In this document: in pieces, positions 1 through 64,000 of the stretch
How positions within the stretch are numbered: position 1 is the first letter of the stretch
How the letters are laid out: every line of letters starts with the position of its first letter
Source: Primulina eburnea
Lineage: Eukaryota > Streptophyta > Magnoliopsida > Lamiales > Gesneriaceae
Assembly: GCF_022965805.1 (NCBI RefSeq)
Contig: NC_133103.1
Location: 31,435,635 to 31,499,634 of the forward strand
Length of the DNA stretch: 64,000 nucleotides
Direction of reading: 5' to 3'
Translations under genes and position numbers: made by a program
Notes under the pieces: model-generated
Databases searched by the model: none
What the model was told of the DNA's origin: nothing
The model's input: only the letters and a program-made list of their open reading frames with translations

Positions 1-590
1 ATTATCGTTGGTAGCAAAGCCTATAAATATCCAAGAAGATCATCTGAGAAAAACACTCGAAGCACGTACATCCATTCTTGAGTTAAACAGTTTGTAAATA
101 TTAGTTACAAGAATCTCACACTCATTATATTTATCCATTGCTTTTAGGATATATTTTGAGCTTAAGCACAAACATTCATTGTTGTAATATTCGATCTTTT
201 AAAGATCAGTTGTGCTTAGAAACTACGTTAGTTGAGTACTGATAAAATTGTATTGATACTAAGAGTTTCAGTTTGTCCAAACTGAAGTGGGTTATTACAG
301 TTGATGTAATTAATCAAAGTATTTTAGTTAATATTATGCATATCCTTGATATAGAAGAGATGACATAGGAGCGTTTGAAGTCTCCGAACATCCACAAATC
401 TTGCGTTCTTTATTCTCAGTTTTTATTTTATGTGTCATCCAGTTTATTTCCGCACTTTCGTTAGTTAACTGATTTACATTGACAACAAGATTATCGAATT
501 CAGTTTATCACTAAACTGATTCATCCTTTGACAAGTTGTGAAAATTGTCAAGTGTTTATTCAACCCCCATTCTAAATACTTTATCACACC
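1..590 (+). repeat. 5' LTR and leader of decayed copia element (left end outside window)
   Basis: A TATA-like box (cctataaatat, about 20-30) lies ahead of 560 bp of AT-rich sequence running up to a tRNA-Met primer-binding site at 608, as expected for the right part of a copia 5' LTR. The left end is not in the window and the exact LTR/internal boundary was not resolved (somewhere near 586-605). It is rich in the MYB-core word AACTG/CAGTT, about ten occurrences by hand count. Confidence 0.6.
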
Positions 591-607
591 AAACTGATCT
601 TAAAAAA

Positions 608-619
608 TGGTATTAGAGC
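608..619 (+). other. Primer-binding site, initiator tRNA-Met (one mismatch)
   Basis: TGGTATTAGAGC differs by one C-to-T change from TGGTATCAGAGC, the usual plant PBS complementary to initiator tRNA-Met. It lies 58 bp upstream of the gag ATG at 666. Confidence 0.75.
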
Positions 620-665
620 GGTTGAATCTTGTTCCTGAATATTTCCATCTTTACATCTGAATACC

Positions 666-3600
666 ATGTCTTCCTTAAACAAAATTCCAATGTTTCCTAG
701 AGAAGAATTCGACAATTGGAAATAAGAATGCATGCTCACTTAGCTGCACAAAACGATGATATTTGGTCATAACTGACGTGCCAATTAAAATATTGAAAGT
801 AAACACTGTTGTTGCCATAACTGATGGTGCATCTCATTGGATCGACAAACCACGTGAAGAGTGGACAGTAGAAGATAAAAGGAAAGCCAATCTTGATAAG
901 GTGGCTAAAGATATTTTGTACAAGACCTTGGATAAAATTACTTCAGCAAGATAAAGATGTGTAAAACTGCAAAAGAGATCTGAGAGAAGTTGATTCAGCT
1001 ATGCGAAGGCAATGAGCAAAAAAAGAAAATAAAATCTTAGTTGCTATTCAGAAGTTTGACAACATTAAAATGAAGACTGGAGAGTCCATGAATAAGTACG
1101 ATGAGAGATTCAGCGGCATTATAAATGAACTGAATGAAGTTGGAAAAGTGTATTCAAACAAATAAGTTGCGTTGAAGGTGGTTAGATGTCTTCCGAAGAA
1201 ATTGGATGTCAAGACCATGGCTATGAGAGAGTCAAAGGACCTGAATAAGGTTGAATTACATAATTTTTTTGGTGATCTCAAAGCCTATGAGTTTGAACTG
1301 AAAACAAGAGAAAGAAAGTCTTCTACACCACAAATCACAACTGCCCTTAGTGCTATCATACTGGAACCAACTGGTTCAGTTGAGAAAACAAAAGATCAGC
1401 TGAGTAATGACACCATATAATTATTTGTGAAGAAATTTGGTAAATTCATGAGAAGAACCAAGGTTCATCCAGAGGCAGTATCAGAAAAACAACTCTAAGG
1501 AAGAACCAAATTCTTGCTATAATTGTGGCAAGCCAAGACACTTTATTGCTGACTGTCCTAAACCGAAGAATGACGGTAGATATTCAAATGAAAAAGGGAA
1601 GAGATCAGTTGAATACAAAAGAAGAGATATGAATGATAAGAGATCATTCAAGAAGAAGGATGAAGTCATGCTAGCTGAAGAAAGCAAATCAAAATAAGCA
1701 GAGACTGATAGTGAAGAGTCTGAGGCTGAGAGCTCGAGCAGTTCTAGCAATGATGATGAAGAATTTAAATGCTTAATGGCAGATGACGCAGAAGGAGTGA
1801 ACAAGTGAACATGCATTTGACTTCAGCTCTACTTATTTCACAAGTGAAGAACTCATTCCCACACTAATGACATGGTAAATGAGTATCACAAACTTTCTCG
1901 CTCATTTGAAAAAGCCAAAGCTGAGCAAACTGATCCCAAAGACAACAAAACTTAATGGGATGAGTGAGTTGAATTGTTGAGTCTGAAAATGGAGACTGCA
2001 AAGCAAAGAGATGAAATGACCGAGAATCAATCCTTGATTCAGCAGTTAAAAACTGACATTTTAAAGCAAACTGATCTGATTCGAGCATGGAACAATTCAT
2101 CAGTCACTTTGAATAAAATGCAGAGTTTACAAAAATCTGTTGCTGATAAAATTGGTTTGGGCTTTAATAGCATTGATGAAACTTCTGCGAGTGATACCAC
2201 GCCAAAGTTGAATGAGCACAAAGGGAAATACATTAACTTTGTGAAATCAACCGTGGTACAAGAAATCTTTGAACCAAGTAAACCTATTGTTCAACCGATT
2301 GAACATAAGAACAAAGCTAAACGATTTGGAATTGATATAGCCCTGAGAGTCCAACTGATTCACAAAGCTGGTTATCTAAATAGTTCAGCTACAAAAGTCA
2401 GCACTCTAGGAATGGCTATTACAATTACTACAATTGCAATCCAGTTCAAAAGAGATATCGGGTGAACAAGCATTTGAAAAAGGTTGACAATCATACTGTT
2501 TCATCCACACACCACACACCTAAAACACCCAAGTCGGGGAAAATAATTTGGAACACAGCGACTGGAAAGTCAGTTAGACTGATCCAATTCTGGGTTCCTA
2601 AAGGACTAATCAATGTAGGACTCAAATAGATGTGGATACCAAGATTATATATTTTGTGTGATTGCAGGCAACAGGTACAACAAAAGAATCAATTTGGTAC
2701 TGGGATAGTGGATGCTCGCGACTTATGACGGGGGATGCTGAATTGCTATCCCAACTGATCAAACACTCTGGTCCAAATATCAGCTTTGGAGACAACTCTA
2801 AAGGTATAACTATGGGTAAGGGTAAGCTTATCCATGGTAATATTATTATTAAAGATGCCTTACTAGTTGATAATTTGAAGTATAACTTGATTAGTATCAG
2901 TCAGTTATGCGACAATAACTTCTCAGTTCAATTCAACAAACACACGTGCACTGTTAAGAACTAAACTGATGACATAATTATCAATGGAAATAGGTGTGGT
3001 AGCATTTATAAGGATAAGGTGAGTTGGACTAATCAACCTAATGCACCGGTATGTTTTGTAGCTTAAAAATCTTCTAAAAACTGGTTGTGGCATAAATTGT
3101 TGAACAACTTGAACTTTAAGTCCATTTCTCACCTGAGTAACCATGATCTTGTAACTGGTTTTCCTAAAATAGATTTTTCAAAAGATAAAATTTGTTCAGC
3201 ATGTCAGTTTGGTAAACAAATGAGTTCTTTCAAAAACAAGGGCACTAAAGCTTCCTCCAAATGCTTAGAATTTTTGCATATGGATATTTTTTGTCCATAT
3301 CCGTCATGAGTTTAGGGAGAATGAAATACACATTGGTAATCGTTGATGATTTTTCAAGATTTACTTGAGTTTTCTTTCTTAAATCAAAAGACCAAACTGT
3401 TGCACAACTGATTAAGCTTTTCAAAATATTATAAAATGAAAAATCAGTTGGAATTGACAGATTAAGGTCTGATCGAGGGATTGGATTTGTCAATCAAAAT
3501 CTTTCACAATTTTTAGATAATACTGGAATTAAGAATGAGTTCTCAGCAGCTAGAACACCTCATCAAAATGGTGTAGCTGAAAGAAAAAATCAAATGCTTA

Positions 3601-4090
3601 AAGAAGCAGCTAGAATGATGCTTGCTGATTCTGGTATATCTCAAAGATTCTTGGCAGAAGCAGTAAACAATGCATGTTACACTCAGAACAGATCAATGAT
3701 TAACAAAAATCATTTGAAAACACCTTATGAGATTTGACATGAACAGAAAAGTGTGGTGTCCTATTTTAGAATATTTGGCTGCAGATGTTTTATTCACGAT
3801 AATGACAAAAATCATTTGATACAAAATCTGCAGAAGAAATATTTATGGGTTACTCATCAGTTAGTAAAACTTATAGAGTGTTTAACAAATGTACCTTGAA
3901 TGTAGAAGAGTCAATTCATATTGTGTTTGATGAATATGCACTAACTGATAAGCCAACTGATCCAGTTGAGCTAACTGATCACTTCACAGAAATCAGTTTG
4001 CAGGATGATAGCGAAGAAGAAGTTCACATCAATCGACATATCCTTCAAACACCTGAACCAGAGATAGTGGATGAAATAGCTTAACAGGAA
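666..4090 (+). pseudogene. Truncated Ty1/copia gag-pol (gag, protease, integrase only)
   Basis: Remnant of a copia polyprotein, broken by stops and frameshifts. In order: gag N-terminus from 666; a CCHC knuckle (CYNCGKPRHFIADC) near 1515-1560; an acidic region near 1660-1800; a protease motif (WYWDSGCSRLMTG, with DSG) near 2694-2735; the GAG-pre-integrase region (WHKLLNNL, CSACQFGK) near 3085-3240; integrase core; and the integrase C-terminal part (MGYSSVSKTYRVFN) near 3845. The longest open piece is 1974-2465. Reverse transcriptase and RNase H are absent: the sequence stops at 4097, where the minus-strand LTR of element I begins. Short open pieces are fragments of this gene, not separate genes. 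Confidence 0.88.
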
Positions 4091-4097
4091 GCTGTTG

Positions 4098-5867
4098 TGT
4101 GGGGACCCGAACGCTAATTCATTTCTTAATCATTTTTGAGAATGATTAGATCAATTAAATAAACAGGGTCTAAATTTATTTTTTTTAAATACAAGAGTAC
4201 GCAACATATGAAATAGATCAATATCCAGATCTAAGTACAAGTCTTGTACAAAAATAAATCATAACAACTACTGTTCATTCACTACATGTCAGGTGATGAA
4301 ACAGATCTACTTTTAAGTCCGGATCTCCACGCTAACTGTTCTCTCTCTTCCTCTTCTTGACCCTGATCATGTCCCACCTGTTGTCAAGTACACATACAAA
4401 CAAGACAACAGCCAGATAACTCCGGTGAGAATATAATCCCAGTATAAACAATGTAAACATGCAATAATATAAACAAATATAAATCATGAAACACATATCA
4501 ATAACATGTATCAAAATATGAAAACATGAAATGATATAATACTGTAAATCAACTCGTGTCTCGTCATCTCAGACTCGACTTATCTCTAATATATGGATCC
4601 CGATTTCTGGACATTGTCTCATATATCTAATCTCAGCGATAAGAGTCGATCTGCTCCTAAGCAACATCGATATATTTAATTATCCAGTGTCTTGGCATAT
4701 CCGCCACAGACTAGGCATATCTGCCAATGACTAGGCATCTCCGCCCATGACTCAATACACGCTTTGCTATAAATCAATAGACTAAACATATTAATCTCAT
4801 TCAATTGCAAACATCAATGCAATAAAATAAAGTATTGATTTAAGGAAACTCAAGTTAAATCTAACTCGAGTTGTGCAATCCCGAATCAACATTGATTTAT
4901 ACCTTTCGTTCTATCAATCTGATTATGTCGAAGTCTCGAATTCAAGGCCTCTCAATATCAATCTGGCAATGACAATATCAAATATACGATTCAAATCAAG
5001 ACATCTCAGTCTTATCAAATTCTGACGGCATAACAGTATAATCTTGAAATACAGGTAATACAAAATCAGTATATACCAATTCCAATAACTCATAATCAAT
5101 CACAGTAAAAATCTGATATCGAATCTCAATCAAATCCATTCTGAAAATCATAACAATTTCATACGATAACCGTTCTTCAATCCGCTTTCAATTATACGAT
5201 GTTTAACATATCAGAAACACCATATATTAATCCTATCTGATTCCTTCAATAGAATATTTTCAAGTCATATCAAAAGCGTAATAAAACTTACGTCCAGTTG
5301 AAGCCTGCGTTGATAGGAACACAGTACTGAAGTTAGATTCAAAATCTAACGGGCGAATTTTGCACAATCGCGATTCTACAATTCAAGGAATAATTTTTCC
5401 AGAGCTTCCTTCGGTTTCTTCTTTTTCCTTTCTGAAATGCATCTGAACTCCTTAGTATATATATCAATGCATGTAAAGGGCAAGTGGCTTCATGTATGCA
5501 CTGCACGTCTCGCACATATGCGCGACCTCAACCAGCGCATATGCGCGAGACCTACTGGTCTCCGCAACAATCCTCTCGGCAGCTCGCGCATATGCGCGCA
5601 ACATCGCCGTGCATATGCGCGAGGTTCTCTGGACTTGGCGAACATCTCCTGTACAGCTCGCGTATATGCCCGTCCTCTCTCATGCATATGCGCGAGGTCC
5701 TCTGCCTGCCTCGTGCATATGCGTGAATCAGTGCCGCGCATATGCGCGAGGGGTACTGTCCTCGCACATTCGATATCGCACGTTACCTCAAATCGTGTCT
5801 CGGAGTGATCCTTCATAATCATATCAATTCATAAATCAATAATAGCAAATAAATCCCGAGCATTAAA
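4098..5867 (-). repeat. 3' LTR of element I (1770 bp)
   Basis: Boundaries are set by comparison with elements III and V: the sense 3' end is ...gggtccccaca at 4098, and the sense start follows the polypurine tract at 5867, where the usual TG has become TT. It contains the palindrome array (5511-5752), a TATA-like tract (tatatatat, about 5454-5465), a consensus splice donor (sense GTAAGT, from 5291 downward) and a conserved AG acceptor (sense GACAACAG, ending at 4378). Three loose copies of a roughly 20 bp repeat lie near 4690-4745. Confidence 0.85.
5511..5752 (-). promoter_or_regulatory. Palindromic CATATG motif array in LTR of element I
   Basis: Eight copies, some degenerate, of a palindrome related to GCGCATATGCGC. 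The CATATG cores start at 5515, 5538, 5589, 5612, 5663 (TATATG), 5685, 5716 and 5739. Spacings are 23, 51, 23, 51, 22, 31 and 23 bp, so the sites form four doublets 22-23 bp apart. The array ends about 45 bp upstream, in sense orientation, of a TATA-like tract. A regulatory role is inferred from position and geometry. Confidence 0.6.
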
Positions 5868-5884
5868 TTTCTCCCCCCCCCCCT
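5868..5884 (-). other. Polypurine tract of element I, expanded G run
   Basis: In sense orientation this is a run of about 11 G followed by AGAAA, abutting the 3' LTR. It aligns with the shorter GAGGGGGAGAAA tracts of elements III and V. Confidence 0.8.
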
Positions 5885-5891
5885 AAGATAC

Positions 5892-5909
5892 GATTTCGTC
5901 CCCGAAATC
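5892..5909 (-). other. Hairpin upstream of polypurine tract (element I)
   Basis: Sense GATTTCGGGGACGAAATC: perfect 7 bp stem with a GGGA loop, 8 nt before the polypurine tract and about 60 nt after the pol stop codon. It is one of six homologous hairpins in the window. Confidence 0.7.
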
Positions 5910-6592
5910 ACAGGTAATAAAATCATATCAGTAAGAAGGTATAACAGAAGCTGAATAGAAAACTCACATCAGTGAAATAACTCTGGGAAACTCTGTCTCA
6001 TATCTGACTCACTCTCCCAGGTAGCTTCTTCAATGCCATGACGACTCCACTGAACCTTCACAAGTGGAATAGTCTTCGTTCTGAGTTGATTTTCCTTCCG
6101 ATCGAGAATCTGAATCGGCTTTTCGAAATAACTCAATGTCTCGTCAAGTTCGGCCTCGTCTGGCTAAATGATATGTGAAGCATCTGGCATGTACTTTCGC
6201 AATAATGATACATGAAAGACATTATGTATCCCAGATAATGAAGGCGGTAAAGCGAGTCGATAGGCACGATCTCCTATCTTCTCGAGAATTTCATACGGCC
6301 CAATATAACGTAGAGACAGTTTCCCTTTCTTGCCAAATCTAACAACTACTCTTGAAAGGTGAAATCTTCAAGAATACTCGGTCTCCTGCCTCAAATACCA
6401 ATGGTCTATGTCGAACATTGGCATATTTGGCATGTCTGTCTTGAGCTGCCTTCATTTTTTTCTGAATCAGCTTCACTTTCTCTGTCATATCTCTGATCAT
6501 ATCAGGTCCAATCTCAGGTACCTCAGAGTTATCATCCCAATACAAAGGGGATCTGCACTTCTTGCCGTAAAACGCTTCAAACGGTGCTAATA

Positions 6593-8399
6593 AGGATGGT
6601 GGGATGTGAGAACCCGGATTTTTCAAGAAGCAACTTGGGAATTTGAAGAACGTATGCGCACTCGGTGCCCTCACCTCTTTAAATATCTAGCTAACTAAAG
6701 TTTCGAGGACGAAACTTCCAATAAGGAGGGTGGGATGTGAGAACTCGAATTTTTCGAAGCAAAGCACCTCAAAAAGCTCGGAAAGTAGCTCAAAAAGAAG
6801 CCGAGGCAATGCAAAACCTTGAGAATTGAGGGTATGTCGCTCGGAAGAGGAAACCCTCAGCTCACAAGCTAAAACCCTGAGCTCAAGGAAGCTCCAAGAT
6901 TCTTGGAAAAGAAACCCTCAGCTCAAAAGCTAAAACCCTCGGCTCAAGGAAGCTCATTGATTGTCGGGGAGGAAATCCTTAGCTCATGGACTCTATCTTT
7001 CAGCTCAAAGAAGCTCAACCAAGCTTGTCCTAACAAGACCAAAAAAGGAGCTAAAAGATGAGCCAAGGATTTGGACAAACTTAGTATGCAAGAAATGACC
7101 ATTGAGAAAACCAATGAAGGAGCTAAGGGAAGAACTAAGGGACTAGGACACATTTATGGTGCAGGAAATGACCCTTGGTTCTTGAGATGGAGCTTGACCA
7201 CAATTAATTCATTCTTGGGCCTCAAGATTTCGGCCAAGGATCTAGGTGAAGAGCCATTTTTCTCCTATAAATACTACATCAAGGTGGAAGTAAAAAAACA
7301 CTCCAAAAAGGCACTAAAAAATTCGGCTACTTCTCTCCACAAAACACTCCAAAATTTTGGCCAAGGCTAGCAAGGAAGAAGGAAGAAAGTGTCGTGCAGT
7401 CAAGTGATAAAAATCTGCGTCAAAGTTCTGCTGGATTGAAGACATCATTTGTTAAAGTTACGTCGAAGTGCTGCCAAATTTTCGGAATCTACCTTCAAAA
7501 TACTGTAAGTGGGCTTTTGTAAATATTTTGTTGTATTTTTAAACTTTGATATAAATAATGCGACATACATGAAGGTGTGTCCTTTTTTTCGAAAAAATGA
7601 GTATGTTTCTTTTAAAGTTTCAATCGGTTATGTGTTCTCTTTTATGCTTCGAAATTCTTGGTTCAGCTGTGTCTGTATGAAAACTCTAAAATCTGAAAAG
7701 TTTTGTCTGTTACTTATGAATTCTGTTTGCACTGTTACGATTCGAATTTGAAATGGGACGAGAATTGTAGTTCTGTTCTGCGCCCATTGGTGGGTATAAA
7801 ACCATGTTCTGTTCTGGCCCCCATTGGTGGGTATAAAACCATGTTCTAGCCTCACCCCTTAGAGGACTAACATATTGGGGACAATTTGACCATGGAAATG
7901 AGATGAGTAATAGTGTTGTGTCCGTTTGATTTGATGTGTTTCTGAATTGCTCTGAATCATCTGATAAATTCTGTCATTTATTCGATTCGTTTTTGTCATG
8001 ATAAGTTAAGAATATTAAGTTTTGAAAGTCTGTTAAAAAGTCGTTTTAAGAAATCTAAGTTCTATATGTATCTTGGAATCGATCGACCCCCACTTGCTGA
8101 GTGTTTCCCAAAACACTCACCCCTTACAAATTTCAGATAAAAATGAAGAGCAAGTAAACAATGAGGAGCAAGAAGCGTTCTGGAATGGTGATCAGATTTC
8201 GAGATCAGGAATCGAGAATTGTACTCCTTTTTTTGTTTAGTTTCTGCAAACTCTGATGTAAAAGTTTATTCTTTTATCATTGTAAGACAATATTCTATTT
8301 ATGAAAAAGACTGGTTGATTTGATACGAGGCTTTATTGTTTTCAATGTAATTGCTAAACAATGTCGGATGTCGTCATCGCTTCGAACTAGGGCGTGACA
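6593..8399 (+). mobile_element. Nested gypsy 3' end plus LTR inside element I integrase
   Basis: A plus-strand fragment splits the integrase of element I and replaces about 18 codons. It has a purine tract and LTR start at 6593-6605, about 100 bp of gypsy 3' end, a hairpin (6708-6727), a purine tract, and an LTR from tgtgagaac (6736) to gcgtgaca (8399), 1664 bp. A TATA box (cctataaata) lies near 7265. No target duplication was found, so this is a recombinant remnant rather than a clean insertion. The LTR start occurs twice (6605 and 6736). Confidence 0.75.
6708..6727 (+). other. Hairpin upstream of polypurine tract (nested gypsy)
   Basis: AAGTTTCGAGGACGAAACTT: perfect 8 bp stem, AGGA loop, a few nt before the purine tract at about 6732. 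Homologous in position and loop to the hairpins of the other gypsy copies, with a different stem sequence. Confidence 0.7.
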
Positions 8400-11300
8400 A
8401 ATCTTGCCAACCAGTGCTAAAATCAAGCACTACTGCTCTCAGTATATCCTCCAATGTCTGGATAGTCCACTCTGACTGTCCGTCGGTCTGAGGATGATAT
8501 GCGGTTCTCAGATGTAACTTAGTACCTAGAGCCTGCTGTAAACTCTGCCAGAAGTGCGAAGTAAAACGAGGATCACGATATGAAACAATCGACTTCGGCT
8601 CTCCATGCAATCTGACCACTTCTCTGACATAGATCTCTGCCATCTGGTCATGTCGGTACGTCATGTTGTACGGAATAAAGCATGCGGATTTGGTTAATTT
8701 ATCAATCACAACCTAAATCGCATCGCAACCTCGAGAGGAACGTGGTAGCTTTGTCACAAAATCCATGGAAATGTGAACTCATTTCCATTCAGGAATAGAC
8801 AAGCTCTGGAACAGTCCTTCTGGTTTCTTCCTTTCTGCTTTCACCTGCTGGCAATTCAGACATTTGGATACAAATTCAGCAAAATCAGCTTTCATCTGTT
8901 TCCACCAAAACTGTCTTTTAAAATCATTATACATTTTTCTGCCACCAGGATGAATACTGAATCGACTGCTATGCGCTTCTGACAATATCTATCGTTTCAA
9001 ATCTGAAACTTCTGGCACAACAAGATGATTATTCACATACAGTACACTATCATGTACCTGATATTCTGATCGATGCACTGCTCTGCACATTTTGATCAAC
9101 TTTCTGTGCCGCTTTAATTTTCAAAATCAGCTCTGGTTCGACTTGCACCGTATAGAGTCTCAACGGTCTATGATCTGTCTCAAATACCAATCCAGACAAA
9201 CAGCAGTCTTCAATAAAATTTGAAACACCAATCCTCGATAAGGATAAAGAACATACCTTACGACTTAGTGCATCAGCTGCTGCATTGGATTTTCCCGGAT
9301 AACACTTGATTTCACAATCAAAATCTTTTAATAAATCAAGCCATCTTCGTTGTCGCATATTCAGTTCAGATTGTGAAAACAGATATTCCAGGCTTTTCTG
9401 ATCAGAATAAATCTCAAACTTCTCATCGTATAGATAGTGTCGCCATATCTTCAGCGCAAAAACAATGGCCGTCCATTCAAAATCATGAATTGGGTAACGA
9501 GTCTCATGTGGCTTCAACTGTCTCGAAGCATAGGCAATCACATGTCCCCGCTGCATCAAAACACAACTCAATCCTCCGGGAGAAGCATCACAATAAACAA
9601 CGAAATCACCAGTACCTGAGGGGATAGTCAGTATTGGTGCACTGGTCAATCTCTTTCTCAACTCTAGAAAACTGGTCTCACAATCTTCGGACCAAACAAA
9701 TGGTGCATTCTTCTGAGTCAACTGAGTAATAGGTTTAGCAATGCTCGAGAAATCTTTAATAAATCGTCGATAATATCATGCCAGAACCATAAAACTGCGA
9801 ATCTTTGGCACTGATGTCAGTCTCGGCCAAGAAATCACGGCTTCAACCTTGCTGGGATCAAATGATATACCATCTCCGGATATAATATGACCCAGAAATA
9901 CCACCTGTCTCAACCAGAATTCAAATTTCGACAGTTTAACATATAATTTCTCAGCCCTCAGAGTTCTCAAAAAAATCCTCAAATGTTCAGCATGATCAAT
10001 CATATTCTTCGAATAAATCAATATATCATCAATGAATATAATTACAAAATCATCGAGATATTTTTGAAAGACACGGTTCATCAGACCCATAAACACAGCT
10101 GGAGCATTCATCAAACCAAAAGGCATGACAATAAACTCATAACGTCCATACCTGGTTCTGAACGTTGTCTTCGAGATATCTGAATCTCTGACTATCAGTT
10201 GATGATGTCCATATCTTAGATCGACCTTGGAATATACAGAAGAGCCTTGCAACTGATCAAATAAGTCGTCGATACGAGGCAAAGGGTATTTGTTCTTTAC
10301 CGTAGCCTTGTTCAGTTGCGGTAATCAATGCAAAGTTTTATCGAACCGTCTTTCTTTCTCACAAATAATACTAGAACACCCCAAGGAGAAACACTCGGTC
10401 TGATGTAACCCTTGGCCAGTAATCTTCCAACTGATCTTTCAACTCTTTCAATTCAATTGGTGTCATTTTTTACGGAGCTCTAGAAATCGGAATTGTACCT
10501 GGTACCAATTCAATTCTGAAGTCTATCTCTGGAATCGGAGGCAATCCCGGAATCTCATCTGAGAAGACGTCAGCAAACTCACACATCACTGGCAGGTCCG
10601 CCAATGATAGACTCGATTTCAGTAAATCAACTGAATAGACAAGGAATCCCTCCGCTCCTTTCTGTAATAATCGAGTCATAGATAACACAGATATCAAAGG
10701 AATTCTAGATCTATAACCCTTACCATAAAATTTCCACTCATCAGTCATATCAGGTCTGAATCTCACAATCTTGTGCAAACAATCAACGGTAGCTCTGTAC
10801 TTGGTCAGCATGTCAATATCGATAATACATTCAAAATCAGACAATCCAAGTACAATACAATCTAACTCAGTCTCATGCTCGTCATACTCTAGCATACAAT
10901 GTTTCAAAGAATTCACTGATATCAACCCTGTCCCCAATGGAGAAGAGACAAACACTACAGCAGATAATGACTCAACAGGCAATGCATGACTCAATGCAAA
11001 TCGTTCAGAAATAAATGTATGTGAAACACCTGTATCTATCAATACATAAGCAGGGTAACCACATAAAGAACAGTTACCTGCAACAACATCGTCTGGTGCT
11101 TCCTGAGCCTGTTCCTCTGTCAAAGCAAATACTCTGGCATGCTGTCAACGAGGTTGGCTAACTGTCTGGCTACCTCCTGGCCTCTGCTGTGACTTAGTAG
11201 TACTCGGTGGCGGCTAGAAAGAATGAACAGCAGATGATGGTCTATCTGTCTGAGCCATTGATCCAGATGACTCTGCTCCCTGGGAACCTCTCTGTGGACA

Positions 11301-11868
11301 GACTCTGGAAAAATGTCCCTGCTGTCTGCAGATACGGCAACTAGCAATCACTCCTTGGCATTGCTCAGTCGGATGTCTCCCTCCGCAAGTTCTGCAATAA
11401 GCCCCGGTATAACTCTGGCTCTGTCTGGAACCATTGGAGCTGGAAGAAATGCTGCCCGAATTCTTAAACGGTTTCCCTCGAGTTTTCAGAAAATCTTTCT
11501 TTCCACCACTGCTGCTGCCACCCTCAAATTTGGGAGGTGGTTGTTGTGGTCTCGGTGCTGGAGGAACATACGAAGGTCCCTCCTGTCTCATGAGACCTGC
11601 TTCGGCTCCCTTTGCTCTATTCAAGGCATCAGCAAAGTTATTCGGTCGCCCGGTGTTTACCAATGTAAAAATCTCGGGGTTCAGTCCATTGATAAATTGA
11701 TCGGCAACGGCCTCGTCATTCTCGGCAACATGTGGAGAAAATCTCAACAAGGTACAGAACTTGGCCACATACTCTTCAATGTTCAACTAGCCCTGTCTCA
11801 AATTTGCAAACTCTGCACCCTTGTCCTTTCTGTACAACACTGGGAAAAATCTCTGATAAAACTCAATC

Positions 11869-14068
11869 TTAAAGAACTCCGTCTCCGCTGCGTCGTTTTC
11901 GTCGTAATGGTTTGTTTTCTTTCAAATCATATTCAAGGCATGTTTATATTATCTTTTGCTCTTCAATAAAGTCATATACATATTTTAAACCATGTTATGT
12001 TCGTAAATCGCAAAAACCGAATTTATGTCACGCAATTTTCGAAAACAAAGTGCAGATTTTTCGGCTCCCTTCCTTGTGCTTCACGGTTGTTGTTGATTAT
12101 GTGATTTCAGGGGTTGGCTCGGTTCCAGGCATTCAAGGCTGCATCTAGGTATGTACTAGGGTGAGTTAGGATCATGTTGGTCCATTATTTTAAGCCCGCA
12201 ACTCGCTGGATTCAAGACTTGACAGCAACTCCACCGTAGTTGCAAGTTGAGTCTCGAAATTTATGGTTTTTGATTCTTCAAGGAGGTTCGAATATTGGTT
12301 GGCTTTTGGGCCTCTAACCATGGTTGTAAACCTTCCTTAGCATGTCTAGGACATGACCAAGATGACGTTTCATGGCTCGGTTCATGGTCCCATCGGTTTT
12401 AAAGCAAACAACACAAGACAGCCCCTTCGGTTTTCATTTTTCCGAGTTTGTGTGAGTAGTTTCGAATTTGAGTGTTGGGTGGATCTTGGTTGGCTTCTAG
12501 CCCTTAGCCATGGTTCACACAATACCTCATGATGTATAGATCGAGCCATTGTCAATCATATGACCACTGGAACGACACATGACAGCAATCGATCCAAACA
12601 ATCGCATGGTACATAATTTTTCTTTGTGTTCTCAGTTTGAGCTTTGTGTTGTCCTAGGTGGTTGTTTGGATTTTGGTTGGCATAGGGCCCTTAGCCATGG
12701 TTAAAACCATACCTTAGGATGTTGGTAAGAGGCTCTGGTTGGTGGTTCAAGCCCCAATGACCATTAGCCTTGTAAAGGAAGCAACTCAAGCGAAGCTGCT
12801 GCCGCTGGAATTTTACAGCAACTTTGTCCTCAGTTCAGAGGTCATGTTTGAGTCCTTGGTTTGTTTTTAGCCTATGGACTTGGACTGGACAGTACCTCAT
12901 TGAGTTAATAAGGTCATGTTTTAGGTTGTTTGTGATTTGGTTAAGTTTAGAGGTCGTACGAGAATTTACGGTGCAATGTGCCAAAATGACTCTCGAAAGA
13001 GCGTTTCATGATTTTGGCCTCCATGCACAATTTTCCTGTATTACAGCCCTTGATATTTATTTTCTATCATTTTAGGTGTATTTTAATCATGACTAAACGA
13101 TGGTTTGATGTTGGTTCGGGTTGGTACGGAGTCATGCTTAGATAACAAGTTTGTTGGGCGTAATTATCTCGTTTTTGGTTCGGTTATGGTAGTCTTGGTC
13201 AGGTTGAGATTATTTGCATATGTATCATGTTAGAATTAGGTCGCAGTGAGCCTGGGAACGATCCAACTCAATTGTTAAAATAAAACAGGATAATAATTAT
13301 ATTACATGCATAAAAATAGAAAATGTTTATTTTTGAGATATATGTGACATGTCTTGTGGCCACCTCACGCTTATGGGATTTCAGCTTATGGGATTATTAC
13401 TTCACCCGGTGACTTACGACCGGTTCATGTTCATGTATGGGTACAGATATCCAGTCCAAGGGCTGTGATGATCTCTACCGCCCAGTATACTGTGGTTTAG
13501 TCTGATCAGATGATTCATATTATGTTACGGGCCACTTGCGTAGAACATTATCTCTACAGAAAATTATGATATGTTATTTTATGACAGGGCTCTATTGAGC
13601 AAAAATTTTACGTACAATTTTCAGTTATGCACGTAGTTATAATTATTCATGACACGATTTTTACCTCACGCTTTACGATATGATATCTATACGTGGAATG
13701 AAATTTTATGATATAGTTTACTTGATATTCACGATATATGCATGCTGAGTATTTAGACTCACTAGACTTGATTGTTGTAGGTACTGATGAGGTGGAGGCC
13801 AAGGGCGGGAACCAATGCGCTAGCTTGGGTTTGCAGTAGTAGGAACCCGAGGACCTCATTTTTATCATTTACTATTTATATTCAAACTCAGTTTTTACTT
13901 TGAAGAATTATTTTAAGTTGTGGTTTTGAAAACATTATTTACTTCCGCTGCTACTCTAAACATTAAATCTTTTATCAGTTTATTTATGAATGAGGCATGC
14001 TATTTATTTAAAAAGAAAAATTTTATATTATTCCGAAAATTTTCAAATACGAAATACGAGCCTTTACA
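11869..14068 (+). repeat. 5' LTR of element II (5' truncated)
   Basis: Matches the 3' LTR from about 28367 onward (shared aactccgtctccgc... start) and ends in ...cctttaca just before the PBS. The first roughly 1040 bp present in the 3' LTR are missing at the junction with element I. The segment at about 12290-12900 holds roughly four imperfect units of 185-190 bp, each with a variant of ggttggcttctagcccttag and accatggtt. About 930 bp of this copy (roughly 12528-13460) is absent from the 3' LTR. Confidence 0.85.
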
Positions 14069-14070
14069 GT

Positions 14071-14082
14071 TGGTATCAGAGC
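14071..14082 (+). other. Primer-binding site of element II (tRNA-Met)
   Basis: TGGTATCAGAGC, a perfect plant initiator tRNA-Met PBS, 2 nt after the LTR end. Confidence 0.9.
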
Positions 14083-14703
14083 CTATGTTTTTGTAAAGGA
14101 TTATACTACTACTGATCTCGAGAAGCTCATGAAGTCACGTCTTCGGTCTGTAAGTTTTACGTTTACGCATTTCGTTTAAAGCATGAAATATTTTAATAGC
14201 ATGTTTTTATGAAATGATTTATGTCAAGATTATGATTATGCAGTATTTATTTAAATTTAAAGAAATAATAAAAATTATGCATGTTGGTTACGTATGGGTT
14301 GTATATATGGAACAATATGCCTCCTAGACGTATTCCTGAGCGTACGAGAGATGATGAGCCTCGCCAGGAGGACGGCGAGAATCAAAGGCAGGAGAGGAAC
14401 GTACCTCCACCCCTCCATCAGAAATGAACGCCCAGATGTTAGCTGGGATGACTAGGTTCTTCCTACAGTTTGCGGGGAATAACGCTGTGGCAGCCAGGCC
14501 GGCGGGGCTTGAGGCGACCTATGAGCGATTCATGAAGATGAGACCTAATTAGTTCTCAGAGATGGCAGATCCTATGTAATGCCCAAGAATTGTCGTAGCA
14601 TTAATCAGACAAGATTAATGAAATGCTCAAGAATTATAGAAGTGATAAGACAAGATTATAAGATGTTGTATGGGCTAAAAATATAATTTTCAGAAAGTGC
14701 AAG

Positions 14704-14963
14704 ACCGCACCCGCGGTCTGGGAAATACCGCACCCGCGGTGTGCGTCCAGAACCTGCGGCGCATATGCGCGAGATAAGTGGCGCATATGCGCGACGTCTC
14801 CAGTAGCATCGGCGCATATGCGCGGAATGGATGGCGCATATGCGCGGGACAGACAGAGGGATTGGCGCATATGCGCGACTTAAACGGCGCATATGCGCGA
14901 GAGGGAATTGTGCTGGTTCGAGTAACTGGCGCATATGCGCGACTTTGTGCGCGCATATGCGCG
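14704..14963 (+). promoter_or_regulatory. Palindrome doublet array in 5' LTR of element III
   Basis: Two ACCGCACCCGCGGT motifs (14704, 14727) are followed by eight exact GCGCATATGCGC palindromes with CATATG cores at 14762, 14784, 14815, 14837, 14868, 14890, 14932 and 14954. Centre-to-centre spacings are 23, 31, 22, 31, 22, 31, 22, 42 and 22 bp: five doublets, all steps near whole helical turns. The array ends about 50 bp upstream of the TATA box. All six frames across it are open by chance, giving peptides rich in AHMR, RICA and AYAR; these are not genes. Confidence 0.75.
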
Positions 14964-15181
14964 CAACGTGCAGAACATGCACTTCGCCACTTGCCTTGCA
15001 TGCACGAAATGTATATATATATGTATACAACCGAATTCTCCATCAGACATTTAGACAAGAAACGAAAGGAGAAACTCTAAATTCTTTCGAGTGAGAATTT
15101 GAGTATTACGAGAAATCTGTCCGTCTGATTTCTAATCCGACTTCAGTACTGTGTTCCTAGCAACGCAGGCTACAACTGGAC

Positions 15182-16443
15182 GTAAGTTTTATTACGTTTA
15201 AACAAGATTTGAATTTATGATATTGTCAGAATTGAATATGATTCAGATATGGTGTTTTTGCTACCGTAGACATTATAGAATTGAAGTCAGATTAAAGAAC
15301 AGACTGTTTCTGTAATTGTTATAATTTTTGAAAGATATTGACTGAGATTTTATATCAGAATTGTGTTACTATTCAGAGTATGAATTATGTTGACACAGAT
15401 TATGAATTCCAGTATTATATTTGGGATGTTCAGATTGACGAAGTTATTCAGATTGTATTGCTATGCCGTCGAAACATCAGTTGATTTAGATTAATCAGAT
15501 TTCGATATGATTCAGATTGTATTGTGATAGCGATGATATGAATCAGATTATAACTTGTTCAGATATTGATCAGATTGAATACTGAGTTGGGTATTGATCA
15601 GAACAGATTGTATATTGAGTTATTCACTAATACAGCGTATTCGATATTGTCATTTCAGATTCGAGATGGACAGATTTGAATACAGGATTTCGTCTTCATC
15701 AGACGGGGACGACAAAGGTATAATTCATGTGATATTCGGGAAGCATAACTCAGATTAGATTAATTTGAGTTTCCCAATAAAATCACATACTAGATTATTG
15801 TTTATATTGTTACCTGATTATGCTTTGATTATAGAATTGTATTCAAGCAGGTAAGATAATTGTGATATTCAGTTATGAATATGATTATGCTTTGTTTACA
15901 GATTGTTATTCATTGCATTTAAGATAGGAAAGTCTTGACAGTCATTGTCAGACTTCTAGACGTTCGGTGTATCGTACATAGGAGCAGACCTTGTCCTATT
16001 GTAGCACCACGATACAGCCATGGCCGAAGTCTAGGAATAAGACGTACAGTTACCACGATCGGTTGAGTAGGTAACAGCCATTGACGTCTTATTCATTACG
16101 GGATCCCTAGAGTTATAGTTGAGTCGAGTCTAGACATGATTTGACTAGAACTGCATGTGTTTATAGATGTGGTTTCATAGACTATGAAACCCAGGTTTAT
16201 TGCTTTCAGTCCTGATAGCATGTTTATATGATTTGATTAAATTGCATGGTTATCTGATTTGAATTGCATGCCTATTATGAGTAGATTTCATAGACTATGA
16301 AATCTATTCCTTTGAATATATTCATGACAGCATGTTTTAGGATTTAGATGGTTATATACATGCTTACCATGTTTTATACTGGGATTTATTCTCACCGGAG
16401 TTATCCGGCTGTTGTCTTGTTTTGTATGTGTGCATGACAACAG
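15182..16443 (+). other. Candidate leader intron within LTR of element III
   Basis: Donor ggac|GTAAGT and acceptor ...tgtgtgcatgacaacag|gtgggg after a T/G-rich tract. Both boundaries are conserved in elements I and V while the sequence between is much more variable. Predicted length 1262 nt. It would be removed from the 5' leader before gag. Inferred only. Confidence 0.45.
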
Positions 16444-16744
16444 GTGGGGCTGGATCAGGGTCGAGATGACGACGAGAGAAGACGAGTTTAGCGTGGTGAT
16501 TCCGGACTTGGATAGATTTGATTTTAATACTTGAAATTAGTATTTGAACCTTAGATTTAGGTTGTACAGTGTTGTACCTTTATACTGAAATGTAGTTTTA
16601 TACAGATATGTATATTATTAGATGCCATTACCTTCCGCATTTATATTTTAAAAAGAAAAATTTTTAGACCCTGTTTATCAGAACTGATAATTAAATCCCA
16701 ACGATGATTAAGAAGATGATTAGCGTCCGGGTCCTCACAACAGG

Positions 16745-16756
16745 TGGTATCAGAGC
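16745..16756 (+). other. Primer-binding site of element III (tRNA-Met)
   Basis: TGGTATCAGAGC, perfect, 5 nt after the 5' LTR end. Confidence 0.92.
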
Positions 16757-17040
16757 GATAGATCTTTTAGAATGAGATAGAAGAGAATGAGCGGGGTAGA
16801 TTGAATTTTCTTCCTTGCATGTGATTGCTAGCATGAGATTTATTTCAATGTTGACTACATTGTGCATGCTAGCATGATTTATTGCTTTCCCTATTACATG
16901 TGGTTTGTTATTTGAGTTGACTACAGCATGTAATTGCCAAGCCTGGATCAGAACCGAGTCTGGATCAAAGGTATATGATCAGAGGAGGGCTGAGACAGAT
17001 TGTATATATTGTGTACTAATCTGTTTGATATTCAGATATA

Positions 17041-17937
17041 CTGCCTCGAAGAATTTCAGAAAAAGGCAGTACTTCGTCTGAACAGAGAGATGTATCAGAA
17101 ACTCAGTTAGAAGAAAAGATGAAAGAATTTGAGTTATTACAGCCGCCGATTCTGAGTGGTACCGAGACATCCGAAGATTGTCAGAACTGGTTTGATGATA
17201 TAGAAATATTGTTTGATTTACTTGACTGTACAGATGAACAGAGGGTTCAAATGGTGCCTTATCAGTTACGAGAAGCCGCCAGGAGTTGGTGGATTACCAG
17301 TAGAAGAATGTGGGCACAGAGAGGTACAGTGATGTCGTGGGAAATATTCAGAACTGAATTCTATCGAAGATTTTTATCAGCTTCGTACCGAGAGGACAAG
17401 AAATTAGAGTTTGAGAATTTGAGCCAAGGGCCGCTGAATACTGACCAATATATTGCTAAATTCTCTACTCTACTGCATTTTGCTCCTCATTTAGCTGGAA
17501 ATGATGAAGCTATAGTAAATCAGTTCATCAGAGGGTTGAACTCAGAGGTAGTTGCATTTATGAATTTTCAGCGACCTTACCATTTTGCTGACATCCTGAG
17601 TAGAGCGAAGAGAGCTGAGGCGAGTCTGATTAGACAATTGACAAGGTTGTGAGTGAAGCCACTTCAGACACAGCAATCCCCTCTTCGATATGATCACGGC
17701 AGTACGAGTGGGAAGCAAGATGTGCTGAAAGCTCGAAAGAAGCCATTCAAGAAGCTAGGAAGCGATTCATCTAGCTCTAGTGTTTCTGGTCCAAGTTATA
17801 CTGGAGTGTATTGCAGAAGTTGCGGAGGAAGACATTCCACCGAACAATGCCAGGGAGTAACTGGTAGATGCAATATTTGTGGACAGCCGGGACACTTTGC
17901 TAAAGTTTGTCCCCAGAAGCGTTCCCGAAGATCGTAG
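17041..17937 (+). pseudogene. Element III gag, start codon lost and one nonsense codon
   Basis: Aligns with the gag of element V over its full length. The expected start ATGCCTCC... reads CTGCCTCG at 17041; the first ATG in frame is at 17119 and would give an N-terminally shortened gag. The frame is open to a single TGA at 17650-17652 and then continues to 17937. Gag core motifs (RSWWITSRRMW, FYRRFLSASYR) precede two C-terminal knuckles (CRSCGGRHSTEQC, CNICGQPGHFAKVC). It may encode a truncated gag without knuckles, or nothing. Confidence 0.85.
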
Positions 17938-20695
17938 GGAACAGAGTTCACTTGAAACCACAGATTCAGAATTCACAACAGGTACTAGTCTTTATGATTC
18001 TATTGCATATGTATTGATATATACTAATGCATTTGTTAAGAATATCTTTGACTGAGTTGCATGGAGATATGCTGTATCTGTTGGGTTTGTATGTACTGTA
18101 GTATTGATGTCCTTGCTTGTTGAGGAAGTGTTGATATCAGAGATTTCTGTATATATTGTATACTACAATAAGATGAGAATGAAATAGAAATAGCTTATGT
18201 TGTACTTGTGTTCCTGATTTGAACGCATTATTGATAAGCATATGCTGAACAAGTACAGACATATTGTAGAATTTTTCCATAAATGGTAAGAGTCAGACCA
18301 GATATGACTGATGAGTAGAGATTCACAGTAAGGATTCTAGATTTCGAATTCCTTTGATATCTGTGTTGTTTATGACTCGATTGATACAGAAAGGAACATA
18401 TGGTATCCTTATGTATTCAGTAGATATACTGAAATCGAGCCTAATATTGGCAGATCTGCCAGTATTGTACGAGTTGGCTGATATTGCCAGATAAGATTTC
18501 AGATTGCTTTATATCAGAAAGATAGATTGCAGAATTGAATTAAGATCAGATATTGATTGTATGGTAGATTCAGTACAGAATGATATTGAATATCAAGAAT
18601 GATACAGAACGAATTGAACGATTTGAAAGATTAACAGCAGAATACTGAACAGGAGTTACATTGGAGTAATGTTTCTCTTTGGCATGTCTCAGTATGTTTA
18701 GAGATATTCTGAAGATTTATACTCGTTATATCTATGATATATGGATATATTTGCAGTGTCTGGTTGATTGACTCGAGTAGTTGGAAATTATACTGAATAT
18801 TAAAGATTTTGTTGAATATTCTGAGAATTGTGAGTATTGTATACAGAAATTATTCAGATAAAAATTCCGCTTGAAACAGATTGTATTCAGAATATGCGAT
18901 ATCTGAAGTTAGTATACAGATAGATTTTGATACAGTTGAGACAGAGTTCAGTAACTGAGAACGAGACTGATGTCAGAAAGACCAGAAAGTTCAGAAATTT
19001 CAGAAATGTATTTTTTTTGATTGGGCAGATTATTTTATTCGACTGTTGCTTTATATCTGCTGGGTATTGTTATTGTTCTAAATCAGTATTTGAGATATTT
19101 TATATTGTTTTGGGGGAGCATATTTTATTTGCTGATGAGATATAACAGTTGATCAGAATGACATGAAGACATGTTTGATTAATCAGAAGCAATCTTATTG
19201 CCAGAGATTACCGTTTATGAGTTCCTTGAACTCACTAGATCTGTATAGGTTACTGCTATTTCGTATCTGATTGGATATTACTGTTGTTTTGAATCCGTAT
19301 ATGATACAGATTGTTGTGAACCGTTGAGATTATATACAGTTCAATTGTATCAGAGTTAATTTAAAGAATTACAGCAGTTCAGAAATGAGATCAGAATGTG
19401 TCAGAGTGTTTCAGAATTGTATAACAGAATTGACATTGAGAGTCAGAGCCGAATACCAGGTAGGTATTTCTTCTTTGATTTATATTATTAACTGATTGTT
19501 TGTGCCGAATAGTTCGAATCAGATATCACAGATAGTGTCAGACATGCACGTTAGTGGATTCAATTGTTATTCGGATAACAGACAGTTTGGATATAAACAG
19601 ATTAAATCAGTTAGAATAGAATTGGTACGGAAATGTTGGCAGAAATCGTACTGATATGTCTGAATCGCTAACAGAAAAGACAGAAAGATAGAAATCAGAA
19701 GATTTATTACAGAATTGTCTATAGTCCTAAATAGAAATGGGAGTACATTTCTATGGCTTTTGTAATGAAATTACCGCCATTTTCTACAGATTGTGATATG
19801 ATATGATTAAGATTGACAGATTGTTCAATCTATATCTATCAGTTTGTACCAGATCACGTACAAACATGACCCAATGACACAGATTGATGTCAGACAAGTG
19901 GTCAAAAAGATCAAAATGCCACAGTAGATTATGTCAGAACATAGTCAGAGTGACTAGAATATAGAAGTAGATTATATCAGATGATGATTTTGATTGAGTT
20001 TGCAATTATGGCAGAATATACCATAAGTTAGTTTGTAGAGTATTTACAGATTGACAGACAGTCAGAGTATACTATCCAGATATTGGAAGATATCCAGAAA
20101 GCTGCAGTACTGGATGTTAGCACTGGTGAATATGACAGATTGTCACTATCTGAGTTATGAGATGATGTTATTTATCTGATTACCAGAGGGGTTATGAGAT
20201 AGGTACAGATGAGATAGTGTACAGTGAGTACTATAGATTCTTTGAATCAGAATAATATCTCAAAGATACTTGGGATAGGAGCTGATACGGTCAGAGATAT
20301 GACAAAGAAAAGATAGTTGATTCAGAGTAGAATGAGAATAGCTCAGATCAGACAGATTTCTCATGCCAGCATCGGATAGTGACGATTGGTATTTGAAGAC
20401 AAGATTGAATATATCCTTGATCGAGATAAATAGATTTGATAACCGCTGATGACAGTAATTTGTTATGAACTGTGAATGGTTTATACGGATGTGGTGTAAC
20501 CAACATGGCAAGATTGATTCTGTCAGAGTTAGTTTAAGAAGTATTAGAATAGTATACTTTATGAAGTTTTATTCCAGAATTGAAATCAGAGATTGATACA
20601 AGAAAGAGATTTCAGAATGGATTCATTAAGAGAGGAGTTTGGATGTTAAACTCTATTATACATATTCTTCTGGTATATCAGAATTGATAGCTTGC
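17938..20695 (+). pseudogene. Eroded pol remnant of element III
   Basis: No open frame, but islands of pol can be read by eye: protease and linker near 18000-18500 (RVRPDMTDE, IPLISV, DLPV) and integrase near 19735-19860 (WEYISMAF, LPPF). At 2.8 kb it is much shorter than a full pol of over 4 kb, so large parts are deleted. Much of it aligns with the corresponding stretch of element V. The word CAGA is very frequent on this strand. Confidence 0.75.
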
Positions 20696-20713
20696 GAGTT
20701 CGAGGACGAACTC
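20696..20713 (+). other. Hairpin upstream of polypurine tract (element III)
   Basis: GAGTTCGAGGACGAACTC: perfect 7 bp stem with an AGGA loop, about 8 nt before the polypurine tract at 20721-20733. It is intact although the pol upstream has decayed. Confidence 0.75.
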
Positions 20714-20733
20714 AGATCTAAGAGGGGGAGAAA

Positions 20734-22899
20734 TGTAATGCCCAAGAATTGTCGTAGCATTAATCAGACAAGATTAATGAAATGCTCAAGAATTATAGAA
20801 GTGATAAGACAAGATTATAAGATGTTGTATGGGCTAAAAATATAATTTTCAGATAGTGCAAGACCGCACCCGCGGTCTGGGAAATACCGCACCCGCGGTG
20901 TGCGTCCAGAACCTGCGGCGCATATGCGCGAGATAAGTGGCGCATATGCGCGACGTCTCCAGTAGCATCGGCGCATATGCGCGGAATGGATGGCGCATAT
21001 GCGCGGGACAGACAGAGGGATTGGCGCATATGCGCGGCTTAAACGGCGCATATGCGCGAGAGGGAATTGTGCTGGTTCGAGTAACTGGCGCATATGCGCG
21101 ACTTTGTGCGCGCATATGCGCGCAACGTGCAGAACATGCACTTCGCCACTTGCCTTGCATGCACGAAATGTATATATATATGTATACAACCGAATTCTCC
21201 ATCAGACATTTAGACAAGAAACGAAAGGAGAAACTCTAAATTCTTTCGAGTGAGAATTTGAGTATTACGAGAAATCTGTCCGTCTGATTTCTAATCCGAC
21301 TTCAGTACTGTGTTCCTAGCAACGCAGGCTACAACTGGACGTAAGTTTTATTACGTTTAAACAAGATTTGAATTTATGATATTGTCAGAATTGAATATGA
21401 TTCAGATATGGTGTTTTTGCTACCGTAGACATTATAGAATTGAAGTCAGATTAAAGAACAGACTGTTTCTGTAATTGTTATAATTTTTGAAAGATATTGA
21501 CTGAGATTTTATATCAGAATTGTGTTACTATTCAGAGTATGAATTATGTTGACACAGATTATGAATTCCAGTATTATACTTTGGGATGTTCAGATTGACG
21601 AAGTTATTCAGATTGTATTGCTATGCCGTCGAAACATCAGTTGATTTAGATTAATCAGATTTCGATATGATTCAGATTGTATTGTGATAGCGATGATATG
21701 AATCAGATTATAACTTGTTCAGATATTGATCAGATTGAATACTGAGTTGGGTATTGATCAGAACAGATTGTATATTGAGTTATTCACTAATACAGCGTAT
21801 TCGATATTGTCATTTCAGATTCGAGATGGACAGATTTGAATACAGGATTTCGTCTTCATCAGACGGGGACGACAAAGGTATAATTCATGTGATATTCGGG
21901 AAGCATAACTCAGATTAGATTAATTTGAGTTTCCCAATAAAATCACATACTAGATTATTGTTTATATTGTTACCTGATTATGCTTTGATTATAGAATTGT
22001 ATTCAAGCAGGTAAGATAATTGTGATATTCAGTTATGAATATGATTATGCTTTGTTTACAGATTGTAATTCATTGCATTTAAGATAGGAAAGTCTTGACA
22101 GTCATTGTCAGACTTCTAGACGTTCGGTGTATCGTACATAGGAGCAGACCTTGTCCTATTGTAGCACCACGATACAGCCATGGCCGAAGTCTAGGAATAA
22201 GACGTACAGTTACCACGATCGGTTGAGTAGGTAACAGCCATTGACGTCTTATTCATTACGGGATCCCTAGAGTTATAGTTGAGTCGAGTCTAGACATGAT
22301 TTGACTAGAACTGCATGTGTTTATAGATGTGGTTTCATAGACTATGAAACCCAGGTTTATTGCTTTCAGTCCTGATAGCATGTTTATATGATTTGATTAA
22401 ATTGCATGGTTATCTGATTTGAATTGCATGCCTATTATGAGTAGATTTCATAGACTATGAAATCTATTCCTTTGAATATATTCATGACAGCATGTTTTAG
22501 GATTTAGATGGTTATATACATGCTTACCATGTTTTATACTGGGATTTATTCTCACCGGAGTTATCCGGCTGTTGTCTTGTTTTGTATGTGTGCATGACAA
22601 CAGGTGGGGCTGGATCAGGGTCGAGATGACGACGAGAGAAGACGAGTTTAGCGTGGTGATTCCGGACTTGGATAGATTTGATTTTAATACTTGAAATTAG
22701 TATTTGAACCTTAGATTTAGGTTGTACAGTGTTGTACCTTTATACTGAAATGTAGTTTTATACAGATATGTATATTATTAGATGCCATTACCTTCCGCAT
22801 TTATATTTTAAAAAGAAAAATTTTTAGACCCTGTTTATCAGAACTGATAATTAAATCCCAACGATGATTAAGAAGATGATTAGCGTCCGGGTCCTCACA
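20734..22899 (+). repeat. 3' LTR of element III (2166 bp)
   Basis: Copy of the 5' LTR at an offset of 6159 bp. Differences seen: a/t near 14693, a/g near 14878, one extra base near 15417, and t/a near 15908 (5' LTR coordinates). The palindrome array recurs at 20863-21122. Confidence 0.95.
20863..21122 (+). promoter_or_regulatory. Palindrome doublet array in 3' LTR of element III
   Basis: Same array as in the 5' LTR, 6159 bp downstream, with identical spacing; one base differs between motifs (gcgcgg for gcgcga near 21037). Confidence 0.75.
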
Positions 22900-23692
22900 T
22901 CCTATGATTGCTGAGGGCTGGATTAGGTCCCTCGAGGTTATTTTTGAATTCATGGAGCTCGGAGATGAAGATAGGGTTCGTTGTGCAACCTATCTGTTTG
23001 GAAGAGACGCCATCTTATGGTGGAAAGGAGCATCCGTAGCCTTGAACCTGGCTACTCTGAGCTGGACACGCTTTACAGAGGTATTCTACTATAAATATTT
23101 TACTAACGAGGTGCATTCCAGGTTGACCAGGGAGTTCATGATCCCGAGGCAGGGAGATATGACTATTATGGAGTTCATCCATAATTTTGAGAGGGGTTTC
23201 CATTTTGTGCCCCTGATTGCAAATGATTCTAGAGCCAAGTTGAGGCAATTTATGGATGGTCTACGGCCGATCTTGCGCCGTGATGTTAGGGTGGCTGGCC
23301 CTACTACATATGACGTCGTTGTCTCCAGAGCTCTAGCTGCAGAGAAGGATCTGATTGATATTGAGAGAGATCGATAGGGCAAGCGACCAGTCCAAGTGCC
23401 ACACCGCCCTCCTCCGCAGCAACATCAGAATAAGAGGCCTTTCCACGGCCCACCCAGAAACAGAGGACAGCAGCAGCAGGGACGTGTAGTCCCGAGGGCC
23501 CCAAAGTATCCAGTCTGTGCCAAGTGCACATGCCGCCATGCTGGAGCTTGTATGTATGGCTCAGGGAAGTGCTACAAGTGTGGGAGTCCTTACCACTTGC
23601 TGAAGAATTGCCATCAGGGGAGTCTGCCTGCTCAAGGCAGAGTTTTTGCGCTTCATGCAGCGGAGACGAACCCAGAGAAGATGTTCTTGACA

Positions 23693-23895
23693 TTTACCTT
23701 AAAGCTTTAAGTTTATATTTGAAAGTTATTGTTTCGAGGGTTTGGGTTAAGGTTTTGAACTTATAATTTGTGATAGGATTTCATGCTCTAATCAGCTTTA
23801 TTTCGGGAATTTAGATTAGAAGAACTTTGACCTTCGCATGTCTATAAGTTAGTTCTAGTAATTATTGGGTTCGGCTTGATGTTCCAACCTTTCAG
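23693..23895 (+). other. Candidate intron between gag and protease (element II)
   Basis: A 203 bp T-rich non-coding spacer with stops in all frames sits exactly where gag meets protease. The right end is a good acceptor (ccaacctttcag), and the frame resumes at GG-AGA-ATT-TTT. The left end lacks a GT donor: ACATTTACC would be ACAG|GTTTACC before loss of two bases. This fits a phase-1 intron with a decayed donor. Element IV has a spacer at the same codon position. Confidence 0.5.
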
Positions 23896-26800
23896 GGAGA
23901 ATTTTTATAGCTGGTTCAGCTACGAATGCCTTGATAGATTTAGGGGCTACTCATTCGTTCATTTCGAAGACCTTTGCGAATTTTCTCCAGATCAAGACCA
24001 TTGGGCTAGATGTGGTGTATTAAGTAGTATTGCCTTCTGGAGAGGAGCTTGCAGCAACTAATGTGATTCGAGACATAGACCTCGAACTTCATGGTAATCT
24101 CGTTTATGCGGATCTGATCTTACTGCCGATGCCAGAGTTTGATATCATTCTTGGTATGGACTGGCTATTAAGGAACAAAGTTTTGATTGACTTCCAGAGG
24201 AGATCTGTTCTAGTCCGACCGCTTGGGAGGGAGCAGTTCTTATTTGAACCTGACAGGTACTTTCCTTTACAGTGCATTATACCTTGTGTCCAGGCTAGGA
24301 AGCTTATGCATAGAGGGTGTCGGGCATTTTTAGCAACTTTTGTATCTGTTCCCGAGGCATCCAGTCAGTCAGCCTCCGATGTCCCAATTGTTAGGGATTT
24401 TCTAGACGTTTTTCCTGAGGACGTCTCTGGTATGCCACCCGAGCGAAAGGTGGATTTTTCTATTGAGCTTATGCTAGGTACGACATTGATCTCGAAAGTA
24501 CCATACCGATTAGCGTCGACAGAGATGGCAGAACTTAAGAAGCAGATTCAGGAACTTCTCGACAAAGAGTTCATTCGCCAGAGTTTTTCACCATGGGGCG
24601 TGCCAGTCTTGTTTGTGAAGAAGAAGGATGGTACGATGAGGCTCTGTATTGATTACCGGGAGTTGAACAGGGTTACAGTGAAGAACAAATACCCACTCCC
24701 GAGGATTGAAGATCTATTTGACCAGTTGCAGGGAGCCTCAGTACTCTCGAAGATTGATCTGCGTTCTGGTTATCACCAGTTGAGGGTGAGAGATGCCGAC
24801 GTTCTCAAGACTGCCTTCCGGACTCGATAAGGCCACTTCGAGTTTCTGGTGATGTCGTTCGGTTTGACGAATGCGCCAGCGATCTTCATGGATATCATGA
24901 ATCGCGTATTTCAGCCGTATCTTGATCAGTTCGTGATAGTATTCATAGACGACATTACCGTCTACTCCAAGAATCACGAGGAGCACAACAGACATCTGAC
25001 CGCAGTTTTGCAGACCCTACAGAAGCATAAGATATTTGCGAAGTTCAGTAAATGCGAATTTTGGTTAGAGAAGGTGGCGTTCCTAGGCCACATTTTTTCT
25101 AGCTACAGTATTGAGGTAGACCCAGTAAAAGTTGCAGTAGTCAGGGATTGGGTTGTGCCGCAGAATGCATCAGAGATCCGTAGTTTCCTTGGGCTAAAAG
25201 GATATTATCGGAAGTTTATTCAGGGATTCTCCTCTATCGCAGTTCCACTCACGTTGTTGACAAAGAAGAATGTTAAATTTGTGTGGAGCGATGAGTGTCA
25301 GAAGAGCTTCGACACTTTGAAGCAAGCTCTTATATCAGCGCCAGTTTTGGCCATGCCATTGGGGCCCGGAGACTTTGTTTTGTATACCGATGCTTCGAAG
25401 CTCGGTTTAGGTGCAGTATTGATGCAGCATGGGAAGGTGATAGCGTATGCTTCTTGCCAGTTTAAAATCCATGAGAAGAACTACCCTACCCACAATCTAG
25501 AGTTGGCAGCCGTAGTATTTTCCTTAAAGATTTGAAGGCATTATTTGTACGGAGAGAAGTGTCAGATCTTTACCGACCATAAGAGCCTCAAGTACTTCTT
25601 TACGCAGAAAGAGATGAATATGCGTTAGAGGCGTTGGTTGGAGCTAGTGAAGGACTATGACTGTGACATTAGCTACCACCCGGGCAAAGCTAATGTAGTT
25701 GCGGATGCACTAAGCAGGAAAGTCGCAGTGATGGCTCATTTGGTGATTCCGAGACCTCTTCAGCTTGAGATGCAGAGGTTTGAGCTAGAGATTTATACTC
25801 GAGGTAGAGTTCCTCGTCTATCTATTTTGACGATTCAGTCTTGTCTTCTAGAACGTATTCGCAGTGGCCAATCAGCAGATGAGCAGTTGGCAAAGTGGAA
25901 GCAGATAGATGAGGCCAAGGGAAGTATTTTGTTTACAGTTAGCGACGATATTGTGAGATATCGAGACAGAATGTGGGTTCCTAGCAGTGATTATATTCTA
26001 GCAGATATTTTATCCGAGGCCCACATGTCGTCGTACTCTATTCATCCTGGGAGTACGAAGATGTACAAAGACCTGCAGTTGTTGTATTGGTGGCCCGGGA
26101 TGAAGAAGATATCAGACGTTTTGTATCCGAGTGTCTGATATGCTAGCTAGTGAAAGCGGAGCATCAGAGACCAGCAGGCTTGCTCAAGCCTCTTCCTATT
26201 CCCGAGTGGAAGTGGGAGAATATTACCATGGACTTCGTGGTAGGTTTGCCGAAGTCAGTCAGAGGATCAAATGCTATCTGGGTGATTGTTGACCGTCTTA
26301 CCAAATCAGCGCACTTCTTGCCTATCAAGATGACTTTCACCATGATTCAGTATGCAGAGTTGTATATTCGAGAGATAGATAGACTTCATGGTATTCCCGT
26401 TTCAATGGTGTCTGATCCAGATCCTATATTCACTTTTGCATTTTGGAAGACTCTGCATTCAGCAGTGGGTACGAAGTTGTTGTTTAGCAAAGCTTTCCAC
26501 CCACAGACAGATGGGCAGTCAGAGAGAGTTATCCAGATTTTGGATGATCTTCTCCGTGCATGTGTCCTCGATTTCTCAGGCAGTTGGAAGTCGAATTTGC
26601 CAATTGGTAAAGTTCACCTATAACAACAGTTTTCAGTCGTCTATAGGTATGGCTCCGTATGAAGCACAGTATGGTCGTTAGTGCAGATCTCCTGTTCATT
26701 GGGATGAAGTAGGGGAAAGATCAGAATTGGGTCCGGAGATCATTCAGCAAGCTGCCGATGTAGTAGTCAAGATCTGTGATAGGATGAGGACTGCTCAGAG

Positions 26801-27273
26801 TCAACAGCAGAGCTATGCGGATCAGAGGAGGAGAGACCTAGAGTTTGCCGTTGACGACCATGTTTTTATGAAGTTAGCACCTATGAATGGTGTCATGCGG
26901 TTCGGGAAGAAAGGAAAGCTCAATCCGAGATTCATCGGACCATTTGAGATCCTCGACAGGGTTGGGATGTTAGCTTATCGTGTTGCTCTTCCGCTGAATC
27001 TGGCCGGAGTACACAATATGTTCCACGTCTCTATGCTGAGGAAGCATATGGCGAATCCTTCGCATGTCTTGAACTTTAAACCGTTGCAACTCACTCCGAA
27101 CCTTTCTTATGAAGAAAGACCAGTGCAGATCTTAGACAGACAAGAGAAGAAGCTTCGGAACAAGCTGGTTAAGCTAGTGAAAGTCAAATGGCTTAATCAT
27201 TCAGAGGAGAAAGCTATGTGGGAGTCTGAGCCAGAAATGAGGAGTCGGTATCCCAAGTTATTTGGTAAGTTTT

Positions 27274-27291
27274 AATTTCGAGAACGAAATT
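27274..27291 (+). other. Hairpin upstream of polypurine tract (element II)
   Basis: AATTTCGAGAACGAAATT: perfect 7 bp stem with an AGAA loop, starting within the pol stop codon and ending 7 nt before the purine tract. Confidence 0.7.
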
Positions 27292-27297
27292 TCTTTT

Positions 27298-27324
27298 AAG
27301 GGGGGGGGGGGGGGGGGGGGAGAG
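27298..27324 (+). other. Polypurine tract of element II with 21-G run
   Basis: AA followed by 21 consecutive G (27300-27320) and AGAG, directly before the 3' LTR. The homopolymer could be biological or a sequencing/assembly artefact. Confidence 0.8.
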
Positions 27325-29535
27325 TGGTAGAACCCGTTAAATAAGACTACGTATTAGCCATGCATAATTACTATTTTTTAAAAATTAAAATGATTTATTT
27401 TATACTTAAAGCATTTTAAATTGTGTTAAGTCATGATCATTTATTTTAAATCCCAGTAGTTTAGCTTTTTATTCTTTTCGGTTAAATAAGCGAGGCCGGA
27501 CTGGAGTTAGAGTATTGAGATAAAATTTAATATAAGAAAATATTCCTATAATTTATTTAAGATAAAGAATAAGTTATTTTAATGTAAAATAATGTTTAAA
27601 GATTTATTTAATTAATTAGACATAAGTAGTAAATAAGTTCCTTTATATCCAATAATTTAATTAAAAGCTTAAATTAAAATGTGTGACCAATGGAGATAAG
27701 TTAATTTAGGCTTATTTTATTTAAAAAATTGTAACTTAACATGTTAGTAATTTATTTTAAGAATTAGTCATGCATGCAAGAAAATTACTATCCCAAATTA
27801 ATTTATTAATTCACTAAAATACATAATTAGTTTTTAAAACTTTAAGGAGATAAAATTCAATAATTAAGCAATTTTTTCCTTCCATTTAATAGCAAGATTT
27901 CGGCCACCTCCTTGATTGGATTTAATAAGTTTGACAACTCACTATTTTTGAATCCCTTCCTTATCCATTCTTGATAAATAATCCCCTCACATTTAATCTT
28001 CAAAAAAATTATTAATTAAGCAATATTTTTACCTTAGTTGACAAGATAAAATCGGCCACCTCCTTTATAGATTCAAAAAATATTTTGCAACTCACCATCT
28101 TAATTCATTTCCTTATCTTTTCTTGGGAGATAATCTCATCACATTTAATCATCAATAATTAAGCAATTTTTCTACCCCATTTCAAATCATTTCCTTATCT
28201 CTCAAACTCAAGGATAGAAAGGTTTGTATCTTGCCATTCAAATTCCCATTTCCTACCCTTCCTCCTCTCCTTATTTTCGAAATTTCAGAGTAAAAACCTT
28301 CAGAAAATCGTGAGTTGCTCTAGGAAAAATAAGAGAGAAATAAGAGGGAAAACAAGTAAGAAAAGAGAACTCCGTCTCCGCCGCGCCGTTTCGTCGTAAT
28401 CGTTTGTTTTCTTTAAAATCAAATTCAAGGCATGTTTATATTATCTTTTGCTCTTCAATAAAGTCAAATACGTATTTTAAACCATGTTATGTTCATAAAT
28501 CGCAAAAACAGAATTTATGTCACGCAGTTTTCGAAAACAAAGTGCAGATTTTTCGGCTCCCTTCCTTATGCTTCACGGTTGTTGTTGGTTTTGTGATTTC
28601 AGGGCTTGGCTCGGTTCCAGGCATTCAAGGCTGCATCTAGGCATGTACTAGGGTGAGTTAGGATCATCTAGGCTTGGTCTATTGGTTGGCTTTTGGGCCT
28701 ATAACCATGGTTATAAACCTTCCATTAGCATGTCTAGGACATGACCAAGATGACCTCTCATGGCTTGGTTCATGGTCCCATCGGTTTTAAAGCAAACAAT
28801 ACAAGACAGCCCCTTCGATTTTCATTTTTCCGAGTTTGTGTGAGTAGTTTCGAATTTGAGTGTTGGGTGGATCTTGGTTGGCTTCTAGCCCTTAGACATG
28901 GTTCACACAATACTTCATTTTACCAAGTGCTGTGATGATCTCTACCGCCCAGTATACTGTGGTTTAGTCTGATCAGACGATTCATGTTATGTTACGGGCA
29001 ACTTGCGTAGAACATGATCTCTACAGAAAATTATGATATGTTATTTTATGACAGGGCTCTATCGAGCAAACATTTTACGTACAATTTTCGGTTATTAACG
29101 TATTTATAATTATCCATGACACGATTTTTATCTCACGCTTTACGATATGATATCTTTACATGGCATGAAATTTTATGATATATTTTACTTGTTATTCACG
29201 ATATATGCATGCTGAGTCTTTAGACTCACTAGACGTGATTGTTGTAGGTACTGATGAGGTCGAGGCCGAGGACAGGGACCAGTGAGCTAGCTTGGGTCGG
29301 CAGTAGTAGGAACCCGAGGACCTCGTTTTTATCATTTACTATTTATGGTCAAACTCAGTTTTTACTTTGAAGAATTATTTTAAGTTGTGGTTTTGAAAAC
29401 ATTATTTACTTCCGCTGCTACTCTAAACATTAAATATTTTATCAGTTTATTTATAAATGAGTCATGTAATTTATTTAAAGAGAAAAATTTTAAATTATCC
29501 CGCAAATTTTTAAATACGAAATACGGGCCTCTACA
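27325..29535 (+). repeat. 3' LTR of element II
   Basis: Starts tggtagaacccgtt after the polypurine tract and ends ...gggcctctaca. The part from about 28367 matches the 5' LTR, with an internal deletion at about 28922-28928 where the 5' copy has roughly 930 bp more. The first 1040 bp, AT-rich, have no counterpart in the truncated 5' LTR. The two copies are clearly diverged, so the element is older than III or V. Confidence 0.85.
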
Positions 29536-30747
29536 TGATAACTTACATTTTAGGCTTGACTAATAATCCGAGTTGCTGGAGCAAGTCCTAAAAATATGGT
29601 GTGAATGATATTTATATGTTAGAATTTTTAAGTAACTAGTTGATCATTTTCAGATTATTTTTTGTTCAAAATTTAACCCGGTTGATTTTACTTAAGTTTA
29701 CAAAATTCATATTAATTAGAAAACACCTCTAAACATTACGAAAGTTGGCCAAAAAGTCGGAAATATCACTAGGAAAGTTCGGCCGTCAGAAAATCGCCGA
29801 TACGGCGGCACGTGCAGTACACGTGCCGACGGTTCCGACGCGTGACTGGCCTTCCGACGGCCACGCGCGGCCGGACTTTTTCCAGAATATGTAACTTTTT
29901 ATGATCTTGAATTTTTATGTTATAAGTATTTTCAAATTCCTACCCGATCAATACCAGATTTAAATATCGTCGTATGATTAACTAAAGTACTCCGACATTC
30001 CGAAAATGTTAGTTCCGACAATATTTTGGGACGACGGGCGGTATGTACCTCATCTATGCAACAAGAGGTACAACTTTTATGTTCAAGCCGACCTCTAGTT
30101 TGGTGTGTAGCTATAAGAAAGATAAGCGTAGATTATCTTGCTTGAAACGGAATTCCGATACCATTTCTCGGAATATCTTTGTTTGATTTTTTAGTTTTTG
30201 AGCGATCTTTTTATGTCACCTCCAATGCTATATTTCTTTATTATATGAGGTGAATAGTTGGTGATTTATCGGAATTTTTTGGAAAGACATATGGAGTTTT
30301 CTTCTATTTTCTTCTCTTTTTTTTCCTTTTCTTCTCCTTCCCTCTTCCTTTCTTTCCTTCTTCTCGGCTAATCTCTCTCGGTTTGTTAGTGATTTGGGAA
30401 TTGAAAAGAAGTTCAGTTCTATAGTCGTGACTCATACTTATCTAAATTGATTTTTATTATTATTATTTATTAAATGGAAAAATGTTATATTTATCCAAAC
30501 TTAATAATTATTGTCCTTAATTACTTAACATATATATTGAGCTTAATTATAATATTTTATTTTTGGGTATTTGATTTTGAAATGAGAACCTCATAGTGCT
30601 TGATGAATTTTTAAGTGTATTGTGATGTATTTTAATGTATTTCTAGATATTTTAGACAAATATAATTTGTACCGAAAAATAATGTGGAAAATTCAAAAAT
30701 GAAAATAGTAAAAAAAATTCATAAACCTTTGTTTTTAGGGTGTCACA
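29536..30747 (+). mobile_element. Probable solo LTR or LTR fragment (1212 bp)
   Basis: Begins tgataac right after the end of element II and ends gtgtcaca right before the truncated 5' LTR of element IV, so it has TG...CA ends. No target duplication was found (flanks ctaca and taggt), so its left or right neighbour was lost by recombination. It contains a GC-rich island near 29800-29870 with two G-boxes in a perfect inverted repeat. No coding sequence seen. Confidence 0.45.
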
Positions 30748-32054
30748 TAGGTGGCGGGTTAGGATCGCAATAAGGGAAGAATAATGTGCTAGGGTTTGTA
30801 GATGAGGGAGATGCGAATTTCAGTAGCCTGGTGGCCTAGGGTTCGAAGGCTTAGGGGTTTGGGTAGAGGAGTTTAGGACATTTTACATGTTTATAATGTG
30901 TTGTAAAAAGTTTGGAAAAATTTGGTTGAGTTTCGGCTCGATTCAGGTTAAAAACGGGACCTGGTCCAAGTTTTTTAACGAATCAGTTAAGTTGGGTTTT
31001 GGGCTCGAATTTACGTCTAAGAATGCTTTTATATATGTTTTGGGAGATTCTAAGGAGTTTGGTAAGTTTCAGGTCAATTTTAGAGAACTATGGGTGAAAC
31101 GGTAATTTTTGGATATCCAGGGGCAAAATGATCATTTTGCACCTGGGGTGAGATTTTTGTCCTGGCAGCGCCCTGAGCACAAATTTACTATTATTTTCCT
31201 TGTTTATGCATCACGAATTTTAAGATTTTATGAAAATATACGTTGCCTGATTAAACTTAAGAAAATTGCATTTGTTCATGTTTTTATAAGTGATGTAAAT
31301 GATGATGATCTGAATGAAAGTAATTAGTTGTGGCTATCGAAATATATCTAAATGCATAAGACGTATATGTAAATGATGATGATGAGGCCTAGGCACAGTG
31401 GATGGGTAATCATGTCACTGATGTGCGACAGCCGCCAGGTACCGCGGTTCTATGTATGATGGATCAATTGTAAATGATGATGTACGATAGTCACCTCTAA
31501 TGAACTGAATTTACCAATAATGAATGATGAATGTTGATTATCGATGAACTATTTTGACACGTCACGATTTCATATGATGCGTTTACATTAAGCTTTTAAA
31601 GTTCATGAAAGATATGTTCGGTATGATATTTTTCACTGTTGTGTGCATGTATAGGTATTTGTTATTCATGGTACAGGTGTGTTGAGTCTTTACACACACT
31701 AGGCATGTGTGATGCAGGTGAGTTCGATGACGAGGGGACTGGAGGTGCTGAACTCTGAGTCAGCAGACATGGTAAGCGATATGACCCGAGGACCTTATGT
31801 TTCTCCGCACTCTTATGATTTAATGATTTGAGAGGATTTGAGTATTTTATACGCTGTTTTACATTACTGTTTGATGTTAGGATTTTTACTCATTTTTGCT
31901 CTATTATATTTTATTGGTAATTACTTATTATAATTTTTAAATGATATTTTTAAGTAGGACTTCATGCATGCGATTTATTCAAATATTTATTTTCAAAATG
32001 AGAGCTTTATATATAAAAAAATATTTCCACACTTTCAAAAAGGTAGACGTTACA
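30748..32054 (+). repeat. 5' LTR of element IV (5' truncated, 1307 bp)
   Basis: Matches the 3' LTR from about 45956 (taggtggcgggttaggatcg) to its end (gacgttaca). Confidence 0.88.
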
Positions 32055-32056
32055 GT

Positions 32057-32068
32057 TGATATCAGAGC
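32057..32068 (+). other. Primer-binding site of element IV (one mismatch)
   Basis: TGATATCAGAGC, a G-to-A variant of the tRNA-Met PBS, 2 nt after the LTR. Confidence 0.8.
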
Positions 32069-33345
32069 AAGGGTCCTGAATATGGTTGTGCCACCGCCAG
32101 CTTCTGTCGCTCAGTCTTCAAGCTGCAAGTAAGTAAGCTTTAGACTTTAAATGTTTTAAATGATTGACTATTATCACCTTCATGTTTACATGATTTATTT
32201 TTTATGATTATTTATTGTACTTGTTTAACTGCTTTTATGATTTAAGGTTTACTATTTTAAAAAAATAGATTAATTGCATGATGGGTTACATTTATAAATT
32301 GGACTGTATTCAGATTCATGCCTCCCACACGCGACCCCAGCGTTGACAGACATGATGATATTCCAGAAGGTGGCAGAGGCCCACCACCACCAACGCCAGG
32401 GTACCCAGCCACCCGAGTTCTTGAGGGTATGGCTAGGATACTAGAGCAGGTACAGCAGGCTCCTAGGCCACAGGTGAATGTTTTTCAGCAGTTCTATCGG
32501 CTCAACCCGAAGGAGTTCGGGGGTACTACTGATCTGTTCTTAGCTGAGGGATGGATCCGATCTCTAGAATTGCACTTTGAGTATCTTCAGATGAGGGATG
32601 GCGACCGGGCCAGGTGCGCCATCTATATGTTGAGAAACTATGCATCCCTCTGGTGGGAGGGAGCCACTCATGTTGTGTACTTGGAGACCCTTACCTGGGC
32701 CAGGTTCAAGGAGTTGTTTTATGGAACATATCTTCCTGCTGACGTCAGGGGCTGCCTGACGAGAGAGTTTATGAGTCTCCGCCAGGGGGACTCATCTGTG
32801 GCAGAGTTTATCCGCAAGTTTGATATAGGCTGCCATTTTGTGCCCATGATAGCTAGGGATGCTGATCAGAAGCTGTGGCACTTTTAGAAGGACTGAGACC
32901 CACCCTTGCTGATGAGGCCGTCAGGTTACGATGAGGCCACCACTTTTGCTTTTCAGGCGGATTAGGCTTTGCAGGGATATAGATTTTGAGATGCAGAGGA
33001 AGCGGCACGAGACACAGTCCAACACTCAGCCGCAGAAGAGACAGTTCTCAGGGGTGTCGAGACAGCAAGGGCAACAGAAGCCCCAGTGTCGATTTATGAG
33101 GCCCCAGCAGCAGAGACCTCCTCAGGTGCCAGGGACGCCTAAGCCAGATGATATGCAGTCGTGCCCGCAGTGCAGCAAGTTCCATGTCGGCAGGTGCCTA
33201 CGAGGGACTTTTAGGTGCTTCGTTTGTGGACATGAGGGCCACAAAGCAGCGGACTGCCCAAATAACACGGGCCACACTACTTGCGGGGACTATGTGATGC
33301 ATGCCGAGGAGGCCGAGGCAGAGCCAGACTCGAAAGTTATTACTG

Positions 33346-33698
33346 GTAACCCTTTTAGTTAAGATTTTAATTTACCGTACAATTGCATGAATTTTATGAT
33401 TGTATGAGGAATTTTATAATTTACCATACAATTGCATGTTCTACCTGGTTGGGATTAAGAATTTAATTGTTTGATTTGAGGAATTTTAGGGACCCAATTG
33501 TAATAACCGATAATCTAAGCACCCAAAGTTCAATTTTTGAACTTTTAGGGGGCTAAAATGCAATTTCCAATTTTTCTGAGCATTAATTTCAAAATTTTGG
33601 GAAATGATGTTTGGGTTAATTTCCGATAAGGAATTTCTTAAGTTCAACATTATTAGATATTTTGGTATGTTTTGTCGCATGAAGGATATATGTTGCAG
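33346..33698 (+). other. Candidate intron between gag and protease (element IV)
   Basis: Intron-like AT-rich spacer. The donor is intact (ACTG|GTAACC, phase 1). By homology the original acceptor was at 33680, where cag|GGAGG now reads cat|GAAGG. A usable downstream acceptor, ttgcag, ends at 33698 and keeps the frame open into protease. Same codon position as the spacer of element II. Confidence 0.5.
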
Positions 33699-36600
33699 GT
33701 GTAGCCATGCATGCATTGCTAGATTCAGGGGCTACGCATTTGTTTAAATCCGAATCTTTCGTGAAGTGACTAGAAATCATACCAGTAGCGATGTATTCAG
33801 GGTTCAGAGTATCGATTCCATCCGAGGATCAAATGTCCATTTCCCAGATAGTGAAGAGATTGGAGCTTCGGTTACAGAAGTATAAGGTGCACGCAGATTT
33901 GATGGTGCTACCGTTGCCAGAGTTTGATATCATCTTGGGCATGGACTGACTATCTTCTCATGGTGCAGTCATAGACTTTCGACAGAGGTCAGTGTCTGTC
34001 AAACCACCCAGTGGGAAGCCATTTTTTTTCGAGGCAGCTAGACATCAACAGATGATGCACGTCATATCCTGCCTGTGTGCGAGAAATCTTATGAGGAGAG
34101 GCTATTAGGCATTCTTAGCCAACATCGTATCAGTGGCAGAGCCAGACAGTAGAGGCTGGAGGAAATTGATGTAGTCATGGAGTTCTCCGGTGTTTTCCAT
34201 GACGATGTTGCAGGCATCCCACCAGACAGAGAGGTGGACTTTTCGATTGAGCTCATGTCGCGCACAGTTCCGATATCTAAAGCGCCTGTAGAGATGAATG
34301 AGCTAAAGGATCAAATTCAGGATCTGATAGATAAGGGCTTCATTCGCCCTAGTTTTTCTCCTTGGGGTGCACCAGTTATTTTTGTTAAGAAGAAGGATGG
34401 CAGCATGCGACTGTGCATTGATTACAGAGAGCTGAACAGAGTCAGAGTTAAGAATAAGTATCCGTTGCCTAGAATCGAGGACTTATTTGATCAGCTTCAA
34501 GGAGCATCAGTGTTTTCCAAGATAGACATTTGATCCAGATATCATCAGCTGAAAGTGAGAGAGTCAGATGTGCATAAGACAGCCTTCCAGACGCGTTACG
34601 GACACTATTATTCTTGGTGATGCCCTTCGGTTTGATGAATGCGTTAGCCATCTTCATGGATCTCATGAATTGCGTGTTTCAGCCATATTTATATCAATTC
34701 GTCATAGTCTTCATTGACGATATTCGGATCTATTCAAAGAGCAGGGAGGATCAGAGTCAGCATCTGAGGACAGTGTTACAGACTCTACAGGATAGACGAA
34801 TGTATGCCAAGTTCAATAAATGTGAGTTCTGGCTTGACAGGGTGGCATTCTTAGGTCACATTGTATCTCAGAATGGCATAGATGTCGACCCCAGCAAAGT
34901 GGAGGTAGTAAGAGATTGGCCAGTTCCTAAGAGCGTGACAGAGATCCGAAATTTCTTGGGATTGGCAGGCTATTACAGGAAGTTCATCCAGGGCTTCTCT
35001 TATATCATGGTGCCTATGACCGTCTTGACAAAGAAGAATGTCAAGTTTATTTGGGGACTGAGTGTCAGGAGAGCTTTGATAGACTGAAGCTAGAATTGAA
35101 CACTGCACCAGTACTAGCTATGCCATCAGGGCAGGGGGAGTTTGTAGTCTTCACAGATGCATAAAAGCTTGGTTTGGGCGCGGTTCTGATGCAGTAGGAC
35201 AGAGTGATAGCCTACGCATCCAGACAGCCGAAGGTCCATGAGAAGAACTATCTGACTCATGACCTCGAGCTAGTAGCAATGGTACTTTTCCTGAAGATTT
35301 GGAGACACTATCTGTATGGGGAGAAGTGCAGGATTTTTACAAATCATAAGAGCCTGAAATACTTCTTCACACAGAAGGAACTGAATATGCGACAGAGGAG
35401 GTGGCTTGAGCTGGTGAAGGACTATGATTGTGACATTAACTACCATCCGAGTAAAGCTAATGTTGTGGTAGACGCTTTGAGCAGGAAGCACGCAGTGATT
35501 GCTCATCTGTCGATGTAGAGACCGCTCCATGATGAGATTCAGAGATTTGAGCTTACAGTTTATGCCAGGGGCGAAGCCCCGAATCTTGCTACTCTAACAG
35601 TACAGCCGACTCTGAGACAGAATCCGGACAGGGAATAATTCTGACGAGCAGTTGCAGAAGTGAAGACAGAGGGACGAGGCTAAGGGACAGATACTGTATA
35701 CAATTGTGGACGGCATAGTTAGATATAGGGACCGCCTATGGGTTACTGACAGTGATTCCCTCAGAGCATATATGTTGAGTGAGACCCACAGCACCCCGTA
35801 CTCCATCAATCCAGGGAGTACGAAAATTTATAAGGATCTACAGACTCTGTATTTACGGCCGGGCATGAAGCGGGATATCCTGCGATTTGTCACCACCGGG
35901 TGTTTGACTTGTCAGCAGGTCAAGGCAGAGCATCAAAGACCAGCAGGGAAGTTGAGACCACTCCCTATTCCCGAGTGTAAATGGGAAAACATTGCTATGG
36001 ATTTTGTGACAGGAAGATTACTGGAGGATTCGATGCCATCAAGGTGATTGTTGATCGGCTCACTAAATCAGCTCATTTCTTACCGATCAGGAATACATTC
36101 ACCATGACTCAGTACGCAGAGCTGTGCATCATATTGATAGTCAGACTACACGAGATTCCAGTGTCCATAGTGCCAGACAGGGATCCAAGGTTCACTCTGC
36201 ATTCTGGAAGAGTCTCCATCAGGCGCTGGGTACAAAGTTATTGTTCAGTACTGCTTTCCATCCTCAGACAGACGGCCAGTGATAGATGGTGATTCAGATT
36301 CTGGAGGACCTACTCCGAGCATACATGATCGACTTCCAGGGCAGCTGGGAGCCGAAGTTACCTCTTGTGGAGTTCACATACAACAACAGTTATCAGGCAT
36401 CGATAGGTATGGCTCCGTACGAGGCACTTTACGGGAGGAAGTGTAGGTCGCCAGTTTATTTGGACGAGGTAGGAGAGCGAGCAGAGTTAGGTCCGGATAT
36501 TGTCAGACAGACAGCAGATTTAGTGGCCAGGATTCGGGACAGGATGAAGACTGCACAGAGCCGTCAGAAGAGCTATGCTGATCAAAGGCGGTGAGACCTT

Positions 36601-37075
36601 GAGTTCCCAGTAGGGGATCATGTTTTCGTGAAGGTCGCACCGATGAAGTGCGTGATGAGGTTCGGGAAGAAGGGCAAGCTCAACCCTAGATTCATTGGGC
36701 CATTTGAGATCTGAGAGAGAGTTGGGACACTCGCATACAGAGTTGATTTACCGCCAAATCTGGCGGGAGTTCATAATGTGTTCCAAGTCTCCATGTTGCG
36801 GAAGTACATGTCGAATCCTTCGCATGTGATTAACTATGAGCCACTTCAACTGACATCGTACCTATCATTCAAGGAGAGACCCACACAGATACTGACAGGT
36901 AGGAAAAGACACTCCGGAACAAGGTGATCCAGCTGGTCAAGGTCTGTAATGCCCAAGAATTAATCACTGCAATTAACGATGATTGATTTATCATTTCATG
37001 TGATTATGACGGGATTAATCGGGACACCGAGAAATGTATTCAGAAATAAAATTATGAAAGATATGAGAATGCCAG

Positions 37076-37230
37076 ACCGCACCTGCGGTAAGGGGAGGAC
37101 CGCACCCGCGGTGGTGCTACGGGAATTTGAAAGAATCGATACAGCAGGGTGACCGCACCCGCGGTGCTTACGAGACCGCACCCGCGGTGCAAGACCGCAC
37201 CCGCGGTGCTAATGCGACCGCACCCGCGGT
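37076..37230 (+). promoter_or_regulatory. ACCGC-GCGGT palindrome doublets in LTR of element V
   Basis: Six copies of ACCGCACCCGCGGT (the first with one change) start at 37076, 37099, 37152, 37175, 37194 and 37217. Spacings are 23, 53, 23, 19 and 23 bp, so three doublets 23 bp apart. Each motif is an inverted repeat ACCGC-N4-GCGGT. The array ends about 58 bp before the TATA tract. The second copy is in the 3' LTR at 42544-42698. Confidence 0.7.
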
Positions 37231-37450
37231 GTTGCGTGTCTTGCGGAAAATGAGCCATGTGCCGGAATGCATGCGCGAGTTGTCTAGATATATATATAGA
37301 CATGCAAGTCGGTTTTCAGAACATAAATGGAGGAGAAAGAGTCGAAGCTTTGGCACGAGAAATCCTTACGCCTTTTGTGAAAAATCCGTCCGTCTGAATT
37401 TGAATCCGACTTCGGTATCGAGTTCCTAGCAACGTAGGCTACAACTGGAC

Positions 37451-38768
37451 GTAAGTTTTACTACGTTTTGACATGCTTTGAAATTATGGTATTGTCAGAA
37501 TTGAATGGAACTCATATATGTTGTTCTTGACATGTTAGACATCGTAGAATCGAAGTCAGATTAAGAAACGGACTGAATATGAACTTGTTATGATTTCAGA
37601 ATAAGATTGAATAAGAATTGATATCCAGATTGAGTGGTTATCGATTATGAGATATTAGAATTAATATCTGATTGAAATGGTATTGTTGGGTATATTGATA
37701 TGATACCGTTATGCCATCGATATTGAATTAGGTTAAGTATTGAGCAGAACAGATTTGATTCGAGTGGTGTATTGATATTATACTCCTCGATATTTTTCTT
37801 GTCAGATCGATATTGACAGGTTTTGAGTTCGAGACTTCGACAGAGCCAGAGTATCAGAACGAAAGGTATAAATTAATGTTGAGTTGGGATTGCACAACTC
37901 GAGTAAGGTTTGACTCGAGTTTCCCTAAATCACATACTTTTACTTATTGCATTGATATTTGCAATTAATCAGACTTATGATTGTAGTCTATTGATTTATA
38001 GCTACTGTGTGATAAGATTGATATTTGTAGCCTATTGATTTATAGCTACTGCATGTAATGACTGCTGATTCGCTAGTCATTGACTGATTTGCTTAGATAC
38101 TGACTGTATGTATGGATTACTGAGTCGTTGAGTCATAGGCTGATTCGCCTAGTCACCGGCTGATTCGTCGGGTTATTGACTGATTCGTCTTACTATAGGC
38201 TGATTCGCCTAGTCACCGGCTGATTCGTTGGGTTATAGACTGATTCGTCTAAACTTAAGCTGATTCGCTTAATTACAGGCTGATTCGTCTGGTTACTTGG
38301 CTGATTCGCCTAATTACTGGCTGATTCGTCAGGTTATTGACTGAGTCGTCAATTCTGCGGCTGATTCGCCCAGACACTGGAGATATTAATTATATCGATG
38401 CCGTTTAGGGATTGATTCATTCCTATCGACTGAGATTCGATATAATTACCTATATCCAGACATCGGGATCCCTAGGATAGAGTTGAGTCGAGTCTGAGAC
38501 GACGCGTCAGTGGAGTCGAGTCTGAGACGACGCGTCGGTTGAGTTGAGTCCGATACGACATGTTGAGTTACAGTGTTATATCATTCATGAATATTGAATG
38601 CCTGAGATTGATTTATGTTTCTGATTTGATACATGTTATGAATATTTCTTATATGCTTTCGTATATGTTTTTATATGATTGCATTTATACATTGTTTATA
38701 CTGGGATATTTATATCTCACCGGAGTTATCCGGCTGTTGTCTTGTTTTGTATGTGTGCATGACAACAG
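37451..38768 (+). other. Candidate leader intron within LTR of element V
   Basis: Donor ggac|GTAAGT at 37451 and acceptor gacaacag|gtgggg ending at 38768; predicted length 1318 nt. Both ends are conserved in elements I and III, the middle is not. The 20 bp tandem array lies inside it. Inferred. Confidence 0.45.
38120..38380 (+). repeat. 20 bp tandem repeat array in LTR of element V
   Basis: Thirteen consecutive units, mostly CTGATTCG plus 12 variable bases, starting every 20 bp from 38120 (one 21 bp step near 38280-38301). The 5' 8 bp are nearly fixed and the rest varies. Repeated in the 3' LTR at 43588-43847. Confidence 0.85.
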
Positions 38769-39078
38769 GTGGGGCTGGATCAGGGTCAAGAAGAGGATGA
38801 GAGAAGACGAGTTTAGCGTGGTGATTCCGGACTTGGTTTAGAGATAGGGTTAGACACTTGATATTAGTTGTTAAACCCTAGTTGAATAAATATATGTTGT
38901 ACAGGACTTGTACTTTTATACTGAGATGTATGTTCATGTTTAATATGTAATTTGAGTAAATTACATTACGTTTCCGCTGTGTATTTTTAAAAAAAAAATT
39001 TAGACCCTGTTTTATAATTGATTAATTAGTCCCAAACATGATTAAGAACTTGATTAGCGTCCGGGTCCCCACAACAGG

Positions 39079-39090
39079 TGGTATCAGAGC
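39079..39090 (+). other. Primer-binding site of element V (tRNA-Met)
   Basis: TGGTATCAGAGC, perfect, 5 nt after the LTR end. Confidence 0.92.
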
Positions 39091-39359
39091 TGTAGGTACT
39101 AGAACTGTAGATTCTTTAGATTGAGATAGAAGAGGCTAGTGAGCGGGGTAGATTGAATTTTCTTTCCTTGCTTGTGATTGCTAGCATGACTTACTGCTTT
39201 ATATAATACATGTTACTTGATTTATCTGATTTGATTTTGTAATATGTATTATTGGCACGAATCTGAATTGATTCTCGATCAGCAGTAAGATGATCGGAGG
39301 AGAGATTGAATTGAAACAGATGTGTTGGATTGGGCTACTAATCCTTTTGAGTTTCAGAT

Positions 39360-40469
39360 ATGCCTCCCAGAAGAATCCCAGAACAGGGTAGTACATCGAA
39401 TCCTCCAATGGATGTAACACCAACTCCAATGGAAACCTTGCTGAAGAGGTTTCAGTCATTCAAACCACCCACTCTGAAAGGTACTGAGACATCGGTCGAG
39501 TGTGAGAGTTGGGTAGGTAGTATTGAGTTGCTGTTTGATTCACTGGAGTACAGTGATGAGCGCCGGATTAAATTGATTGGACACCAGTTGCTTGATGTTG
39601 CACAAAGCTGGTGGGTTACAATGAAGAGGGCCTTGGAGCAACGAGGTACGATTATTACTTGGGATGTATTTAAAACTGAGTTTTATCAGAGATTTTTTCC
39701 AATACCGTACAGAAAGGACAAGGGGGCGGAGTTTGCCAATTTGAGACAGGGTCAGCTGAACATTGAAGAATATGTGACCAAGTTCTCGACCTTGTTGAAG
39801 TTTGCTCCACATGTGGCTGGAAATGACGAAGCCATTGCCGATCAATTCATCAATGGCTTGAATCCCGATATATTTACATTGGTGAACACAGGGCGACCCA
39901 ATAACTTTGCTGATGCCATGAATAGAGCAAAGGGCGCTGAAGCAGGCCTGATAAGGCAGAGAGGAGCTGAATTTGTTCCTCCAGTGTCGAGACCACAGCA
40001 ACCACTTCCCCGATTCGTGAGTGGCAGTAGCAGTGGTGGAAAGACCGATTTTCTGAAGGCTAGAGGAAAGCAGTTTAAGACGTCTGTCGGCAGTTCTTCT
40101 AGCTCTAGTGGTTCTCAGCAGAGTTATACCGGCGTTTACTGCGGAAATTGTGGAGGGAGACATTCCACTGAGCAATGCCAAGGAGTACTTGGTAGTTGCC
40201 ACTTCTGCAAGCAACAGAGACATTTTGCCAGAGTATGTCCACAGAGGGGTTCCCAAAGATCCCAGGGAACCGAAGCATCTGGATCAGCGGCCCAGTGGAG
40301 TAGACGATCAGCTGCCGTTCCTTCATTTCAGCCAGCACCATCTCAGTCACAGCAGAGGCCAGGAGGAAGCCAGACAGTTGGCCAGCCTCCTAGACAGCAG
40401 GCCAGAGTATTTGCTTTGACCGAGGAACAGGCTCAGGAAGCACCAGATGATGATGTTGCCGGTAACTGA
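39360..40469 (+). CDS. Intact gag polyprotein of element V (369 aa)
   Basis: The only undamaged retrotransposon gag ORF in the window. It would form the structural particle that packages element RNA in the cytoplasm. The N-terminus (MPPRRIPEQG) matches the start of related gags. The retrotransposon gag core spans about residues 40-190 (SWWVTMKRAL, FYQRFFPIPYRKD, FINGLNPDIF). A Ser-rich linker near 225-255 precedes two knuckles: CGNCGGRHSTEQC near 261 and CHFCKQQRHFARVC near 280, where Arg replaces the usual Gly before His. A Gln/Ser-rich tail follows. The stop falls exactly at the gag/protease boundary (GN-stop, where element I reads on into protease). It is preserved while the pol beside it has decayed, which suggests selection on gag or recent copying from a gag-only master. 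Confidence 0.85.
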   Translation: MPPRRIPEQGSTSNPPMDVTPTPMETLLKRFQSFKPPTLKGTETSVECESWVGSIELLFDSLEYSDERRIKLIGHQLLDVAQSWWVTMKRALEQRGTIITWDVFKTEFYQRFFPIPYRKDKGAEFANLRQGQLNIEEYVTKFSTLLKFAPHVAGNDEAIADQFINGLNPDIFTLVNTGRPNNFADAMNRAKGAEAGLIRQRGAEFVPPVSRPQQPLPRFVSGSSSGGKTDFLKARGKQFKTSVGSSSSSSGSQQSYTGVYCGNCGGRHSTEQCQGVLGSCHFCKQQRHFARVCPQRGSQRSQGTEASGSAAQWSRRSAAVPSFQPAPSQSQQRPGGSQTVGQPPRQQARVFALTEEQAQEAPDDDVAGN

Positions 40470-42374
40470 TTTGTTTGATTTTCCTGCATATGTACTGAGG
40501 GTTACCGGTGCTTCACATATTTTTATTTCTGAGAGATTTGCATTGATGCATGCATTATCTGTTGAGTCCTTATTTACTGTAGTAGTGTTTCTTTCCTTGA
40601 GAAAAGATCTTGTATCAGTGATTTCTGTTAGATCTTGTATACTACAGTAGGATGAGAATGAGATCGAGTTAGATCGTGTGGTAGCTTGCATTGTACTGGT
40701 GTTCTATGATTTTAGAACTGCATTACTGATATTGATATGCTGATCAAGTACATAGCTACCATAGATTAATTCCAGAAGATGGTGAGAATTAAACTTGAGA
40801 TGATCAAGAAATGAATATTGTACGATTAGAATTCTAGACTGAGAATTCCTTTGATATTCGTACTAGCTATAACTCGATTATTACAGAAAGGAGCAGAATG
40901 ACTCCTTATGTATTCAGTTGATTTACTGAAATTGAGTCTATCATTGGCTGATTTACCAATGATAAGAAAGTTCTCGATGTTTTCTCTGATAAGACTTCAG
41001 ATCTGATTCCAATCAGAGAGATTGATTTTAGTCTTGAACTGATCTTAGAAATTGTTGAAATTTTGAATCCTGATTGAGAAAGATAGTAGACAATCAAGAT
41101 TATATTGTACAGTCCGAACCAGAGTTGATTTCGAATCGATAGCAGTTTAAAAAGCTGATTAGAATATTTAGAACTCAATATCGATAGTCAGAACAGAGTG
41201 TCGATCAGAGTAACAGATACGTGATTTTGTATTTTGTATGAGATTGATTATTCTGTGATGTCAGAGGTGTCACAAATGTACAGCAAAGATTGATAGTGAT
41301 AGTCAGAGCCGAATACCAGGTAGGTATTACCTCTTTAATTTATGTTATTAACTGATTGTATATGTCAAATAGTTCGAATCAGAAAGGACAGATAGTGTCA
41401 GAAACTTACAGTAATGGATTCAGTGTTCAGTCTGATGATTGAGAATGTATTGTATTCGAACAGATAGTTGTGATATAGACAGATGAGATCAGTTATAACA
41501 GAATTATACTGAAATGTTGGCAGAAATTATACGGATATGTCTGAATTGCTAACAGAAAAGACAGAAAGATAGAAATCAGAAGATTATTACAGATTTTTTA
41601 TAGTTCTGAACAGAAATGGGACTACATTTCTATGGCTTTCGTAATGAAATTACCGCCATTTTCTTTAGATTAAGATATGATATGATTATGATTGACAGAT
41701 TATTCAATCTATATCTATCAGTTTGTACCAGATTACGTACAAACAGAACCAGATGACATAGATCAATGTCAAAGAAATAGTCAGATTGACGAGAATGCAA
41801 GAATTAGATGATATCAGATTGTGATTTTGACGGAGTTGTACTTGTGATAGATTATATCATAAGCTCTCTTGTGCAGATTTATTACAGATTGACAGATAGT
41901 CAGAGTAGATTACCAGATATTGACAGATAATTGTAGAGCTTTGGTACTGGATGTTATTACTAGTTGATATAGATTATTATCATGACATGATTGATTGTAT
42001 GACAGTAGCTATCAAGATAGTTCAGAATGGACTGATTTAAGAAACCAACGTTGGATAATAACGATTGGTAATTGAAGATGAAGATTGATTATGTTCTAGA
42101 TTGGGATAAACAGATAGGATAACAACTACAGATGGTATTGTTATGTTATAGATTGCAGATTGGCATATACGGATGTTGTATAGCCAGTAATGCAGGATTG
42201 ATTCGACTAGAACGAGTGGAAGAAGGATTATGATATTATAATTCTTGACTTCTGATTCCAGACCAGAATCAGAGCTTGATCAAAGAAAAATACCTCAGAA
42301 TGATGTTAGTAAAACGAGTTTGGATGTTAAACTCTGTTATTCATTTCTTCTAACAGATTTGGATTGCTTGTGGA
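40470..42374 (+). pseudogene. Eroded pol remnant of element V
   Basis: About 1.9 kb without open frames. Protease homology is readable at 40470-40640 (GASHIFISERFAL in one frame, near 40507-40545). Integrase-like homology is near 41610-41760 and aligns with the equivalent part of element III. RT motifs are not recognisable. Confidence 0.75.
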
Positions 42375-42392
42375 GAGTTCGAGGACGAACTC
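42375..42392 (+). other. Hairpin upstream of polypurine tract (element V)
   Basis: GAGTTCGAGGACGAACTC: perfect 7 bp stem, AGGA loop, identical to that of element III, about 7 nt before the polypurine tract at 42399-42412. Confidence 0.75.
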
Positions 42393-42412
42393 AGATCTAA
42401 GAGGGGGAGAAA

Positions 42413-44541
42413 TGTAATGCCCAAGAATTAATCACTGCAATTAACGATGATTGATTTATCATTTCATGTGATTATGACGGGATTAATCGGGACACCGAGA
42501 AATGTATTCAGAAATAAAATTATGAAAGATATGAGAATGCCAGACCGCACCCGCGGTAAGGGGAGGACCGCACCCGCGGTGGTGCTACGGGAATTTGAAA
42601 GAATCGATACAGCAGGGTGACCGCACCCGCGGTGCTTACGAGACCGCACCCGCGGTGCAAGACCGCACCCGCGGTGCTAATGCGACCGCACCCGCGGTGT
42701 TGCGTGTCTTGCGGAAAATGAGCCATGTGCCGGAATGCATGCGCGAGTTGTCTAGATATATATATAGACATGCAAGTCGGTTTTCAGAACATAAATGGAG
42801 GAGAAAGGGTCGAAGCTTTGGCACGAGAAATCCTTACGCCTTTTGTGAAAAATCCGTCCGTCTGAATTTGAATCCGACTTCGGTATCGAGTTCCTAGCAA
42901 CGTAGGCTACAACTGGACGTAAGTTTTACTACGTTTTGACATGCTTTGAAATTATGGTATTGTCAGAATTGAATGGAACTCATATATGTTGTTCTTGACA
43001 TGTTAGACATCGTAGAATCGAAGTCAGATTAAGAAACGGACTGAATATGAACTTGTTATGATTTCAGAATAAGATTGAATAAGAATTGATATCCAGATTG
43101 AGTGGTTATCGATTATGAGATATTAGAATTAATATCTGATTGAAATGGTATTGTTGGGTATATTGATATTTTACCGTTATGCCATCGATATTGAATTAGG
43201 TTAAGTATTGAGCAGAACAGATTTGATTCGAGTGGTGTATTGATATTATACTCCTCGATATTTTTCTTGTCAGATCGATATTGACAGGTTTTGAGTTCGA
43301 GACTTCGACAGAGCCAGAGTATCAGAACGAAAGGTATAAATTAATGTTGAGTTGGGATTGTACAACTCGAGTGAGGTTTGACTCGAGTTTCCCTAAATCA
43401 CATACTTTTACTTATTGCATTGATATTTGCAATTAATCAGACTTATGATTGTAGTCTATTGATTTATAGCTACTGTGTGATAAGATTGATATTTGTAGCC
43501 TATTGATTTATAGCTACTGCATGTAATGACTGCTGATTCGCTAGTCATTGACTGATTTGCTTAGATACTGACTGTATGTATGGATTACTGAGTCGTTGAG
43601 TCATAGGCTGATTCGCCTAGTCACCGGCTGATTCGTCGGGTTATTGACTGATTCGTCTTACTATAGGCTGATTCGCCTAGTCACCGGCTGATTCGTCGGG
43701 TTATAGACTGATTCGTCTAAACTTAAGCTGATTCGCTTAATTACAGGCTGATTCGTCTGGTTATTGGCTGATTCGTCTAATTACTGGCTGATTCGTCAGG
43801 TTATTGACTGAGTCGTCAATTCTGCGGCTGATTCGCCCAGACACTGGAGATATTAATTATATCGATGCCGTTTAGGGATTGATTCATTCCTATCGACTGA
43901 GATTCGATATAATTACCTATATCCAGACATCGGGATCCCTAGGATAGAGTTGAGTCGAGTCTGAGACGACGCGTCAGTGGAGTCGAGTCTGAGACGACGC
44001 GTCGGTTGAGTTGAGTCCGATACGACATGTTGAGTTACAGTGTTATATCATTCATGATTATTGAATGCCTGAGATTGATTTATGTTTCTGATTTGATACA
44101 TGTTATGAATATTTCTTATATGCTTTCGTATATGTTTTTATATGATTGTATTTATACATTGTTTATACTGGGATATTTATATCTCACCGGAGTTATCCGG
44201 CTGTTGTCTTGTTTTGTATGTGTGCATGACAACAGGTGGGGCTGGATCAGGGTCAAGAAGAGGATGAGAGAAGACGAGTTTAGCGTGGTGATTCCGGACT
44301 TGGTTTAGAGATAGGGTTAGACACTTGATATTAGTTGTTAAACCCTAGTTGAATAAATATATGTTGTACAGGACTTGTACTTTTATACTGAGATGTATGT
44401 TCATGTTTAATATGTAATTTGAGTAAATTACATTACGTTTCCGCTGTGTATTTTTTTAAAAAAAAATTTAGACCATGTTTTATAATTGATTAATTAGTCC
44501 CAAACATGATTAAGAACTTGATTAGCGTCCGGGTCCCCACA
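42413..44541 (+). repeat. 3' LTR of element V (2129 bp)
   Basis: Copy of the 5' LTR at an offset of 5468 bp, same length. Palindrome doublets recur at 42544-42698 and the 20 bp array at 43588-43847. Confidence 0.95.
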
Positions 44542-44635
44542 AGGTCAAGTGGCTGAATCATTCCGATGAGGAGGCTACTTGGGAGACCGAGACCGAGATG
44601 AGGAGTCGCTATCCGGAGTTATTCGGTACATTCTG

Positions 44636-44653
44636 AATTTTGTGGACGAAATT
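44636..44653 (+). other. Hairpin upstream of polypurine tract (element IV)
   Basis: AATTTTGTGGACGAAATT: 7 bp stem with one T-G wobble and a TGGA loop, overlapping the pol stop codon and ending about 7 nt before the polypurine tract. Confidence 0.65.
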
Positions 44654-44659
44654 TTATTC

Positions 44660-44670
44660 AAGGGGGAGAG
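44660..44670 (+). other. Polypurine tract of element IV
   Basis: AAGGGGGAGAG directly upstream of the 3' LTR start (tgtaaggtc). Confidence 0.85.
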
Positions 44671-44671
44671 T

Positions 44672-47244
44672 TGTAAGGTCTAGGAATTTAAATCACGTAA
44701 CCTGAATGCATGCAATCTATGGATTTATTTAATTATGGGTTTAATTATTTTTATGTATTTTGTGCATGTCATTGCATGGTAGGATTTATTTCATTAAATT
44801 TTAAAAAGTTCATTGATTAGGATTTCTATATACATTTCGCGCTCGAACGAGGAACGAAGACCTGAGAATTAGCAGGAAAATTATTTTTTATTACATGATT
44901 AATTTTTATTAATTATTATTAGGTGGTTTAAAGGTATTTTTCAAGATATGGGCTTTGTTGGGTATTTTTACCCACAAGAGCATAAATTCTAATTTTACGC
45001 AAATTTTATCGAATCAGGGGACGTTTTGCGGGTTCGGCTAATATTTTAAAAAAAATTTCCAGCACGAAATATTTTCGTGAGTATGTTTTGACTTAATGGG
45101 CCTAATTTTAATCTTGTTGGGCTTAAAACCCTTTTTAAACTCTTAATTAGCAATTTAGGGCCTATTATTGTAATTGTTAACTATTTAAATAATACTTAAT
45201 TAACTCTAAACCTAAACCTAGCACTCTCCACCAGCCGACACCCCTTCATTCAGATTCAGTCCCTCGGCTTCAGCGAGAACTTCCCCCAAGAAAGCTTCGG
45301 TTGAGCTTTTCTCCATAGAAAAAAAAATCAGCCCCGGACTCGTTCTTCGATCTTCTCGCGTCTACATCATCCTGTCACGTTGTGCACTCTTATTTCACAT
45401 CATAATCGTCATATACATGTGGTTTTGTGTGCCTTGTATGAAGCTTTCATAGATATTGCACGATAGTGTATGGTTGCATTGTTTATCTCGGTTTTGTGCA
45501 TGTTCTTGTGCAACTCGCGTTTTTATGTGAACTTTGGTGTAAAGGGGCTGCTGGTGAAGTATTTTAGGATCTTTTTTATCGAGGATTCAGGTGGTACAGC
45601 TGCTGGAGTCGCGGATAGCCGAGAGAGTGAGAGATATAGGTTGGATCGGTGGTTTCTTGAAGGGTGTCGAATAGATCGAGAGTTGAGGAGGGAAGCCACC
45701 GGCGTCAATGTGATTCCAGACCTTGGACCTCCCTCTGATGGGTCCGAACCATGACCTGGGAGAGCCATAACCCTGCTGGTCTGAACCCTCGAGCAGCAGG
45801 AACAAACCTAGTGCAAGGGAGCTCGCGGTTGAGGTGTTTCGGCTCCTAGCGTGTAGGCGTAGTGTGTAGGCTGTATGGGGCTGGATTCATGGTGTCTTTG
45901 GGTCCAAAGGAGTCCTAGGATGGGCTAGGGGTAGCCGAGACGTGGCTGGTCATATAGGTGGCGGGTTAGGATCGCAATAAGTGAAGAATATTGTGCTAGG
46001 GTTTGTAGATGAGGGAGATGCAAATTTCACCAGCCCGGTGGCCTAGGGTTCGAAGGCTTAGGGGTCGGGGTAGAAGATTTTAGGACATTTTACATGTTTA
46101 TAATGTGTTGTAAAAAGTTGGGAAAAATTTGGTTGAGTTTCGGTTCGATTCGGGTTAAAAACGGGACCCAGACCAAGTTTTATAACGAATCAGTTAAGTT
46201 AGGTTTTGGGCTCGATTTTACATCTAAGAATGATTTTATATATGTTTTGGGTCATTCTAAGGAGTTTGGTAAGTTTGAGGTCAATTTTAGAGGTCCATGG
46301 GTAAAACGGTAATTTTTGGATTTCCAGGGGCAAAATGGTCATTTTGCACCCGAGGTGAGATTTTGGTTCTGGCAGTGCCATGAGCACAAATTTACTATAT
46401 TTTAAATGTTTATGCATCAATATCACGATTTTTAAAATTTTATGAAAATATATGTTGCCTGCTTGAACTTAAGAAAATTGCATTTGTTCATGATTTTTAT
46501 AAGTGATGTAAATGATGATGATCTGAATGATTGAATTATTTGTGAGTATCGAAATATATCTCATGCATAAGACGTATATGTAAATGATGATGATGATGAG
46601 GCCTAGGCACAGTGGATGGGTAATTCTGTCACTGATGTCCGACAGCCGTCGGGTACCGCGGTTCTATGTATGATGGATCCATCGTAAATGATGATGTACG
46701 ATAGTCACCTCTAATGAACTGAATTCCTCAATGATGAATGATGATTAACGATGAACTGTTTTGGCACGTCAAGATTTCATATGACACGTTTACATTAAGC
46801 TTTTAAAGTTCATGAAAGATATGTTCGGTATGATATTTTTCACTGCTGTGTGCTATGTATAGGTATTTGTTATTCATGGTATAGGTGTGTTGAGTCTTTA
46901 GACTCATTAGACATGTGTGATGCAGGTGAGTTCGATGACGAGGGATTAGAGGTGCTGAACTCTTAGTCAGCATACCTGGTGGGCGATATGACCTGAAGAC
47001 CTTATGTTTTTCCGCACTTTTATGATTTTACGATTTGAGAGGATTTGAGCATTTCACAATATTGTTTGATGTTAGGATTTTTACTCTTTTTGGCTCCGTC
47101 ATATTTTTATTGGTAATTACTTATGATAATTTTTAAATGATGTTTTTAGGGCTGCATGCATGGGATTTATTTAAATGTTTATTTTCAAAATGAGAGCTTT
47201 ATAAAAAAAAATATTTTCGCACTTCCAAAAAGGTAAACGTTACA
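44672..47244 (+). repeat. 3' LTR of element IV (2573 bp)
   Basis: Runs tgtaaggtctagg...aaacgttaca. The right half repeats the 5' LTR. The same LTR family recurs inverted at 49022-51609. Open stretches inside it (for example 45470-45754) have no recognisable domain and are treated as chance. Confidence 0.9.
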
Positions 47245-47360
47245 ACTGGACCAGACATACGTCGTGCGCCTAGCCTTAGAAGATTTAGAATGTGCTTTTG
47301 CGTTTAAAACGCTCGAAAATTCGGTTGGCGCGGGTTCCAAAGAGGAGCGAACGGAAAGCA

Positions 47361-48691
47361 TGTAGCGTCCTTACCCGAGCCACTACTAAACAGACTAATA
47401 AATATGCAACATTAAACTTAATAACCACAATTGAACAGCGGAAACCAAATACCTAATCATCTTACAACCTAAACGAAAACAAAACAATAACTACAGTCTT
47501 AAACATTAATACAACCATAACAAATACAAAACATAACCTTGAACGAGAAAACGATAAACCACAGAAAACCTCCACTAGATCACCACCGAAAACCCAAATG
47601 CTCTAGCCACTGCCCTGGTCGTCCGAACCGTCCAACCTAAGACCTGCCCCATGGAATGGGTTGCCCAAGATGAAAACAATGACGTGAGCGACAATCGCCC
47701 AATACGAGAATGTACGAGTATATAAACTGATATGATGCATGTGAAATGCAATATGCTCGGATATCAAGGATCAAGTCAAGAATCTCATGCTCAGTCTAGA
47801 GGCGCCTGAGTGTGTAGTCTCTGATCTGCCCTAGGCATGTTTTGGCTCCCACACTCATCATCAAGACGTGGACCTGCAATGTCCAGGTCATCAGAGCCCG
47901 CGGGTCCCGTCGGACACTGTAGCTCTCGATGCCCCATCGTCCACAAAACAGAATAGGGCTGAGCGGCCCCAACAAACGAGGTATATCTCAAAATATATCA
48001 GGCTCAACATGATATGTCATGCATAATATGCCAAAGCAGTAAAACATGTATCAATGCAACAGATAAATATGCAGCATATAAGTGTGTATACTACTCTTGG
48101 ATATATCAGTCAGTACATTACGTACCTCACTAAAACAATCTGACAGAAAGCTCTGAACCTAGACAATACCAACATAATGAAATCACTATCAAACCAGGAC
48201 AAACATGCTACAAGTTCTCCCTAATGATCCTTAAATCACTATCTAAGGATTTAGGATTATACCTGCGTCCGTCATCAGCCCGCTGATTATGTCTCAATCT
48301 CAGTACACCGACCCTCCTCGAGTCGACAAGAGCTCCGAAAATTCCCGACACCAAAGTGCCCTAGAAACTGACTAGAAACTATGGTATAACTAGAACTCTC
48401 TCTGAAGAAAGCGGTGAAGGAAACAAAAGAATCGGCTTCCATTTATAGGCTGCATCCGCACTATTACAGAAAATCCGAACCAATATTATCTGCCAATTGT
48501 CAGAATCTCATTGATCTAGCTGGATTTCTCGAGATAATGTAATCCAAAGTAGGTCGGGTTATCCATTTAAAATTCGGTGGATACCAACAGCTTAATCCCG
48601 AATTATCAATTCCTTAATAATACTTAATTAACAACTCATTAATTATGTATTAATTAACACTTCATTCAAAACAAGTATTCGGATCATTACA
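47361..48691 (-). mobile_element. Solo LTR, minus strand (1331 bp), with target duplication
   Basis: Sense ends are tgtaatgatccg (48691) and ...aaggacgctaca (47361). Flanking target duplication aagca occurs at 47356-47360 and 48692-48696. A TATA box (sense cctataaatgg) lies near 48448. No internal region is present, so it is a product of LTR-LTR recombination. Open stretches such as 47791-47991 are not credible genes. Confidence 0.88.
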
Positions 48692-48696
48692 AAGCA

Positions 48697-49021
48697 ACTA
48701 GCCTTCAAAATTTACCTTGAATTTTCGAAAATTCGGCGTATGTGTTGTGTTTGTTTTTCGACTGCCCTAGGAGTCTAGAACCCTAGGTTTTTGATTTTAT
48801 AATTTTCGAATACTAATGTTTAAAAGTTAGGGTTTTTAAGGTTTTTGATTTAGGAATAATTAAGCCCATTAATCTTAGGTAAATTATGTCCATTAAAGCT
48901 CATTTAATTGTAAAATAAAAGTTTATTCTAGAAACTTCTAATAATAAAAACTTTCGGGCCCTTAAAAGTAGTTCGTTTGACTAAATTCGGCTTCTCGGTT
49001 AAAATAAGGCTCGAATCGTAA
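48697..49021. other. Unassigned AT-rich spacer between two solo LTRs
   Basis: About 325 bp with no open frame, RNA gene or repeat that I recognise; probably older repeat sequence. Confidence 0.5.
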
Positions 49022-51609
49022 GAAAACGTCTACTGTTTAAAATAATAAAAGAATTTTTTTATTTTTATTTTTTTGAAAGCTGATTCTCGAAAATGAACAT
49101 TTACAAGCATGCGTGCAATAACTGCTGAAACTCACACATTTTAAAATAAGAGGAATTCCATATTGAAAAATTATTGCAGTTAAAAATATTACCCAAACTC
49201 CTATCGGAACATCAACATATAAAAACACAAAAGTATGAAAATATCTGAAACACTCCTAACTCAAAACATGATGTGCGGAAAATACGGTTCTCGAGTCCGT
49301 GTGCTCATAACCAACCTGCCTACTCAGTATTCGGCACCTCCAGTCTCCTGATCAAAATTATCACCTGCATCATTCACGTCTAATGAGTCTAAAGACTCAA
49401 CACACCTGTAACGTTATAGCAAGTACATATACATAGCAGGCAACACTGAAGAGTACCGTACTAAAAAAACATTTCAAGATCGTAAAAGTTGCATGCATAA
49501 TCATAACATGTCGAAGCATAAATATTTTCATAACATATCACATCATATCAGCATATACGTGTTCGTTTTCTTAATTTGAATTTCGTTCAATATTTGTCAC
49601 TTTCGTATCATCGTGTCAGTCAATGGATCCATCTATGTATAACTATGGTACCAACGGCGGGGACATCAGCAACAGCATTACCTGTACACCAAGACCTGGC
49701 CTTGCATGTCACCGTGTCATCGTATTATTAGTGACAACCAAATCTCATCCTTCAAAACATGTCATCGTATTCATCACTTAATAAACCATGCATATACATA
49801 AATTTTTATTATAATCAAGCATGCATCTTATTTTTCATATTTACAACAAAGTCATATTCATGATAACATAATCATTTAAAACATGACCAATCGTGTTTAG
49901 GGCGTTGTCAGGGATAAAAACTCGACCCGGGTGCAAAATGACCATTTTGTCCCTCGAAACCCTAATTGACCATTTTACCCCTGGACCTCTAAATTTTTAC
50001 CCGAAGCCTACCAAACACATCAAAAAAATATTAATAAGCATTTCTTAAACGAAAACTCGAGTCCGTATTCAAAACTTGCACGATTAATTTTAAAATTTGG
50101 ACCGGAGTCCCGGTTTTAACCCGAGTCAACCCAAAACTTAACCAAATCTTTCCCAACTTAAACCATGACTTGAATATACTCGACCAGCCCCTAAACCACT
50201 CGTCCAGACCTCTTAGGGCCTACGAACAATACGTGAAAGTTGCTGGAAATTTCTAGCACACCTACCACGAAACCCTAGCTTTGCCCTAGCCTCGAATTCT
50301 CAACTCTAGCCCAAACCGACAAGGACCAGATCCGAGCAAACCTTCCTGGACCAACCTTGGACCCTTATGGTCCTACATTACCCTACCTTTCAGCCCCATG
50401 CACTCCGTCAGGCGCAGAAACCCGAGAATCACCCGAAGGGCTCCAACCGAGACCAACCTCCACCAAACCCCCTTTGATCGATTCCAAGACCACCACCAAC
50501 TGTTCATAGCCCTTTCCCAGCCGTGTCACGTACCCAAGAGGGTCATATTCTTGGCTAGAATCGAGCCATGCATGGCTGCAACACCCTAACCTCTCCATCG
50601 AGCCATGGCCGAGACACATACCCAAGGAAACCAATCATCTATCACAAAAATCTCGAACCCCACCCAACTCCAGCCCCTTGACGCCTTACTCCTCGACACG
50701 TACAACCCCTAGGACCCCTACTTGGCATCCCCTCGCACAAAGAATCACAAAAACGTGAGTAATGTAAAGAATACATGCGTGTTCATGGTAAAATCCTTGC
50801 AAAAACAAAACCATAAGGTAAATCAAAGATTTCCTCATGCAAATACATATATATCAGCATACATAGAATGGATGATGAGAAAAATAATGATACAAGGCGT
50901 GCCTTAACGTATATGTGCTCGAAAACTTGAAGGCCTTAGCGAAGAACGCGCACCGGAGAGGCGAGGGAATATTTTCTATGAAAGCTAAGGGGAAAATCGA
51001 GAATGGCTACTGGAAATGGCCGTGAGAATGCTGCCGGATGGAAGGGAGGGTCCGGCAAAATTTACATTTAGGGTTTGTGTTTGATGGTGTAGGGTTTAAG
51101 TAGAAAATTAACACACTAATGGGCCATTAATTAAAATTTAAAAGGGTTAAAAGGATTTTGGGCCCATTAAGTACTAAAATCAACCCATGAAGCCCAATAG
51201 CACTCCCAAAAAATATTTTGTTTTGGTACGTTTTTTAAAATATTGCCTGAACCCTCAAAAGTCCTCTGAATCGTTAAAATTTTCGTACCGGTAAAAATTA
51301 CTTCGCCTCAAGTAAAAATACCCAACCAATGCCCATTTTCAAAATTCCTCCTTAAATACACTGTATATTAAATAACTAAAATTATTCAATAAAATTTTTT
51401 TCTGATTATCCCTGGTTTCCGTTACTCGTTCGAGTGCGAAATGCAACTTAAAATCATAATACATGAAACTCTAAAATAAACATGAAATGACACATATCGA
51501 TGTAGTACTTATGCAATAAAATGCATAAAAGTCAATAAACACATATTTTAAATAAAACCCTAGATTGAATGCAGTCGGTTTACGTAATTCGAATTTTCTA
51601 AACCTTACA
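49022..51609 (-). mobile_element. Solo LTR of the element IV family, minus strand (2588 bp)
   Basis: The reverse complement aligns with the LTR of element IV: the start tgtaaggtt at 51609, the block with ggggcaaaatggtcattttgca near 49940, and gtgttgagtctttagactcattaga near 49380. Length 2588 bp against 2573 bp for IV. Putative target duplication cgtaa at 49017-49021 and 51610-51614. The sense 3' end (gacgttttc) departs from the expected gacgttaca. Confidence 0.75.
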
Positions 51610-51820
51610 CGTAAAATAATTTGGACTCCAGTATTTTCAGAAAATTTTCACCCTATTTAATCATATTATCGAGCCTTAAAAACATTTATCGAAAAAATAT
51701 TTTCATCTCGGTTGTCCCCGTTCTGCTTTTTCTGCCCTAATATCGAATATCCGGACAAAATCTTTAATTTCATGAAATCATGTAATTTAAACATTTAATC
51801 ATATAAAATATATCATTTAA

Positions 51821-53313
51821 CACTACAAGAAAAATACAAATCAACAACAGTCATATAACAACGGTTTTTATTAAAACCGTTGTCTTTATTTTTTAACAAC
51901 GGTTTTAACAAAAACCGTTGTCGTAGCCTAAAAAACCCCGCTTATAGACAACGGTTTTTTAAAAACCGTTGTCTTTTATATGTCTACAACACCGGTTAAA
52001 ACCGGTGTTTTAGACATAAAAAGACAATAGTTTTTAAAAAATCGTTGTCTATGAGCGCTTTTTTTTTGGGCTACGACAACAGTTTTTAAAAACTGTTGTC
52101 TAAGAGTTTTTTTTTTTTTCTACAACAACGGTTTTAAAAACCGTTATCTATGAGCGGTTTTTTTTAGGCTACAACAACGGTTTTTAAAAACCGTTGTCTT
52201 TCGGATTATTTTTTTGGGCTACAACAACGTTTTTTCCAAAACCGTTGTCTATATAAAATTCTGTCAAGGGTCAAAGACAACAGTTTTTATAAACCGTTGT
52301 CTATTGGATGATTTTTTAACTACGACAACGGTTTTTTAAAACGTTGTCGTTTCTTGTTGTTTTATTTAGTTAAAGACAACGGTTTTTTAAAAAACGTTAT
52401 CGTAGTTTCAAATTTTTTTTAAAAAAATCTGTTCATATTTAGCGACGGTATTTAAATTACCGTCGCTAAATTCGCCCAATTTAGCGACGGTTCGTATACA
52501 CCCGTCGCCGATTTAAATCGGCAACGGTTTAAGCTAAAGACGTCGCTAGTAGCGACGGTTTAATCAAATACTGTCGCACAAATGTCTATAAACATCTACG
52601 TCCATGACCATTTTCTTCACACCCGTAAGTCATTTTCTTACTTAGTTATCTTCTCATTTTTCTTACCCTTTTTGTGTACGATTTTTTTTAAACTTAAATT
52701 TTAAGTTAAAATTAATTAGTTCTCTTCTCATTTTTCTTTCATGTTTTGTTTATGATTTTCCTTAAACTTAAATTTTAAGTTAAAAATTAAAAATATATTA
52801 ATTTAGTATGATTGTTAGTTTATTTTGTTAGGAGTATCAAACTATAAGCGCAATTTTTTTTTTATTTTACCTAAACATATAGCGACGGAAAATGTAAAAA
52901 CATCGTCGCTAATTAGCGACGGCGGGTATAATGCAAACCGACGCTAAGTGGCGACGGATAAAGTAAACCGTCGCTATTAGCGACGTAAATGTTTAGAAAA
53001 ACCGTCGCACAATTTTTGTTTTACAACAATTTTTCAATGCTACGACAACGGTTTTTCACCGTCGTCTTTAGACGTCTACGACAACGGTTTTTTACCGTTG
53101 TCTTTGAGCGCACCCTTTTAACCACAGTGCCTTTAACAACGGTTTTACAAGACCTACGACATCAGTGTTTCACCGTTGTCTTTGATGTCTACGACAACGA
53201 ATTTTCACCGTTGACTTTGAGCGCACCATTTAACAACACTGGTTTTAACAACAGTTTTTTTGACCTACGACAACGGTTTTTAACCGTTGTCTTTCGCGTT
53301 TTTTCTTGTAGTG
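51821..53313. mobile_element. Non-autonomous CACTA (En/Spm) transposon, 1493 bp
   Basis: Terminal inverted repeats CACTACAAGAAAAA at 51821 and its complement ending at 53313, with a 3 bp target duplication taa (51818-51820 and 53314-53316). These are the hallmarks of CACTA elements. No transposase is encoded. Outer arms (51846-52400 and 53040-53300) are packed with ACAACGGTTTT/AAAACCGTTGT inverted repeats. Inner arms (52440-52575 and 52875-53010) carry a second motif, TAGCGACGG. The core at 52636-52790 contains an imperfect direct duplication of about 75 bp. An autonomous relative would have to supply transposase. Confidence 0.93.
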
Positions 53314-53316
53314 TAA

Positions 53317-54357
53317 GCATTTAAAATTAATTGAATAAAATAAACAAGTTATTTAAATAATTTTCATGCATGTAGTTTATGTGCACTGATTTTCAGGCGG
53401 TAAATCAACACACCACACATATTCAAACTGTTATCTTCTTCAATTATCTCATTATCCCCAAAAATCTTCAAATCAATATTTTAAATTTCTTGACAAATAA
53501 TCTCAAAGCTAAAGTCACCAAAAATAAAGCTTAACACGTATTTTTCTATACTACACATTCAGTGTTTTTTTTCCATAATGTGATTAAATTCTGACCTTTA
53601 GATATCGATCTATGATGTCGAATTTTACTAAATACGATAGATTTATATGATCTAAAAACATGAAGAAAACTACTTCGAAGACTACGCGATTATGCATCGA
53701 ACTATCATAACCACGTAGTCAATACACTTTCAATTTTTAATTTTATTTTTGACAAATGGCCGGGCCAACATTCCTTACTCCTCTTTTATAAAGTTACCAG
53801 TATGATGATGCCTGTAACTTTCGGTAGATCGTGCAAATTGGCAAATCCTGAAGCACAACCATATAAAAAATACTATGAAAAAGTTATTAATAATCCAGGT
53901 GGGACGCAAGAAACTGTAAAATAATATTAAAAGCAAGCATTGTCCCAACGTGAATGGACTCTGATCAAGACAAAGTTTTGAACTTTTTCTGATTCTTGAC
54001 AGAATAATTCCCAACAACTCCACTGAAAGTGACAAGCCTCATAGCAGGTGTACAAATCTACATCGTATCTCATTTATTATGAACGTTAATATGGACTTTG
54101 TAATTCACAAACGTTAATCGTTGCAAATTAATAAGTTTTGTTAAAAGATGACTTTTTCTTTAATTCCCACAAAAAGGTTGCTACTTTATCGCTCTGATCG
54201 CAACAAACCTGGTGAAAAACAACCCACAAAACTCCAAATTTCATTCTCTACTCTCTGTTTATAGAAGTGACGAGAAACCTTTGCTTTTGCTTCGACCCCT
54301 TGCGTGAAACCCATCAATTTCTTTTCTTTCATAGAAGAAGATTGCTCAGAAGAATAA
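53317..54357 (+). promoter_or_regulatory. Upstream region and presumed promoter/5' UTR of galactokinase
   Basis: About 1.04 kb of AT-rich single-copy-looking sequence between the CACTA element and the galactokinase ATG. I see no convincing gene; the minus-strand open stretch at 53775-54035 has no recognisable domain. No single TATA box stands out. Confidence 0.5.
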
Positions 54358-57300
54358 ATGGCGGTACACGATGAGCTGCCTGTGCCCATTTTAACTTCTC
54401 TCGAACCCGTTTACGGGTCCGGGCCTCAGCTTAAAGAAGCAGAACTCCGATTCAATCGCTTGAGATCCAAGTTCGTCGAGTGCTTTGGGCACACCCCTGA
54501 TATCTACGCTCGATCCCCTGGTATTTATTGATAAACATGCCTGCAAATCAAGTTGTTTTTATTGATTATGGAAGTCAATATATATTTTCAATTCTTGGGT
54601 TGGATTTTTTGAAGGGAGGGTGAATTTGATAGGGGAGCATATAGATTATGAAGGTTATTCGGTGTTACCTATGGCGATCAGGCAAGACACGATCGTGGCC
54701 ATACGAAAATGCGAGTTGAATGAGAAGGAGAAAGGTCTAAAGATTGCCAATGTGAATGACAAGTACGCCGTATGTTATTACCCGGCGGATTCTGATCAGG
54801 TTAGTGGGGTATTACTTACTATAAGTTGAGGGTTGGTTTACATGTGTGTTGATTGAAATAATTTTTTTTTTTTGAGTTTTGTCGATATACCACGTGTAAT
54901 ATCGAATTCTGAAATGTTTAGTCATGCTTGGATACAGATTGGGAAAATTCCGGTGAAGTCCGATGTAAAATTTTGTTTAGTTCAGTTAAATATTTAATAT
55001 CGATCAGTCTTGTTAGCATGAAAATAGCTTTTCTGTATTTGGTTTTTGATGGTCCGGTTTGATCTGAAACTGAACGTTCCGAATGCTTACCCCAACACTT
55101 GGATAGCCTGTGGATTTAAATCTTCAATTTTTGCGGTGTTACGTTGATTTTTTTATTGTTTTGAAATATTTCTTTGAGAATTGAAATTACTAGGCATGTT
55201 TTGATCTTTATAGTTTTTGTTTTTCGTTTTCATTAATTTGTGTTTGAGTTTGCTGCATTGTTCGAGGTTTCAACAGGGATTTTTTTCCGCACACAAGTCT
55301 GCATTATTTTTTTATTTTTTTTTATAAGAAACTACTTTATTGATAATAATAGTTTAAGATTACAGTTGGAAGTGGACAAGCCATCCACAAAAAAAGTAAA
55401 GGACTAGCTTGTGACTAGTTAACAGTCAACATGATATGAAACGCCAATCCCTAACTATATCCGATAAAATCAGATGTTTAAATGTCGGTGTCGCCACTGT
55501 CCATCTTGCCACTCTGATCTTAATTGATTCCCACAGATTGTCCGAATTCTCTTCTATGTCATTGAATAGTCTGTTGTTGCGTTCCAACCATGTCGACCAA
55601 AATAAGCAGTGAATAATGATGAGCCAGAAATGATTTAGGTCTTTTCCTTGAAGGTAGAGTTGGAAGATATCTTAATCAAAGATTCAAACATGGCATGAAA
55701 GTAAAATCTCCGGCTAAATCTTATGCTTATGATATATATGTTATAAAGCCACAAAGTCAACGCGACCATGTTTGTGTCAAAACCGTAAATCTAAATTATA
55801 TATTCAAAATCTATGTGGAATAACCTTCTTTGGAAGGGGTGGTGAAGTTGTGATTCAAATCCTGGCCTCTCTCCAAGTAAACTCAACACTACCAAAAAAG
55901 TTACTTGGCCGGATAGAAGAACCACGTTTGTGTTATATTAAGCAACAATTCGTACGAGCCAGATTATGCTTGTTTCTTCAATTTTTGGTTATATCATGGC
56001 TTGTTAAAATGAGGTATGTTTTGTATGTAGGATATTGATTTAAAGAATCATCGGTGGGGTCACTATTTCATTTGCGGGTAAAGAGCTACTTATATTTCTT
56101 GAATTACTTCTTGAACAAACTTCGAGAAGCGCATATTTCTATTTCTCTCAATCACAATTATGTTCAATGCTAAAGGACGACTTGCTTCTTGTTTGCTTCA
56201 CAAGTGCTAATAACTATTTTTTAGCTGCTTCTTTCATGAAAATTTCAGTTATTTTCATCTTGAAGGTACAAAGGTTTCTATGAGTATGTCAGATCAAAAG
56301 GAAAAGATGCTGGTAAACCAGTTGGACTCGAGGTGGTGGTCGATGGGATAGTTCCAACAGGTATTTTACTCCGAAATTCTGTTAATTTAATGAGTGTCAT
56401 TTCTTGAATTTTGGATGATATTGTATGTTTACGTTAACTGTAGGGTCTGGCTTATCGAGCTCCGCTGCATTTGTTTGCTCTTCTACAATCGCTATAATGG
56501 CGGCATTAGGAATGAACTTTCCCAAGGTGTTGCTAAAAAATCTGATAAAATTTGTTACTTGCCTCTTTTACTGAATAAAATTACTCTTATCCACATTCTA
56601 TGATTAAAATATTTCAGAAAGACCTCGCTCAACTTACTTGTGATTGTGAAAGACACATAGGCACCCAATCTGGTGGAATGGACCAGGTATTTTTACTCAT
56701 TATTACGGAGAAGGAGAATTGAGAATTTTATTTCTATTATTCAAGTCTGATCACTTGTACAGAGTGTATCCAAGTTCTTTTATATACAAGTCAACCGCCT
56801 AACTGCTAATTAACCAACTAATTAACAGCTTAATGCTAACTACTAATTATTAGCTAATACCCCCCTTCAAGGTGGACTGTAAATGTTCTTTACAGCCATC
56901 TTGGACAACAAAGGTGAAAGTTTCGATGCAGGTAGCGGTTTTGTGAACATGTCGGCAAGTTGAAGATGTGACCGAATGGGCAGCAACTTGATCGATCCAT
57001 CCTTGAGCTTATCCCGAATAAAATGACAATCGATTTCAATGTGTTTGGTGCGTTCATGAAAGACGAGGTTGGAAGCTAGATGAATGGCGGACTGATTGTC
57101 GTAATAGATAATTGCGGGAGTAGAAATTTGAATTTGGAGATCCTTGAGCAACTGAGCAAGCCACAACACCTCGCTGGTTGTAGTGGCCAATGCTCGATAT
57201 TCAGCCTCTGTTGAGGACCTAGATACAGTTATCTGCTTCTTTGTTTTCCACGAAATCAAAGCATCTCCAAGGAAGACACAAAAACCAGATACCGACTTCC

Positions 57301-60300
57301 TGGTGTCGGGGCAACCAGGCCAATCCGCATCAGAGAAAGCTCGCAGACAACTAGAAGATGAAGAAGAAAAAAAGATACCCTGTCCTGGAGTCGCCTTGAG
57401 ATAACGGAGGATGTGATGTATGGCATTCAGATGAGAAGTGTACGGTTTGGAGACAAATTGACTTAACTTGTGAACTGCGTACATAATATCTGGTCTTGAG
57501 AGAGTAAGATACAAGAGACGACCAATAAGACGTCGATATTGGGTAATGTCAAGAAGTGGTTCACCATCTGTGGAAGCAAGCTTAACCCGTGAGTCCATGG
57601 GTTCAGTAGCAGGTTTGCAAGCCAAAAAACCTGTATCTTCAAGCAAATGGAGCGTATAGTTGCGTTGGGAAAAATAAATTCCCTGTGCAGACCTTGCTAC
57701 CTCGAGACCAATGAAGTATTTAAGATCCCCCAAGTCCTTGAGCTTGAATTTTTGTTTGAGAACAGCTTTTAGTTCCTGAATTAAGATGGCAGAGGGTCCC
57801 GCAATGATAATATCATCGACATAGACGAGCAGTGATAAAAAAGAAGATCCGGAGCCTTTGGTGAAGAGTGTATAATCTGAATGTGACTGTACAAAACCAG
57901 AATCAAGTAAAGCCTCAGAAAATTTTGTGTACCACTGCCGTGACGCTTGCCGAAGCCCATATATGGATTTATGTAGTTTGCATACAAGCCGTGAGGATGT
58001 CTTAGGCTACGGAAGATTGAAAGTGTACCCAAGTGGAAGATCCATGTACACTTCTTCAGACAAATCACCATTGAGAAAGGCATTATTAATATCCAATTGA
58101 GTCAAATACCAGTTGTTGCTAGCTGCCAGGGCCAGGAGGACCTTGATTGTTGCAAGCTTTGCAACTGGGGAAAAAGTATCAAAGAAATCTACACCCTCGC
58201 ATTGTGTATACCCCTTAGCAACTAGTCGAGCTTTATGGCGATCCACTGAGCCATCAGGCTTGTGCTTGATTTTATAAACCCAACGACAACCAATAGGACG
58301 TTTTCCCGAAGGGAGCGAAACCACTGACCAAGTACGATTTGCTTCCATGGCATCAAGTTCATCTTTCATGGCTGCCCTCCAAGGAGAAAGCTGGACAGCT
58401 TCATGGAAAAATTGAGGCTCAAGGTGAGTGGAAATATTGAGGACGAACTCTTTGTATGGTTGAGATAAAGACTGGTATGAGACATATTGATGCATAGGAA
58501 ATGAAGTGGCAGTTGGTGGTGAACAATTGTGCTGTAACATATGACAATGATATTCACGAAGATATGAAGGTTGCCGAGAGATCCTGGAAGAGACTCGAGT
58601 GGAGACCATGGGCACATGGCTTTCCGAAGAAACCTGTGTGTCCGAGTGAGATAACTCGTTGCTCTCAATACGACCATTCGCAACTGATGGCGAACAGTCA
58701 TTTTCATTGCTTATTGAATCAATAATGTCAATAGGTGCAGGCTTAGGAATCACTGTGTCAGGAAATGGATCAACAGAGATATCACCTTGGAGAGCTGACT
58801 GAAAAGGAAATATTGATTCATGGAACGTCACATCACGGGAAATGAATATCTCCTTGTTATTAAGATCAAATAACTTGTATCCCTTTACACCTGGAGGATA
58901 TCCCAAGAATACACAAATGCGAGCTCTTGGAAGAAACTTCGCACGGTGAGCTGATAAAGTAGCAGCAAAAACAAGACAACCAAACACTTTGAGATGGGAG
59001 TAGTCGACTTGTTTGCAATACAGGAGCTCATATGGTGACTTGTAATGTGTCCTACTGGAGGGAAAACGATTGATCAAATAAGTGGCCGTTAAGATGCAAT
59101 CGCTCCAGAATTTAGTTGGAACATGGGACTGGAATAATAAGGCACGAGCAACATTGAGGAGATGCTGGTGTTTCCTCTCCACCACCGAGTTCTGCTGAGG
59201 GGTCTGTACACAAGAAAACTGATGAAGTATCCCTTGTTGCTGAAAAAACTCGGTGAACTGTAATTCTTTGGCGTTATCTGTACGGAACGCCTTAATTTTC
59301 TTGGCAAACTGAGTTTCAATTAAAGCACAAAATCTGGGAACAATATTTTGGGCTTCAGATTTATGTTGGAGGAGAAAAACCCATGTAAACCTTGTGCAAT
59401 CATCGACTAAAGTCAAAAAATATCGTTGATTATTATACGTGGGTACATGATATGGTCCCCAAATGTCACAATGAATCAGATCAAAAGCACAAGAAGTCAC
59501 ATTATGCAAAGAAACAAATGGTAATCTCTTGTGTTTTGCTAATTGGCAAATAGAATAGGGCAAACCACCCGATGTAAAAGTAGCATCTAGATGTAAATTT
59601 TGTTGTAAATTCTGTAAGACTTTCATGGATGGATGTCCCAGCCTGCTATGCCAAAGATGATGTCCCACTTGGTTAACCAGAATCTCTGAAAATGAAGAAG
59701 CAGTGTCCAGAACGTAGAGTCCGGCGATCAACTTACCCTTGCCAATCATCCTCTTTGGTGACTGTCCCTGAATGATAAAGGAGTCACGATAGAAATTGAT
59801 CACAGTGTGTGTGTTGGCAATCATATAGCTTACAGACAGCAGATTAAACTTGAACTCCGGTATGTAAAGCACATCTAGAAGAACCAGAGAAGGTCCTAAG
59901 CGAATGTCACCACAAAAATTGACATTAATTGTGCTGTGATCCGGTAAAGTGACTCTTGAATTGTTCACCGCTTTAAGAGAAATGAAAGCATCGGCATTGG
60001 AACATATATGCCTAGAAGCTCCAGAATCGACAATCCAACACGAAGATGAATTGAATCCATTTGGGACTGAAATTGAGAAACAAGTACCTGGAACAGAGAT
60101 GAGGTTTGTACTGTCTGGAATCTCGTCATTCTTGTCGGTGGCAGCAAAATGTTGAACGAACATAGTCATCAAATGTTCCATTTGGGTCTTGTTAAAGTTC
60201 TTGAAGACATTTTGATGCGTGGAGTCAGAAGTAGCCCCATGATTTTCAGATGGAAAGTGTTGCGCAGAAGCTTGGTTGGTTGCTGCTGCTGAACTTCGAT

Positions 60301-63300
60301 GTTGTTGTTTGGGTCGATGCTTGTAGCCTGGTGGATAGCCATGTATTTTGTAGCATGTCTCAACCGTGTGACCAGGGACATTGCATGAAGTGCAATACGG
60401 TCTCCCCCTCTGAAATCGTTGAGGAGCTCGATTTGAACCTTGCACTTGAGATTGGTCATTTCTTATCACAAAAGCCATGCTATTGTTCGAAGTAATGCTA
60501 TTGGACCAATGTCCAATATTCCTTTGACGTTCTTCTTGTACAACTAAAGCAAACACTCGATTTATTGGAGGCAGAGGATCAAGTAAAAGTATTTGGCTTC
60601 TAACATGAGCAAATGAGTCATTCAAACCCATGAGAAACAGCATAGTGTAATCCATTTGCACAAATGCCTCATTCTTTCTGACACCATCACACGTACATGT
60701 TCCACACTCACACACTGGGCGAAATTGGTTCAATTCCTCCCAAAGAGCCTTAAGTTTAGTGAAGTAGACACTCACCTGATCTTGATCTTGACGAAGGCTT
60801 GATATATCTCTGCGAATTTGAAAGAGACGTGGTCCATTACTATGCTGAAAGCGATCCTTGAGATCATTCCATATTTCTTTGGCTGATTCCGCATACAAGA
60901 CGCTAGCCGAGATTTCCTTGGAAACCGAATTCAGCAACCAAGATATGACTATGTTGTTGTTGCGGGTCCAAGCACTTACCAATGCAGTCTCCGAAGGCTT
61001 AGAAATTGATCCATCAATAAACCCCAGCTTATTTTTGACAGAGAGTGCGATTTTCATCGCTCCACTCCATGAAGCAAAATTATCACCTGTTAACTGCTAC
61101 GAAACAAGTCTAAGACCTGGATTATCCGAATGATGGAGGAAATATGGACTCAAAGGATCGTCAATAGCCGAGCGACCTGGTAATGGCCACGCAGAAGAAA
61201 CCGTGTTCGCCATGAATGACCGAGAAATCGAATAACGAAGCAATCAATTTGAAGACCAAAATCTCAAAATCGGAAAGGCGATCTGTGAATTCAGGTCACA
61301 GATCTTGACCAGCAACGAACACCGATCGGAAATCTTCGCGGAAGCACCGCTCTGATACCATATTACGGAGAAGGAGAATTGAGAATTTTATTTCTATTAT
61401 TCAAGTCTGATCACTTGTACAGAGTGTATCCAAGTTCTTTTATATACAAGTCAACCGCCTAACTGCTAATTAACCAACTAATTAACAGCTTAATGCTAAC
61501 TACTAATTATTAGCTAATACTCATTTCTTGAAATTTCTCTTACAAAATATTTACAGGACCATCACCACAAATTTATGCAACTTGCATATTTTGTAATTTT
61601 TTTTAAAATTCATTTGACAGGCTATCTCTGTTATGGCTCAATCTGGCTTCGCAACACTAATTGATTTCAACCCTATTCGAGGCACAGAGGTGCAGTTGCC
61701 TGCCAGTGGGACGTTTGTAATAGCGCATTCATTGGCCGAATCTCAGAAAGCAGTAACAGCCGCCACTAATTACAACAACAGAGTCGTTGAGTGCCGATTA
61801 GCCTCTGTAAGTTCCTTTTTGTTCTATTTTCTAGATAGCTATTTTGTTGTGGTGTTTAATTTTTTTAAAATTTCAAATATATAATTTCATTCTTCATTTT
61901 CATGCATGTATACGTACTAAACTATTTGTTGGGTTTTCACAGATTGTACTGGGCATAAAGCTTGGAATGAAACCCGAGGAAGCGATAACCAATGTGAAGA
62001 CTCTCTCGGATGTTGAAGGATTATGTGTGTCATTTGCAAGTACCCACGGATCTTCTGATCCCGTTCTCGCTGTCAAGGTACTGATTTAGTTTTCGTCTTG
62101 AGCCATCACATTTAGCGTATTTATTCACAAGCATGGCTTGAAGTTAAGTTTAAATGATCATGTTTAGTAGTTTATCATGAATTATTTTCTTTCAAATGAT
62201 TATTTATGAGTCGATCCTGAAAAACATGAAGCTGGAGTGGAGCCTTCCTGGTACAGTTTCGTTAGACTCGCAAAGTGGTCATTTTGCGGTGCATGTGTGT
62301 TGAATGCCATATTTAGTATCATAATTTCTCATAGAAATTGTTACACATAATTCCTTGTTTGATTTGAATGGTTCACTGTATTTATAGGAACTCTTGAAAG
62401 AGGAACCATACAGCGCTGAAGATGTCGAAAAAATCACCAATCAAAAGCTGCTAACTATCTTTGCCAATTCTCCTACGAGCTTGGATGTTCTTAGAGCTGC
62501 CAAACATTTTAAGTTACACCAGGTGAAATTTTAACACGGGTTTTGTTTTATCGAATTTCTGTTGGTTCGTTTTAAAGTTTAGCATTAAACGACTTTGTTC
62601 TTTGCTGATTATCATTATAATGCTAAACCATTTTTCAGAGAGCTGCCCATGTTTACTCCGAAGCCAAACGAGTTTATGCTTTCAAAGATACCGTTTCCTC
62701 AAAGTTAAGGTGAGAAGAAAACATCAACCACCACAGTTCATTAATAAAATACAGAAACGATGATGTATAATCTATCAGATTAACTCGAATCCTTAAGCAT
62801 TATGAAACAAGCCGTTGCACTTTGAACGAATTGATTGGCAGTGGCTTTTGTTAGTTAATTTATAAACATTTTCCAATTGTAGTGACGAAGAAATGTTGAA
62901 GAAACTCGGGGACCTGATGAACGATAGCCACTACAGCTGCAGTGTCTTGTACGAGTGCAGGTACTATAAATTCTAGCTTTCATCGATTGCCTATTGGAAC
63001 ACATGCACGGTGCAATGCTGGAGTTTGCTTGAGTTTTTTTAAAACTGTTATGGATTTATTTGTGGAATAGCTGAAAACATCGACGGGTTTATCTTGCCTT
63101 TCCTCCTATATCAGAAGAAACTCATCCTTTCAAGTAGTTCTAGATTAATTCCCGGCTTTTGTGAAGCTTGTTAACACTTGTGCCTTATTCTATATATTCA
63201 TCTCACAAAATGATGGAACTTGTTGTTGTATCAAAAGTCATAGTTGTTAACGGAGGTGCAACTTAAATCGTTACTTAAAATAGCCAAAATGCAATATTGC

Positions 63301-63774
63301 ACAAGCAACCACACAATTTTAAAAGGGTCAATTGTTGTTATCTGATGTGGTGTAGTGATATTTTTCACCGAATAATTGCCCTTTATAATATACTAACCCA
63401 TCCCTCATATTAACGTGTGTATTAAACAAGCTGTCCCGAGCTAGAGGAGCTTGTTAAGATCAGTCGAGACAATGGTGCTCTTGGGGCAAGGCTAACAGGA
63501 GCTGGGTGGGGAGGTTGTGTTGTTGCTTTGGTCAAGGAGAGCACAGTCCCCCAGTTTATCCTTAACTTGAAGGTACATCGTTTTTCTTACCCCTCAACAC
63601 ATGTACATAATTTTGTTTCTTTAGCCCCGTGTTGTATTGATATTTGTACTTTATCTGCATCAGGAGCAATACTATAAATCAAGAATTGAGAAGGGAGTGA
63701 TCAAGAAAGATGATGTTGACTTGTACGTTTTTGCTTCCAAGCCATCGAGTGGCTCCGCTATCATAAAATTTTAG
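54358..63774 (+). CDS. GAL1: Galactokinase, 13 exons, 499 aa
   Basis: Cytosolic GHMP-family kinase converting galactose and ATP to galactose-1-phosphate, the first step of the Leloir/salvage route for galactose from cell-wall turnover. Exons: 54358-54520, 54615-54799, 56031-56077, 56266-56360, 56444-56526, 56618-56686, 61621-61806, 61943-62077, 62388-62522, 62639-62709, 62883-62960, 63431-63572, 63664-63774. All introns are GT-AG and the total is 1500 nt with no stop before the end. Signature [17 protein letters not shown] is at residues 55-71. The ATP-binding motif GSGLSSSAA is at 164-172. GGMDQ at 210-214 contains the probable catalytic Asp213. The third motif, LTGAGWGGC, is at 437-445. The length fits plant galactokinases (about 500 aa). 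Intron 2 holds a LINE tail and intron 6 a 4.8 kb copia insertion; without the latter intron 6 would be about 110 bp. The gene appears intact if intron 6 is still spliced. Confidence 0.95.
55305..55690 (-). mobile_element. 5'-truncated LINE tail in intron 2 of galactokinase
   Basis: Minus-strand coding (about 55680 down to TGA 55426-55428) reads as the C-terminal tail of a plant non-LTR retrotransposon polyprotein (motifs [13 protein letters not shown] and VARW). A 3' UTR of about 100 bp and an A-rich tail (T-rich on the plus strand, 55305-55323) follow. The 5' end is truncated and no target duplication was identified. Confidence 0.7.
56701..56859 (-). repeat. 3' LTR of intronic copia (159 bp)
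   Basis: Left copy in window coordinates, adjoining the polypurine tract. Contains a sense TATA box (tgtatataaaag) and an AATAAA near its end. Confidence 0.95.
56867..61213 (-). pseudogene. Copia gag-pol, full length, two in-frame TAG codons
   Basis: One continuous frame of 1449 codons from ATG 61213 to TGA 56867, interrupted only by TAG at 61097-61099 (codon 39) and TAG at 58007-58009, within RT. Domains: gag N-terminus ([10 protein letters not shown], near residue 50); knuckle [14 protein letters not shown] near 272; protease [12 protein letters not shown] near 393; GAG-pre-integrase ([10 protein letters not shown]); integrase core with D, D and E (DIWGP near 585; ERKHQ); RT with YVDD near 1131; RNase H (SDADW near 1298, STEAEY, YYDNQSA). 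Both stops lie where a Gln codon is plausible, so CAG-to-TAG is inferred. No frameshifts seen. The open pieces at 58007-61057 and 56867-57733 are the main fragments of this gene. Confidence 0.93.
61349..61360 (-). other. Primer-binding site of intronic copia (tRNA-Met)
   Basis: Sense TGGTATCAGAGC, perfect, directly adjacent to the 5' LTR. Confidence 0.95.
61361..61519 (-). repeat. 5' LTR of intronic copia (159 bp)
   Basis: Right copy, identical by eye to the left one, directly followed in sense orientation by the PBS. Confidence 0.95.
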
Positions 63775-64000
63775 TTGCTGCTGTTTCAAAACGAAAAGAT
63801 CGTTGTTAGTTTTCAGTTCTTCGATCCAAAAAAAATAAAAATAAAGAAAGCATTCTGGCTCTTTCCTTTTTTAGGAACTGATGAAATGAAGTTTGGTCAA
63901 GATTTTAGTTGATCAATGGCAACCAAGGCGAAAGTTCTGTTGCAAGTTTGAAATACCTTCTAATTTTTTTATAAACACACACATACAGATGCGTGTGTGT
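63775..64000 (+). terminator. 3' UTR and polyadenylation region of galactokinase
   Basis: Downstream of the TAG at 63772-63774. Two overlapping AATAAA-type signals lie at 63834-63845 in an A-rich stretch, about 60 nt after the stop. A short CA/TG-rich tract ends the window. No further gene seen. Confidence 0.6.

Follow-up and report, generated by a model that had tools for sequence, protein, structure and literature searches.

What maintains a series of exact palindromes at nearly helical spacing immediately upstream of the TATA box of a retrotransposon LTR? The question is raised by a 64,000-nucleotide window of the Primulina eburnea genome (the whole stretch of DNA that was analysed; RefSeq assembly GCF_022965805.1, contig NC_133103.1), in which a sequence-only reading had singled out one such series and proposed that it serves as a cooperative binding platform within the promoter. 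The sequence statistics favour this proposal, under which the sites would be occupied by a protein.

A palindrome array in both LTRs of a gag-only element

The array belongs to element III, an LTR retrotransposon on the plus strand (14575-22899) whose 5' LTR (14575..16739, 2165 bp) and 3' LTR (20734..22899, 2166 bp) are 99.8% identical and are bordered by the target-site duplication TCCTA (14570-14574 and 22900-22904, read in the LTR flanks). The primer-binding site TGGTATCAGAGC (16745..16756, plus strand), which we take to be of the tRNA-Met type, and a polypurine tract adjoining the 3' LTR (20720..20733, plus strand) were likewise read from the sequence. The gag frame (17029..17937, plus strand) matches the Pfam families Retrotrans_gag (3.2e-17) and Ty3_capsid (3.7e-11), and a zinc knuckle follows downstream in the same frame with one stop between; no pol ORF was recognised among the internal ORFs of at least 70 aa. 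Element III is a gag-only, non-autonomous element of the Ty3 type, with LTRs and gag and without reverse transcriptase or integrase, a status that for this element and for element IV (see below) refers to Pfam runs covering the ORFs of gag, knuckle and protease.

All of the eight GCGCATATGCGC and two ACCGCACCCGCGGT palindromes originally claimed are present on the plus strand of the 5' LTR and again, intact, in the 3' LTR (20863..21121, plus strand). They form one doublet of ACCGCACCCGCGGT (class B; 14704..14740, centres 23 bp apart) and four doublets of GCGCATATGCGC (class A; 14759..14792, 14812..14845, 14865..14898 and 14929..14962, 22 bp each), and the successive centre-to-centre spacings of 23, 31, 22, 31, 22, 31, 22, 42 and 22 bp are identical in both LTRs and exactly those first read. 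Dinucleotide shuffles of the window contain on average 0.06 matches to GCGCATATGCGC (up to one mismatch allowed) and 0.00 to ACCGCACCCGCGGT; and if ten sites are placed randomly in the same span, the odd-numbered gaps, five in number, all come out at 22 or 23 bp with a probability of about 5e-6. The LTR pair differs by three substitutions and one indel, with one substitution in a linker of the array and none in a site. The TATA run of the LTR promoter (15012..15021, plus strand) lies 56 bp past the centre of the last dyad, in keeping with the distance of about 50 bp that had been estimated.

Two parts of the initial description need qualification. Every gap had been judged close to a whole number of helical turns, such that all sites would occupy one face of the DNA: when doublets are kept and the gaps between them are randomised, the phase at 10.5 bp is indeed non-random in element III (P = 0.003), but the 22-23 bp inside a doublet amounts to 2.1-2.2 turns, not two. 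The linkers had been called unlike each other, and satellite expansion set aside: the four 10-bp linkers are 43% identical (27% when shuffled, P = 0.007), a value that becomes 36% (26% when shuffled, P = 0.096) once two edge bases per side are removed, so that they are largely, though not provably, unrelated; but in the 3' LTR array Tandem Repeats Finder detects 2.7 copies of a 53-bp unit at 77% matches.

Arrays in two other elements of the window

Element IV, a second gag-only element (36945-44541; target-site duplication AGGTC, primer-binding site and polypurine tract read), has 12 substitutions between its LTRs and internal ORFs for a Ty3-type gag (Pfam) and a protease remnant; relatives of this gag, among the matches listed (120 of 152), come from Henckelia, Dorcoceras and Primulina. 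The 5' LTR of element IV carries six class B sites (37076..37230, plus strand), a single mismatch being present in one of them, and the 3' LTR six exact ones (42544..42698, plus strand), with ACCGCACCCGCGGT spacings of 23, 53, 23, 19 and 23 bp and a TATA box 65 bp away from the array; a 42-bp doublet unit has been duplicated locally (92% match, Tandem Repeats Finder). Element I, decayed and on the minus strand, retains in its 3' LTR eight class A sites with 0-2 mismatches (5512..5747, minus strand), spaced by 23, 31, 22, 51, 23, 51 and 23 bp. It is the only one of the elements with the protease-RT-RNase H-integrase order and a chromodomain, as in chromoviruses: Pfam returned RVP_2, RVT_1, RNase H, H2C2, SH3_Tf2-1 and Chromo (4.6e-6), and no Pfam match was obtained for a 112-aa integrase-core piece. 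As a guess, we assign these elements to the Tekay/Del clade.

Under random placement, the probability that all odd-numbered gaps are 22 or 23 bp is 4e-4 for element IV and 1.5e-5 for element I. The phase test applied to element III gives P = 0.006 for element I and P = 0.33 for element IV. When the doublet steps of all three elements, nine in total, are combined, R is 0.88 with P = 0.0002; counting each repeated value only once gives P = 0.003.

The window holds further repeats. In both LTRs of element IV a 20-bp tandem repeat (CTGATTCGTC...) occurs about 1.1 kb in (38059-38350 and 43527-43877), and no 20-bp tandem array of the CTGATTCGTC type is listed for element III. A 14-bp dyad, CCGGAGTTATCCGG, recurs in both gag-only elements, some 350 bp short of the end of the LTR (16395-16408 and 22555-22568 in III, 38720-38733 and 44187-44200 in IV). 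Elsewhere, 52024-52401 and 53040-53294 are occupied by tandem repeats with units of about 50 and 113 bp, composed of inverted words of the form CAACGG...CCGTTG, and the minus strand of 56867-61096 contains long ORFs that we presume to resemble a Ty1/copia-type polyprotein.

The site unit and its classes across the genome

Other copies were sampled as three sets. Set 1 consists of 20 loci picked through one class A doublet, and is biased by that choice; set 2 consists of 70 U3s picked by the PPT/LTR junction alone, drawn from the first 100 of 3720 places; and a hold-out comprises 20 further junction-anchored U3s from the same 100 listed places. The junction-anchored U3s were all drawn from a single contig, and two of the 70 (L027 and L028) belong to LTRs already present as L009 and L010. 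When the U3s were clustered at 85% over 350 bp and one member per cluster was retained, 56 remained, a step that removes close copies only; and because the elements are related, the regularity of spacing is in part inherited.

Among these 56 U3s, CGC-N4-GCG appears 331 times, as against a mean of 4.4 and a maximum of 9 in 50 shuffles, which shows enrichment of this dyad. The control words CGC-N3-GCG, CGC-N5-GCG and GCG-N4-CGC appear 14, 4 and 27 times; CGC-N6-GCG appears 196 times, which we take to be a product of the overlapping CGCGCATATGCGCG flank. The commonest spacers are ACCC (103), ATAT (80), CCGA (46), ACAT (33) and TCGA (22), and sites are assigned to class A (spacer ATAT or ACAT), class B (ACCGCACCCGCGGT, spacer ACCC) or class D (CGCYCGRGCG). 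Counting classes with at least two sites, 45 of 51 elements carry one class only and six carry one class plus sites whose spacer belongs to no named class; mixing of A, B and D at two or more sites occurs in none of the 51, the exception being element III, outside this set, with its two B and eight A sites. Spacer orientation is nearly constant over 90 U3s (ACAT 55 vs 4, CCGA 77 vs 2, ACCC 155 vs 0 for GGGT). Where a doublet consists of two class D sites, they stand inverted to each other in 37 of 37 cases; class B sites are direct repeats.

The sequence-only reading had described CATATG as an E-box variant, which does not extend to the arrays in general: CATATG and CACATG are confined to class A, CANNTG, in a reading by eye, is missing from classes B (ACCGCACCCGCGGT) and D, and what the classes have in common is the CGC-N4-GCG core. 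An E-box recognised by bHLH proteins was therefore rejected as the general site.

With up to two mismatches allowed, A or B sites are present in 40 of the 70 junction-anchored U3s. In another 22, CGCTCGAGCG or CGCCCGGGCG occurs at least three times, and a 22-bp gap is present at least once in every one of the 22; four (L046, L068, L072 and L088) have TCGGANCGTCCGA with other gaps; and in the last four (L033, L074, L076 and L095) no word occurs in three copies. Over all 90 U3s, at least three dyads occur in 79 and a 22-24 bp doublet in 78. The TCGGANCGTCCGA palindromes, which contain CGG and CCG, constitute a fourth class (E) whose gaps of 18-20, 24, 40 and 48-49 bp are off the rule. A few E sites were also seen in L093, and a CTATAAATAG box in L088.

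Spacing of sites, doublets and the TATA box

In the 51 elements with at least three dyads, 139 of 278 gaps measure 22-24 bp (null mean 24.2 and maximum 46 in 2000 simulations), and the off-phase bins of 25-29, 33-39 and 45-48 bp hold none of the 278 (null mean 80.7, minimum 56). These bins were chosen after the first samples had been seen, and the hold-out played no part in the choice: in the 17 of its 20 U3s that have at least three dyads, 56 of 111 gaps are 22-24 bp (null maximum 22) and 0 of 111 are off-phase (null mean 33.5, minimum 17). The possibility, raised with the original reading, that other copies might be spaced at random is thus not borne out. The 51-element set has one gap each of 8, 30, 32, 40, 44 and 58 bp, and with up to two mismatches allowed, three of 328 gaps are off-phase, every one of them between E sites. 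At the same tolerance, the 155 gaps of set 1 are 22 bp (60 times), 23 bp (23), 31 bp (42), 41-43 bp (13) and 48-53 bp (14, one of them 48), with single gaps of 20, 21 and 45 bp.

Over the whole genome (812 Mb), exact class A pairs stand 22 bp apart at 7973 places and 32-40 bp apart at 161 (nine spacings summed), counts that may be lower bounds and a comparison that covers 22 bp against 32-40 bp; a reversed-pattern control gives 0 in both cases.

Doublets are themselves spaced regularly. Pooled distances between doublet starts are 42-43, 53-54, 64-66 and 71-76 bp, with one at 22 bp, and the Rayleigh R at 10.5 bp is 0.89 for class A (n = 52), 0.81 for class B (n = 46) and 0.88 for class D (n = 23), values unreached in 20000 random sets. 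These distances form a ladder with steps of about one helical turn, best seen in classes A and B; class D doublets, which are 71-72 bp apart, are nearly 3 bp out of the A/B phase, and with the classes pooled R drops to 0.69 at 10.5 bp and peaks at 0.70 near 10.3 bp.

The distance from the last site to the first TATA[TA]A has a median of 59 bp in class A (match in 14 of 15), 57 bp in class B (16 of 21) and 58 bp in class D (13 of 15). It is 56-64 bp in 13 of 14 class A arrays, 55-58 bp in 12 of 16 class B arrays and 56-60 bp in 12 of 13 class D arrays, outliers ranging from 15 to 95 bp, and 54-59 bp in 15 of 17 hold-out U3s. Doublet length and TATA distance are common to classes A, B and D despite their different spacers and flanks. 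Separately, the class A arrays of L008, L014 and L016 lack any TATATA run in the 90 bp to either side, and possibly represent a second type of promoter.

Inheritance and the divergence of linkers

If an ancestral doublet had been tandemly duplicated and its linkers had then drifted, the spacing could be merely inherited, with no selection acting on it. Traces of duplication do exist: the 53-bp period of element III (77%) and the 42-bp doublet duplication of element IV (92%), and adjacent doublets often share the same step. Linkers within an element also resemble each other slightly more than shuffled linkers do. Compared from doublet to doublet in the same element, inner linkers have an identity of 0.328 (shuffled mean 0.29, maximum 0.321) and outer linkers one of 0.296 (shuffled mean 0.263, maximum 0.304); the inner linkers exceed all 500 shuffles, and a faint similarity remains. 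Nevertheless, linkers at 33% and 30%, against 29% and 26% when shuffled, are not those of satellites with plainly homologous linkers, the alternative that the sequence-only reading had itself set against its proposal, and together with the spacing data they lead us to reject plain satellite expansion as the main cause, with the qualification that one local duplication (in element IV) and the faint likeness of linkers exist.

Several patterns make simple inheritance a quite improbable account of the spacing. Doublets within an element have 86% of their spacer letters in common (45 elements; 45% when shuffled) as against 30-33% of their linker letters; from one element to another, steps vary by roughly whole turns, and the off-phase bins, which drift through indels would fill, contain no gap between exact dyads; and doublet length and TATA distance are the same across three classes. 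Between elements, conservation was assessed in 22 sequences (the 20 loci of set 1 and elements III and I), of which 177 of 231 pairs have a linker identity of at least 60%. In these pairs, differing positions amount to 0.6-4.7% in sites, 32% in linkers (6197/19150) and 27% in flanks, so sites are conserved against diverging linkers, a contrast that is exaggerated because the alignments are anchored by the sites. One site position differs in 15%, namely the spacer letter that switches ATAT to ACAT.

Discussion

We consider it likely that the array, which lies within U3, serves the LTR promoter as a cis-regulatory platform on which a dimeric DNA-binding protein docks in helical phase. Each CGC-N4-GCG dyad would be bound by a symmetric, presumably dimeric, protein, and two dimers 22-23 bp apart would touch each other and bind cooperatively; successive doublets, stepped by about one helical turn, would align the complexes towards a TATA box about 57 bp downstream. 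The protein would be supplied by the host, and its binding may activate transcription. A search on LOB-domain proteins as candidate binders found no support.

An alternative is that the sites act not as DNA sites for a protein but as hairpins, in cruciforms or in transcripts that cross U3, supplying a structural signal or a source of small RNAs. Relative to 100 shuffles, the arrays fold strongly (z of -8.3, -7.8 and -2.9 for elements III, I and IV), and 110-nt windows in element III reach -62.7 kcal/mol; but since any palindrome folds, strong folding follows from the motif itself. The 37 class D doublets, all inverted repeats, could each make one long stem, and the palindrome clusters of maize Sireviruses are reported to draw small RNAs (PMC10760457). 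However, class B sites repeat in direct orientation, and their ACCC spacers remain unpaired and keep a near-fixed orientation (ACCC 155, GGGT 0), and hairpins leave both the ladder between doublets and the narrow TATA distance unexplained, so we regard this alternative as unlikely.

Because the dyads are dense in CpG, they might instead provide a chromatin platform, excluding nucleosomes or acting through methyl-CpG in silencing or anti-silencing. CpG observed/expected is 1.56, 1.35 and 1.15 in the arrays of elements III, I and IV, and in the rest of the element III LTR it is 0.90. Yet this excess stems from the sites (the linkers of element III alone give 0.89), the array of element IV is below its whole LTR (1.24), and CpG density calls for neither a CGC-N4-GCG core, nor a spacer orientation, nor doublets of 22-23 bp; to this explanation we attach a very low probability.

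Returning to the protein platform, what selection retains may be a grammar of spacing and not a word. On this view, dyad spacers and flanks have changed at least twice in this retrotransposon clade (ATAT/ACAT, ACCC, YCGR), and class changes have nearly always affected all sites of one element together, with doublet length, step and TATA distance remaining nearly fixed. We put forward tentatively, as something short of an even chance, that selection keeps this grammar; if so, the platform would amount to an enhanceosome of modular build, in which paralogues have replaced one another as the partner that reads the DNA, perhaps as an escape from host control, and element III, whose one B doublet and four A doublets lie on a single ladder, would be a recombinant between classes.

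In layout, the closest known system is provided by the RM boxes of Sireviruses. As described in the main text of PMC2829016, these are CpG-rich palindromes with a CGG-CCG core, present in at least eight copies per element, mostly in the upper half of the LTR and shortly before the TATA box, their words being element-specific and their flanks diverged. Apart from the core, these features are shared by the present arrays, whose palindrome cluster likewise lies just upstream of TATA, at medians of 57-59 bp. The differences are that Sireviruses are Ty1/copia elements, whereas those studied here have a Ty3-type gag and a chromodomain relative; that CGG-N4-CCG, the one CGG-CCG spacing counted, occurs once in the 56 U3s in which CGC-N4-GCG occurs 331 times; and that a term search of the main text of PMC2829016 found no spacing rule, in contrast to the 22-23 bp doublets, ladder and narrow TATA distance of the present arrays.

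A literature search, judged mostly by titles and the beginnings of abstracts, found no report of a doublet-ladder layout in a Ty3-type clade, and a search by motif letters found nothing on this pattern. The arrays of elements III and IV, used as queries against translated protein databases, gave no match at E 10 or better, and among the 120 listed of the 152 gag relatives none has two array-like words. In viral contigs the doublet patterns were absent and no gag match was confirmed. Among prokaryote genomes, two bacterial contigs, L001 and L002 (Actinomycetaceae, Olsenella), have pairs of GCGCATATGCGC with linkers of 8-12 bp.

Plant LTR promoters of the Tnt1 type have tandem activator boxes in few copies, the likeness being that activation proceeds from U3 boxes that are repeated or symmetric; we know of no doublet or helical rule for them. 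The vertebrate NRF1 site, which is bound by a dimer, is a GC-rich dyad whose GCGC arms flank an AT centre, but this centre has two bases as against four here, a resemblance only, and to our knowledge there is no NRF1 in plants.

Strict helical spacing of sites has usually been argued from a few well-studied enhancers. The arrays described here exist in thousands of genomic copies, which amount to natural replicates from which spacing, orientation and TATA distance can be read statistically. If a host protein reads the sites, it would become a candidate for activating (or silencing) an abundant clade of plant retrotransposons, and the changes of site class would document a chase between elements and host factors.
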